Origin: Neonectria sp. B-13
Taxonomy: Eukaryota; Ascomycota; Sordariomycetes; Hypocreales; Nectriaceae
DNA: 64,000 nt
Direction of reading: 5' to 3'
Assembly: GCA_002682825.1 (NCBI GenBank)
Contig: NOKP01000012.1
Location: forward strand, 868,001-932,000
Position 1 is the stretch's first letter, and each line of letters starts with the position of its first letter. Made by a program: the position numbers and the translations under genes. The notes beneath the pieces were generated by a model. The model searched no databases. It was not told the DNA's origin and saw nothing but the letters and a program-made list of their open reading frames with translations. Shown in pieces: positions 1 through 64,000 of the stretch.

Positions 1-678
1 CATGCCCTCGGCGTCCATCGTTACGGGAACGATATTGACATTTTTCGGTCTAACCTGTGCGACTGGTGGCCCATATACAAACTCTTCCACTATCAAACCC
101 TCTCGGTTTTGAATGTCGTCCAAGTCTTGATCCCACGGGTTGAACAGAAGCTCAAACACCTTTGAGAGCCCATCCGCCGAACCACCGTCAATTATGACAT
201 CGGCGCCGCCTTCGTAGGATATGTTTGGATGTGTAGAGTGCAATAGCCTTCGCAACCACGCGTAGAGAGGCGGATAGCCTTGAGCGCTTCCGTATTGGAG
301 GGCAGTGCTCAAGTCAATCTTGTGCGCGACATTACCCTCTTGGGAGTATCGTGGAATGCGAATATGAAGGTTTGAGCCATCTGCAGATTCATCATCTGTC
401 TCATCGTTATTCGAGATAGAATGTTTTGTCGGCCGGTCCAGCGAGAGGTCCAGCGTGTTGAAGGGGAAAATGTCTGTGTGGGGCAGGCCTACGAGCAGAT
501 TTGGTCAACAACTTGAGCGATTGGTATTCGCCTTGTGTAGCATACCACCGGAAAAATTGCACATGCCCGGTACCACAAAATATCTGTAGTATTCCTTCAG
601 GGCATTTGGTCTTCTCGTTTTCGAAGCTTTCGAGAAATGGTGTGCCAGGTTAAACGGTTTTGTGCGCGTGTGAGACAT
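1..678 (-). CDS. PLP-dependent aminotransferase, class I/II (aromatic amino acid type), N-terminal part
   Basis: The gene runs off the left edge, so only about 207 residues are visible. Exon 1 is 546-678 and a 57-base intron (489-545) joins it to the second exon in phase; without this intron the frame hits a stop. The joined protein reads NFSGGLPHTDIFP, then YGSAQGYPPLYAWL and DGGSADGLSKVFELL. These are the substrate-loop and N-terminal PLP-fold blocks of fungal ARO8-like/2-aminoadipate-type aminotransferases. Such enzymes move an amino group between an amino acid and 2-oxoglutarate in the cytosol. The PLP lysine lies outside the window, so activity cannot be judged. It is divergent from the dioxygenase gene, with about 590 bases between the two starts. 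It may supply or remove an amino group in the neighbouring pathway (inference). Confidence 0.85.
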
Positions 679-1271
679 GTTTCGTTGTAGATGGGGAAGA
701 TGATGAAATGCAAGCCCAAGTGTTATTTGCTATAGACGACACTGGGTAGCTGAATAGGGTTTAATTGTTGAGTGCAAGGAATTGATCGGATTGAGGCTAT
801 TCTAGGTGGAGAGACCAGCAGGTCTGGGTTGTATCTAGTCCATGGGTGCCTCAGGCCACCACCTCTTAACATCAATAATAGTTTGTGTACGAAATATAGT
901 GGTTAATACCGGTACGGCACCGAAACATCGTGTATTACCCCGGCGGAGGTGTACTTGATTATTCAGCCGGCCATTGGTGGGGTCACGGAATATATTAAAG
1001 GATAACAAAAGTCCGATCCAAACCTTCATGCATGATGAGTAACACAGAAAAAAAAAATAGTATGTCGTTCCAGTTTTAATCGTAGCCTGTGGATATTGCA
1101 ACGCGCGACATAGTAGGGAGATATGTAAAGGGTATGCTAGGCCTTGGCCAGATCCCCTACATTTAAGGGACGGTGTCACTGTCGGTTTCCCAACGTTAAT
1201 CAACACCGTTCTTGACGTTGTCAACTCGATCTACCGCAGGTCCCAAAGATCTTCACCACCTTACATGCACA
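679..1271. other. Intergenic, divergent promoter region
   Basis: This spacer separates the divergent aminotransferase and dioxygenase starts. The small open frames in it have no recognisable domain. No clear regulatory motif was identified. Confidence 0.5.
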
Positions 1272-2388
1272 ATGGCTTCTGAAAAGCTCTTTGAAAACAT
1301 TCCTCCCTTTCCAGATGATATTCCCACTGCGTCCATTGCCAGCGTTTCGCTCGTTGGTCTTCGCACGGGGGACGAGGCCACCGCTCGAAACCTCCTGGAA
1401 GCATGCAAGACGTTGGGCTTCTTTCTGCTCGATTTACGCGGGGATGCGCTAGGTGAGACGTTGGTGGAGGAGATTGACCATCTCATGGGCGACGTTAGCA
1501 AAGAAGTCATGGGCCTGCCAGAGGATGTTAAGAGGCAATATCATGTCGATGTTCCCAGGAGTTTTGAAGGGTGAGTCTTATGCCTTCCTTTCCTTTGCAA
1601 CATTCTACCTTACACGTTGAAGTTTTAAACTGCGCGGTGTTGGAAAAACCGAGACCAACGAGCCAGACCGTTTCGAGTGGTTCAACATAGGTCAGGATGG
1701 CCTCACGGGAATCGGTCCCGTTCCGCCGCTTCCTCCCCTTGTGCAGACCCAACTCCCGCTCTTTACCTCATTCCTCAAGCACAACCAAGAGATAGCTGCA
1801 ACCATTCACACCACTCTCGCAACTCAGCTTGGCCTGCCTGCCGATACATTCACCTCAGTGAATCGCCCTACGGAATCTTCTCTTTCTCTTGTTCGCTTAT
1901 TGAAATTTGAAGCGAGCTCAAAAGCAGAGGATCTACGCACCGCCTTGCGTCACCATACAGATATCGGCGCAATCACCCTTCTGGTCAACGTGCTTGGTGG
2001 TCTACAGGTCCTTGCGCCAGGCCAATCGGCAACAGACCCAAAGGCGTGGCTTTGGGTTCGTCCACAGCCACGCCACTTGATTGTCAATCTAGGAGACGCC
2101 ATGGTGCAGTGGACTGGTGGGTTGCTTCGGAGTAATACGCATCGAGTGACTTATTCGCCCGGAGACCAGCGCTTTGTGGACCGGTACAGCATGGCCTATT
2201 TCTTAAGGCCTGAACGAAACGCAAGCATGAAAAGGCTAATAGGTCAGGGAGACGACGGCGATGCGGCAAACATGACGGCTTGGGAGTGGGAAACCAAGAA
2301 GACCATGTCGTTTATAACCGACGAAGCAGACGATGTCCTTGTCAACCGACGTGAAGTAAAGGGGGCAAAGCCAAACATTATGTCTTGA
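1272..2388 (+). CDS. 2-oxoglutarate/Fe(II)-dependent dioxygenase (isopenicillin-N-synthase-like fold)
   Basis: Two exons, 1272-1570 and 1623-2388, give 354 aa. The 52-base intron starts GTGAGT, and removing it restores the family block ending in PDRFEWFNI. The N-terminal DIOX_N region (residues about 20-150) is followed by the double-stranded beta-helix. The Fe(II) ligands are visible as H211 and D213 (HHTD) and H273 (SNTHRV). The 2-oxoglutarate-binding RxS is R287-Y-S289. Members of this family hydroxylate, desaturate or cyclise small molecules using O2 and 2-oxoglutarate. All catalytic residues are present, so it should be active. I chose the ATG at 1272 because it directly precedes the conserved start and follows a stop-containing leader. 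Its position beside the IPT and LOG genes makes a prenyl side-chain or amino-acid oxidation plausible, but the substrate is not determined by the sequence. Confidence 0.92.
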
Positions 2389-3019
2389 AATAAGATCTAG
2401 CTTTCTAGCTGTTAGTGCATATTTGAATACTAGTGACTGAAGAATCAAATCACGGACCTGGGTTGATGAGACTTTGTAATGCGTCACGAACAAATGCAAT
2501 CGAGTCGTAGAAAGCTCAATGAATGCAGATTAGTGACTGACAGGGCTCCTCAAAAGTGACCTGCAGTATCAAAATGCCGCAAACCAACAAGATCAACATG
2601 ATTAACTACTCGGGGGCGCTGTGTATGGGGATGCAGTTTGAATGAGCGAGCAGTGTTGTCTAATATTCATGGGGAGGTCCACAACCCAACGTCAATTATC
2701 CAGAGCCTCACGCGCCGGACTTTTTCAACTCATGTAACATCTCTATCCTCTGCTCCATGTTCCTCAATACAGCTTGTACAAGTGGAATTCATCCGAGATT
2801 ATCATCCCTGGGGTTTCTACAAATGGACACCAAGCTATAGGGCGACAACTTGACCCATGCTCGCCTCACTTGAGATCATGGCAGAGAAGAGGTACAAGAA
2901 GCCCTGTCGTTACCAAGGCAATAATGGCGTCATGGGCGGACCAAGGTCCGGCGCAGGCAGGTAGGTAAAGAAGCGTATGTTATCAATATCCAAATTCATC
3001 CCGACTTCGTAAAACGTAG
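2389..3019. other. Intergenic between convergent genes
   Basis: This is the 3' space between the dioxygenase and the IPT gene. Short open frames here look random. Nothing recognisable was seen. Confidence 0.5.
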
Positions 3020-3922
3020 CTATAGTCCGTTCCCATTACGCGCAGATGGAACCTCGGTTGTCTCCATGTATCGGACCACACTGGCTCCATAGTCCACCTT
3101 GAGAGGTGTCCCCCGTGTGCTCTCTCTCTCGGTATCTAATATCCACTCTTTGCACAGCCTGAGAGCTGGCATTTCAACATCCTGAGAGAAGGTCTGACGT
3201 GACACCACGTTGAAAACGTGGCAATGTCGCTGCATTCCTGACATTTCCGGAATGAGGCGAGACCACAACAGCTGTAGCTGTGTGCTGGCATAGTTCAGTG
3301 TGTTTTGTTTCATCAACTGCGTCCCATCTTGGAGTAGCTTTGCAGCCTCTTTGGTGCTTTCTGCAATACACCACGCGCGGAGTTCTGGGTAGCCGATTGA
3401 TTTCCAGGCACCAGTGCGGATAGAGTCGTTGTATCGACCGTAGTGTTTCTCCAGCTCGTAGAGATGCTTGACCTCTTTCAGAAGACCGTCTTTCAGCATT
3501 TGCTTAATGCGGTCATCGCAAAGGTTGCTAACAGTTGTTACATCCGAGTTCAGAACCATGACGAGAAGGTTCTGCTCCTTGATGAAAGGATGGAACAGAA
3601 GTGGCTCCATGAGAGACGTAGAGCCACCGCAGATGACAGGGACGCGACCTCGGTTGTGGATGGACTTGATGCTTTGGACAGCCTTCGTAATGAAGTCGAC
3701 AGGCTCTTCATTTGCATCCAAGTAATCCACCAAATGGTGGGGAACTCCTTCCATCTCTTCTGCGGTAACTTGTGCGGCCATGATAGGGCAATCGCGGTAT
3801 ACTTGGATACTGTCGACCGAGATTACCTCACCGTCGATGGCCTTTGCAACCTTGACGCTAAGCCGTGTTTTTCCAATACCCGTGGGCCCGATGATGGCAA
3901 CAATTGGAACAAGAGAGGACAT
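3020..3922 (-). CDS. Adenylate-type isopentenyltransferase (cytokinin synthase, IPT)
   Basis: A single exon of 300 aa. The P-loop GPTGIGKT is at residues 12-19, the substrate aspartate block DSIQVY at 37-42, and VPHHLVDYL around 60-68. The block at 98-108 reads CGGSTSLMEPL. This GGSxS form is typical of plant and bacterial adenylate IPTs, whereas MiaA/tRNA-IPTs read GGTGLY. The protein also lacks the C-terminal zinc finger of fungal tRNA-IPTs and is far shorter than them. The expected reaction is transfer of the dimethylallyl group from DMAPP to N6 of AMP/ADP/ATP, the first step of cytokinin formation. The LOG gene lies 538 bases upstream on the same strand and would carry out the next step. 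In Claviceps and Fusarium the two activities are fused in one protein; here they are separate. A tRNA-modifying role remains a minor alternative. Confidence 0.88.
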   Translation of the reverse strand: MSSLVPIVAIIGPTGIGKTRLSVKVAKAIDGEVISVDSIQVYRDCPIMAAQVTAEEMEGVPHHLVDYLDANEEPVDFITKAVQSIKSIHNRGRVPVICGGSTSLMEPLLFHPFIKEQNLLVMVLNSDVTTVSNLCDDRIKQMLKDGLLKEVKHLYELEKHYGRYNDSIRTGAWKSIGYPELRAWCIAESTKEAAKLLQDGTQLMKQNTLNYASTQLQLLWSRLIPEMSGMQRHCHVFNVVSRQTFSQDVEMPALRLCKEWILDTERESTRGTPLKVDYGASVVRYMETTEVPSARNGNGL

Positions 3923-4460
3923 TTTGAAGTGGTGGCTGTAGGGTAGGAAGTATGGGGAGAAGGTTTGTAAAGAGTGTTTAATCTAAGCCTGTTGTGGAAA
4001 GGGAAAGGAAGGTATGCTTTTATCCTGATATCAAGCTCTAGGTAAGGATAGTATGTAAGCAGAGATGTATTATCCGACCATCTGAATTAAGTTGTCTCTT
4101 ATTTTGCACACGAGGACTCCGATCGGTCAACTATCCCCCGGTGAATGTTCTGAAACCATGCCGGGCCGGGCCGCGATGCAACCCTTTGACAGTTGCCCAA
4201 GCACTCCGGAAAGTTTAAAAAGACTCGGAGTAATGTATGACTACCCTCCACATTGAAACTGAATCTGTCAACATTTTGAGTGAATGGGGCTTATAGATCA
4301 AGATAGTAGGAGTTGGTCATGCTTGTGCCCTCAACTAAAGCAAGGTGATAGCGACGATGCCGTTAGTTAACGAGCTTCAGATTTGTAGTCCACTGTTATG
4401 TAATTTATTGCTTGGCTACATGCTTCTTAACTACCGACATACTCAAACCAAGGGGAGGCT
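3923..4460. other. Intergenic, presumed IPT promoter
   Basis: Space between the LOG stop and the IPT start. It holds one exact TCGGAGTA octamer (4225-4232) and a near match, GACTCCGA at 4115-4122. Otherwise nothing is recognisable. Confidence 0.45.
4225..4232 (+). promoter_or_regulatory. TCGGAGTA octamer upstream of IPT
   Basis: Exact copy of an octamer that recurs in the LOG/gamma-synthase promoter. It lies about 300 bases upstream of the IPT start. The CGG core would fit a Zn2Cys6 regulator, which is inference only. Confidence 0.3.
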
Positions 4461-5174
4461 TCAAATGGCCAACGTCTTAGTATCCTTTGACCTCCAGTCA
4501 AGAAGATGCCTTCCAGTTGCCAACTTATACTCCTGAATCCTATTAACAACATCCTCTGGTGTGTTTGCAACACTGATGATGTTAGCAGTTCCCCTTGATA
4601 TAAATCCCTCCTGGACAGAATTCTCAATCCAAGCAAGCAAATGATCAAAGAAGCCACCGATGTTAAACAAGACAACCGGAAGATCATGAATGCCAAGCTG
4701 GTTCCATGTGACGACCTCGAATAACTCCTCAACGGTACCATAGCCGCCCGGCAATGCAACAAAGGCATCGGCCTCACTAGCCATGAAAGCCTTTCGCTCA
4801 TGCATACTGTGGACCACGGTTGTTTTTCCATATTCCACTACTTCTGGCTTGACCACTCCTCGCTCTGTTCTGATCAATGCTTCGGGAATCACGCCATGAA
4901 CCGCTTCTGGTCCAGATAACCGTACCAAATTCTTGGCGAGATTTCCCATGAGCCCAAGCGTACCGCCCCCGTAGATGAGAGACCACGAATGAGAATTCAT
5001 GGCCCCTGCAAGTGCTTCTGTCGCCTCTGCATATTTCGATGATACTCCTTGACTGGCACCTGCTGTCGAGGTAAGTAAAGGGATAGCTCATACTATCAAA
5101 ACGGACTCACCACAGAAGACACAGAGCGTAAACTTTTCACGGGCTACCGCAGTAGCGGTCATATTCTCAATCAT
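4461..5174 (-). CDS. LOG-type cytokinin riboside 5'-monophosphate phosphoribohydrolase
   Basis: Two exons, 5111-5174 and 4461-5059, separated by a 51-base intron, give 220 aa. The splice recreates the family start CVFCGASQG. The nucleotide-binding YGGG is at 51-54, MHERK at 107-111 and the diagnostic PGGYGTVEE at 125-133, followed by TWNQLGIHDLPV. These are the signature blocks of LOG proteins, once misannotated as lysine decarboxylases. The enzyme hydrolyses isopentenyladenosine-5'-monophosphate to the free base and ribose 5-phosphate. All catalytic residues (R of MHERK, E of the PGG motif) are present. Being next to an adenylate-type IPT strongly suggests de novo free cytokinin production. 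The start at 5174 is the first ATG of the exon; a second ATG three codons later is possible. Confidence 0.94.
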
Positions 5175-5965
5175 GATTGGAGACAAGAAAGTTTCAAGAA
5201 GAATCTGAATCGAATAAAGGCCAAATGCTCGTTTGAGTGCTGTATTGTTTGCCTGTCAATGTAGTAGATGGCTTTGCTAATTGAATATTTACAACCGAAT
5301 TTAAGTAAAAACTAAGTTTCAGACAGCTTCTTACGACCGATGCCTGAGGATTTGCACAATTGTATTCGATTTACTGAGATCCCACTGTGCTAATAAAAGA
5401 CAAGGTTCAATTTCTTTTTCGCCTTTATGTCAGGCGAGCTGCAGACGGACGGATCAGTAAAGTGTACTAGCTTATGGAGTCGGAGTATATTTGCAATCCG
5501 CGTGTTGATTATTAGTCCGTGCTTCTAATATGTTTGCGCCAGTCGAGCTGAATATTTACAGACACTAGTTTCATGACTTATAACAATACTCCGACAAGAC
5601 ATCCAGCGGGCTGTTTTCACTTGCATCGTTTTCCCCCCCGGGTACTGACTATCTACGGGCTAAACAGCACGGGACGACGTACTCCGACCGGACAATTAAT
5701 GTTGAGCTGCAATTCTTTTCTTACGAATGACTGACATGTAACGTCAACCAATTTGGGTTCGCACAAAGGTTTTCTTTCAATCCACTTACAACATAGGCTT
5801 TTGTCATAACTTCAAGTAAATGTGACGTTATATAACAGTACGCCTTAGACTGACCATGTGGTAGGGAAAAGACACCCCTATCTTCGTATTCAGTCTCACG
5901 CCTAAGGGACCTTTTCTGGACGTTGTATAAGATTTCTTCCGCATTTGTTTTCCAACTATAGCGAG
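5175..5965. promoter_or_regulatory. Divergent promoter between LOG and the gamma-synthase-like gene
   Basis: The 791-base spacer between two divergent starts carries three exact copies of the octamer TCGGAGTA or its complement: 5480-5487 (+), 5587-5594 (-) and 5680-5687 (-). Together with the copy before IPT, this suggests a shared regulator binding site. No coding sequence was seen. Confidence 0.4.
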
Positions 5966-7774
5966 ATGGCTATGGACGATTTTGAGCTTCGAGGCATTCC
6001 AGAACCAGATGAGATTGATACACCGTGGTCTCATCCTTTACCTCCGGCTCCCCACCATTCTATCACATCGCATATACCTACATGGAAGGCGCTAGTAAAG
6101 CTTTCGGAACGGGACCCTGTCCATCTTTCCAAAATCGTTAGCATCTACCCGCGTATTCTGCTTCACAAGGATTGTGTTCAAGTGAGTTGCTATTCTTGAA
6201 TCAACCAACCTTCCTGCTGACCATGGAAACCACTCTCTTAGCTTACTGAGGTGATCATAAAGCTCTTGGGACTAAACCCTGAGGGACACACATGTTTTCT
6301 GTTCCCAAGGCTGCAAGTGGCACAAGCATGCGTCAGCTACATTACTAGCCCCGACCGGACAGACGGCAAGGAGACTCTTGTCAATTCGACAGTGTCCATT
6401 CGGGCCTTGGAAAGCAGCACAATCAACAACGACAAGCTATACGTCTTCGCCGTGATGTTTCCGGTGGAAAAGCTGGCCCATGTCATGCCCTGGTGGTCGG
6501 ATACCGGCGTTGGAATTTCAAGCCGCTTTGCAGAACATATGCTCACAAACCTGGCCGGGCTTCAAGAGGTTCCTCTCGCTGCTGCACCTGTACTCAAAGG
6601 GCAGTTAGAAACACCTCATAGGGTGCTTCGTAAGCGAATCGCCTACCTTGTAGAGCGTGCTCCCGTTACGAATAGGGAAAAGAAAGTACAGCCCTCAGAC
6701 GTTTATCTTTTTCAGTCGGGTATGGCGGCTATCTACAACGTCCACCAGAACCTGCAACGCCTGGCAAAAAACAGCGAGTGCAAGAGCGTCATATTGGGCG
6801 TTTCTTTCTATGAAACCAGACATATCCTCGAGAAGTACGGCACTGGATTGGAGTTCTTTTCCAAAGGCACCGACGTACATGCACTCGAGCAATTCCTCAG
6901 GCAGGAAAAAGCCCAAGGGCGCCCCGTCTTGTCGCTCTGGACCGAATATCCAAGTAACCCACTGCTGTTCACCTCGAATCTCATCCATCTGCGCCGGCTG
7001 GCCGACGAACTAGGCTTCGTTCTTGTTGTCGATGAGACAATTGGCGGATTCTGTAACGTCGATATGCTTCCGGTTGCGGACATTATGGTCACCAGCTTGA
7101 CTAAAACCTTTAGTGGCTACGCCGATGTCATGGGGGGTAGCGTTGTCCTCAATCCGTCGAGTAAGATGTACAACGACTTCAAGCACCACTTTGATCAGGA
7201 ATACGTCAATGATCTGTACATTGGCGACGCAAGGGCCTTGAGACATAACAGCGAGGACTACCTCCACCGGTCCGCCATCATCAACTCCAATGCCAAGATG
7301 CTTACAGACTGGCTGTACAAGCGGTCGAAAGACGAACGCAGTAGCATTCAAGACGTGTTCTACCCTACTACCGCACATGCAGGAGCACAAGGTAACTATG
7401 ACATCTTCATGCGACTCCCTACAGTGGACTTCACGCCAGGCTACGGGTGTCTCTTCAGTATTGGATTCAAATCCCAAGAGAGCGCCGTCGCGTTTTACGA
7501 CAATCTTCACGTATACCACGGACCCCATCTAGGCGCGCACAGGACACTTGCTTTGGGGTACACGTATCTTATATACGGTGCCGAGGAAGCATTGAAGATG
7601 GCTGATTCGGGGATCTCCATAGCCCAAATCAGGGTTTCAGTCGGGTTGGAGGATTCGAAGACTTTATTACACGTTTTCAAGTATGCGGTCATGAAAGCGG
7701 ACGAGGCTGCGAAGGGTCAGCCAGCGACGGGTGTCAATGGAACTGGCAATGGGGCAAATGGTCAGGGAAGATAA
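5966..7774 (+). CDS. Cystathionine gamma-synthase-like PLP enzyme (gamma-replacement family)
   Basis: Exons 5966-6181 and 6242-7774 encode 582 aa. The intron starts GTGAGT and ends TTAG, and joining keeps the frame. The N-terminal 110 residues match the extra segment of fungal Str2/Met-7-type cystathionine gamma-synthases (SHIPTWKALV, YPRILLH). The catalytic part shows FQSGMAAIYN, TEYPSNPLL, VVDETIGGF and the PLP lysine K360 in SLTKTFSG. The family replaces the gamma substituent of an activated homoserine with a nucleophile. In primary metabolism the nucleophile is cysteine; in loline biosynthesis LolC uses proline nitrogen. The neighbouring aspartokinase-like, IPT and LOG genes argue for a secondary role, with adenine or an amine as the possible acceptor (inference). 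The C-terminus ends in a Gly/Asn-rich tail. It shares its promoter with LOG. Confidence 0.9.
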
Positions 7775-9692
7775 AATGTCCTGCTTGAGTTCAGACTCCT
7801 AGTCTTAGGCCTCGTGTGAGAATGGTACATATTCCTAATCGTCTGCGTTATTGAAGAGGAGTATGTTCTCTTCTCGTTCAACGCTCTCATGAAGTATTGT
7901 CGTTGAGGGCTGCCAAGTTAGCATTGTAAGCTGAGTAATGAAGAGGACTGATGGAATGGTAGTTGCCCCTCCGCTTCCCGCCTTGTTTCTGTCGTCTGGG
8001 TAAGTGAGGAACTCGGTTTCTGTCTGAGGCCCTGGAATGGCGAACTTGATTCGCTGATTGAAATACCATTTGTTTTCTATGTAGACTAGCTGGCCTGTCG
8101 ATAAAGTGCCTTCCCTGTTAGGCGATGAAGAGCCTCTGTATCCGCTGCCGTTGACTCCTCCTGGTACTTAAAGAAGTGCCTAACGAGGTTGATTGCGTGA
8201 ATTGCCTGAACAGCAGTCAGTGGCGGATTGAGATCAATGAACTCAATATTTTCCTCTGCTTCGTTTTCAACGACACAATGTACGTCATCCTCGGTAAGAA
8301 ACTGACAATTTGTCCTCGGTTGAAACTATGATGTGGCTTCCATAAAGAATTTTTTCAACGCGAGGCCACTGGCCCGTTTCAATCCAAGTACTGGCATTTA
8401 GAGTTACGTCAAGATAGGTGTGTTGATTGCTTAACCATTTAAAAGCAGCCAACTTTGAGAGAGGGCGGTTGTAGAGTGCCTGGTACCACCTATAACAAGC
8501 GTCAATGGATGGTTGTTCGGATTGACTCCGAAGGTAACCTTGAAGAGCTCTCCTCCCCTCCTTGGTTATGGCCCGGCGAGGCCGCTTTAGCTTCTGACTA
8601 TGCTCGGGTGGCATCCTCACTCATTCTCATTTCCGCTATCAAACCACCGACTGGATGTAAAGGAGAATTCCGGACGAATCGGCCATCCAAAACGCTGACC
8701 TTGCTCGAATTTGTCTTCCTCGGGTTTCCCGGAGCATCAACATGTGTACAGTCTGAATCCGGGGAGAACTTAGCAATTGAATTGACTTCCGCTCCAACCC
8801 GTCAATTACCTTGAATGTCTAATCCCTACTTCATTGTACCTCGGATCAACAGGTATTGTAGTAGTCGACATTGTTCTCGGACAATTTTTACCCCGTAATC
8901 AACAAATCAGTCCCGTCTTCCGCCTAGAGACCTTCGGCGCCGAGACAAGACAGCTAACGCTTCGGACCGGTTCTGCGTGACGTGACGTAAGAAGGATCGA
9001 CAAACTTGGGGATTGCCGGGCCTACTCAAATTTTCCATGTTGTATTGATACGCCACATGCCGGTACTCCTCCAACGCGACCAAGTGCTCCGGAACAACTT
9101 CAATATCAACACGACCGTATAAGATGCTAAGCCTACTTTCTCCGCCACATTTCATTATTACTGGGGTCTGCAGCCGAAACGTAGTTTACTTTGCAGCCAT
9201 CGGCTTTTAATGGTTAGTGCTGACAGGGTGGGATCAAAGGTATTCCGGAAGGACACCCGCACGCAGTAAGGTTTTATGTAGCACTCCACTCGTATAAATT
9301 AATTTATGGAACGTCCACTGTCCGTGCTACGTAAACAGGCATGCTTGAAGCCCACTGAGATGCACTCACGCCGTCTTTCCAAATTACAAACGCGCGTCAC
9401 CGGTATTTATCTTGTCCGTTATTTCTGCTCGGAAAAATTAAGAACAAATCTCTCTACAGGTCATTCAGGTTTTAGAGGTTTCTGTCTGACCACGGCGGCA
9501 CTGTGATTAGCTATACGAGGTCTAGCATGGCTTTGACCGCCGCTTTGCATTGTCGTACTTTCGCAAATAGTGAGATAACTGCTCGTTTTGTATAACATAG
9601 GTAGACGAATTCAAAAGAGTGTGACAGTTCACTCCAACCATCTGGCAGCTGAGAATCATTCTATCACTTCATCTACCTCCCAGGCACACACC
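7775..9692. other. Long intergenic region containing a transposon relic
   Basis: Apart from the transposase relic at 8084-8620, no gene was recognised. The last 400 bases are presumably the promoter of the FAD oxidoreductase. Other open frames here are short and without domains. Confidence 0.5.
8084..8620 (-). mobile_element. Fot1/pogo-like transposase relic (internal deletion derivative)
   Basis: Read on the minus strand, 8620-8285 encodes a helix-turn-helix segment of the CENP-B/pogo transposase type: RRAITKEGRRALQGY, then PSIDACYRWYQ and a YLD ending. After a frameshift near 8330 a second frame continues with LTEDDVHCVVENEAEE and a short acidic tail to a stop near 8087. These look like the two ends of a Fot1-type transposase with the DDE catalytic core missing. 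No terminal inverted repeats could be assigned by eye. The relic lies between two genes of the putative cluster and cannot be active. Confidence 0.55.
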
Positions 9693-11146
9693 ATGGCTTT
9701 GGTAAAAATTCTCTTTATTGCTCTAGGGGCAGCGGCAGAAGCCACTAAGTATGGAAACTCTGCTATCGACACGGACGTTGTTATCATAGGCGGCGGGGGT
9801 TCTGGGGCTTATGCAGCTGTGCGACTACGAGAGGATTTTGGCAAGAAGATCGTAGTGGTTGAGAAAGAAAATCGCTTGGTATGACAATCCTTTTGGAATA
9901 TTGAACCTGTATCAGTGACAGGATAGCTCATGATCATTTATAGGGTGGCCATACGCAAGCCTGGTATGATCCGGTGACCAGAGAAGCATTCGACTACGGT
10001 GTTGAGGTCTTTACGAACATTACCGCATCTACCGACTTCTTTGCCCGTTTCAATATTCCCGTCAGGACCCCCGATTTTGGTCAAACACAAACACTGTATG
10101 CGGACTTTGGGGATGGCAAGCCGGTCAATTATACACCTCCCAGTAGCGAGGAAGTCGCCGCCGCAATGGGCAGATATCGTGATCAGTGGCACAAGTACGG
10201 AAGCCTGATGCTGCCCACGAGCTTGGGCTTTCCCGCTGGTGACGATATACCAGAAGATCTCCTGCTGACATGGGACGAGTTCGCGCGCAAGTACAATCTA
10301 GAAGCCGCAAGTTCGATGATCTGGAATACTGTTGTCGTCGACTTGAAGACTGCGCTCATGATTGATGTGTGGAAGGCGTACTACCCTACCCTAACAGGTT
10401 TTCAGCCAGCCTCGGGCGACAACTCTGAAATCTACCAGAAGGCCGCGCAGCTATTAGGCAACGATGTCATGTATGAGAGCGAGGTAGTCTCGGCCAAAAG
10501 ATCGAATCATGGAGTGCGGCTTCGTGTGAAGAGCAAGGATGGGAACACGACCGAAATCAACGCTAAGCGACTCTTAGTTTCCATTGGACCGGAAACGTTG
10601 AAGCCAGAAGTCTTTGACTTAGACGGTCAAGAGCTAGCTATTCTCTCGTCAACCACGGGCAATCGCTACTACACAGGCATTGTATCACACCCATCCTTGC
10701 CGGCGCAGGTGGTTGCCAACACGGTCCCGGAAGCTGTGGCCGCCAACTACCTCGCCTATCCTGCTGTCCCGTTTTTGGCCGATTTCAAGTACAAAGGGAA
10801 CTCATCAACGGGACCTGTGTACCGTACTCTGGTGGTTGTCCCAAGCGACACGCAACTCGAGGACGCAAAGAGCCTTGTGCGCAGCTCCCTGCAGAACCTT
10901 ATGGATGCCGGGACGGTCCCCGCGGGAGATGTTAATCAGCTGGACTTTAAAGCCTTTGACGATCATGGAATTATGTACCGACGCTGGTCCGTTGATCAGC
11001 TGCGCGGTGGCATTGTGTCCCAGGCAAATGCGCTGCAGGGTCTTCGGTCAACTTGGTACACGGGAGCTTACTGGATGAATAACAATGCTGCCATGCTGTG
11101 GAACACGACAGATGCAATCCTGCCAAGGATGCTGGAGGACATTTAG
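9693..11146 (+). CDS. Secretory-pathway FAD-dependent amine-oxidase-like oxidoreductase
   Basis: Two exons, 9693-9878 and 9944-11146, give 462 aa. The protein begins with a hydrophobic signal-like segment (MALVKILFIALGAAAEA) followed by the FAD Rossmann motif VVIIGGGGSGAYAA. The splice joins ENRL to GGHTQAWYD, the conserved second FAD block. The overall layout resembles fungal flavoproteins annotated as beta-cyclopiazonate dehydrogenase (CpaO) or monoamine-oxidase-like. The C-terminal block ending in SALW-like residues (NNNAAMLWN) is typical. Such enzymes oxidise C-N bonds and can trigger cyclisation of alkaloids. The signal peptide suggests action in the secretory lumen or outside the cell. 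The substrate is unknown; the nearby IPT, LOG and PLP genes make an amine or amino-acid-derived intermediate likely (inference). Confidence 0.85.
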
Positions 11147-11864
11147 ATTGCTATCTTTAGCTTTGTTTCTCCAATTTTCAATTCTCTGTCTAGTCAGCAC
11201 GCGGCCGCAAAGGTCCCCGAGAGCAGCACAAGATAATCCTTTCCCACCTTTAGATAGAACGATCAAGAGTCTTTCAACCATATGATCTAGTGTGCAGCCT
11301 ACGGCCCTCACAATCCTTTAAGCTAACCCTGGGATTACACTCAGGTGATGGAAGCTTGTCGATGCTGACCCCTGAGCCATGCAGCTTTCAGTAGACTCCT
11401 TACGATCAATTTCCTTCTAGCTAGCTGGATCATTGAGCCTGTACCCGCAGAATTATCTCATAGCTGTGGACGTCGTTCAGCTTACCTGCTCCCACTCCTC
11501 ATCCTTTCAAGTAGGTCTACGATCGCCGCATTGAGTTACATCATTTTGCATCTTGCCGTGGACTCTTGGTATGGCACAAATATCGGTCATTATGGGTTTA
11601 GTAACAGCAAGAACAGGATACTACCGATCGGCCATTTTGAGAGGATGGGCATTGGCAGTGTCCGCATTTGGTCTCTTGTATTTGTCAACATAACCAGACT
11701 AATCAGACATGAGTTTGTGGCAGTGCCTGGGCGTGTCTGTGAGCAACGCTGCCTTCTCTACCCAATGTCGTAAATATCCAACAGACTTCGATAAGCTTCC
11801 AAACCAAGTCCAGGACTGATTCTTGCAGACTCCATAGGTTATCTCCGAAAGACTCAACCTGTGG
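11147..11864. other. Intergenic between convergent genes
   Basis: No recognisable coding sequence or RNA gene was seen. The open frames here overlap at random and lack motifs. Confidence 0.5.
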
Positions 11865-12799
11865 CTAAGAACGACCGGGATTTTGACCCCAAACCCAATG
11901 GAAGTTGGTACCAAGTTCAACCCCGTTCTCAGTTTCTTTAGTGACTGCCTCCACCAGAGAATTGACCTTTTCCTCCGTCAGATCAGGACCCATAACTCGA
12001 AGCTTCAAAAGACCATTGAGATTCTGTGGCATGTAAGTCAAGGCCATCTTCGTTATGATATCAATCAGATCTGGCCTTCCCAAAGTAACGAAAACCTTTT
12101 CATCAACATACTCCAAGCCGGCTTGCCGGAATTGATACGGGAGGAGGACCGGACATCTAAGACTAATTTAGCAGTTTGTTCTGGAAGCATATGAATACCA
12201 TGGTTGGCTTTGGGGTTGGTAAAAAGCCCGCAACACACTTACTTCGGATCACGTCCCAGTTTGACAGCCGCTTCAGACTCTATCCTTTTCCACTCATGAA
12301 ACGCTTCCGAGTATGGATTGCTGGCGTATCCGTAGGCCCCAATCTCAGACCAAAACAGGTACCCGCCCGGCTTGAGCAGTGTCTTCAGGTTCCGCGCCGC
12401 CAGCAGCCATTCATCCTTCTTCAGTGCCGCGTAGAGCAATTTCACATGCACCAGATCATATTTGCCTAACATCTCGTCCGGGAAGGGTTCCAAGACATTG
12501 CCAAGTTGCAGCTTGACGTTCGTGGGCAGTGAGGCTGGATCGGGGAACTTGCTCGAATCCATATCGAAGCCATCCAGCTCGGCTCGCTCCGGAAGCTTCG
12601 GTGCGAGTTCTTTGAGAAAGATGCCGCTGCCCGTAGCCGCATCGGCGACTTTGGGAGCTGGGATTCTTTTCAGATGTTGCCAAATGACATCTGGAAATTC
12701 GGCTCCCATAATGGCTTTGAGAACACCATGCTGAAAATCGAGGCGCTCCCGCTCTTTGTTGGCGTCGCCATGGTTTAGCGTATAGACCGAAGACGACAT
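11865..12799 (-). CDS. SAM-dependent methyltransferase, class I
   Basis: Two exons, 12243-12799 and 11865-12156, with an 86-base intron (GTAAGT...TTAG), give 282 aa. SAM motif I reads VADAATGSGIFLKEL near residues 50-64. It is followed by an acidic LDGFDMDSSKFP block, by KYDLVHVKLLYA, and by LKPGGYLFWSEIG (motif III). The C-terminal exon carries a helical cap seen in fungal secondary-metabolite methyltransferases. The protein should transfer a methyl group from SAM to a small molecule in the cytosol; whether to O, N or C cannot be read from the sequence. It is tail-to-tail with the FAD oxidoreductase and on the same strand as the aspartokinase-like gene. The start at 12799 is the only ATG before the conserved N-terminus. 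Confidence 0.85.
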
Positions 12800-13259
12800 T
12801 TCGAACGTTTTGAGATTACCGTCTCTGAGCCTAATGGTCGAACCACGTCTCTTTCTCAGATATAGGCCAAATCGAGAAATGATTTATATTCAATTCTGAA
12901 CCCGCCCACGATGCCTGGAACCCGATGATCAGATCCACCTGTTGAAGATAGGCACTACATACCTTGTCACTGCTCATAACGAGCCGCGGATCAGTGGGTT
13001 GTGACTGTAAGTATTTTCCGTGTTACCGAGAGGTGGACCCCTCCGCCTAATCCTTTCAAGTCGAGGCCCTACTATTCGCCCATGGCAGTTTGCAACAAAG
13101 AAACCGGGAAAACATTTATTTAAGGTTCCAGAAATCATGTCATAGCATTCAATACCTTATTATTACCCCGCCAATACTAGTCTGTAACGAGGAGACCGAC
13201 CGGAAAAACATTTATTTAGAACTTGTGTCATATCGCCTATACTAGTCTATACTGATGTT
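12800..13259. other. Intergenic with a diverged local duplication
   Basis: Two similar segments, around 13101-13175 and 13199-13253, share the block ending AAAACATTTATTTA and later an ATACTAGTCT block. This looks like an old tandem duplication of roughly 95 bases. No gene was recognised. Confidence 0.4.
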
Positions 13260-14030
13260 TCTCACCCATTTATCATGCAATAGAATAAACCGTCCCAGAC
13301 CGTGGTACTGCAAGAAGCGCCAGCCCACATCATGATAAAGTTCGACCTGGGAGAGTCAACGTAAAGTAAGGGCGGAGTACTCCAAACCGTCGTGATGTCA
13401 GAGAAAAGACTGCTGGTTCCACCGTTCCACTTCTTCGATAGGAAGAGTCTATCGCGGCCGTCTGCTTCCTTGCTAGATCGATAAGTCTTGGCTGCAGCTC
13501 ACTCGTAGCCTGTGGCAAAGATCAAACAGTCTATGCTAGACTTCTTTTCGTTTGTTATGGCTTCTTTGTCTGCAAGTCGGTTTGCCCCCTTGCCTTGCGC
13601 CTCAACGAGCTCAAAGTCTGGCCAGTCAAATGCCTGAAGGTACTCGTCGTGAAAGTATGAATGTTTTCAAAACTGCTTGTAGTATGGTTTGAGCTTCTTA
13701 GCAGTCTGGGGGTCCTTGACGAGATTTGCAATGCGTCGGCGGATTTCCTCAATCTTTTCAAAGTCTAGGGGCTGTTTTCTTTCCTTCATAAGTGTAGCTG
13801 CCTTATATCCGCCGCCTCTCCTGAGAGCGTATAACTTCCAAAGGATATCGTCCCAGGCGTTGCATTAGGTACTTTTCCTGATAATTACCGTTGATATTAA
13901 AATCGAACTTGTCCATGCGTTGTTGCTGCCATGTTCCAGTCAAGGGTGCTACCCACTCTGGGTCTGTGGGCTGGTTATTCCGTACGTTGACTCAGGCTGG
14001 CGTTCGTCGGAACTTTCGATCTCAGTATCG
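13260..14030 (-). pseudogene. Baeyer-Villiger monooxygenase relic
   Basis: Minus-strand translation in shifting frames gives the C-terminal half of a flavoprotein Baeyer-Villiger monooxygenase. The pieces are RNNQPTDPEWV, NAWDDILWKLYALRRGGGY, KPYYKQF, HSYFHDEYLQAF, the conserved IDCLIFATGYE, and GRDRLFLSKKWNGGTSSLF. An in-frame TGA follows KPYYKQF, further frameshifts interrupt the rest, and the N-terminal FAD-binding half is not recognisable. The gene is dead. In life it would have inserted oxygen next to a ketone using NADPH and FAD. Its place between the methyltransferase and the aspartokinase-like gene suggests it was once a tailoring enzyme of the same cluster (inference). Confidence 0.75.
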
Positions 14031-14590
14031 GCGTCACAAAATTGCCGTTCTTTTCTAAGACAAGATTCTCCTCAGTCCGGCCATCTCGCATGGAGTAGAC
14101 TAGGATCGAGCCCAAACTCGGTCGGCACTTTCAGGATGAAATACGGTCATTCATAGCAATTCTTCACAGGTGTAGGGTGTGGGATACTTAGGAATAAGGC
14201 GGTATTCGACGGGAAAGACTTGGATACTAGTTTGAGCCACCACCTGCAATGTGTCTGCCACCTTTAACTTTCAACGTCCTCAGTCCGCCTCTTCCTCTTC
14301 ATATTGTCTATATTGACAGCTAAAAAAGGGGAAAAGATACGGGACACCGGATCAGGCGATTAGAATACGGTGTATACGACTTGGTACCATCTGAATGCAG
14401 CCATTGAATCCATTTTGCCACATCCACCTTTAAAAATAGTTTCTATAACCGGTGGGCAGGTCTTGGTCCCGGGCCCCGCACCTCAGCCTATCCCCCTCGG
14501 ATAGGAAAGTCAGTGGACATTGAGAAGTAGCCGCGGGCCACCTCTCATCACACGACGCCCTTCTTGGCTGAGTCGCTTGCATTCGTCAAC
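14031..14590. other. Intergenic, possible hydrolase-like scrap
   Basis: On the minus strand near 14170-14260 a short stretch reads VEYRLIPKYPTPY, like the alpha/beta-hydrolase YRLAPE block. It is too short and broken to call. The rest holds nothing recognisable. Confidence 0.3.
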
Positions 14591-16398
14591 TCATTCCAGA
14601 GAAGGAAAAAACTTGGCATGCAATATGTTTAGTGCTCTATTCGCATCACGTTTGTTAATCACACAAGATATAGCAATCTCGCTCGCTCCTATTCACTATT
14701 AGATGAGCTTGATAGCAGGCACTGAAGTTGAAATCTGCGCGTACCTTGAGATATCATCTCAATATTAATGTCGTTCGCTCCGAGAACGCTGAAGAATGTT
14801 CCCGAGATTCCAACTATGTTCTTCAGCTGATGGCCAATAAGACTGATAATAGTCATGTCTGGCACAATATCCACATTTCCGTACTCATTCAACTCTTCAA
14901 CGGCGTATTGAAGCTGTTCATCAGTACTCAACGGTCTTGCGTCCAAGTTAAGCACCATAGACACATGGACCTCAGAAGAGGAGCCCAAATCGACGGACAG
15001 ATGCCATTTTTCCAGGATTCTGAAAATGTTCATGAGAAACCCATGTGAACGGGTTTGCTTGTTCGAATGGACGTTAAGTACCAGGATTCGATCCTTGATG
15101 ATGACAGCCGTGGGTCGCTTTGAGTGGCTTGCGGGAGCGAAGGCAAAGGTTGATTGTTCCTGGACAAGACCTTTGCAGTCGGCGATGAGCGTTCCAGGCG
15201 TTCCAAAACCACTTGGGGCCTCTATCACGTCATCCAGACAAATCATTGTGCCACTGCCGTGTGGGTTCATAACGCTTTTAATGCGGATGGGAATGCACGC
15301 CCGGATCACCTGGTTTATGATGAAGGCTTCGATGTCCTCGGAACTCTGAGATGCCAATTGCGTTGCCTCAGATGGTGTAACTGAATGGATGAGTCGAGCA
15401 TCTGGAACTCTTCGAGGATCCGCAGTGAAGAAGCCGTCGACCTCGGTCCAGATCTGCAGCTCTCTGGCGCCAACATCAGCAGCAACAAGAGCAGCACACA
15501 AATCTGTGAAACTTTTTCCAATTGCATCGGTGAGACCTCCTGGTACGACTTTAAAAAAGCTAGTCATGACTGGGACCCTTTTGCCGCACGCGACTACCTC
15601 TTGCCTAAAGGCTGAAGAGAGGTCCCCAGGGACGACATCACTAAGATCGATATATTGCGCATCGACCCCTCGATCCTGCAATAAGGCCGCCACGAAGATG
15701 CAACTGAGATTCTCCACTTTGCCAATGATCCTATCCTCTACGGAATTGCTAGCCTCCCCAAGATATTGCACATATTCCAAGATCTTGATCAGGTCGTCGC
15801 ATTCCGCATTAACGAGTTTGGTGTAATTAGCTAGGACAGCTAGGTTGTGGAGGAGGGGCTTCGCAGGTTCAAGGTGGTCGATTTGAATCCCCTTGACAAT
15901 GGCAACATAACTTCTGGATTTGTGTTGCACTGCTTCCCGAGCAGCACACAGCAGTCTGGTCACCCGCTCATTGCTAGGCAAGGTTATAGAGAATACCAGT
16001 AGATTTAGAACTGGTTTAACTTACTGATTCGTAATCCCTCCCATTCCGGTGTTGCCGCTCTTCGCTGAGCAGACAATGGCAACACAATGACTCTTCAGTT
16101 CATGCCTAACACATGTCAGTTTCGCTCAACCATCACAGGTATACACTTTACTAATATTAACTGACTGGATGATTTGAATTATGTCCTCGGCGAGGTCGAT
16201 CACCCTTGCTCCACTAAATCCAAGGACCACAAAAGGACCTTGGAGATCCTTCTCTTCCCGTTGAGGCGCAATCTTTTCCGAGAGGTACGGGTGGTCGTTG
16301 GCAAGAGTCTGTGTACCAACCGTTTGCGAGGCGTTGAAGAAGCTCATTGCGACAAGTGGGGCGGTAGAATTAAACGCGGAAGCAGCGAAGCTGGACAT
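14591..16398 (-). CDS. Aspartokinase paralogue with altered ATP-site motif (LolA/Fub3-like context)
   Basis: Four exons, 16145-16398, 16025-16105, 14745-15973 and 14591-14688, give about 553 aa; the 39-base first intron is the least certain. The last intron (14689-14744) restores the ACT-domain ending (QGASEIAISCVIN). Strong matches to yeast Hom3 include KSFTDLCAALVAADV, EVDGFFTADPRRVPDAR and two ACT domains (SSEVHVSM, GTFFSVLGANDINIEMISQG). The N-terminal catalytic motif KFGGTS is replaced by GFSGAR at residues 60-65, so the invariant lysine is missing. Normal members phosphorylate aspartate, the first step to homoserine, and are inhibited by threonine. This one may have lost kinase activity or have become a regulatory or scaffold protein. 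Aspartokinase paralogues occur in the loline and fusaric-acid clusters, where homoserine derivatives are consumed. Confidence 0.85.
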
Positions 16399-17543
16399 AG
16401 AAAACTGAGGGGATCATATAAATCAGAGGAGGCGGAAGAAATAGGAATATAAGGACAATTGTAGAAACTACTTATATTATAGTATGGATTACTTTACAGC
16501 TCTTTTATCTATTAACACACTTAGTTAATTACTATAGGTAATTATGATCAATACTTTTTTCATTTTTTGCCTTATTAGTATACATACATGCTAGGCTTTA
16601 CTATTTGAGGGCTAATTTATTATTGTTGTAGATGAGCTAAATTTAATCAGGGAGTTATGGGAAAAAGTCAGCGGACCGGGCTATAGATATTTGAAGTGTC
16701 CGCATCGTGCAGCCGCGTCTTAAGGCTGAACTTTACAGCGCCTCTTTTATAATGCGGATTTATTTAAAGTTTCACTAACTTTATAGTTGTTTTAATTAAG
16801 TTCGGGATATAATAGAGTGCTGAATATTATAGCCAGTTCTAGCCGCTGTAAAGTCTATTTTCAATATTTAAGCAATAGGTTTAATGCTTCATACCAAATG
16901 TTACAAACACCTACCCCCAACTATAACCTAAATTTCAACTTAAAATCCCCATGAGACAGTAAGGCATATACCCATTCCTAACTCTTTCTCCCAACCTAGT
17001 CCCATACCTTCTAATACTATCATATGCCTGTCCCATCTCCCTGCCATTACTCCTCACTCCTCATCGTTTGCTCCTATAACTCCTTGCCCTTAACGTCGTC
17101 CACATAATTGCTATTTGGCCTTATTCCTTCTCTACATTAATATTCTACTTTGCAAATGAACCTTACTAAACTAACACCCCTTACGAACTGATCGACGGCA
17201 CCGTGGCATTTCCGTTGTGTTTAACGTAACCACTACAACCTTTTTCTCATTACACAATTACCTCCCATATTGCATGATCACGCGCCTGTCGTCGTCCTCG
17301 TCCTCGTCATCGCCCTGAATGATTGATGTGTTCCATAATCGCCCCTTGTGTTGTAACTATGAAACCCTGAACCGCAGAACCTCACTAAAGCTGAAAACGC
17401 GTGCCATCCACTCACGTAACGACGAACTATTCCACATTCAATAATTGTTCTAAAAAACAATGTACGAAATTACCTATAGTTACTACAATCCACAGACTGG
17501 TGAACAGGGAAGGGTTACCTCCTTTATCAGACTAAAAGAGCAC
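16399..17543. other. AT-rich intergenic spacer
   Basis: By eye strongly AT-rich between about 16450 and 16880 and then pyrimidine-rich. It holds no credible coding sequence. It may be a degraded, RIP-mutated repeat, but no parent element could be recognised. Confidence 0.4.
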
Positions 17544-18429
17544 TTAAGATGCTAAGAGGATTAATAGCATAGTGAGTGCACCACCGAAATAGACACTGAC
17601 GTTTATGCTTCTCGCAAGTCCACCAGAAACAGGAACCTCTGACGTGGTCTCATGGGCTGCAATGGTCGTCGAAGATGTTTCGTTCGCGGGAGCATCACTT
17701 GCTTTAGCAGTGTCAGCGACGATTGGTGTCGCGGTTGCCTATCCATCGTCCGTGGAACCGTGACCTGCTTTTGTGGTGTTGCTGGCTGCATTTTTTGGGG
17801 TTGACAATACTTCATGCATGGTAGATGTCGGAGTGGTGGGCGCCTCAGTCGTGGTTGCTGTGAGATCGGTCTCCTGCCATTTGATCACCACACCATATGC
17901 ATTCACCCTGGGTCGCGGACCTTGGAGGTCAGTATTGTAGGTTGTATAGACATTCAACATGTCAGTCCAGTCCTCTGTGAAGACGTAGCTGGTCTTAATT
18001 TCCAGGTCCTGATAGCAGAGCTCTGTGTTATACCAGGGCTCGTCGGAGCCGATTTGACATCGATAGCCGCTGTGTAGACTTTGGTTAGCCTGAAAGTCAA
18101 AGATATAATTGCGCGTGGAGTTTTTAAAGAGTTAAATACCTAGGACAACAGGTTGCCGTTGACTCGGGCTCGCCTGCAGCGTAGTTCCCACACGCTGCTG
18201 CGTAGCCCTTTGGACATGACCCCGGCGACATGAAAGACCCCTCATCAGGACTCCAGCCCGTAGGACAGCAATCCGAAGCAGTCGTGCTTCGGGCTAGGTG
18301 AAGCTTGCCGCAATCTTTCTCGCCATTGTCAAAGGTGGCGCAGTCGAACTACCAGTAGACATCGTTAGTACATGCGGACGCAGGAGTAAACGTTGTGATA
18401 GTTGGGAACTCGGTGGTAATGAGCGACAT
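17544..18429 (-). pseudogene. GPI-anchored-like cell-wall glycoprotein gene with two in-frame TAG codons
   Basis: Two exons, 18140-18429 and 17544-18069, form one continuous 272-codon frame apart from two TAG codons. It starts MSLITTEFPTIT and carries paired-cysteine blocks (DCCPTGW, SCPKGYAAACG, TCCPSGYRCQ). The splice junction itself rebuilds CCPSGY, a hallmark of a fungal secreted/membrane glycoprotein family. A Thr/Ser-rich region and a hydrophobic C-terminus (YFGGALTMLLILLAS) follow, suggesting a GPI or membrane anchor. The TAGs are at codon 27, after DVYW, and after GHGSTDDG near codon 208. Both could come from CAG by one C-to-T change. Either the gene has recently died or the stops are read through. 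The function of the family is not established. Confidence 0.65.
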
Positions 18430-18682
18430 GTCGGGCTAGATTGTGAGAAATAGAGATGCTCGAAAGAAGAGAGAATGAGACTGCAGCCTCGAGGTATTAT
18501 GCCCAATGCGAAGGCCGGGCTGTGGGCTTCACTAGCATCACCCAGCTTGTCCATCACATCACCACCATCCTCATTTCCCAATAGAGAGGAATATATAACC
18601 ATCTTCGACAGTGGAGATCAATTCGGATCAATGGACTTGGAATCTACCTTGTAGACCTGACAATGCACAGGACAGTGAGAAC

Positions 18683-19141
18683 TCAACTGATCAGGTGAAC
18701 ATGTTGTTGCATTTTCTTAGACATGATTTGCAAGGAACTCCAGCCCCGCTTGGATCTTATCCCAGCCTTCCATGCCCTCTTCAATCCCCGCATCAAAGCT
18801 ATGATTTTGCCCTCGATCTCTAAAAGCTGGGTATCCAAGCCGAGCTTTTGCGGAGTCTCAAACGCGTCTTTGCTAAATCCGGACTCCACCAGTGTTTCCT
18901 GGTTTCCATGGATCAAAGGTGTCGGTGGGAATTCTTTAAAGAACGAGATGGAATCAACTCTGGCATGGTCTCCATCACCCACCACAGTACGAATATGGCG
19001 GCCTTCCTTCATAGAGTTAAACAACCACGCATTGCTGGGTCTGGATAGATCAAGCCTTGATGCTGCATTTGAATCTGGCGGTGGTGGTTCTAAGGATGAA
19101 AGAGCAGAGCTTGGATCATCCTCCTCAAACACTTCCGCCAA
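18683..19141 (-). CDS. Hypothetical protein, uncertain
   Basis: An open frame of 152 codons with a Glu/Asp/Ser/Pro-rich beginning (MAEVFEEDDPSSALSSLEPPP) and no recognisable domain. A competing open frame of 167 codons lies on the other strand (18723-19226). Neither can be confirmed. It may be a remnant of a regulatory protein or not coding at all. Confidence 0.25.
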   Translation of the reverse strand: MAEVFEEDDPSSALSSLEPPPPDSNAASRLDLSRPSNAWLFNSMKEGRHIRTVVGDGDHARVDSISFFKEFPPTPLIHGNQETLVESGFSKDAFETPQKLGLDTQLLEIEGKIIALMRGLKRAWKAGIRSKRGWSSLQIMSKKMQQHVHLIS

Positions 19142-19379
19142 GGATTCTAGAGGAAAATTAGTAAGTGCAGCTAAGGCTGGTAAGCGAGAATGCCAGAACT
19201 TGTCGGAAAAGTTAAGAGAACCATAAAAGTCCAGGGTGGCACGAAATTTCGTCTCATAGTGATTTTGGACCCTTCATCAATGGCCTTTCTTTTAGTCAAA
19301 CCTTGTTCTCTAACAAGGGCCACGAGACGGAGAACCATACACAGATTTTAACCTTACAAACTAGGGTGGTCACGAATAT

Positions 19380-19840
19380 TGGCACTTATGCCCCGTGCTG
19401 GAACCTTTCACGACTTGTGAGGTCAGCGTCTATAAGCAAGAAGACGTTGGCCCCTTGACGGCTCTTCTTTCAGATGTCTATCGCAAAAAGACCATCGGCA
19501 ATGCTCCATCCATCACATACGTCTACCCACAGTGCCTGAAAAGCAAAGACCCCAAGGTCCTAGAACGCGTTCTGCTGTTCGTTCTCCAAGCACGCGCTCT
19601 GCTAAAGGAAGAAATCGAGTCGAGCAGAGATGGGGCCACTGGCTAGCCTTCGCGCTCTTCGGGACGACTGAGGTTGTGCCAGCACAGCTCGCATCGATCA
19701 AGCGCGCTATCTCGGTAATTCCAGGAGCAAATGTCTATTTCAATTCGTGGCACGGAGTTCCTAGTGAGGCTTTGAAAGTGTCGGTGATGCCCGAGCACGA
19801 GATTCCATCATTGGGCGTGCCTACAATGTAGACCCTGAGG
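19380..19840 (+). pseudogene. VAO/PCMH-type FAD-linked oxidase relic
   Basis: The plus-strand frame at 19395 reads CEVSVYKQEDVGPLTALL and then KKTIGNAPSI. This resembles the region of vanillyl-alcohol-oxidase-type flavoproteins just after the FAD domain. It ends at a TAG at 19646. A neighbouring frame continues with RWGHWLAFALFGTTEVV and then IKRAISVIPGA, a conserved substrate-domain block. A frameshift near 19610 therefore splits the coding sequence, and both the N-terminal FAD-binding domain and the C-terminus are missing. This is a decayed fragment. The identification rests on two short blocks only. Confidence 0.45.
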
Positions 19841-21431
19841 CGGGTTTTCACAGATTGATCGGGACGACGCTATGTCACTTTCTCACATATTCTGCCTCCC
19901 GGAGCAGAAGTGTTGAACAGCTACTACATGGAGGCCAAGGATATCCTGAATGAGGAAGAGGCCAACCCCATTGGCGACATCCACATCACCGAGCAGTTTG
20001 TGTACGCTATCTCGTTGAGAGATTTCCTATGTAGTATGGGTGAAGCCGAAGAACAATTTCCAGGTCCATGTGGCAGGAACATACCAAAAAGCCGGCAAGC
20101 TGATATTCGAAGCTCCAACTCCCACGGACTTTGCTCATCTAGCTACCAGTCAACTGAGTGGGTTCATATGGTCATGTTTATTCTCATCGTATTGATTCTC
20201 TTTCAGACCATATAAGTTACATGCAGCCTTCTCTCCATATTAATACAGCATATTTCACCATCGTCGTCCATTCAAACCTAATTTACTGCCATACAGCAAC
20301 TATGGCGCACGATTTTGACGATTTTGACGACCACGAAGTACATCATCCTTCCTTTGAGCGTCACTCTATGCTAACCAATGTTGTACTTTCGCGGCGTATA
20401 ACCCGAACAGCCCCAGACAGAGACTCCGAAGCGCATGCTATGGAAGCCACGTAGTCGCCCAGAGGTTGTGTAACACGTCGCCCGGTATTAAAAGTGATGC
20501 GCGAGATGATCCAGCGCGGTACGCACCTCTCACTTCTTAACTCGTCCCACAATGACCCAGCTAGGAACCAGAACTCTCGTGACAAAGTTAAACATTTCTG
20601 ACTGTAACGGCAGCTTCAAGCAGGCCGCCTTGAAACGTGCCTGGTTCCCATGTAAAAGGACTCAATAACAATACTGTTTTCATACCGCGCGGGTTGTAAT
20701 AGAAGATCTTCTACGGACTGTTTGGGAGTGGCTAAAGTAGGTACTTGACTTGCTTTGATATTTAAAGCGGTGATGAAAGGTCACTTCAAGGGGACGTGGT
20801 CGACTGCTTGAGCTGATGGATGATCCGCCAGAGCAGTAGTGTTTAACGCTAGAAGGAGGGTTAAGAGATCCAGAAGGGCGGTAGCCGAGACCGAGATGGC
20901 AGGGACTGGTTGGAGACGATGATGACGGCATTGAGGCGGACAGCCGCCAGGGAAGACGTCAATAATAAGCACCATCCCCGGAAGATCTGAAGCCCCGGCA
21001 GCCATCTTGCATTTGATGATTGTTGGCTCTCAAATACGAATGCTTCTGACTCACGAAGGATAGAGGATTGCACAGCCTTGTTACTAACGCTCTCGCTGAA
21101 CGACAGACGATTAGGCAAATGGCCTTCATCGCAATACCCTAGTTAGCGTTTAAGCAAGGTGGTATTTTAACGTACTCCTTTCAATCGACCTGTATTACAT
21201 GCTTCATTATAAAACACTATTTATTAGAGCACTGGCGATAGCGTCATTGTCTCAAAGGTACGTGGAATTAATATTAAATACAAGCCGACCTTAGAAAACT
21301 TGGGGACTTAGCGCTTTACTAAAAGCAAATTCAAAACCTCCAAACAAGTCAGTTCAATATTTTTAAGCCTCGTTAACCTTTCGGCCTTGACGTTTCGATG
21401 ATCTTGTTATGGCTTTCTTGAGTTGCTTGGA
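19841..21431. other. Intergenic region
   Basis: Short open frames only; one around 19910-20160 might be the decayed 3' end of the oxidase relic. An AT-rich stretch lies near 21120-21360. No gene could be supported. Confidence 0.45.
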
Positions 21432-22693
21432 TCATTTGCTACAGAGGTTTGCCGGAAACGAGGTCTTGCAGTTGTTGCACTTGACCACGTTGCCCTTGCC
21501 TGTAGTGTTGACAAAGATGTCGAAGTCGTTGTTGCGGAAAGTATTCCGAATGACGACGTTGTATGATGAGACCGCCTTTCGCTTGAGAACACGGCATGAG
21601 AGAGCAAGGTTGGGGTCAGTTTGGGGGCATTCATCATCGAAGATAAGAACACCGACGCCCTGATTCTTCTGTCCCTCGAAGAGGTTATCCGAGACTTTGG
21701 TGCCAATCGCGCCATCCAGGATGATTCCCGAGGATCCAGGGCAGTGAGGATTCGACGGGCCAACATGGTTGTGGCGGATCTTGGCGCCTTTGACCCCGGG
21801 ATCGACATAGATGGCGAGGCAGCAATTCTTCACTTTGTTGTATTGAACTTCGGCGCCATTGGTCTGGACACAGAGACCGATACCGTAGTTGGAAACTCGG
21901 TTCTTGGTGACAAAAACGTCCGAGAAATTGTCCATGCATACACCAGGTATATTAAGACCGGTCAATACCGTTGATGAGACTTCGTTGTCGGAGATCAACG
22001 TCTTGTACGAGCCAGCGGTGAGGCATCCATACTTTCCACCATCGGTGAGCTTGTTCTTGGTGATGCGAGCATTCTTGGCACCGACAATAGCAATGTTGAT
22101 GCCGGAGAACTTCCGCACCTCGAAGCCGGTCACCGAAACATCCTTGACGGGCCTAGCCACTGAGAGGACCTTTCGGTGCTCGACCACGAAAGGAGCCAGC
22201 TTGATTCCTTTGCCTGTTACGCAGATACCTGCCTCCGTTTTGGGACCACTCAGACCTGAGCACCGGTTCTTGACGGCCTTCTTAGGAGGAACCAGGACGG
22301 CGCCTTTCCCGATGAGTTCGATGCCATCTTTGTGGATGGTGAGCTGCTCGGCGTATATGCCGGCTTCAACGACGATGCAATCGCCGGGACTGGCTTTGTC
22401 AATGGCGCGCTGGATGCTCCTGTGGGATCTGACGTAAATGGTGTGGTGGGGGTCATCGTGGTCATTGTCATATCCGTAGTCGTTACCCTCGTAGTCGTCC
22501 TTGTCGTGCGCACAGCATTGCTTGTCCTTCCACTGACATTTCTTGGCCCGAGCTATGGAAGTCAGCAGCTGTCCCTTTTGGAAGATCAGGGAGCATACAC
22601 ACCTAGCAACCCGGTATCGTCGGGGCTTGAGAGAGGAGAAGCGGCAACAGTGCCGAAAAGGACAAGTCCCGCAAGTGCCGAGATACACTTCAT
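21432..22693 (-). CDS. Secreted right-handed parallel beta-helix protein
   Basis: Two exons, 22603-22693 and 21432-22552, give 403 aa. Exon 1 encodes a signal peptide (MKCISALAGLVLFGTVAAS) and the splice joins it to ARAKKCQWKDKQCC. A cysteine-, Asp- and His-rich linker follows at about residues 35-70. The rest is a parallel beta-helix (PbH1 repeats): SIQRAIDKASPGDCIVVEAG, then repeated turns with NKL, NEV, NRVSN and NHVGPS asparagines, and a final NTFRNNDFDIFVN. Such folds occur in pectate lyases, C5-epimerases and NosD-like proteins acting on polysaccharides. I see no pectate-lyase catalytic signature, so the substrate is open. The many paired cysteines fit an extracellular, disulfide-stabilised enzyme. 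Confidence 0.85.
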
Positions 22694-24119
22694 GGTGAGG
22701 AGTTAAAAGAGTAATGACGGTGCTAGAGTATGCTCAAGTCATGTAGATGCAGTGCTTGGGGGTTTGGAACTTCCGGAGGAGGAGGGGGATTTATATAGCA
22801 ATGCCCACTACCTTCTCTCAAGCCTGCCCACAGCAGGTCAGCCCTGCATGGAGGGTACAAGGCCCAGGTTGCCAACGCGAAGTCCAGACTCTCAGCCCAA
22901 GTTCTGCTGCTGCTACCTGAATTGGCAATCCGGGACCGATGGCTGCCAGCGGGTAGAGGCCCTAGTGTCGGATCGCAGGTCAGCCGCTTCAAAATGGTGT
23001 GCGGCAATGGGTGCTAATGACGCTTACAACCAGGCCGAATGATTTAATATCGGCGAAATGCGTGTTGTGGCAAGCCTTTTTCGGTCATTGAAGACGTTGA
23101 TTTGTTCTACCCCTGGGTGGTGCGTTGGATGTTGAAGGTGTAGACGCCATGGCTGAAGAGGCTTACGGATATGATAGACTCAACGGTGATCCAGTGTTTC
23201 GGGCGGCCTTATAAATTCAAGGGCAAAGGACAAAGCAGACAAAAAGGAGAACGCAGAGGCGAATCAAGTAACTCGAGGGGTGGCGGGATTGGTCTGCGTC
23301 GGGATCAATTATTGAGATTGCAAGTTCAGAGTTTAGGTCCAAGTGTTAGTGCCATCTCCACATCGTGCCCCGTCACGATGAGTAAATGAGGGGAAGTTGA
23401 GGAGATAAAAGGCGGCGAGAAAGATATTTGATTGGTCCCTCGATACGAAAATCTAGAGGTATAACGTCTTTTATGTCGCTAAGATGAAACAAGGCTTAAT
23501 TAAGGGAGACCGAAGAAACCTTCTGTACCACGATGGCAACCTCCCCCAATACGCCACCATGCATCACTGCTTGTTTATTACCTGTTTTTAATCGACCATC
23601 TCCTCTTTTCCCCCAACTGCTGACTTCCGGCAGCAACTATTCGAGAAGCTGTGATATGTCAGTTCTCGTATGCCATTGGTTCGATCACTTGCGCCATGCC
23701 CTAGATCGAGAGTCTAGAATTGAAGTTTCATTAGCTGCAGGAGCTGAACTCGGCACGGCCCACGCTAAGGGGCTCTGTAGTCTATGCAGCCAACTCCATA
23801 ATGCCACCAGGCATGTTACCATCGCATGGCTACGGGGTAGTTGACAGTGATACGGCATGACATGAACGTGGCCGATGCCATCGAAATCCCTAGTGACAGT
23901 CCCAGGCCATCCCGTCCGGTTGTTGAGGCTATTGTCCTATGCCGATAAAGATCCCTAGTTCACATGCAGAAAGAGGTGACACGCTCGCAATGGGCGGAGT
24001 GCCCCCGGCTTTTTGGAACGGCTCTACTGGCGTTTCAAACCTGTCCTCCGGCAGCAAACTTTCTATCGATAGAGTTAGTGGAAATTAATGTGTTACGCCG
24101 CCCCCATCGTTGCTTGAGC
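22694..24119. other. Intergenic region
   Basis: The first part is the promoter of the beta-helix gene. No domain-bearing frame, RNA gene or repeat was recognised. Confidence 0.5.
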
Positions 24120-25320
24120 CCCGAGAGTAGGGACATCTCTAATTGATAGAAGTCTGGGCCTGCACTGGCTCAGAGAAGGCCATCTGCATAAGGGCGTCCA
24201 TGGTGACCGAGTAGATGAGATAGGGTGAGCCCTCATTAGGCACAAGATCTCCGGTAAAATTCCGGAAAGGCTCTTCATACGCGAATCCGACAGAATCGAC
24301 GATTTCATACAGGCGCTCGACTGAGAGGCTGCTGAGAACGTTTCCTTGCCCACAATGTTATCCAAGACCAGGTTGTACGGAATGTGGCTCGAGGGAACGG
24401 CATTAAGGGAATCATAGGCGTCAGTGATCAGGCTGCGAGCATGTTCATTCCCGCCATCAACGGCCGATCAAGAGAATATGCGGAACTCATACCAAGTATT
24501 GCAGATGGAAGCACCGCCCGCTTTGTATCGAAACAGGATCTCGATAGCCTCCTCACTCACTGGCGCTATCAACGTGCGAATTAACATGGCATCTCCGAAC
24601 CGGTACCCCAAAAACTTGCCCTGGCGTGTCGTATCCTCGGGAATATGACCCAGGTGATGCAACGCTATGAGGGCTATGCATATGTAGCCCGTGACCGGGT
24701 AGACGTACGAGCCCTGCACCATATGGTCTTTGAGCCAGAGCTGCTCGCGGAGACGAACCAAGTTACTCCAGCGTAGCTCCATAGGATTCCAGTCGTTGGC
24801 CGAGTATCCCAGGAAGTCAGAGTGGGCGTGACGACTGAAGCGATGCTCGAGACTCATCTGCTACTCCATCCAGTGGCTTGTGGCGTGGTTCCAGAAATAG
24901 GGTGGTAGGTCGACAACTACCTGTGGCTGAGCTGCATGTGATCCTACGGGATAGCTGACTTTGTGCAGGTCGGTCGTGGTATATCTCTTGGCGAAGAGGA
25001 CTGCTTCCGCCTTGAGAGCGGTATCACAGGCATCTTCTTCGCTGAGTAGCACTGACTTGTATGCGATGCCGCCCTTCCTCAGATTGGAAACGCCCGGAAT
25101 CTGTTTTGGGGTTCCGGCCAGATCGACGTGGGGGCCGAGCTCGACCAGCATATCGATGGCAGCCTGGTTCGGAGCGAGACGATCAGCATGCTTGGTTGTT
25201 GTCTGAGGAGTGCAGAGGGCCAGTATGCCGGTGGTAAAGCGGATGGAGGACACCAAATTGTCTGTATCTCGCAAAAGTTCTCTAGCTCGACTCCATGAGG
25301 CAAGGCACTGTTAGTCATAT
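24120..25320 (-). pseudogene. Highly reducing polyketide synthase fossil (AT end to DH domain)
   Basis: The minus-strand frame 25274-24861 reads AAIDMLVELGPHVDLAGTP and ends DLPPYFWNHATSHWME. This is the acyltransferase-to-dehydratase junction of reducing polyketide synthases. After an in-frame TAG the next frame gives EQLWLKDHMVQGSYVYPVTG, the DH hot-dog start; note the histidine in LKDHMVQG. Further decayed blocks follow (GASICNTWYEFRIFS, RLYEIVDSVGFAYEEPFRNF) with more stops and frameshifts. KS, MT, ER, KR and ACP domains are absent here. It is clearly dead. It may mark the remains of a former polyketide cluster or a translocated fragment. Confidence 0.8.
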
Positions 25321-25683
25321 ATTGTATCTAGACGCGATTGGTTACAAGCGGTCTCTGTCTTGACTTCATCAGGCGAGGTTGTATGTTTTCTTTTTTCTCC
25401 AGACCCGATTCATTGCATTAAGTACATCGGGAAGAGGGATGCAATGGTTGTACTGACAGGATTTGACCGCACTGTGATGCACGAGAAAAGCACCCGTTTC
25501 TATATTAAAACTATATTACAAAATACAATATATTAGTCCTTTGGAAAATAAGTAGGTTAACTCTATAACATCAATCATAATTATAATATCCAGAGAGTGG
25601 ACGCTGAACCATTTTGTTCAATAAAGTTATATAAAGTACTTTAAACAAAACAAAACCATCCTACTAGACGATACACTAGCAAG
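25321..25683. other. AT-rich intergenic spacer
   Basis: By eye AT-rich, especially 25500-25670. No coding potential was seen. It holds the 3' end region of the metallopeptidase gene. Confidence 0.45.
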
Positions 25684-26878
25684 TTACGTAAAGCTTTTTA
25701 GGTTACCCTTTTTATCCACGTCGTATTGATAGTTTTGAATCAAGTCCACAACCAGTACAAAATAAGCCAGGCTGTCTGCACATCGGGTCAGCAAAATACT
25801 TCTAATTTCACAGCTTGTTAACCTACCAGCGTTGTTTACGTTCTTGAGCCTAACACAGTTGAACCAGCCGTAACTATTCTCACCGTCTACGTCCCATGAG
25901 AGACCACTAACGGCCGTGTGCGTGAGCTTCCAACAGGTTAGCAATATTCTATAGAGCGTGTCATGTTTCATGCCAACCTCGTGGACAAAGGTATATTCCG
26001 GCGTGTCCAATGTGTCGACTTTTGCGGCGTGGGTATAGCGTTGGAACTTGACTTTGATGGCCTTGAGTAAGGAAGGCTGTATGGCCTTCTTGACCCGGTC
26101 ACTGTTGAACATGGAATTCTTCTCCACAGCCGTCTTGATGTACTCGGGGCTCAAAGTGATGAGCTCTGGTATATTGTCAGGCCACACCTCGCCCACCTTC
26201 CAGGTCCTGGCCGGCGAAGTGACTGCCTGCGTCGCGGTATCCTTATCTTTGAGATCCAGTATAGCGTCGCCATCTGGAACTGGTAGACCCTGGATCGTGT
26301 CTTCCCAATGTATGTTAGGCTCCAGAGGATTGTCCTTTTCTATGATATAATCTGCGTTGCAGTGGATCTCCTGGCAACTGTAAGCAGGCACACGAGCAGG
26401 GATCGGATAATGGGTTCTTACCAAGTCACTCTTATCTCTGATTTGCTTCCATCCTTCTGAGTGGTTATCCATATCAACCCAGACATAGTTTCGGATCGGG
26501 TCAAGGTGTGCTTTTACGGATTAGCAACCATGAAGGTTTGTATCAGACCCAACCCACAGAATATGTTGAATGCGGTGCTAACGTCGTCACTCCCAAACAG
26601 CAGGGTCATCTGCTTCATGATTCGATCGTCGGGTTTGTTGTTGCGGTCTTGCACATATGGTCCCAATGCATCGGCGACCATCCCTGCCTTGGCTATGGCA
26701 GTGTCCATATAGTAGCGGATCTTTTCTCGTACATCGCCCTCTACTTTTATGTTAGGCAATTGGAAACTTGCGGAGAAGGTAATGTGGACTCACGGCAGCT
26801 CTTGCTGTCGATGATGTAGCGATTCGCTGCGAATGCGACCTGCACAAAGGCAAGAAAGAGGTAGATCTTGAGCATCAT
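25684..26878 (-). CDS. Secreted M35-like (aspzincin/lysine-specific type) metallopeptidase
   Basis: Five exons: 26794-26878, 26558-26740, 25978-26510, 25827-25926 and 25684-25775, giving 330 aa. A signal peptide (MMLKIYLFLAFVQVAFAA) comes first. The third and fourth introns are each exactly 51 bases without stops, so unspliced DNA shows a misleading longer frame. Removing intron 3 creates the zinc motif HELTH at residues 266-270. Removing intron 4 creates NNADSLAYF, the conserved block that follows YGWFNC in this family. Aspzincins cleave proteins outside the cell with one zinc held by two His and an Asp; the Asp is probably in the WDVDGENSYG stretch. It is divergent from the large secreted protein gene, so the two may act together (inference). 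Confidence 0.8.
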
Positions 26879-27693
26879 TCCAAGAAATGATGTGAAAGAA
26901 GTCTGGACTAAGGTTGTTGCTTCGTAATTCCACCTATGCCTACGACAGCAACATCCGTTGATTAAATATATTTCAAACTTTCCTGCGCTGCAGCACCTCG
27001 CTTAGCCACTCAACCAGACATGAAGCTGAAAGAGAACCTGTAGCTCTGCCTACAATCCAAGCCACAGTGCGTTCAAACACGGTGTAAAGACTCCTAGAAT
27101 AGTCAAGGAGCCAGCTGCATGATCCTTCACGAAGTGTAAAACATCACGCGGTTGATATGAATCCTACGGGATTGAGAATACGAGCTGTTGTTAGTCGCTG
27201 TTTCTTGACGTTACTGGACGTTGGCTCTGACGATGTTGGATGCTGAATTGAACCTGCATTAGAGTTAACAATTCCCTGATCCGTCTCAATCCTATTGCTC
27301 AGCAGACAGGGGCTGCTTGCATCACAATATGCCGCAATGTGGCCTGTAGGGCTTCTCTTAGAAAACTGCGAGCGCAAAATTGTGGGAGGGGAATAGTGAT
27401 ACAATAGTCCAAGCGCAGTTTCATAACCCTCACAGCACTGCAACTTAATCAATCTCTGCTATGAAACTGGCGATTTTGTTATTACAACTACAGCCAAAAC
27501 GCCGCACTTCAACATGCTTGTTTCCTCAAAAGGCAAGCAGACGGCATTCCTCTCTCAGGCAGCTGTTGGCTTTGTGTCTCATGCATCTACTGCAATGTAA
27601 CCTACAGAGCCAATAGAAATGGAACGACGCGGGTGGGTGACCTCGGTAAAAGAGTCGGCAGATGGACTGCCAACCGCCAGCCCCCGAACTCCT

Positions 27694-27812
27694 GTTGATT
27701 GGTAGTTCCTGTTGGTTGGTGGTTCCTGTTGGTTGGTAGTTCCTGTTGGTAGGTGGTTCTTGTTGGCTGGTGGTTCCTGTTGGTCGGTGGTTCCTGTTGG
27801 CTGGTGGTTTCA
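27694..27812. repeat. 17-base minisatellite, about 7 copies
   Basis: Seven head-to-tail copies of a unit close to GTTGGTTGGTGGTTCCT, each with one to three substitutions. In one minus-strand frame it encodes an NRxxxPTGTTxQQ-like repeat, which I regard as accidental. Confidence 0.9.
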
Positions 27813-28036
27813 GGTCAGTCTTTGTATGCACCTGTGAGGCACCAAACACGGTCTATTTTAGGTTCTTGGTGGGCAACTAAGCTTAAAATTAGATCCAAAT
27901 GTCATTTCCATCGTTTCATGGCCCTTTGACCGGCGGCTGCATACTCCGCCTTTGCACCGCACGCCAAGCCAATCCTCCACGAGAATCCTGCAGGATTGCG
28001 CATGGCCCTTTTCCTACCTTTCCCCGAGTTTCTCGT

Positions 28037-28121
28037 GTTGGTTTAAGATGTTGGTTTAAGATGTTGGTTTAAGATGTTGGTTTAAGATGTTGGTTTAAGA
28101 TGTTGGTTTAAGATGTTGGTT
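28037..28121. repeat. 13-base perfect tandem repeat, 6.6 copies
   Basis: Six exact copies of GTTGGTTTAAGAT followed by a partial seventh. Perfect identity suggests recent expansion. It ends about 250 bases before the ATG of the secreted protein gene, so its copy number could affect that promoter. Confidence 0.95.
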
Positions 28122-28374
28122 AGAATTCAAGACAATTGAGATTTGTGAAACGGACCCCATCACTATAGCCTGTGAATGAGGCGATGCAGCAAAGCCCGCA
28201 GGACAGTGCGAAATCCTCCGGCTCGAAATGAGGAGACTTCTAGAGAAACTGATCCGAGAAGATGTATACAACTGAGTAATGATCGATTACAAGAAGCTCG
28301 CATTCCCGTTCGAAACAACAACCAAACCATATCTCTGAGCTCAAGGAACCATTGGATCACTACCAGAACCCAGC

Positions 28375-30417
28375 ATGCTTCTCCAGTCATCTTTTGTCTT
28401 TGTTCTTTCGTCTATACCTCTTTGTTTGGGCCAAGATGGTACTCCCACTGTGACAGTTCCTGATGATGGCCTCGGTGTTTTGGCCATAGTCCCCACGACA
28501 ACTGGTCAAATCGGCATCAATCCAGTCGATATCCCACCACCTGAAAGCTTGTATGTCACCCTTGTCTCACGATTATTTAAAAGCTTACCTTTCTCAAAGC
28601 TCTGCAACAATTGGCATCGATTCAGAATACCTCACGGAGATAGTGACAGATCAGTCAACAAGCACAAAGGTGAGCCACCAAGCATTCTCACCCTCAACAA
28701 CATTTATCTGACATAGCTTAATAGTGGATTGGCGCTAGGAGTGATTTCGGCATTGCGACAATCACTACTACAGACCAAGACGGAACACCGCAGGAAACAA
28801 CCATTCCCCAAGGAGTCCGGGTGATACTCAACGACGAAGGGAAGCTCGAGATTACCCTCAGTCAATGGTTCAAGGACCAATTGGTAGATATCGCATCCAC
28901 CCTGCCAGGTCTTCCTCTCCAGGTGCGCCGAAACTGGGATTCCAAGAAACATCAACATATTGAGACACGTGCCGTTGATGTAAGTTCTCTTACACAACGC
29001 ATAACTCGATTCGGTTACAGTATCATCCAGCATCCCGCAGCCAGGCTCCAGTTGGGACTAGCTAGTGGGCAGATTGCATACGCTTCCGGCAATGACGCGA
29101 TTGCTCTCGCCGAAAGCGAGCAGATGGTCTCATTTGTAGACGGCGACATTGTTACCAATATTGTCCAAAACATCGAGATCGAAGCCGAACTCGCCCAAGA
29201 CGCTGATGTCCTGGCTAGTATAGGAACTGGATCAATGGGCGTCCTGGGCTCTTTGGCCTTCTTCCTCGGCACCGCCACTATCCTGGAGGATCTGTGGAAG
29301 CTCAGGGCGGACCCTCAACCACCGATGCCCTTCTTGAGGGATGATTCCTGTCCCGAAGATCTCGCCTGTGCAGGAACCCGCTGCCAGGGAAACAAGGGCA
29401 AATGTACAGCCAAGTGGAAGGGGTGCGTATGCCTCGTTTCCGGTCGCGGTATTGGAGATAGTTTTCTCTTTGGCAACGACTGGGCTGGCGTTGAGGATGA
29501 GATTCAGCAGTTCGTGTTTGGTAGCGACCCCGATGCCACACAGAGCATCCCTCAGCCGTCGTGTACCTCGAGCAGTGGGAAGGACAGAAACCTCGCCAAC
29601 ATGGAATCTGATGTTTGGTCGCAGTATGTCTTCAAGCCAAGTCCATGGATATCTTCTAACTTGACCTAGATTGCTGGACAAATTTTGTGAGGACAACCCA
29701 AAACTAACCGGGGCTATTGATGAGACGATGAAAACCTCCGACTTGGGGCTTGACTCATACGAGGACTGGACGTTTGACTTTACATTGGAGACAACCTCGG
29801 AGAATGGTTGCTCGTCCTATGATTGTGTTGATGTGTTTGGGAAATTTGCACAATGTTAGTCAACGTCTCTTTACCATACGAGGTTATCGCTAACTGCAAC
29901 AGGCACTTATGACTCGCACACAAAATACAAGACTGGTAAACTAGAGCTTGACTGCGGCACAGCAAAATACGTCATGCACGAACCTGATGACGAAGAAACC
30001 CCAGACGAGCCGAAGACAGCACTTAAGATGCAAAACGACAAGTGCTACGGAGCTGATGATTTTGGCGACCACGGTGACATCCAGGAGAGCTGGGTGCGGC
30101 AGTATTCCGGATGGGCTTGCACCGGTACAGCTATCAACGTGGTCAAGGCCGGGGAGGAGGACACATTTCGACACATTAACGCAAGGATGAACGACGTGCC
30201 GTATCAGTATAACATCTATTGGAAGGATGGGTGCGAACTCGAAACGGGTCAAACCGAGATGTATCCTGCAAACCCCCTGGACGAGGATAATCCAGGACAC
30301 ACCAAATGTCAGGAGATTCTTATTGACAACTATAAGAGGTGCATCAACGGCGGGGTGGGTGGTAGCAACCAGGCTGGCTGTTTGGTATATGAGTTCAAGG
30401 CTGAAGGGAGTGATTGA
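28375..30417 (+). CDS. Large secreted cysteine-containing protein of unknown function
   Basis: Five exons (28375-28550, 28600-28669, 28725-29623, 29670-29854, 29903-30417) give 614 aa, and every junction keeps frame. It starts with a signal peptide (MLLQSSFVFVLSSIPLCLGQ). The first third is Thr/Asp-rich (ITTTDQDGTPQETT). Residues about 200-260 hold a hydrophobic stretch, followed by a six-cysteine motif: CPEDLACAGTRC, then GKCTAKWKGCVC. The C-terminal 220 residues contain about ten further cysteines (FCEDNPKL, ENGCSSYDCVDVFGKFAQC, GWACTG, KRCINGG). The family looks like a conserved fungal secreted protein, but I cannot name a function. It shares an intergenic region with the metallopeptidase, which may process it or act beside it (inference). 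Confidence 0.75.
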
Positions 30418-30522
30418 TCCAGCATTCTCTATTAAACGATCACAGTACTATTTCCCTTTCCATTCGTCTTCAGTGACTGAGAAGACAAGCACACGGCAAT
30501 AACTACAGTACGCCACATCTCC

Positions 30523-31465
30523 TCACCAGTATCTGCGGCGATAACGCCTGTTAGCGTAACGTGGACCGGGTCGTCGCGTAGTTAGAGGAATGCCAGGTTC
30601 GTCCCAATCCACCAGCATGATGCAATGTGGCTGCGTGCTGTTGGGTTGAACTCTGTAAGTCGGCCAGCCGCGTGCACGAATAGTGAACCGTGGCTCAATA
30701 TTGGCCACGTCCTTCCACGCCTCGGGTCTGTCTGGATTGACAGGTATATCGACCGTCAAGATTCTCGCCAGCCTCTCGCCAAATACATACGGGTTTGCGT
30801 TGCCCTCCAACACCCAACTTAGACAGCCTCGCCACCCAGGCTCGGTTGTGTCCAACCACATGTCTACCGAGACTAGGTTCTCAGCCTTTTCCAGCACCGA
30901 ACAGCACTGTCTCCAGCGAGACATGACCTTGTGAGCTTCGGGGCTCATTTTCTTGCGTTGCTCCCGGCGGATGGGAACACGAATGGCAAGCTGAAGGTGC
31001 TTCATGTTGCTGAGCAGAGGGGAAGGGTGAGAAACAGCAAGTCTATGCAGTGTTTCAACATCATGGATAACAAAAGTGAGATTGTGATAGATGGATGCGC
31101 GGCATTCGAAATACCTGAGATCAAGTTAGCGATGTTCAATTTGGCAAGGGTGATACATACAGTTGTGAACAAGTCAGCATGACGGCGAGAAATGGACTGG
31201 ATTGAGTCTGCCTGGACTGATAGAGCTCCTCACATTTCCAGTGGTTCCCCCAGGGCGAAACGAGGCGTTGAAAGATCAGCGGATCATTGAAACTGCTCAT
31301 CCTCTTGTTGTTACATTCGTCCATGAGGTCATCGGCTGCCGCATGGTCTGTCACACATCTGGCCAGCCTGTAACGCCCGCCTTGGAGGATTATATGATGA
31401 GAAGCACCTTCATTCTGCCACAGCTGTTGAAAGATGGCATTTCGAATCTCGGGGGGGAGCTGCAT
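30523..31465 (-). CDS. DUF7730/F-box-like fungal protein
   Basis: Exons 31161-31465 and 30523-31114, with a 46-base intron, give about 298 aa from the ATG of MQLPPEIRN. That LPPEIRNxIF block is the usual opening of fungal DUF7730/F-box-like proteins. The splice rebuilds the second landmark, CSQLYFECRASIYHNLTF, which these proteins share. The C-terminus is basic (YANRRYRRRYW). The true start may lie further upstream, since the open frame continues to about 31546 and a small first exon is possible. These proteins are numerous in ascomycetes and have no established role. Nothing links it to its neighbours. Confidence 0.7.
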
Positions 31466-31546
31466 GAGCGCAGAGTCGCTCTGTGGATGGGCTTTCGAGG
31501 CGATCGCAGCTGGGTCGGGATATCGAGTCGCTGTTATAGTCAGCAA

Positions 31547-32359
31547 GGCAATTCACGGGAAGATACAGGGATGGCTTGCCTAGACGCAGATGGACAGCGA
31601 GCTTCCCGCGGATATCACGAAACTTCATTTTGTATGCTTTTGGTCAAATCATGGGTGGACTGTTGGTTCTGGATCAAGCGGGGTGACGGTCGGAAGGTTA
31701 TATACTTATTTAAGCACACGGATAACCCAAAACGGAACAGCGCAGGGGAGAAGGAGCCAACAATACATTGGGGGCTGTGAAACAGCGTTGGAGGAACCAG
31801 GGCTGTGCATGCCACCACCGAGCCGAGGTGGAGACGGACAAACAACCAACAACCAACACGACTCGAGGATGGTACAGTATTAATATCACCGATTAAGCAC
31901 AGTAAGGACTCGTTCTCATGTGATTTCAAGACATGGGTCGCGCGATTGGCCGGAGCGCTGGTGCAAATGCACATCTTTATGAATCCTGTCACAGGCACGA
32001 CTTGATGGTTTTTTTCCCTTTAAAGTCAACAATGGTTCTTTTACTTTGTCTTTCTTAAGCCTAGAACAAGGATTAAATTAACATTTCTATGACGGAAGTC
32101 TGCTACTACTAGGATGAGCCCCTCCCTCCCTCTCTCCTCCCCAAAGCGCACAGTGGGTCCGGCGGGGAAGAGATCATCAAGTTGTTCCTGATACTGCGAT
32201 GCTTAACAGTCTGAAAGCACATCGCTAGCATCCCCTTTGAAGGCGAAACGCTTGAACCGGAAGGAAGGGTGCGTCTCGGCGACGATCGATACGTCGTCAG
32301 CAGTGGCAAGTATCCATGCCTTATATAGATAAGCTAAAAGCTTTACCAATAAAGTCTAG
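31547..32359. other. Intergenic region
   Basis: No gene, RNA or repeat was recognised. A few open frames exist but have no domain. Confidence 0.5.
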
Positions 32360-33719
32360 CTAAACAACTTGAAGGATAACCTTGCCAAAATGCTGCTGGT
32401 TCCATAGATACTCAAAAGCTTCTCGAGCTTCCGCCAAACTAAAAAACCGTCTATCTAGCACAGGATGAATGTCATTAGCTTTAATAGCACGATTCATATC
32501 TTCAAATTGGAGTCTTGAGCCGACTGCTATTCCTCGCACGGTGCAGGAACCCATGACTGTCTCGAGGAATGTTGGCTCCTTTGTGTCACCAGGCGAGGTG
32601 AACCCGCTGATCGAACCAACCATCGAGATCAAGCCATCAAGCTTCAGAGCAGTGAGAGCCTTCCAATGGGGTAAGTTAATTAGTTAATTGAGTCTTGAAG
32701 AGGGGTCTGTTGAGTCGTGCACAAGAACCTTACCTGTCTCAGAGTCTTTGGACCCCCAACCTCGACAACAAGAGAGACCCCCTCGCCGTTGGGTGTCATA
32801 CCCCTTGCGAGCTGGCCCCATTCGGGGTTTTCCTTGTAGTTAATCACGAAGTCGGCGCCAAGGTCTCTGAGCCGTTTAGCCTTCTCGTCAGATGATGTAG
32901 TTGCTATGACCTTTGCACCAGCGGACTTGGCAAACTTAGATGACATTAGTCTCAACACGTGAAGCCTTGTTTGCTTGGGTCGACAACTGCGTACCTGAAT
33001 AGCAAAACTGCTAACACCGCCTGTGCCCTCGGTAAGAACCGTGTCGCCTGGCTTCAGTGCCCTTCCTTCGAGACCATAGAGGGCGCTCCAAGCGGTCAAT
33101 GCAGCGCACGGCAGAGATGCAGCTTCCAAGAGGTTGAGATTTCCCGGGACATTGACGAGGCCTTGTTCCGAAAATGCGCCATACTCTCTCAAGACACCAT
33201 GAAGGGAGCTCCCGAGAGCGCTGTCGCGACCCTTTGCGTCAAGGGGTCCTGCGAGGTGATCCTGGTGGAATATGGTCGCCACCCGATCGCCGATTTGAAA
33301 TCGGCTCACGCCAGAGCCGACGGCTACAACGACACCAGCTCCATCAGACAATGGCACAATATTGTCTTGGTGCGGGAATGGGTATAGCCCCTAATGTCAT
33401 AGTCAGGAGTCTGGTGAGAAAGAGAACTTGTGTTTGCAAGGAGGATCAGGTGATGGAGGTAGGAGGAATTGGGGCTAGCTTATTACCTTTGCTATGAGCA
33501 GGTCACGGAAGTTCAACGAGACAGCATGAACTAACGCATATTTGTCAGTCTCTGCAAAGTGTGCTGAAAGGCTAGGTGGATGTTAATGCCCGTACTTTGA
33601 ACCAGGACATCGCGATCGCCAACATGCGGGATTGGAGCTTCCGTCTCAAATTCGAGGGAGTCGAAGCCGCCGCTGCCGCTGGCGCGCACTACCCACTGCT
33701 TCTGAGTCTGGGGAATCAT
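32360..33719 (-). CDS. Medium-chain (zinc-type family) NAD(P)-dependent alcohol dehydrogenase
   Basis: Five exons: 33596-33719, 33487-33530, 32995-33390, 32734-32934 and 32360-32659, giving 354 aa. The second exon is only 44 bases and supplies AVSLNFRDLLIAK, the conserved substrate-domain block. The third exon has VPLSDGAGVVVAVGSGV and VATIFHQ. The cofactor site follows: VLTEGTGGVSSFAIQ joined across an intron to FAKSAGAKVIAT. The C-terminal exon ends HFGKVILQVV, typical of the AdhP-like group. The cluster of cysteines for a structural zinc is not evident, so this may be a zinc-independent member. It would reduce or oxidise an alcohol or enone with NAD(P)H. It lies on the same strand as the FAD monooxygenase, separated by about 1.1 kb. 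Confidence 0.9.
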
Positions 33720-34871
33720 TGCGTTTCGAGGTTGTAGATATCAGGAGTTCAGATGAGATATAAGCTCTGTTTGATGAAGATGTCCAGGAAGAGAGATGTG
33801 AGACCGTTCACCGGGTCGTGTACGCTTCTTATACCGATGGCGACTGGCGAGTAAAAGGTATCATAACACTTTCAAGCTCATCCGAGGCGGTCTTCTCACA
33901 CATGGGAGACCAATATGTGCCCTGCGACTGGTTGATAATCTAGCCCAGACCCGCAATTTGTCTTTACAATCCACGCGTCACGTAATCAATTGGCGGCCTA
34001 CAATTTGTGTACAGACGCCACATTTCAACTGGCCTGAGTTGGCTTCATCTGATTACCTAGACTAGGGTCTCCGCAATTTGTCTCGCACTGTTGGTGGACT
34101 GGGGTGTTATAAGCCTGTTCAAGCAGCGTCCCAATCCACGCCTAAAATGTAAGGCAACTAGTGATACAGCCGATCTCTCCTGAGACAGCCCGTCCGCCGC
34201 TTTGGCTAGCTTTAAACACACACTGATTTATCAGCGATTGGGACAGCCCTTTGCCCCTCGGTTAGAGTATCTATATTATAGCCCAGGTTGAAACTAAATG
34301 GTTACAACTGGTAGAACTATAATAGACTTACTTTTTTCCTTTTATTACAAGTAGAGTGTGCTATTATAGTAGGGGCTATGGGCTAAGTGGGCTAGCAGGT
34401 TGCTAGCAGGGTCTAATTGGGCAAGGAGGAATGTATCCTTAAGGGAGGAATAAGGGCAGAAGGGGGTTTTCTTTTTATTATCTTTTAGAGAGAAATTTTA
34501 GAGATAATAGTTAAGAGACTAGAGAGAAGAAAGCTTATTGAGCTTAAAGCTTAAGTCCAGGCTTCTATCTTTAAAGAAGTTATTTTATAATTATATTTAA
34601 AATCTTTATTTAATTCTAGGTTAAATCTCTATTTTTTTTAGAAAAAGTACAGTGAAAGGATAAGTCATCTTCTTTAACTGTCTATCTTGCTTGCACCCCG
34701 AATGCACAGATTTAATAAGTCGGCAGGATTCTGTACTCTTAACTATAGACTTGAGCAAGGATAGCTACTGACTCCAGGGGTGTTACGCCCTTGTATTTGA
34801 ACTCCCGCTGCTTCTTTTTACGATTCAAGTCTTCATCTTCCACGTACTGCCGGATCTTCTCCTTCGCAAGC
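33720..34871. other. Intergenic region with AT-rich repeat-like stretch
   Basis: The stretch 34260-34680 is AT- and AG-rich and looks like a decayed repeat. A short minus-strand open piece (about 34740-34870) just downstream of the monooxygenase stop has no recognised domain. Nothing else was seen. Confidence 0.45.
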
Positions 34872-37556
34872 TCAGTTACGAATCTGTCGGTTCACCCGTG
34901 AAAAGACTTCTTCCCTCCATCCGTAAAGGCCAATGTGAGCTGCAGCTGGCCCGATAATTCCTTGAGCCACAATCGTAGTTACAGAAGCAATCCCTGCCTC
35001 TGTGGTGGTAATGTATCCTAAAGTCCGCAGATGGAAAATGCGATAAACGCTGTGAACAAGAACGGACGTGACATTCAAGAACATGTCTCTCTGAAAAAAC
35101 AGAAGAACGTCGTTTTGAGAGTCAGAAGAGTGACTCGCATAGCGTAGCCCGCTAAATTCCCCGAATACCTGAGAAAACGACAGCTCAGGGCTTTTCCAAA
35201 TGCGGTACATGGACCAAAGGTGAACTAGAGTTGTTGCGGTTGTACCAACCGCGTAGATTAGTCTCAAACTTGTTGGAGTGACGTTCTTTCGCGGTTGCTC
35301 CCTTTTCTTTGTTTGCCTTGTAGACACAACGTCCCCTCTTGCCATTTTGCGCTGATGGGAGAGCCTTGACAATCCGCTAGTGAGGAGACCGACAATGATG
35401 GGAAAAGGTTGCCATAAAGCGACAAATCCCTGCCAAATATCTTTGTTCTGAAGTGACCCAAACCCAAACATGCATATGGTTGGGAGTATGTACCCGAGAG
35501 TCAAGCTTGGAATCATGGCATCGGCACATTCTTCAGGCACAGAGTGGCCGGCAACAGTACCGAAGGAGTGATGTGTGACATGTGCAAATATGGTTGCCAG
35601 GTTGTAGAGTGGTGCGATTCGGCCAATCCCTAGGACTTGGTATACGACCCCAAATAGGGACGGGCTAGTAATAGTCCAGTTAGTTTTCGAGTTGTGCTGG
35701 AGTGGGATGAAGTAAAATAAACGGTTAGTTGAGACTTACTAGGATATGAGCAGACCATCACTTCCTACTCGATAGCTCTCAACCGTCCAGTCGACAACAG
35801 AAGAGAAGATAACCGGTATAAAGTAAATCAGTTGCATTTTCTGCGCCTGATTTTGTCCTGCAAGAGGGACTCCAAAGATGGATACCAGTGTCGACAATAG
35901 TTTATCTAGGAACCCAATTCCTAGATACTTTTGCCTCAGCGGAGCACCGGCGAATGATGAAGGTGCCTCCAACGGCATCAAAATCTTGTTGGAAAGCAGG
36001 TACAAGGCGCACTGACATATCGCGGCCAGGCTAGTAGGAACCCAAGTCAAGCCCAGTGGCTTGGCTAGGAGCTCGTCGTCGAACGGAATTGAATGTCCAC
36101 GTTTGGGGACGGGAAACATTTCAAGGCGGGCAGCACCGGCAAGTTTGTTGGACCAAAGCTGAAGAGTAGCTTCCTGGCTCATTACACGTGAGAGAACTCG
36201 CGTCATCATAGCCAAGAGTGGTGTTTCGAGAGCATCGCTCTGCTGCCGGCTATGGGCATCCGCCACAAGAAATGACACACGTTTGAATCGATCGTTTTGC
36301 GTATTACTGAAGATCTCACGAATATCCGAACGACTCAAGTCTGAATCCTTCTTTGGAAATAAGTGGTTTGTCAATGTTGCGGCTGTCTCGATGGCGCTAT
36401 TTCCCCCGTATCCAGTCAATGGTTCAAACTAAATGCAGTCAGTGCTAAATAACTACGCAGATTGAATCATGAAGTCGCGTCTCGTACCTTGTGCGCCGCG
36501 TCGCCGATCGTGATCACGCGCTCGTAGTGCCATTTTTGGAAAACATGCTCGTGTAGCGGAGTCAGAACGGAGCTTGTTCTAGCCTCGTAAAGCTGACCGA
36601 ATGTTACAGACGGCGTGATTGGGTCTGACGCGTGCTGCCGGGCGAGTGCTTCTTCATCGCCCTTGCTGTATCTTGGAATGTCATTTCCAAACAGCGTGAC
36701 AGCCAACTTGGCAAAAAGAAACCAGTACACCCTCCCACCAGGGCCAGTGATGATCAAGTAAGAGTAGTTATGATTGAGCACATAATGCACTCCTTTTGTA
36801 AGTGCTGCTATGGGACGGGATATCCCAAAGATGCATTTGTAGTAGCACGGAACCTCTGGATGGATTGTGAATTAGCGGACGGGTCTCATCATTGAGTCGG
36901 TAGGTCCCAAAGATAGGAAAGACTTTACTTGACCACTCATCCAAAGGGAAATAACCAGGCGACATCTCATTGCCGTTGCGCCACATCTCCCTCCGTACGG
37001 TGCTGTAGATTCCATCCGCACCCACCAGTATATTGCCTCGGAAGGTTTCGCCCTTCTTGGTTACTACTTCAACGAAATCGTCAAGTTTGTTGATTGATTC
37101 AACTCGCTGACCGACCAACACTGGGGCTTTCGATCCCAAATTGTTGTAAAGTGCCTGCAGTAGCATCTGTCTATCGATAAAAATAGTGGGATACCCATGC
37201 CTAGTAAATGATGCTGTCAGCTTAGCGCAGTCGGTTTAGTTGACGCAGTCTTACCTATCCACCATTGCATCATGAACGTTCTCGTAGTGGGCGATTGTAG
37301 ATCCGTCCGAGTCTCGGACATATGAATCTTGCAACGGCATGTCGACTAATGACAAAACCTCATCGGCACACCCTAGCTGGTCAAGAATCCTGAGCCCATT
37401 TGGCTGAAGGCCAATACTTGCGCCGACTTGGGGTGCAATGTCATCATTCGCTTCCAATAGGACGAAGCGTATTCCAGCCTTCTCCAGCATGTTGGCTAGA
37501 GAAAGACCGGATACACTACCACCCACAATGATGACTGTCAACTCGGGTTTGTCCAT
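34872..37556 (-). CDS. FAD-dependent monooxygenase fused to a multi-pass membrane domain
   Basis: Five exons: 37255-37556, 36929-37200, 36488-36855, 35740-36428 and 34872-35664, giving 807 aa. The N-terminal part (about 1-450) is a PaxM-like FAD monooxygenase: VIIVGGSVSGLSLANML, then ILVGADGIYSTVRREM, SKEVPCYYKCIFGISRP, and GDAAHKFEPLTGYGGN. The remaining 350 residues hold about eight hydrophobic segments, for example LIYFIPVIFSSVV, GYILPTICMFGFG, PIIVGLLTSGL and TTIVAQGIIGPAAAHI. Ordinary PaxM-type epoxidases are about 480 aa, so the membrane part is a true extension, read through two in-frame splices. PaxM-type enzymes epoxidise a prenyl chain before a membrane terpene cyclase acts. A fused cyclase-like domain is an attractive explanation but is inference; a simple membrane anchor is the alternative. 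Confidence 0.85.
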
Positions 37557-39268
37557 CGTGCTCACTGAATGGTTGAGAAGTAAAGAGAGATAAAGTGCAG
37601 TAAAGTTAAAATCAGTGTCCTAATTCATATAGACAACAGCTATCGTAGAAACTGAGCTACCTTCCTCCTTATACTTACCCTTTTCAAGCGAAGTTTCGAT
37701 CAACGGCGCGCTTCTCGGATACCCGGGCTACCTCGGTGTCCTACAACATACCGAGCAAGAGTTTAAGTCATCTGTTCTTCATAAAATGTCGCATTAGTGG
37801 ATCGAATCCTATAGCTTTCCAAGGGATAACCCTCGACTTACATGCAGGCCCCACTAATAAGAGAACAGAAGTGACATGAGTTGGCGAAGATGCCTCGCCT
37901 CCAACGTGCTAAATTTCTCAATCCGAATGTGCGATGTAATTGTGATGTGGTAAGGTATGGAAATGACGAATGCCGATCCGGCATTGATCCATGATATTGT
38001 TTCATGGACGTGCGGGACGTCAGGGTCTTTTCTGATAGGGAAATTCAGGTGTAACCTGGTTGATTATGGGGTCTTTAAGCAAAACATACGCAACGTGGCC
38101 GCTTGGGCTGGATCGGCAACTACTCCACTACGTTTCACAGCATGCCATTCAACTTTATTCGCTCTATCACTGTTTCTAAAGGGGCAAATGACACCAAAGC
38201 AGCCCCTACTCCAGCCCCTATTTACATGGCTCATTTACCTGCGTAATAACGTCGTTGCATTCATACGACGCAGTATGTACTCTGTACGATGCTCGTAAGT
38301 GTGCAGTGTAGGTCGGCTTGGATCTGGGGCTACGTAAGCACCCTGTAGCCCGCAACCTGTACGCCGCATGCAGTGGACATCTAGTGAATGGGTCTGTTGA
38401 CAGGATCTCCATGTCGGCAGATTATATCAAGCCGTGACTTTCCGTTATGGGCCCACTTTGTTTGACAAAATCCTGAATCACGTCTAATGTATTCGTCTTT
38501 CTACCTTACCCCGGGATTAATTATTACAGACCCTAAGCTAGATTACCGCTGATCGGCGGGAAGAAATGGGGCGTTTTTTGTCCCTATAATAGGGTTGAGC
38601 CTTCGGGCCCTGAGCCTTCGGACTCAGGAAGAAATATGTACTACTTGAGCTGATCAAATTGGCCCTTTGCCTCATTCCTAAACTTGATGCTTGATATCTC
38701 GACCTTATAGGCTGCTACCATATCCTCTAGGTCAAGAACAGATTCCCAATTGCCCGGGGCAATAAGTGGATGTTCTCTCCTCGACACTAGATTGCTGCTA
38801 GGTCCTGTGATACCGCATGCACGCCGTAGCCATATTCTTCCTCATCAATATCCGCTGGCGAGTGGAATGTAAACACTGGAGAACAGCTGTGGAACCTGCA
38901 ACGGAGGACGCGCCGGAACATACTTGACCGTCGCCATCCGTTTCAGATATTCCTACACGTACGGGTCGCGGATGGCCACGGACCTAGGGTAGAGGCTCTT
39001 CTAGTCGCCCTGGCTGGTTCTCACGAAGGTTCATCGCAGCTCTGCCTTTTCCTCGACATGACGGAGTGTAGCATACTGTCTGCCGTTAAGGGTCTTGGCG
39101 TTCTCAAAGCACACAGGCGCTAGGATTCGTGCAAGCCTCCACAATTCACAAGCATAATAGTTGGGTGCTAACATGTAGAACTTCACGTGAGCAGAAATTT
39201 ACCTGATGTTCCTGATATTCCTGATATATGAATCTAAAGTTCATAAATGCTACGATACCCAAGCTCCT
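37557..39268. other. Intergenic region with unassigned decayed coding-like stretch
   Basis: On the minus strand around 38780-39110 a broken frame reads DPYVxEYLKRMATVKYVPARP with several stops. It looks like a relic, but I cannot assign it to a family. The rest holds the promoter of the monooxygenase and nothing else recognisable. Confidence 0.35.
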
Positions 39269-40009
39269 CTAGCTCTTGTCAGAATCGAGAGGCTCTACTG
39301 TCCTCACAACCCTGGCCGGAACGCCCATCGCGACAGAGTAGTCAGGGATACTCTTGGATACCACGGCCCCAGCTCCGATGGTGCAACCTTTCCCAATAGT
39401 GACACCGGGTAGCACCGTAACATTGGCTGCGAGCCAGCAGTCGTCTCCGATAGTAATCGGCTCGGCGTACTCGATATTGTCTCTTCTCGACTGAAGGCTG
39501 GTTTCGTGCGTAGCCGTAATCAGACTGACCCCGGTAGCGAACAAAACTCGGTCGCCAATGGTCACATGGGCGCAATCAAGGATGACAGTGCTAGGCGTGA
39601 GGCTGTTAGATGGTCCATTCCCAATATGTGAGAAGTACGACGGTGGGAGGCCCACTTACTTGAAGTTGGCATAGAACCGGTCCCCTATGGTGATGTTGCA
39701 TCCGTAGTCCACTTGTAGGCCTGGCTCGACGTAAAAGTCTGCGCCAACCTTGCCGAACAACTCCCTGATCATACCGACCCTCGTCTCGGCAACTTGGGCA
39801 GCCGTCATGGTTTCCTCTGGGACATAGGTGTTGAATTTCTGAGCGAGACGGCGCGCACGATTCCTCGACTCTGATAGCTCGGACGCCATGCAGCTGTAGA
39901 GCATACCGGATACCATTTTCTCGTAGTCATCACACCACGGGATATGTGAGAGTGTCTTGGAATAGGCAATGGCGGCAGTGTCCTTCTCCGTACGAACCGG
40001 AGCGACCAT
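39269..40009 (-). CDS. Maltose/galactoside O-acetyltransferase family (left-handed beta-helix, NodL/LacA type)
   Basis: Exons 39660-40009 and 39269-39590, with a 69-base intron, give 223 aa. The N-terminal Mac domain is visible (PWCDDYEKMVSGMLYSC, then ELSESRNRARRLAQKFN). Hexapeptide repeats follow: VDYGCNITIGDRFYANF, TVILDCAHVTIGDRVLFATG, ITIGDDCWLAANVTVLPGV and GAGAVVSKSIPDYSVAMGVPARVV. The catalytic histidine is in TATHETS, and the family has the conserved GDDCW. These enzymes acetylate sugars or other alcohols with acetyl-CoA. It is divergent from the alpha/beta hydrolase gene. The upstream in-frame residues before MVAPVRTEKD are probably untranslated. Confidence 0.92.
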
Positions 40010-40401
40010 GGTTGCGTCTGAACAGCTGAATAAAAGCACGAATCAAAGACAGACAAGATTGCTTGTGCTGCGTCTGGATATGGGTTCAATTACGTTTTAT
40101 AGGAATATGAATGATTGAGGATGATGCACGCATGGTGAGAAGAAATCCAAGACTGACAGCCAACCCGCTGCCCCTCCTTTGCGCCGATCTACATGCTTAT
40201 TGGCCAGCCGTAGCCAAGCCGGCCAAACTGCCTTTTACGGTTAGAGAGCTTGCTGAGTGCTTACTAGAGCTGAGAGCGTCATTGGGCCAGTGAATGAGGG
40301 GACGGACACCCAACATCGATCGTGGATAGACAAAGTAAGCACGCTCTTCGTCATTAACATCGTCCGTTACATATCATTTCTTAGTCTTCAACGTTGGCAA
40401 T
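40010..40401. promoter_or_regulatory. Divergent promoter, acetyltransferase and alpha/beta hydrolase
   Basis: A 392-base spacer between two divergent starts. No specific motif was recognised. An open frame inside it is likely accidental. Confidence 0.4.
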
Positions 40402-41466
40402 ATGGATAATGTAAGCCGCTCCGAGAGAAACCGGGACTTACAAGCCGCCATCTCTCAGCGCCCTCTGCCGGGGTTTCCTTTCATCCCAGAAAACCGGGGA
40501 GCCAGGCGGCAGCATTTGGACGGCGTAAGGCATCTGCTTCCAGTACCTGGGCCGATACCAGAGGTCATCGAAGATGTCCGTCTGGTAGAGGCTCGAGATG
40601 GTTACAAAATTGCCACCAAAATTTACCGACCTGCTTCGTCATCTCAATCTGTCGGCACCGATGGCGGAAAGAAGGGCCCGCTGATGATACTGTTTCACGA
40701 AGGCGGATGGATCATGGGCGACGCAACGGATGAAGATTCAAACTCCAGGATGTTCGCCAGGGACCTCGGAGCAGTCTGTGTGAACCCGGAGTACAGGTTG
40801 GCTCCAGAACATCCCTTCCCAATCGGGGTACTGGACTGCTGGGATACGCTGAAATGGGCGGCTGCCAATGCTTCTCATCTGGGTGCAGATCCAACTCAGG
40901 GCTTCATCGTCGGCGGGTCATCCGCAGGGGCCAACATTGCCGCCATACTGGCCCATCTCGCGATAAAAGAGCGCCTTCAGCCCCCCATCACCGGCCAATG
41001 GCTTTGTGTGCCTTATCTTCTACCGCCAGAGCTGGTCCCTGCCAGGTACCGACAGAGCTACTCCAGCATGTGGACCAACCGGTCTGATCCAGTACTAGGG
41101 CCATTACTCAGCGGTCCTGAAGATAAGACGATCGGTAGTTTTATCGATACAATAGTGAGGGTAAATGTACGCTCGCCCCTGTTTTCCCCGTTTGCCGAAG
41201 AATGGTATCCTCCAGGAGAAGCTGGTTCGCAGGGTGCAGAACACAAACCTCCGAAAGCTTTCTTCCAGGTTGCTGGACTGGATCCTCTACGTGACCATTC
41301 TCTGATATACAAGAGAGCCTTGGAAGAACAATGGAAAGTTGCTACACGACTTGAGTTGTACGAGGGATTTGGTCACATGTTTTGGACAAACTGGCCTGAG
41401 TTAGAGAGGAGTCAACATTACTGGCGAGACATGCTTGATGGGATAAAATGGCTGTTGAGTGCATGA
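40402..41466 (+). CDS. Alpha/beta hydrolase, hormone-sensitive-lipase type
   Basis: A single exon of 354 aa. The oxyanion-hole motif is LFHEGGW (H99), a variant of the usual HGGG. NPEYRLAPEHPFP follows at 128-140. The nucleophile motif GGSSAG (171-176) places the catalytic serine at S174. The acid is in AGLDPLRDHS and the histidine in GFGHMFW near the C-terminus. The set is complete, so it should be an active esterase or lactonase acting on small esters. There is no signal peptide, so a cytosolic location is likely. Sharing a promoter with an O-acetyltransferase could allow an acetylation/deacetylation pair (inference). Confidence 0.93.
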   Translation: MDNVSRSERNRDLQAAISQRPLPGFPFIPENRGARRQHLDGVRHLLPVPGPIPEVIEDVRLVEARDGYKIATKIYRPASSSQSVGTDGGKKGPLMILFHEGGWIMGDATDEDSNSRMFARDLGAVCVNPEYRLAPEHPFPIGVLDCWDTLKWAAANASHLGADPTQGFIVGGSSAGANIAAILAHLAIKERLQPPITGQWLCVPYLLPPELVPARYRQSYSSMWTNRSDPVLGPLLSGPEDKTIGSFIDTIVRVNVRSPLFSPFAEEWYPPGEAGSQGAEHKPPKAFFQVAGLDPLRDHSLIYKRALEEQWKVATRLELYEGFGHMFWTNWPELERSQHYWRDMLDGIKWLLSA

Positions 41467-42929
41467 ACACATTGATCCCTTACCTACTGGACAATCTTGT
41501 AACCGCTTTGTGTTTGTTGAGTTGTCCGTATTTGAGTCTAGAAGAACGATTATTGAGAAATGGGAGCAATGGTCGACACGCATTGACGCATCGAGACTTT
41601 CTGGAAGGAAGGAGTAACCCATAAATGCTGTCCAATCTCGACCCTATGTTTGTCTTTTTTATGTATGAGATGCCATCTTCTTGTGATGCCGAAAACGAGC
41701 ACTCATTGTAGTAGCTCCACCATAACTCCATCATCGTTTGCTACAATCGAATATTGAGAAGAAACGCAGTAAACTAACGGACGCCAGCTAGACCGTTTAT
41801 GAAGCCAGCAGCCTTGAGCGCCGCTTCAACGCAATCAAGCAAGCGCCGATTTCATCTCAAACAGACGAAGCGACCATTTGACAAGTTCGAAAACTGAATC
41901 CGGGCTGACCTCCAGTCACAATAAGAGAGTTAGACAACGGGACTTTTGGCGCTGTGTGAAACTTCAAAATGTTGGAAGAGTTCTCCTAACTGCCCGGGGG
42001 TCTGAGAAAAGGTAGTTAATGGCATTGTGACGGGAAGCTTTGTCGAGAGATGTTTCAGACTGAAAGATGCAGGTCGTAAGAGAAAGGCGCGGGGTTAGAG
42101 TGACGTTCGGGTCTAGATTTACAAGTGGCAATTCTTTAGAATATACCGAAGCTTCCATGTAGACAACGTTAGTCATAGAGCGTCTGGATAACTTTCTGAA
42201 TCGAGCGGCCTGGCCATATCGGCTCTCTCAGAATGTGGGGGGGAAATAGACTAGTCTGCCACACCTGGTAGGTCTACAGCTGGTCTGGTCCTCAGTCCCT
42301 GATAGTGACCGACCTGTTTGGGAGAAGCCCGAAAATAGTGTTCCGGTCATCAGATAGGCTGGGCGGCATCAGTTCTAAAACGATAAAGGGAGAACATCAC
42401 CGCCTCTGGGTATAGACTCACAACACCCGTGCCGGTGGAGTCGCCATCAACGGCATTGTATTCCAGGCTGTATCACGACACAGAGGAATAGTCGAAAACA
42501 TGAAGAACTATCCCAAGCATGGAGGTCTGAAGAAGACCGACAGAAACGGTGTCGGACAGTCCATCGTCATCCCCGATCGTCACGGAGATGATCTAGACAA
42601 CGCGATTCTGAGATCCTAAGGACGTAAAGCTGCTCTCCCTTGATCTTTCTCTTGGGGGAGAACCATTGGTCTGGGCTGCAGGCACAGCTGATGGATAGCC
42701 GACCTTGATACCTTGTGGGTAATCGACCGGTCTATGCCACCGTCGCGAATTTGGGCTGTCGTACACTGGTTGCTTTGGTGTCACACTTTTCTCCGGAATT
42801 CGTCTCAGTCCTGAGAAAATTGGCTTGTTGTGAGATTAAGATAAGATTTCGATGTATAATGAGTGAATGCAATTCTAATTCTGCCCAAAGTTGACCAAGT
42901 TGAACAACTGGCACTCTCTCTCTCTATTA
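41467..42929. other. Intergenic region
   Basis: A plus-strand open stretch around 42430-42615 reads GVAINGIVFQAVSRHRG but has no start and no recognised family. No other feature was seen. Confidence 0.4.
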
Positions 42930-44294
42930 TCAACACTCGAGGTACAAGGGATCGCCGGCTGGCCCAGCTGCAAGCAACATCATTTCCATGAATCCAGCTC
43001 CAACCTGCCTGACATTGTCGTGGTACTCGGAAGCATCAGGATAGAACGGGCAGCTTGGATCCGAGCTACTCTCGGCGCCAAACTCCAGAGTCAGACCAAA
43101 CATGCGACTCGAACCGCATGCCAGCTTACCGTAGTACCGTCCCATTGCATAGTCGTTGCTCGCCCCAGATGTCGGGTACAATCCGACGGCCGGGTACGCG
43201 TCATAAGTAACGTTGCCCGCTGCTAGCATGGACTTGACCATGACAGACGTGACATCCTCCTCCGTCTTGAGATCCTCAGCAGTAAAGTACTCCTTGTACA
43301 CGCTATCAGGTGGATCTTCTCCCACAAAGCCGCGCTTCCCGTCAAAAGCAGAGTTAACGAAGTTCTGCTCCGTCTCTTCTTGACCGTCATTGTCATCACC
43401 CCAAGAGTAAAGGATGCTTCCGGTGTACGAGTGTAGGTCCATGAACCAGGTAATGTTCTGGTACTGGTCGAGGGTCCATACCACAGCCTCAGTCTCAGGT
43501 TCGGAAGCGGGACCCTTGCCATAGAAGATCTCGCTTGCTGGGTCGTCCGATGCGGGCTCGTCCGCAGCTTCGAGATTGAAGGCCTTTTTGTAATCCCAGA
43601 CAAAGTCGTAGTTGCGGTTCAGGTCAACTCCCACGTCGCTTCCGTCTCCGGTGCCTGAAGATGATTCCGTGTTGCGATTTTTGCGCCAGCACGTATCTGT
43701 GGTTTGGTCATAGGCCACCCCGTCGGGGTTCGTGAGTGGAAGAACAATGACACCCGCGGATAGAGCCTTCTTGACATCCTCAGCGGTGTAGTCCTTGCCG
43801 CCGTATGAAATACCCGAGCGAGCTTTGCGCGCAGCGAGGAGGTCGGCGAGGAAGTAGATGACATTGTCTGGGCCACCGCGCTCGCGCGCATGGATGCCGC
43901 TCATGATGAACACCCTGGGATTATCACCCACTACGGCGCCGTGAAACTTTCTGCCCTCAAATGTCTTGAAGGGAGGCTCGAAGAGCTTAACTTGATGCGG
44001 ATATCCCTTCTTCAGTCCCTTCAAAGCAGAGGGGATTTCCTTGACACTCAGAACCGATTTGAGATCGCGATCTTTGACACCAAGGCCAACAGGCGTGACG
44101 CACCCGTGGGCAAAGCGATCGCTGGTGCCAATGGGAAATGTAGTGGAAACTTGACGGCGGGGAATGGTTGAACGCCGTTCGGGACGGACGCCAGTGAGGG
44201 CGAATTGGCGCTCGGCCTCGCGCTCTTGAGGAAGAAGACATGCATTGACAGAAGATGTAATGCTAAGCGCAGCGACAAACGCGGGGAATTTCAT
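42930..44294 (-). CDS. Secreted metallocarboxypeptidase, M14 (carboxypeptidase A-like)
   Basis: A single exon of 454 aa starting at MKFPAFVAALSITSSVNA, a signal peptide. I preferred this ATG to the upstream frame because the leader before it is hydrophilic. A propeptide of about 110 residues precedes the catalytic domain. Zinc ligands are in GIHARE (H and E) and in FMDLHSYTG (H). Substrate-binding elements are PLTNPDGVAYDQ, GVDLNRNYDFVWDY and SWGDD. The general base glutamate is in TLEFGAES. The family removes C-terminal residues from peptides outside the cell. Cysteines for disulfides are present. The gene looks intact. Confidence 0.93.
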   Translation of the reverse strand: MKFPAFVAALSITSSVNACLLPQEREAERQFALTGVRPERRSTIPRRQVSTTFPIGTSDRFAHGCVTPVGLGVKDRDLKSVLSVKEIPSALKGLKKGYPHQVKLFEPPFKTFEGRKFHGAVVGDNPRVFIMSGIHARERGGPDNVIYFLADLLAARKARSGISYGGKDYTAEDVKKALSAGVIVLPLTNPDGVAYDQTTDTCWRKNRNTESSSGTGDGSDVGVDLNRNYDFVWDYKKAFNLEAADEPASDDPASEIFYGKGPASEPETEAVVWTLDQYQNITWFMDLHSYTGSILYSWGDDNDGQEETEQNFVNSAFDGKRGFVGEDPPDSVYKEYFTAEDLKTEEDVTSVMVKSMLAAGNVTYDAYPAVGLYPTSGASNDYAMGRYYGKLACGSSRMFGLTLEFGAESSSDPSCPFYPDASEYHDNVRQVGAGFMEMMLLAAGPAGDPLYLEC

Positions 44295-46874
44295 GTTGGT
44301 GAATCTTGCTGACTGTGTTTTGTGTGGTGTGGATATGCGTTGGACCCGAAGATGAGAAGAGCAATAACACAAAACACAAGATTAAGTAAGAGACGCGAAT
44401 GAGGGGAACAGGAAACACATATAGTATATAGTAAAAGTGTTACCAGCTTTCGATGCAATGCCAAGTCTTGACGTCGACATCGACCTGCCTAAATAGGCAG
44501 GTAGATGTGATATGCGGATCAAGCAACAGGCATTGATCAAAAGGTCCCGTGCAAAAGGACATTGCATTTAGGTTGGCAATCGGAAAGACCGCTGACATAT
44601 TGGTACGTATCTTAAGAAGTTCGTCATGAGCTGGTGCGGACTTCAGTGTGATCATGACATAAATCTGTATCGGATTTTGTGGCTTTACGTACAAAGCTGG
44701 CATTCATGTCAAGGTAAAAGCTCTTTGCGCATTGTCCTTTAGTGGCGGCTGTGTCATAAAAACATATTCTTTCCCTCTTTCTTTTTCTATGGCGGAGGTA
44801 AAAGGTAACATAAATGTGTTTGTTCCGGGTGGCTAACATACCCACCTTCACGGGCTATCTTGGACTCCCTGACACATACAGATATTTCAAGCCCGAAGAC
44901 TACAGGTTGAATTAATTCGCGGATTCTTCCACCGCTTGGTAAGGCCTGCTAACAGTGTCCGTTACTAGGCATATATCGTTTGCCAGCAGACTCACAGTAA
45001 GAATTCCACAGTATCCCTCTCCCCTGCTGGTCGACGGCAAGGAAGCCTAAAAGCCCGAATGAAGCCCATACGCTAATCAATTGATTCAGGGCGTAATGCC
45101 ATCAAGTCCCGTGTAGAGCAGCTCGGTGTGGATATGTCAGATGATTAGGTCAAGGCTCTGTGAGTTATTTCCCGAACCACTCAGCTCCAAGATGAAGACT
45201 GACCTCGACTTAAAAGAACTGCCAATATCACGCAAATGGCCGACATTCGTCCGCTTACTATTGATGACACTGATTCAGTCATTCGCGCCTTTCATCTTGA
45301 GCTTGTTTGCGAATAGATTTGGTGTAGAAAAGCACAGATGTTAGACAAGAACGGGTTGATAAGAAAGGAAGAGAAAGATTGTGTCATTTTCAATGGAGTA
45401 TGAATAAAATCTTCTGCCTGATTTCTGCTTTTTAGACCTGGTAACCTGCAATCAGCACCGCAACTTGATGCTTTGATATTGTTATTTTTTGGAGTGGGGA
45501 AACGATTGCTCTATCAATTACTTGAGCAAAACGTACCCGATGGTTTGAGAGGATGTCTATCCAGTATTTTCAAGTGTCCCACTCAGAGCTTTTAATTACA
45601 CAGTTGTGTGTGTCGTCATTATGCAAACCAGCCTTCAGTCATAAACGATGCATAAATTCTCTTGGCCCTTATATAAGTTGTTAAGATTTGACGGTGTTAA
45701 TTATCATCAGAATTCCAGGTAATGCAAGGAAGCAACATGAAAAGGAGGAGAACAAGATAGGATGTGTGGATTGATATAGGCCTTTATTGATTACATGTAT
45801 AGCTAAGACACATGGAATACTATTGGGATTTCGGGATCCCTTTCATACCACTGGATGGTATAAGATGTGAAGGGAAGTTCACGGGTAAAAGGCTAATGAC
45901 TATCCCGAGCTTCTCCTGGAGGTGGGCGAAGATTGTGGGGTCGAAGAGGGGTGTATCGTAGGAAATGATAATGAATATTGGGTGGTATTGATGCTCTGCT
46001 GATAGGGACTTCACCGGTGAAAATCCAAGACGGCTTATTTTGTACCTGAGGATAGATTCGAGTGACAAATGGAGATGGGAGTAAAAGACAGATCATTAGT
46101 ACCCTGGTTAGACTCAGCACTAGCGAATTGGGTACTAACGCAGTGAAGTATCAGCTGGGACCAGAACTTTTATCCCAACAGCATCAACACTCAATGAATT
46201 TGCCCCAGGTGCATTTACAGTTCACAAAATCACGACGCACCTTCGCACTTAGCATTCGGATCCGCCTCCTCACACATACGAGTATCTTCTTCGCTGCCCA
46301 GGCAAGCTGGATCAACAATGAAAACGTGAGCACAATTTAGTTCGCGTCGCCTGGAGGCAGTGTAATACCAGGGACACAGTAGGCGGAATCATGTGCAAGC
46401 ACAGAGGAAGTTGCCTGGGAACCAAAAATAGGAATAATCACGAATGTCTCGTTGGAGACGTATCAGAGATTAAACTGAAAAGAACAGATACTACACTTGA
46501 TCTAAGCCTTAGGGCAAAGAGAGCTAAGGAGAAAGGAAAGAACAGTTAGAAAGCCGGCGGGTGAGCGAGGATTATATACTGGAAGTCTAGGGCGGTGAGG
46601 GCGCGAGTGATTGCTACCTGGCAGAAATCAGCCAACCAGGGGATCTCATCCAGTGCGGCTGCGATGAAGGGGCTGCTGCCTGCTGTGCCTACAGGGCCGA
46701 GAGAGGTGCAAGGCAAATTGGAAGGCGAGAACAGGGTGAATCCTTGTTATTTTCATTGTTATTATTGATGCCTGTCTACTCTGAAGGCTGCATGACTCAT
46801 TTGTGAGATACCACTTCCGGAATTTCTGATTGGCTCAAGAGGATGGTGATGCCTTCATGGCGCGCCTTTCTGTC
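44295..46874. other. Long intergenic region
   Basis: A minus-strand open stretch at 45820-46120 has no recognisable domain and could be a relic. No RNA gene or repeat was seen. AT-rich parts occur around 45360-45780. Confidence 0.45.
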
Positions 46875-49186
46875 CTAGATGCCCGAGTCACCCTCGAAGA
46901 AATCCGGCACCTTATCCTGCCATTTCTTCCATTCAGCGCACACATGGCTCGCCTCAATTATGTTGGGGGAGTTCCGCGGGAAGAGTTTATCGGCATCGCT
47001 CTGACGTTCCATGATTTGCAACGCCAGACCTTCGGACGCATGCCGAGCGATGTGACAATGCATGAGCCAACTACCAGGGTTGTCAGCCTTGAAGGCGATG
47101 ACAACGAAGCCACCATTTGGCAAGAGTACTACGTCCCGTCGTGGAGGATTGTCAAGGGTCAGATTGAGCTTGCTAGGGTCGTACTCTTGTCGCTCCTCCT
47201 GTTGCAGAATGGCAAAATCGTGGCCGTGAAGATGGATCTGATGAGATGTCATGTCAGTTTCAAGTCTCACGACGCCATGAAGAAAGGAATAAAATACCGG
47301 GTGGGCACCAGTCCTAGAGCTTCCCGCCTCCATAGTTAGGACAAGGTAGACCTAAGAACATTATTAGAACAGTGCCCCTGGCCAAGTACGGAAAGGCTCA
47401 GCCATACCCATTCGTTCTCGGTGTAGTTTTCGGGTATCACAACCCACTTCGAAGGATATGAGTCTTGAGATTCCCCCAGATGCATCAATATTGGGTCAGA
47501 ATAATTTATTTGAAGCGGTGTGAAATGGGAGTTGCCGGATCGCTGCAACGAAAAGGTGGCCAAGGGATAGTGCTTGAACTCTGGCCTGTTTTTTGCGTCC
47601 GTGTCCAAGGTGACATTGAACTGTTCACCAGCAAGGTCGTCCAGGTCCTTGGCGTTTGCCGCTGGGCCTACATACCACGGAATTTTCGGTCTCAGCGAGG
47701 TGTATGTCTCATCCGAACAGCTCTTGCTGATTTTGATCCAAGGCAGCGATTTAGGCGCGGCCGTGCTGGTGTTATCGTATCGCAAGATACCAGTCTGTTC
47801 ATAGCCTTCACCTCCTGGTTGTGTACCACAGTTGTCCGCAACCCAGGTTCTGATCCAGAAGTTACCGTCATCTGGGATGGGATTGTCGTCGCCTGCGAGG
47901 GGATTGGCCTCCACGATGACATTGTATCGCTGACCAATGCCTATCAAGACAGACGTGTTGAAATATGGCTCGATGGGCACAAAGTCTGCTGTGGCAATTT
48001 GAAGCCAATGATTGTCGATGGAGAAGACGAATGTAGAGTCGAATGAAGTGTTGATCAAGCGGAGCAAGTATCTCTTCGGCCGCCTGGGTTTGTCGGTTGG
48101 CGTCTTGTTGAAATGCAACACATAGTTATCTGGTACTTCGAGTGTGGGAGTATAATTGTAGTGGGATACATTTCCAGCGCCGTTTAGAAGAATAGTGTTG
48201 TTTCCCCCGCTGCGGTTGAACAGAAGTTTAAAGGCACTATTGTGAGCTATAGATTTGGCTTATGTTAGCAATTGAACGGCGTGATATCTGTGGCGATAGT
48301 CACTTACACCAATCCGTCATTAGTAACGGACGCTTGGATGCATCAAAGGGTGCAGAAGATGGACCGTGGATTGTCTATGTAACCTTTCAGCTGATATCCA
48401 CATGTGAACGGGAAAGCTGTAACGAGTATACGTGGGTGGATATACTTACCAGTGGGCCCTGCAAGCCATCTGCGTATTGTACAGAATAGTGACTATGATA
48501 CCAAGAGGTCCCATACTGAGTAGCCTTGAAGCTGTATGTAAAGTTTTGACCAGGTGCGATAGGACACTGAGTGATACCGTTGACACCGTCCATATCCATT
48601 GTCTGATTCTGTCGAATCCCATGCCAGTGGATGCTGGTGCCATTACCTACCATGCTATTGATTACGGTGATGTTGAGAGTCTATTAAACAATGAGTTTGA
48701 AACACAGGTCGCGTGGCTGCCTGGTATTGCACTCACATCTCCCCAACAGGCTTCGAGCCAAGGACCAGGATATGATTGATTAAACAACTTGGCATCGGCG
48801 AAGGGTTGTCCGTCCGCATTAAACGTGCCGTTGGTAATATTTAAAATGTAATGTCGAGTAATGCCCACAGGAGCAAGCTTCTCGTAGTTTGTATGGATGT
48901 TAAACTCACGGCCGTCTTTGTTTCGAAGCCAGCATTCTCGGTTCTCGGGGATAGAGCAGGGAAACCATCCCTGCATTGCGCTGTAATCGCATACGAAATC
49001 ATGATCGTTGGGGTTTCCTGCTGGGGGCCTGAAGACGGGATAATCGCCGTCTGGTTCGTGGGTTTGCGTGGCTGGTACTCCAAGTGGACGTTGGGATGGA
49101 TGCAATCCGAATTCTGCCACAGGCGACATAGTCAGCCATGTGACGAGCCCTACGACAGCATGCCAAAAGCGACTGATGAGTGTCAT
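46875..49186 (-). CDS. Laccase-type multicopper oxidase, secreted
   Basis: Six exons: 48737-49186, 48450-48680, 48308-48374, 47408-48246, 47298-47351 and 46875-47237, giving 667 aa. The start is [18 protein letters not shown], a signal or anchor segment. Copper motifs are intact: HWHG at 168-171, WYHSH at 210-214, [10 protein letters not shown] (its first residues are joined across the last intron, ending at 555) and [12 protein letters not shown] at 607-618. Leucine at the axial T1 position (L618) is typical of high-potential laccases. The enzyme oxidises phenols or other donors with reduction of O2 to water. An N-terminal extension of about 140 residues before the first copper motif makes it longer than standard fungal laccases. 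Alternative roles are pigment or secondary-metabolite coupling. Confidence 0.92.
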
Positions 49187-50815
49187 TTTGCTGAACAAGT
49201 TCAAATTGGCCCGTTCAGTGTTCAATGAGGTGTCACGCAAATCCAAAGGGCTCGACAAGAAAGAGATGACGTTTTATTGCTGCTGCAGTGTTGCCAGTTT
49301 CTCCGAAAAGATTAGTCACCGCGTTCCGCTCTACGCAAGAGGCGTTGTTCGAGGCGCCACAGACAGCAGCTAGATATAATGTGGTAGAACGAGACATTGC
49401 TTTTAAGCTTGCGTCTTGATTCCGGATCCGACCAAAGCTGAAAACTTGAGGCTACCTGATGGACAGACTGAGACGCTTGGCAAGCCATGCAGGCTAGCCA
49501 TCGATGCAAGCAGGGGGCCTGTCAGCAGCCACAGCGCGTCTAGACCGCCGGAACATTCATAAACTATCGACCATGGCTGCTGCATGGCACGGGAACAATC
49601 AAGAACTATCGGCCATGGCTGCTGCATGGCACGGAATGGAACAGAAAGTCCAGTGGTCCGTACTAAAGCGGGAAGGCAAACCGTCGACGGCCCGCCGCCA
49701 CATGGCACCCGGGAACGCATCCGGCAGTGCGTCTATTCCTCACTAGTGGTATTCGGACCTTGTTGTGCATATTCGTCACTTTTACCCCGCAGGATACTGT
49801 GATGGATTAGGTGAGATGCCGATATACTTCCAATCGCACGTTGCTGGGGTGTGGCTAGAACGGAGACTAGTGGTGATAGTTCTGAAACATTCGTATCACA
49901 TGTGCTTGAAAACACAATCAAGTGTAGGTTTATTCAGGTCAAGACTTGGTTTTACGTGAAGACTCAATCGCCAGGCAGGGTACGCGGGTGTACTGTGAAG
50001 CTAAGTCCAGCCTTGTTAACCTTGCCTCTTAGTGTTAAAACAACTTCTTATTCAAGTGGTAAAATATGTTAGCGAAATTCTAAATACATTATCTATGTAT
50101 TTATGTGCTTTTCAACTTTACCACCATGAGGTAAGATCTCAAGGTTCCCTCCATCCATCCATGCAACAAACTGTCCACATGCCGCACCCTTCGCGACCGG
50201 TGTGGAATGCGCCATTCAATAGTCTCGCCACATCGGGTTTCCCTGCTGCACGCTATTTCACATCTGCAAACTAATGACGTGTAGAAAGGAACAGCCCAAA
50301 CCACAACCGAGCCTCTATGGACTCCCACAGTAAAGCTTTCCAGGCTCGTACTGGTACATCTATTACAATGCATGATCGGGGATAAAGTAGTCAGTCCAAT
50401 GACACAGACAGCACTTCACTCACCGGGTATGAGGCTGAATCAGAATTGTGACTTCGTATGAGGTATATTGAGTAAGTAAAGAAGCACAAACGTAGCCAAG
50501 AAGTCGAAGATAATATATGTAATGCATGCGACGAACGATGCCTTGTAGCGAGGACTGGGAACTTCATCAGCCTTCATTGTCGCACGTGCAGCCTAGCAGT
50601 AATTTCATCCCATGATGGAGAAGTTGGCGCCCTGCAAACTTGCGATCTAATTCTGCCCTAGGTCTTGTATTGGTGTTCAAAATCCCATTTGCAGCATCTG
50701 GGCAACTCGTCGGAGCTGAAGTTTGTTATTCCAAAGTTCTGAAGCTGAAAATGGGTTCCCCACTGAGCATTTAACGAATACTGCCTTACTACCCGTCCAG
50801 TCCCTTGTCAGACCA
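49187..50815. other. Intergenic region
   Basis: It contains the 42-base tandem duplication listed separately. No gene or RNA was recognised. Confidence 0.5.
49562..49644. repeat. Two-copy tandem duplication, about 42 bases
   Basis: Two near-identical copies in tandem, each containing CCATGGCTGCTGCATGGCAC. They differ at a few positions near the ends. Probably a slippage product. Confidence 0.75.
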
Positions 50816-53137
50816 CTAAATGATGGTCACTAACTCCCACTTGCGTTGCGGTAGAGTATTCCACAGGCTCAGGAAAATCACGGTGCTCATGTACGATGCG
50901 CGCCTTCTCATTCCGTCTTGCCCGATCACTGGCCAACAGTACAACCTGTACAGCCCACGAAGCTTCTTTGGCTTTGTCATTTGTCCGGCAAACACGGCGA
51001 CCAGCTCAATTTCCTTTAATCCATTGTTCGTGTTATCATCTGTCTGATGTTCTTCGAGAATGCGGTAAAACTTGGTCCCAATCATGATGGAGAATGGGTA
51101 CTGCTGGCTGGTCATCTTCAGATCACGCGGCGTATTGAGCGTTGATGTTGGCTCGAAGCCTGCTGAGGGATCGTACCTCACCCTCGCGGTTTCGGTGTAA
51201 AAGGCCAAGACAATGTGTCGAAGTGATTGGCTTAGATGCAGTTCGGAAGGGACATCCTTCTCCAGTACCTCTGTCGTCAAATGCGGTATCTCGTTAGAGT
51301 CCGACCCGACTGCCAGCAGATCTGCAAGTGGTTTCGGTTGACTCCGCCAGTGTGATCCATCCTGGATTGCAACCGGAGAGGTGGCGGAATCGAAGACAAA
51401 GAATAATGGGCTGTGGGCATTTGGCTCATCTCCAAAAAAGTCGATGAGCTGTCCGCCTTCAATCCACGCCATCCACGACCAACTCGGGAAGGTTACTTTG
51501 GAAATAGACCCATCCGCTTCTTTGATGGGATGCTTGCCCATGCGGAATCGCCTGCCTGTCGCGAAGTCCCATTCCCACATGAGAAATGATCCAAAGGCAC
51601 CATGGGGCAGGCCCCAGGAGAACTTATGACCGCCCCATTTCTGATCCAGGTAGTTTTGAGTCCCGAGATAGGCGCGGCCAATGTCGGCCTCAAATGTCAG
51701 TTGCCGAGTTGAGAAGGTGGTGGCAATCCTCTGATATTCTAGCGGGTCGAATTCAGCGTCATATTGCTTCCTTGATACGAAATACTCTGTCGTATCCTCG
51801 CTCAAAAGTCCTTCGCGGCAGCTGAAATAAACCAGCTCATGGGTGAAGAAAAGCAACCTCCGGGAAACGAGGGCTTCCTGGAAAGTCCATGCACGCCGTG
51901 CCCATGGTGTGCCTGATACCCACTGTGGTTCTTGGAACTTGGTCTGCGCACGAAACTGGTTGTGGTCTACCGAGTCGATAAGCTGCACGCCTCTTATCTC
52001 TATGGGGCGCTGCGTGAGAGATCGGGTTCCAGGGCGGACTCCAGGAATTCCACAGTGGGCATCCAGGCCTGAAGCAGCAACGATGGTGATGGCACTCTCT
52101 CGGTAGATAGAGTCCATCTTATCGATCGTTTCAATCATGTCGGACTCGTCGTCTTGAATGATACAAAGACTATCAACCCAGAGATAGTCGATGCGCAATC
52201 TGGTGCAGACGGTGATGGCATCGCTGATAGTCAGGGGTGGTATGGTAGCCTTGAGAGATCCTGGCTTCTTGAGGTCGGCGAGATTCCCCTTGGTCAGTCG
52301 CAGAAACGGTCTTGTACCCCACACGTAGCTCAATGTTGCAAACTGCGGCCTTGCTTCTCCGATAATCTCTGTGACACACAAGTTTTTGATGTCGATCAAG
52401 CGGAATAACGGGATCCTAAAAGGGCTCCCGCGACTCTGGCAAATTTCATGTTCGGCTTCGCAGGTTCTTATCCACCTCGCAAGCGTATCGAAGTCAGTGA
52501 GAAGCGGTCTTGGCCGGCCAAAAGTTGGCTCTAAGCTTCCCACTATTATCTTTGGCCGATTTGCCCATAACCCGCTTCTTGGTCCGTCTTCGACTGTTTG
52601 TTTTACACGCCAGCTTCCAGGAGAAATGTAGGTGATAGTGTCGTCGCCATACTCGATTTTGGATTTGTGAGTGACGGGGACACGTCCTCCCAGCCCAGCC
52701 CGCTGCAGCACGATATCGGTCTGCGTGTTTCCGACCGTAACGCATAAGCCCAGGACTGTTCTGTGAGTGACGCCTTCGAAGCCAAATGACCAGTTGCGAA
52801 TCTCTCTGGCGCCTTGGACAGAGATGGTAACCTGTGCGTTGCTGATTTCCCCCTCTGTGGGTTTCGTGTGGCCCCTGAACATAAACAAGCCATAATTCTT
52901 AATCCAAGTTGAATTATGCCGCAACCGATAATCAATCAAGTCAGCTAGGCTGGCACAGAATTTGCATTCGTCGGCCTGAAGACGCAAGTCATGGAGTGAA
53001 ATTGTTTTTCCATCATCGCCATGGCGGTAATGGTAGGAGTCCGTGCCGATCAGTTCAAACTCGATGGAATCGCACCAGTGTATCGATGGTTTGGCGAGTA
53101 GATCGGGGCTCAGGGGTGGTTCATCTGAAGAGGCCAT
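50816..53137 (-). CDS. HET (heterokaryon incompatibility) domain protein
   Basis: A single exon of 773 aa. The HET domain lies at about residues 265-430: FATLSYVWGTRPF, then IPPLTISDAITVCTRLRIDYLWVDSLCIIQDD, and WARRAWTFQEALVSRRLLFF. The region before it (1-260) matches the usual N-terminal extension without a named domain. HET proteins trigger programmed cell death when genetically different hyphae fuse, in combination with allelic or non-allelic partners. They are among the fastest evolving genes in filamentous ascomycetes and often sit in variable regions. No NACHT or WD40 repeats are attached here; the WD40 relic about 1.5 kb away is on the same strand but separate. Confidence 0.95.
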   Translation of the reverse strand: MASSDEPPLSPDLLAKPSIHWCDSIEFELIGTDSYHYRHGDDGKTISLHDLRLQADECKFCASLADLIDYRLRHNSTWIKNYGLFMFRGHTKPTEGEISNAQVTISVQGAREIRNWSFGFEGVTHRTVLGLCVTVGNTQTDIVLQRAGLGGRVPVTHKSKIEYGDDTITYISPGSWRVKQTVEDGPRSGLWANRPKIIVGSLEPTFGRPRPLLTDFDTLARWIRTCEAEHEICQSRGSPFRIPLFRLIDIKNLCVTEIIGEARPQFATLSYVWGTRPFLRLTKGNLADLKKPGSLKATIPPLTISDAITVCTRLRIDYLWVDSLCIIQDDESDMIETIDKMDSIYRESAITIVAASGLDAHCGIPGVRPGTRSLTQRPIEIRGVQLIDSVDHNQFRAQTKFQEPQWVSGTPWARRAWTFQEALVSRRLLFFTHELVYFSCREGLLSEDTTEYFVSRKQYDAEFDPLEYQRIATTFSTRQLTFEADIGRAYLGTQNYLDQKWGGHKFSWGLPHGAFGSFLMWEWDFATGRRFRMGKHPIKEADGSISKVTFPSWSWMAWIEGGQLIDFFGDEPNAHSPLFFVFDSATSPVAIQDGSHWRSQPKPLADLLAVGSDSNEIPHLTTEVLEKDVPSELHLSQSLRHIVLAFYTETARVRYDPSAGFEPTSTLNTPRDLKMTSQQYPFSIMIGTKFYRILEEHQTDDNTNNGLKEIELVAVFAGQMTKPKKLRGLYRLYCWPVIGQDGMRRRASYMSTVIFLSLWNTLPQRKWELVTII

Positions 53138-54615
53138 GTTTTGATAGATGTAATAGTGACCATTTCCGTGATGGACGATAGTGTGCGGGGGATGCAGTGA
53201 TATTTATTGGTTTATTAGATAACTGGCACTGCCACACTTAGCGTCGTTTTCTCTGGGAAGAGATTGGTAAGGCTGACTTCGTTCAGGCACCAACGACACG
53301 CACTTTTCCGTCCCTTCTCTTTTTATTTATTTTTTATTGACAAAGGTAGACGCAACGGCGTGCAGCGGTTTGGGAGCTGTCTGATGGGTGAGTGAGGGAG
53401 TGGCAGTGACTGGCTAGGGTAGGTTTATTACCGCAATAGCAGGGTTACTTGGGGGGCGAAACCCATATCAAGGATTGCGATATCCATACGGTCAGGGCCG
53501 CTCTCAGCCGCACAAAATTGCGAGTTTACCGCCAGAAATTACGCCAGCGGGCAACCGCATAGGAGGATTGTGGCCTTGATCAGCATGCTGGCCCCAATTA
53601 AGACGAAGGGGAGCTCAGAAGATACTTTGGCAGCGAAGCTGCATTATTTATGAAGGGGTAGGAGTGAGTATGAACCGGTAGCTGAACCAAAGCTGTGTAC
53701 TTGATCACGATGCCAGCCTGATCGAATTCTGGAGATGGGCTCTAGGCAGATGAGATGACGAGTCTAAGGAAGATTAAGAATGACTCTACTAGCAATTACG
53801 ATGGCTCACGCCTCGTTGCATTTTCAAGTTACAAGTGCATCATGCGGAAACCCCCAGAGGGAGCTCGAAGTGGGCTCCGTAGAGGCCCTACGTAATGGAG
53901 TGTTCAACTTTCTTAGATGAACGTTAGCAGCCATAGCTGAAACTTATGGCTTTAGTTTAAAGCTAATTCTTGTTAGGGGATGAATCAATCATGGGATGTA
54001 AGCTGGCGATTATTCTGGCGTCTGTCTTTGCCAATAATCAACCCATTAAATACTGTCGTAGCTACTTCTCATGCTCGACTTGGTCGTTGAAAAGGAGGTC
54101 AACCACTTTCCATCCTTGAATACGTAGCCGTTGGGCTCCCGTATTCTCCGCCAAGCTTGCCTGGATTCTCTACTAGTGATCGAATTGTCGAACACTCTCA
54201 GGGATCCGTCATCCCTTGGATCCAGGGGATGCATCGAGGCTCGATCACATCATTTCCCGGCACAGAATGCTCGGAAACCTTGAATTGACCTACGAAAGTA
54301 TATAAGAGGGATCGAGGGCATGGGACGGCTCAAAACAAGTAAATGAGGATGGTTTCATGAGATCTTCCTTCCGTTACCACAAAACAGATCCTTCGAGCAA
54401 ATCAACTTTGTCAAGACGTTTCCTCCTCCTTCCGCTCCCTCTACGCAAGTTCATGTAAATACCCACTTGCACAGCAGGTTCTCATACCGCCAAACACCAA
54501 GTCCGATTCGTTCAAAGGTTCTGAAAATGCACTGGACTCTAAATTTAAAGAACTCTCCACAATTTACAGGTATTTAAGCAGAAAATCCAGAAACATTTGA
54601 GAAACTATTTGCTGT
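53138..54615. other. Intergenic region
   Basis: A 62-codon minus-strand frame at 54046-54234 has no recognised domain. Nothing else was found. Confidence 0.45.
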
Positions 54616-55113
54616 TTAAATTCGCCGAAGCCGTATGGTATCATTACAAGAGCCTGAGGCCAAAAGCTTCGAATTATGTGAAGATGCAACTGAGTTTACC
54701 CAGTAGTCGTGGCCATTGAGTACTTGTAAGCACTGGCCATTATTAATGCGCCAGATCTTCATAGTCTCCTCGTCTGACGCCGAGGCTAAGAGGTCCGAGG
54801 TATGCGAGAACGCGACTGAGCGTATCAAGTCTTTGTGGCCGTTCAATACATGGACGCACTCCCCATCATCAGTCTGCCATAGCCTTGTAGTATTGTCTTC
54901 AGAGCCCGATGCTATAAGTTTTGAGTCGTGTGAGAAGGCAACTGAGAGCACTTGGCTGCACTCGCCATCATCGATTCGCCAAATCCGTAGGGAGCTGCAA
55001 CACTGGGCCACACAACGGTGGCACGAATGGAAGCAGTGAATTAGATTAAAGGTAGTCGCTTGGATTAGCTCAAGGAACAAAACGTAGTCCTTCGTATCTG
55101 AACGAAATGGCAC
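54616..55113 (-). pseudogene. WD40-repeat relic (HET-E/NLR-type beta-propeller)
   Basis: The frame encodes about three WD40 units of the HET-E class. They read VAFSHDSKLIASGSEDNT, then VAFSHTSDLLASASDEET, then VASSHNSKLLASGSCNDT, with LWQ, KIWRI and RLRRI strand ends. The units are highly alike, as in NACHT-WD40 proteins that undergo repeat shuffling. No NACHT domain, proper start or full seven-blade propeller is present. I read it as a decayed 3' fragment of an NLR-like incompatibility gene. Confidence 0.7.
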
Positions 55114-56408
55114 TTGGCGTTTCCTGCTTACCCTAGAGCCAAGGCGGTTACCTCATCACTCAAAGCTCCCGTCCAGACACTTGAACACCGACGAGGAAAA
55201 CACGACATGAAAATAAGGACTGGAATGGAAATTTTCGAGTGGAATCCGGGTGTGCATTTCCCAGCAATGATTGGTCTAGCCAGCTAACATGTTCACTCGC
55301 CTTGCTTGGCACCAAACTGAGGTTGTGTGTGGGTGATTCCGCCGCAGCAGTGGGATGGGAACATAAGTGGGATTATTGTGAAAGAAAAAAACCTAGCCTC
55401 CATGCATAATTTGCTCAAGTTTGGTTGTGAATTTCTCAGTTGAAGACTGTTCCAAAATTGACGCTATCCCATGATCTCCTAGCCCTCTTGCCTCGCAATA
55501 TCTCTTTCTAATACTCTGCGCAGTCCACAGTGCGACCGCAAGACGATGATACATTCACCTCGAGCATTCACTACAGCCCTATTGGCATTCGCTGCAGCAC
55601 TGGGAGCTCTTAAGCCTCCCATCTTGCGCATAACTAAAGTCTGTTATTTTAGCAGCGACATAAGATGTATCTCAATGCATGAAACGGTAGCCATTCAATC
55701 ATGCCCTGGCCCCAGGCATCCGATAAGGTCTAGCTAAGAAGAAGAGTGAGCTTCCTCGAATTGTTCTAAAACTCGGGAGACGAGTAAGCGAATCTCCGGT
55801 GATCATGTTGAGCCCACTTCAAAGGTGGGACGGCATCGAAAACCACAGAATTGAATTGGTTCGGGTAAATCCGCGCAGATTGCCGTAGATTTACTGTGGA
55901 AACCGGAACCTGCTGCTGATAGTACCCACTAATTCCATGCATACGAAGCACAATGTCAGACAGGGTGCTTTTGGCATTTGGACGCGGCGCATGTACACCC
56001 GCCTTTTATGGGGCTTCGGAAGCGTCGTTTTCGTCTATGGCAAGGTAGCTTACGGCGCGTAGACCACAATGCTTTTTGACTGTGGAGCACCAATTGACAG
56101 CTCACCAGGTGTGGAGGTGGGCTGAAATAGATGTGCTGTGTTTTGCGTTAGCTCCAGGGACCAGGGAGGGACGGCAATCATGTTGGTTAACGGCAGATGC
56201 GATGGTACCCTGCGTGGTTTCGGACATTTTCGGCCATGACCTTCGGCTTAGGCTGCATGATGAAGGCAAATGTTGCCTATATAAGACCACGTCTTCAACC
56301 TTAGATAGAAAAAGGGCATCACTACCAACCCATCAACACAAACACCTCACCCTCAACACTCAAAACTCAACTCTCACCCTTTCCTCCCTTCCAAAACCAA
56401 CATTCAAG
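55114..56408. other. Intergenic region and 5' leader of the small gene
   Basis: A 63-codon frame at 55546-55737 with a hydrophobic start cannot be confirmed. The last 80 bases are A/C-rich with CTCAACACT-like motifs, the look of a leader of a well-expressed gene. Confidence 0.45.
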
Positions 56409-56817
56409 ATGTCTGCTCCCCGCACGTAAGTCTTCCATTGCCAGCCCTCGACTCGGGCAAGCATTACATTCATGCTTGCTACGATTCGAAAAGCTCAAGT
56501 CGTCTTCGGTGACCAGTCTGACACCTTGAAAGCCTTGCCAAGAACTACGACTCTGAGTCTGAGGGCCAGAACCAGTTCGTTGTCCCTCTGCCTACCGCAA
56601 CCGGTCTCAACAAGCCTGCTGGTAAGTCATCCATCTGAACACTTGAAGCTTGAACAACCTCTCATAAGTACATACAGGTCAACTCCTGAAGGGCGCTACC
56701 GATGATGAGGGCAACCAGAAGGCTGCCGCTCTCCTAATCGGAATCAAGCTGGACATCGAGGCTGAGGTTCACTTGACTGCTCGCGTCAAGGGTGACATTG
56801 TTGTTGGTCTTTACTAG
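56409..56817 (+). CDS. Small conserved-looking protein, 81 aa, unknown function
   Basis: Three exons, 56409-56425, 56533-56621 and 56678-56817, all with good GTAAGT donors, give 81 aa. Exon 1 is only 17 bases. The protein reads MSAPRTLAKNYDSESEGQNQ, then VVPLPTATGLNKPAG, LLKGATDDEGNQKAAALLIG and ends DIVVGLY. The second half is a hydrophobic/charged beta-like pattern. There is no signal peptide or cysteine. Three clean introns in so short a gene and an A/C-rich leader argue that it is real and expressed. I do not recognise the family. Confidence 0.65.
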
Positions 56818-58259
56818 AGTGTGATAGCTTAGTTTGCTCCTGGACCAGTGGGGGATTTTGATCACTGGAAGGCCAGAGCGGTCGTTCTTCTGATGCCCAC
56901 GACTCTGTGAAATGGGCGTCTTAAGAGATGGCGGGCTTTAGAGTGACAGGGCGATGGGTTTCTGTCACTATTTTCTTATTCTCGATACGTCTATACTATA
57001 TAAAACTGCAATGAAGCATACATCAGGCCCGTAATTGTCTTTCCACACCAACACTCCAAGAACATCCGCCCACAAACAGGTGACATCTTTCCTAGGAATC
57101 TACTTGATCCTTCAATACTAAAGCTTAGAATTGCCGTAAAAGCTGCCTTGAAACTTTGGAGAAACACTGAGTATATCAGCGATTGGAATGATGCCTAATC
57201 TAACCCGGCCAAGGCGTGCAAGGACAGCGGTTCTCCAAAATTAAAGATAATCTCAGTGACGCCGTGTTCAAACTACAGAGACGCACAGAAAGGGTTCCCT
57301 TGAAAGAACTTCGAACCATTCTCTATCAAACGAACAAGTAGGCTACACCCAAGGGCAAAATGGAGGGACTCAGTGCGTACTGGAGCTTTCCACTCAGAGC
57401 CAGGCAGCTTCGCTACGATAGCTATCTGAGGTCGAAAATTCGCCACAATTTGTTTGCCGTCCAGCATCAGTTGATTTTGCACAAGCTTCGTTGCTGGAGA
57501 GGCATCGCTTTAGTTTATACATGACAAAAAACCATCAGAATAACACTAAAATGCAAACCGCAATCAGAGCAGGTTTGTAGATTTCATACATTAACATAAT
57601 CTGCTCAGCACTTCTCTGGGGGAATGCAAACCCCAGCCTATCGATGGATTGTGTGAGCACCAGCCTTAAATCTCATCACCGCGTGACTTACAGAGTTCAA
57701 CACCAGCCCTGTCTTGCATTGGCATCCTCGAACACAAAGAGTGATGCATAGGCGATCGGGGTCTGAGGTACAGGTGAGGGGGCATTCTGACCCACAGTCT
57801 GTATACACCTGACCGGGCTATACCAAAAGGACGATTCTTAGTATGCATGGTTCAGCGCAAGGTAATAGCTGTGTCTCATACCGGGCATTTTTTGGCCTGC
57901 TCCACGGGACCCGCCAACGTCCCAGCCATAAATACTGTCACTAGAAAAGCTGATAGATGCATCGTGAAGGTTGGGTTCTTGGCCGAGTAACAGGCAGTAT
58001 CGTAATGGCTGAAAGTTTAGTCGCTATTTACTGACTTGTTGGGTTATCTGCTTAAATATGTAGGGCAAATTTTGTAGTTCAACACAGCATCATCGTGACG
58101 CGTGACGCCAACGCATTCCAGCTGTCTATTGCCAAGAGTACGTGGAATGACCCTGAAATAACAGATTTCGAATACTATGGCTTAAAATACAAGAGAAAAC
58201 AGCGGCATACCTTAGAAATTGTGACAACATTCCTCCTACGGACAGCACCACAAAGGGGA
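56818..58259. other. Intergenic region
   Basis: No gene, repeat or RNA was recognised. Small open frames lack domains. Confidence 0.5.
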
Positions 58260-58680
58260 TATGGATTTATCAAGCCAGTGTCCAAAGTAGAGATATTGTT
58301 AATGTTGGCCTTGGATCGGAGATCGACATTCACACGGATGTTGGCGTCCTAGACACGGAGGGAGGTGCCATTCTTCCTGGTTTTATCGACTTTCATGGGC
58401 ACTAGGGTGGACTCATATCTCTATATTCGCTTTAATCCTAAGAGATAGAGACATTCCTAGGCTATGGGGTGACCACCATCCATAATCAAGCCTCGAAGAA
58501 GGTGGCGGGTGACGTTGAGCGCATTTTGATGGAGAAGGCCGCATAGGCCTCGGCTTTCCACACAGGCGACATATTATACTACTCGAGACAACCCCCCGTC
58601 TATACCGAGATCAAATCGCGGATGGCAGAAGTCGTCTCCTCCTAGTGGTCGTGCCAGCCTGTATTTATCGGCATCTCTAC
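58260..58680 (+). pseudogene. Amidohydrolase relic
   Basis: The plus-strand translation gives GGAILPGFIDFHGH followed by a stop, then FLGYGVTTIHN and GDVERILMEKAA, again with stops. PGFIDxHxH and YGVTTxHN are the metal-binding landmarks of metal-dependent amidohydrolases (imidazolonepropionase-like or tricorn-associated). The stops TAG and TAA sit where Trp or Arg codons would be expected, which fits G-to-A or C-to-T damage. It is dead and lacks both ends. Confidence 0.6.
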
Positions 58681-58829
58681 CCCAATTACCAGACAAACGA
58701 ATCTCCGAAAAGACAATATGCACATACTTGATCACATGGTCCTGGTATGTAGATTGATTCTGCCCACTAACATCCTTTGGGAGGGAGCTTAGGTGCATAT
58801 CTCCCCAGAGCCAGAGGAGGCCGTGGTCC

Positions 58830-59300
58830 GGCATGCGATGCCACAAACTTTGTCAAGCGACAAACAGAGATAAAGACGCGTTTTGAGCGTAGATATGAAT
58901 ACTATAAAGCTCAATGAGAAGATCTACATATTATTTGGGGTTGGTTTCAGCTTGTGCGGGATACAATCGCGAAAAATGGTATCGCGAAGTCAGATATCCA
59001 CGGCTTTGATGAGACTGGGTTTAGGAGGGCATTACCTCAACTGGAACAGTCGGTACGAGTGCAGAACGACGTGGAAGACCAAAATGGCCCATCCAGGAAA
59101 CAGATAATGGGTTACTGAGATCTAGGGCGTTGATTCTGAAGGGTAGGCGATCCTGCCGTTTTTCATCATTGCGGTTTGATATCCCCTTGCGGCCTAGTAT
59201 ACGAATAGGCCATCGCAACATTAGATAACAGCTGGGAAACAAACAGGAGAGGCTTATAATAAATCCAGCACTTTGATAAGCATTCAAAGACGCGTTCTTC
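58830..59300 (+). mobile_element. Fot1/pogo-like transposase relic (DDE region)
   Basis: The plus strand encodes NFVKRQTEIKTRFERRYEYY, a stop, then WGWFQLVRDTIAKNGIAKSD and FDETGF. FDETGF is the first catalytic-aspartate block of Fot1/pogo transposases. Further on, after frameshifts and stops, IATLDNSWETNRRGL and IQHFDKHSKTR match the next conserved block. No inverted repeats were identified. It is inactive and adjoins the amidohydrolase relic. Confidence 0.75.
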
Positions 59301-59873
59301 TGGCCGCCGTCATGGAAAAAGCTGTCTCAATATGAATGGAAGCCTGGGACAGATTCTATTTATTTGAGCACACCACTCATCAACTTTTCAGAACGTCGAG
59401 GGAGCAACAGAAATGAGAACGTGACGTTATTTCGGACTCCTTCAACATCCATCATGAGGTCAGCTGCGATGCTGTTGAATGATTGATGGAAGACACATCT
59501 CCAGCCCTATGTAAACTGGTAGAGAGTGCTTTTCAGGGCTAGCCCGACGGCTCGAAGGAGATGATGATCAAGAGGACCTGTCGATTGTTTGTAGTAAACG
59601 TCATAGACACGTGGCTCTAACCGGGCTGTTAGGCAGTGGTCGGATTAGCAGGAATGTGCAATGGTGAGATGATGGCTGGGGCTGGAGACGGTTGGATGTT
59701 GTTGACTTTCTCGCGGCGCTGCATTCGCTCAAGTTCGCGGCTGCTCCCGGTCATCAACCAAGACAGTTTCTCAATGAAGGCTTAATTCCAAGTAACTAGA
59801 CTAAGAAAGACACTTGGTCGGCTCTGAGGATTCAACGCGCCATCTGACAATCCGCGACGTATCACAGGTGAGT
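59301..59873. other. Intergenic region
   Basis: No recognisable feature. Possibly more of the decayed transposon. Confidence 0.4.
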
Positions 59874-60371
59874 TCAACTTTCCGAGTTGGCGATCCTGTT
59901 GGCTTCCTGCTGAGCTTCTTCCTTGATCGTATCCGCTTCCTCCTTGCTAAACGAGTCGGTGTATTTGACCCAGTGGCCGTGTACTAGACCCGTGCCAGCC
60001 CCTATCAACATTCCCAAGCCTGAAGTTGGAATTGCGACTACGCCTGTGATCAACGAGCCGACGGTGATTCCGATACCACTTGCAATTCCAGCACCTATTC
60101 CAGTCCCAACAACACCTCCTTGAAGCCAGCCCGCTTCCAAGCGTTCAGCCGTCTTCATCAGCTTGGCCGCTTTCTTGTCGACTTCACGGGCTTCGGAGTT
60201 CAGCTCTTCGGCGACTTTCGGGTCTTCTGCCTCGTCTGCCTGTTTGTGAAGCTCTATGGACTTCTCCTGCAACTGCTTGGCTTCATCCAGGCGTGTTTCG
60301 ATTTCATGCCTGAGTTTATCCTTGGCGGGCGACTTGCCGCCGCTTTGGCCTTTGCCCTCATCGTGGGACAT
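59874..60371 (-). CDS. Glycine-zipper membrane-associated fungal protein
   Basis: A single exon of 165 aa from MSHDEGKGQSGGKS. Residues 15-85 form a highly charged coiled-coil-like helix (KLRHEIETRLDEAKQLQEKS). Residues 90-140 form two glycine-zipper hydrophobic segments (GVVGTGIGAGIASGIGIT, LGMLIGAGTGLVHGHW). The end is again acidic and helical (SKEEADTIKEEAQQEANRI). The layout is common in uncharacterised ascomycete proteins, possibly membrane-associated or stress related. No enzyme motif is present. The start at 60371 was chosen because the upstream in-frame part has no coding look. Confidence 0.75.
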   Translation of the reverse strand: MSHDEGKGQSGGKSPAKDKLRHEIETRLDEAKQLQEKSIELHKQADEAEDPKVAEELNSEAREVDKKAAKLMKTAERLEAGWLQGGVVGTGIGAGIASGIGITVGSLITGVVAIPTSGLGMLIGAGTGLVHGHWVKYTDSFSKEEADTIKEEAQQEANRIANSES

Positions 60372-61415
60372 GATCGACCGCACTATACAACGGTCTTAAA
60401 GGGGCTTTTCGGTGTGATGATTCTCGGTGGTCGGGTCGCAACGAAAGGGATGAAAGGACGATATGTTTTGTTTTGAGGTGTGGCAAAGTGGAGAGTCAGA
60501 TGTCGTAACGCTTTACCTTAGCAATGACATCATCAGCTAGGAACCGGATCTGAGCCTAGGACTGACTCCACTACGGTAGTACAAACCGCCAGCCTGGATG
60601 CCCTGATGGGGGAGACACTACAAGTCGTCCAGGTGCTGGTTCCGCCGAGGGAAGCGACGAAGAATCTGTCTACTGTTGCAAATACCATTTCATTTCAACC
60701 TCAATATATCAGAAGCCTTTCTTAGCGTTGCCATTTGGATCTAGGATCTTTACAGGCGCGATGTTTTCAATTGGAAGAAGGCAGAGATGACCAAAATCCA
60801 TCTGGTGGCCGTTGTCATACCAGCGTCAACGGTGGTCTCCACGGCGACCAGAAGCGCCCAGCACCTGTCCTCTAGGGTGCATCGCTCTTGGGGAACCATT
60901 ACTCACTCACATACGTGAACGCCTGCACGATGCGCGACGCCAGGGAATTGAGGTTGGCGTTGATGGTAGAAACGATAGCATTGCCGCTCAGGAAGATCTA
61001 TCTGCATGTGTCCCCGCGCCAGCCACGACTACAACTAAGACGGTGTGTAGAGCGAGCCACAGTCTCAGCTGGAGGACCCAAACTGAAATGCGACGGCCAT
61101 GTGGGCGTCAAGGCAGGGAAACTGGCCGCAGGGCCTCTGCACAAACCAAAGTTCCGCCCTTCTTCAGAAGAAGCGAAGGAGAAGCGCTGGAGAGGTATGG
61201 AAGTTGGACGGGCCTATACCATACCTACCTCCAATGCATTGGGGAGATCTAACTGAGCTATTGTCTTCTATTCAATAGTCTTGTAGACTTTTTCGTTGTC
61301 AAATCAAAGCTGCATGAGACATTCAGCTTTAAAAAGTGACATTACAGCATAGAGTCATCCAAGCCATTGGCGATGTCGTGATCAGCTCAGCACAGTCAAG
61401 GAAGGGACGTACAAA
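60372..61415. other. Intergenic region
   Basis: Open frames on the plus strand at 60812-61256 overlap each other and have no domain. No gene is supported. Confidence 0.45.
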
Positions 61416-62554
61416 CTAAATATCCCAAGATGGTGCTCGCTTCTCTATGAAGGCTTTCACTCCTTCGTCTTTATCCCGCGTGCCGAAGGCAAAGTAATAC
61501 AAGCTCCGCTCCAACTCGTAGTCACAGCCAAGGTCATTGGCTAAGCGAGAGTGTAAGAAATGGTTGTCGGTGGGTGATGGAATGGGTAGAATACTTACAG
61601 CTACAAACTGCCTCCTTGGCCAACGACAGCGCTGTGGGGCTCAGTCCGGCCAGCCTGGATGCTGTCTGCACAACGTTCTCCAGCACTTGACCAGGCTCAA
61701 AGATTTGAGCGACAAGGCCGGCCGAGTTGGCCTCTGCTGCTGAGATGGGGGATCCCAGAAGGATCATTTGCATAGCCTATGTTGTCTGTTTAGCCGGGCC
61801 AAATCCAGACTTGCGTGTGGCATCGAGTAGAGGGGTATTCAGATCCCTACCTTGAACTTGCCCACGGCATTTGTCAGTCGCTGAGTTCCTCCGGCGCCGG
61901 GTATAAGCCCGATGGTGACCTCGGGGAGTCCAAATCGAGAGTTTGTGGATGCAAATATCAAGTCGCACTATTAGAATGGGTGTCAATTAAGAAGGTCCCC
62001 CGCTCATCGAGGGTACTGCGCCGCAACGCCGACTTGGCGTTCTCTGTCAACTGACCATCAGAGCGACCTCGAAACCCCCACCGAGCTGTCAAGAATATAG
62101 TGTCAGTCCCACATATGGATCCACGGAGCCATGTTGGCCGTGGGAAGGTAATAGTACTCACCGCCATGCCCTCGACGGCAGCTATCAAGGGCTTGCGCAC
62201 GGCTCGCATCCCCGCGCAGAGGTCCGCAAGATAGCGGCAGCCCCGCGCGGCTTCCGCATCGAGTGCCGAGATCTCTTTGATATCGGCTCCGGCTGGGCGA
62301 ATCATGGCGAGTCAGCCAACTGCCGAAGTCTTGATATGAAGGGGAGTGAGGTTCTTGTTCTTGCCGGAAAAGAAGGTGCTGCTGCCGGTGATGACAATGG
62401 CACGCACAGCTTTGTCCCGCGAGGCCACCAACAAGTGTTGCAAGAAGACGGTGATGAGTTCCTGGGAGAGAGCATTGCGTTTGGCTGGCCTGTTGAAGGC
62501 GAGAACTCGAACACCCTCAGCTGGCGTGGTAGCCAGAAGCAACTCGTCGGCCAT
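61416..62554 (-). CDS. Enoyl-CoA hydratase/isomerase family protein
   Basis: Six exons: 62365-62554, 62162-62292, 62056-62085, 61851-61967, 61599-61776 and 61416-61540, giving 256 aa. The first intron uses a GC donor (GCAAGA) and rebuilds [11 protein letters not shown], the oxyanion-hole block of the crotonase fold. The 30-base third exon encodes [10 protein letters not shown]. Both catalytic glutamates are present (GGGFE and [16 protein letters not shown]). The enzyme should hydrate or isomerise enoyl-CoA esters in beta-oxidation or amino-acid breakdown. No peroxisomal SKL-type end is seen (it ends PSWDI). It lies next to, and divergent from, the NRPS start, so an accessory role is possible but unproven. 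Confidence 0.92.
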
Positions 62555-63699
62555 GATACGGATAGGTGTTGCAGAGCGAGTAAAGATGTTGCGTCTTGGG
62601 GGTTCAGCACTTGGAGCTGCGGCGCGGTGCTCCCAGCTCCATTGGCGTTGTTGCGAAGATATGTAACTTATCGGTTAGATGGCGCCGAAAATCAATATTG
62701 ATCAACAGACACATATCTGACTGTCTCAGTTGTAGTGCCTCGACATCGTACCATCGATTACCGAACTGAGACAAGATTTTCTTTTCCAACGCTGAGAACG
62801 GTGGTCTGAACTCATTACTGAGAACCTGTTGTCTCTCATCGAGACGGGCTTGTCCAGTAGGGTAGGAGAAACAAGAGAAAGTGGGGGCGTCATGGTTCTG
62901 CCGGCTACGACCGCCTGATGCCGAACCTGGGATGTGGCCGCAGACTTTTGGCCACTTGCTTTACTAGTTTACGGTCGTGGCGGAAAAGGGGAAAAGCCCC
63001 TTCCTTGTTGATGAGACCTGCCGAGCGTCGATCCAAAGCGGAGTCATGTCCCATCAGTTCGTGCCTGTTTGGCATGCGAGATTCATGTCATACACGCGTC
63101 AGTGCAAACACGCATCCGTCCGTGTCCGATCCTGCAAGTGAAGTGCCGGAGCACGACCGCTCCTGGCCCGGCGATCCGTCCGCAGAAGTTCCGACGGCCC
63201 ACCGGGGCCGGCCGCTCCTCGAGCACACACGACAAGGCTAGGGCCAAGGCTCCCAATACAGAGGGATCTTCCAGCTTTCCCAGTTGTCATGTGGCATATA
63301 TCAGCCAGGTTGGTCGGCGCTAACTGCCTAGTATGTCATCTTTGGCAGCCTCGAGTGCTGTTCCGTGTTTTAGTTTAACCCATACGTCGACGGGCATTGC
63401 CATTCATCCCAAAGTACCTAGCATCGTGCCCTATCCACGCAGGAGGCTGTCACATCTTCCTCCAGTGGTAAGCTGCGTCCCGCAGCGGCTAGATGCAAGC
63501 CCAAAGGGAACTCGGAGGCTTGTTCTCAGCTTGGATGGCGTCGATGAGGGCGGTGAGAAGACTCCCTAGCCGAGTGAGGGAACACCGGGTCCGAGCTGGA
63601 GGCAATATTAAATCATCAAACCGCTTTACGCCATTTCTGTGCAATGGTAAATCTTCATCTCATCTTTCGTTGCCCTCGTTTGAAGGTCCACGCCTTGCT
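62555..63699. promoter_or_regulatory. Divergent region between enoyl-CoA hydratase and NRPS
   Basis: A spacer of about 1.1 kb with no recognised gene. GC-rich around 63100-63240. It should hold the promoters of both flanking genes. Confidence 0.45.
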
Positions 63700-64000
63700 A
63701 TGGAAGGATCCTTGCTCCCGCTCTCTCCGTCCAAGAAAGCGTGCCCCCTCTCCTTCGGCCATGGCCTCGTGAATACTCCGCGCTTCTCAACCGTTACCAA
63801 AGCCTTCTCTCATTATGCTTCCAGTCAACCAGAGGCTGTGGCCGTTCGCGACTTTTCAGTCGAGCCGGCTGTGCAGATCACGTATGGTGAGCTCGCACGA
63901 CGCAGTGTTAAGTTAGCACGCAAGTTGCGAACCTTGGGAGTTGTCCCAGGGAGCCGAGTGCCCCTCGTTGTCAAAAGGGGGTCCGATATGCTCGTGGGCA
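63700..64000 (+). CDS. Nonribosomal peptide synthetase, start of adenylation domain (cut by window end)
   Basis: An open frame from the ATG at 63700 to the last base gives 100 codons without a stop or intron. It opens MEGSLLPLSPSK and continues FSTVTKAFSHYASSQPEAVA, then ITYGELARRSVKLARKLRTL and GSRVPLVVKRGSDMLVG. These are the first blocks of an adenylation domain (the EAVAV and ITYGEL regions and the A1-A2 core). Adenylation domains activate an amino acid as its adenylate before loading onto a carrier domain. Starting directly with adenylation suggests an NRPS or an NRPS-like reductase, which cannot be decided from this window. It belongs to whatever lies to the right. Confidence 0.85.
   Translation, partial: MEGSLLPLSPSKKACPLSFGHGLVNTPRFSTVTKAFSHYASSQPEAVAVRDFSVEPAVQITYGELARRSVKLARKLRTLGVVPGSRVPLVVKRGSDMLVG

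Follow-up and report, generated by a model that had tools for sequence, protein, structure and literature searches.

In the fusaric acid (Fub3/Fub7) and loline (LolA/LolC) systems, a gamma-synthase-family enzyme has an aspartokinase homologue nearby. CndF, a PLP-dependent gamma-substitution enzyme, joins carbon nucleophiles and forms C-C, not C-N, bonds. The cytokinin-conjugating enzyme of lupin seeds uses O-acetylserine and PLP. As described in parts of PMC7913349, this enzyme generates alanine conjugates of cytokinins (lupinic acid) with N6-isopentenyladenine (iP) as its best substrate, lupinic acid and discadenine are precedents for the joining of an endocyclic cytokinin nitrogen to an amino acid, and fusions of an isopentenyltransferase (IPT) with LOG, clustered with a P450, are present in Claviceps purpurea and Fusarium. 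Discadenine is made in Dictyostelium from SAM, and the gene of the enzyme responsible is described in the relevant portion of PMC7316887 as not identified.

The window (the whole 64,000-nucleotide stretch of Neonectria sp. B-13 DNA that was analysed) contains the features below; gene models were made by splicing, and Pfam profiles were used where named.

1–678, minus strand: N-terminal part of a class I aminotransferase (whole protein 567 aa, its gene ending some 1.1 kb outside the window; PF00155, Aminotran_1_2, 26.5 bits)
1272–2388, plus strand: 2OG-Fe(II) dioxygenase (two exons, 354 aa; PF03171; PDB relatives up to 66 bits)
3017–3922, minus strand: IPT, adenylate-type isopentenyltransferase (single exon, 301 codons; PF01715/PF01745)
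4458–5174, minus strand: LOG, cytokinin riboside-monophosphate phosphoribohydrolase (two exons, 5111–5174 and 4458–5062, 221 aa; PF03641, 134.5 bits)
5966–7774, plus strand: CGS, PLP-dependent gamma-synthase-like enzyme (two exons, 5966–6181 and 6242–7774, 582 aa; PF01053)
8285–8620, minus strand: HTH_ABP1 fragment (PF18107; broken frames at 7.8–9.2 kb)
9693–11146, plus strand: FAD oxidoreductase, beta-cyclopiazonate-dehydrogenase-like (462 aa; PDB 9vex, 168.7 bits, and 9kp8, 168 bits)
11863–12799, minus strand: class I SAM methyltransferase (two exons, 282 aa; PF13489, 30.7 bits)
14689–16398, minus strand: degenerate aspartokinase paralogue (three exons, 16166–16398, 16025–16105 and 14689–15973, 532 aa; PF00696/ACT_9; donor of intron 1 placed by eye)

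IPT, LOG and CGS are neighbours, and all three are intact in the spliced gene models. They constitute the supported core, which is smaller than the 16 kb cluster proposed in an earlier sequence-only reading of this DNA. In an eight-row alignment that includes the genome's own tRNA-IPT, IPT is without the long insertion typical of tRNA-IPT, and a tRNA-modifying role is judged unlikely given the absence of this insertion. It is also without the C-terminal extension of the genome's own tRNA-IPT, which carries zinc-finger-like cysteines and histidines (the zinc finger being recognised by eye). The best solved relative of LOG is a LONELY GUY phosphoribohydrolase (5ajt, 173 bits). IPT and LOG are two genes, each with its own start and stop, and are not fused.

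With one protein search each, IPT and CGS homologues were each found to fall into a narrow clade, and the two clades span mostly the same unrelated fungi. The IPT clade has 17 rows (SH-aLRT 99), and the CGS clade has 14 including that of the window, on a stem of 0.44 (SH-aLRT 100). Nine of the 13 CGS-clade proteins from the database have a counterpart in the IPT clade on a contig of identical printed size, which is a strong sign, not proof, that the two share one contig. These nine linked contigs are from Neonectria punicea, Fusarium sp. NRRL 66182, F. albosuccineum, F. beomiforme, Fusarium sp. DS 682, Colletotrichum orchidophilum, C. salicis and Pyricularia pennisetigena, plus one further contig. 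Locus tags can be compared for five pairs, and in all five they are exactly 2 apart (QQX98_009520/009522, F66182_7736/7734, CSAL01_10600/10598, PpBr36_10098/10100 and IL306_001271/001269). This spacing leaves room for one gene, the place filled by LOG in the window, and from the numbering we infer that LOG occupies it in the other species too.

IPT and CGS distances are correlated over ten loci, the window and the nine others (r 0.81), and none of 20,000 label permutations gave a value as high. No IPT partner on a same-sized contig was seen for four of the 13 clade CGSs (P0001, P0002, P0008 and P0014), and no CGS partner on a same-sized contig for seven of 16 clade IPTs; these partnerless IPTs include a near full-length protein in Pyricularia sp. 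CBS 133598 and short ones in F. redolens, C. somersetense and C. zoysiae. The IPT and CGS trees conflict over the placement of Pyricularia. The IPT-LOG-CGS unit has probably moved between fungi, and several of those that carry it belong to genera known for plant-associated species. The association of cytokinin genes with a gamma-synthase-like gene, first suggested from this one sequence, is thus borne out by the linkage of IPT and CGS elsewhere; IPT and CGS genes are not scattered without co-occurrence in relatives, and the gamma-synthase is a diverged copy and not the only member of its family in the genome.

From homology and gene architecture, IPT would use DMAPP to prenylate AMP, and LOG would free the base iP from the resulting isopentenyladenosine monophosphate. 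CGS could then build a vinylglycine-ketimine from an activated homoserine, most likely O-acetyl-homoserine and possibly SAM, and attach the C4 amino acid to one of the ring nitrogens of iP. The predicted product is a 3-amino-3-carboxypropyl cytokinin, either discadenine or a positional isomer, with a putative acceptor, donor and attachment site. The C4 donor would be drawn from primary metabolism, such that the degenerate aspartokinase is not needed. As the pairing of IPT and CGS recurs in distant fungi, the product is probably an amino-acid-tagged cytokinin. That the unit makes iP and adds an aminocarboxypropyl group to it, giving a discadenine-like conjugate by the predicted chemistry, is a reading that we adopt tentatively and that could well be correct. 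We put forward with greater reserve, as a possibility, a horizontally spread IPT-LOG-gamma-synthase unit whose PLP enzyme transfers a C4 unit derived from homoserine to a purine nitrogen and so yields an amino-acid-conjugated cytokinin. An eritadenine-like product (a C4 acid on adenine, involving the aminotransferase, a D-2-hydroxyacid dehydrogenase and the dioxygenase) was also considered.

Conjugation at a ring nitrogen depends on the chemistry of CGS, and it is conceivable, if rather unlikely, that CGS acts in the same pathway with another nucleophile or outcome: a C-C bond as for CndF, elimination as for BesB, or an amino acid joined later elsewhere. The nearest solved relatives of CGS are consistent with this. 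CndF (PDB 8zif) is the closest in both sequence and fold, with a fold match that also covers the N-terminal part, and it has been crystallised together with PLP, homoserine and ethyl acetoacetate (the last named in a PDB title); the other near solved relative is BesB. We know of no nitrogen alkylation by either. The PLP lysine K288 and the ring-nitrogen aspartate D264 (exon-2 numbering; roles by homology) are kept in 14/14 clade rows and 107/107 others. The tyrosine that usually stacks on PLP is replaced by Phe at position 189 in all 14 clade rows and in 105 of 107 others. CGS F189 aligns with BesB F231, a likeness that also favours a different outcome; Phe is likewise present in the genome's own C1 copy, whereas CndF and the genome's C76 and C45 copies have Tyr. 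Canonical gamma-replacement is therefore not to be assumed. The adjoining Tyr190 is fixed in 14/14 clade rows, and His occupies its place in 98 of the 107 other relatives. Against a different outcome, the sole partner seen to recur is IPT (with LOG inferred), the joint product of which is iP, and no conserved acceptor-making gene was seen among those compared, IPT and aspartokinase.

It is improbable that CGS provides precursors of sulfur amino acids or of SAM, for a linked methyltransferase or for growth, while IPT and LOG make ordinary cytokinins. The family is cystathionine-gamma-synthase-like (PF01053) and the methyltransferase is about 4 kb away, but the CGS clade is diverged (stem 0.44, SH-aLRT 100) with its own active-site residue, it is patchy and tied to IPT, and the genome encodes at least three other family members with 35–40% identity to CGS. 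A housekeeping CGS was rejected because of this divergence and the other members. In a contig scan for a bacterial origin, 80 of 300 CGS relatives were kept, the best segments having 22–44% identity over parts of the query; no relatives were found in a viral scan.

The sequence-only reading had also drawn in the aspartokinase as the other half of a module with CGS, and the genes around them as tailoring functions. An aspartokinase and gamma-synthase that feed a homoserine ester, with all neighbours tailoring the product, is very improbable. Every gene lies within about 18 kb, and 'lgn' proteins match IPT (91%), CGS (96%) and aspartokinase (91%), on three different contigs and possibly from several organisms. 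Against this, the aspartokinase is degenerate: its reading frame is open, yet the conserved catalytic motifs are gone, with LGFSGARV, GKSFTD and QSSEDIEA in place of KFGGTSV (which provides the lysine), GRGYTD and YGSEVIHP. It departs at 45 of 197 near-invariant columns, compared with 5/200, 0/199 and 2/199 for three control rows, and with these columns lost a functional enzyme is judged unlikely. Moreover, of the best 120 of 1833 aspartokinase matches, below which weaker homologues may fall, none is on a contig sized like the nine IPT-CGS contigs (compared by eye). The proposed co-location is thus seen for IPT and CGS and not, among those 120, for aspartokinase, which we judge to be outside of the IPT-LOG-CGS unit.

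The HTH_ABP1 fragment, inferred to be transposase-like, splits the region. Positioned between CGS and the FAD gene, it is possibly the right edge of the unit, and the genes to its right may therefore not belong. Exon 2 of the FAD enzyme has no Pfam match, its nearest solved relative being beta-cyclopiazonate dehydrogenase, and the methyltransferase has no PDB relative at E 0.001. In the stretch at 13.3–14.2 kb that had been read as a dead BVMO, the open reading frames are short and interrupted by stops. Most of the gene set originally listed is present, with the aspartokinase degenerate and the fragment dividing it. The 107 listed P450 matches (92 of 295 candidates scored) all lie outside the window. 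A recent duplication of the cluster was not accepted; contig C20 is self-mirrored and P450 pairs are mirrored on ten other contigs, a pattern indicative of an assembly artefact, the alternative being a real inverted duplication. A chance neighbourhood without a shared pathway is scarcely credible, as the linkage of IPT and CGS recurs with tags exactly two apart in 5/5 comparable pairs.

The recurring unit is a concrete and easily expressed candidate for amino-acid-conjugated cytokinin chemistry, and suggests that some fungi may make a modified cytokinin. We know of no discadenine-type compound whose biosynthetic route has previously been defined genetically. No published description of an IPT-LOG-gamma-synthase unit was found in the literature covered, which leaves out most subscription papers, and within this scope no paper on discadenine gene clusters concerns fungi by title.

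The locus resembles the Fub3/Fub7 and LolA/LolC systems in that an aspartokinase homologue is near a gamma-synthase-family enzyme, but here the aspartokinase is degenerate with no link to the core among the matches listed, and Fub7 is a far weaker match to CGS than is CndF (36 vs 159 bits). CndF and CGS have the PLP lysine and aspartate in common, although they are 28% identical over 437 aligned residues, and CndF has Tyr-Ser where CGS has Phe189-Tyr190. The fungal IPT-LOG clusters likewise combine an adenylate-type IPT with LOG in a filamentous fungus, the Claviceps protein is also without the tRNA-IPT insertion, and IPT-LOG proteins share one 38-row group with the window IPT (SH-aLRT 99); in contrast, IPT and LOG are separate genes in the window, and a gamma-synthase is linked, with no P450 there among the 107 matches listed. 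The lupin enzyme, in common with the activity predicted for CGS, joins an amino acid side-chain carbon to an endocyclic cytokinin nitrogen (PMC7913349, in part), although it is a plant enzyme and the amino acid has three carbons. The Dictyostelium discadenine synthase is alike in the type of product predicted here, a 3-amino-3-carboxypropyl iP, but uses SAM as donor (PMC7316887, in part) where O-acetyl-homoserine would be most likely for CGS; if our reading is true, the unit represents a genetically defined discadenine-type route that is independent of the SAM-dependent one in Dictyostelium.

The core of this locus is a unit of three adjacent genes, encoding an adenylate-type isopentenyltransferase (IPT), a cytokinin riboside-monophosphate phosphoribohydrolase (LOG) and a cystathionine-gamma-synthase-like PLP enzyme (CGS). 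The window is part of contig C20 (minus strand) of the source genome, which comprises 60.9 Mb in 123 contigs. Its spliced genes and their relatives indicate a fungus. Gene models were spliced by hand and domains were assigned with Pfam profiles, giving the following features.

Gene content of window positions 1 to 16398 (hand splicing and Pfam unless stated)
678 to beyond position 1: aminotransferase
1272-2388: 2OG dioxygenase
3017-3922: IPT
4458-5174: LOG
5966-7774: CGS
8285-8620: HTH_ABP1 fragment (Pfam), putatively transposase-like
9693-11146: FAD enzyme
11863-12799: methyltransferase
13.3-14.2 kb: broken frames (frames only)
14689-16398: aspartokinase homologue

Most of the genes listed in the sequence-only reading could be modelled, and what it had called a dead BVMO consists of the broken frames only. 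The FAD enzyme is nearest to beta-cyclopiazonate dehydrogenase (168.7 bits), PDB matches to the dioxygenase reach 66 bits, and no PDB relative of the methyltransferase was found at E 0.001. Past the aminotransferase, in the flank left of window position 1 (L004), there is an adenosine-deaminase-like gene (PF08451 and PF00962 in two frames; L004:4871-6514, about 4.9-6.5 kb from position 1), which places a purine enzyme close to IPT and LOG; between this gene and the aminotransferase lie D-isomer-specific 2-hydroxyacid dehydrogenase and class II aldolase domains (L004:3086-4235 and L004:1688-2116). Further along the window are a right-handed beta-helix protein, a zinc-type alcohol dehydrogenase and an M14 zinc carboxypeptidase (21435-22733, 32683-33390 and 42933-44381).

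Only one other IPT was found in the genome, a tRNA-type enzyme on contig C61, which was used without its first exon piece. A comparison of eight aligned rows shows that the window IPT retains the P-loop and DSxQ motifs. Like a Claviceps IPT-LOG protein (trimmed to its first 285 residues), it has no counterpart of the long insertion that follows the GGST motif in the tRNA-type rows; nor, by eye, does it have the C-terminal extension that carries zinc-finger-like residues in the genome's own tRNA-IPT. The best solved relative of LOG is the LONELY GUY phosphoribohydrolase 5ajt. Because the characterised families do so, IPT and LOG should jointly yield N6-isopentenyladenine (iP).

A search with CGS exon 2 found 1027 proteins among the 7994 candidates that were scored, and the best 120 of these include 14 at 59-96% identity, the remainder being mostly at 42-53%. 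The IPT search gave 283 proteins and recovers mostly the same fungi, as judged from the best 120 of each. In quick maximum-likelihood trees (SH-aLRT support only, long branches flagged), the clade that contains the window CGS comprises 14 rows (support 100, stem 0.44), and that of the window IPT 17 rows (support 99). Among the matches listed, the CGS clade has 13 database members (P0001-P0012 and P0014; P0013, about 60% identical, lies outside it and was omitted), of which nine have an IPT-clade partner on a contig of identical printed size, a strong sign of one shared contig, not proof; P0001, P0002, P0008 and P0014 have none. Conversely, nine of 16 database IPT-clade members are paired, leaving P0121, P0123, P0125, P0132, P0133, P0134 and P0135. 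IPT and CGS locus-tag numbers are exactly two apart in all five comparable pairs (Neonectria punicea, Fusarium sp. NRRL 66182, Colletotrichum salicis, Pyricularia pennisetigena and Fusarium sp. DS 682), and the window has LOG as the single gene between the two; we infer that LOG is the middle gene in the other fungi too. The paired IPT of Fusarium sp. DS 682 is annotated as partial (183 aa). Three unpaired IPTs are short (P0132, P0134 and P0135; 204-222 aa) and belong to Fusarium redolens, Colletotrichum somersetense and C. zoysiae, for which no clade CGS is among the matches listed; the unit may be decaying there, or the gene models may be incomplete.

Although Neonectria and Fusarium are members of the same family, the CGS tree separates them: the window, Neonectria, Diaporthe and three further rows form a six-row group (support 89) that joins Colletotrichum (support 98), with every Fusarium row elsewhere. 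The base of the IPT clade is poorly separated, and the rows nearest the window IPT by path are one other row, Neonectria, two other rows and Diaporthe. These placements suggest, though they do not prove, that the unit was transferred between fungi. Pyricularia is sister to the rest in the CGS tree and lies with Fusarium in the IPT tree. Across ten loci (the window and the nine IPT-CGS contigs) IPT and CGS pairwise distances are correlated (r 0.81, with 0 of 20,000 permutations as high), to which shared species history contributes.

The aspartokinase, which the sequence-only reading had joined with the gamma-synthase as one module of a 16-kb cluster, is judged to lie outside the core. The 532-aa protein compared (intron 1 donor chosen by eye) is degenerate, departing from consensus at 45 of 197 near-invariant columns (5/200, 0/199 and 2/199 in three control rows), with loss of the KFGGTSV lysine, the GRGYTD arginine and the YGSEVIHP block. 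Among the best 120 of 1833 aspartokinase matches, none is on the nine IPT-CGS contigs (printed size, by eye), and weaker homologues may fall outside these 120. One match is at 91% identity, one at 62%, and the others are at about 55% and lower, the named ones being mostly Dothideomycetes. The 91% identical relative has an open frame and nearly all the same losses where aligned (42 of 191 columns departed). The protein may therefore have a non-catalytic role, and the window gene is a candidate for a pseudoenzyme more than for a recent pseudogene.

Every stretch of contig C20 that was compared (50 kb, two further places of 10 kb each, and 9,999 bases beside the centre) is an exact mirror image of its counterpart; the exception is some 300 bases at the centre, within which lies a 100-N gap. 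As mirrored P450 pairs also occur on ten other contigs (C36, C38, C50, C54, C57, C69, C70, C72, C74 and C105), the mirroring is probably a systematic artefact of assembly, and with it the cluster's second copy, which need not be real.

The CGS keeps its PLP residues and has one clade-specific residue. Outside the clade, 105 of 107 listed relatives have Phe in the column of residue 189, where a stacking Tyr is expected. They represent a large subfamily for which cystathionine gamma-synthase is a common label, and this label may be wrong for some of its members. For the window enzyme, the acceptor would be iP and the donor activated homoserine or SAM, with the CGS N-alkylating the purine ring to give a discadenine-like aminocarboxypropyl cytokinin. 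An IPT-LOG-gamma-synthase unit was not described in the open-access papers searched, which do not include all relevant ones, and its product may be one not yet known from fungi. Already known are fungal fusions of IPT and LOG that are clustered with a P450 gene, and cytokinins that carry alanine or homoalanine on an endocyclic nitrogen, such as lupinic acid and discadenine (PMC7913349). In Dictyostelium, SAM-dependent aminocarboxypropyl transfer onto iP is known, its gene being unidentified (PMC10491745 and PMC7316887).
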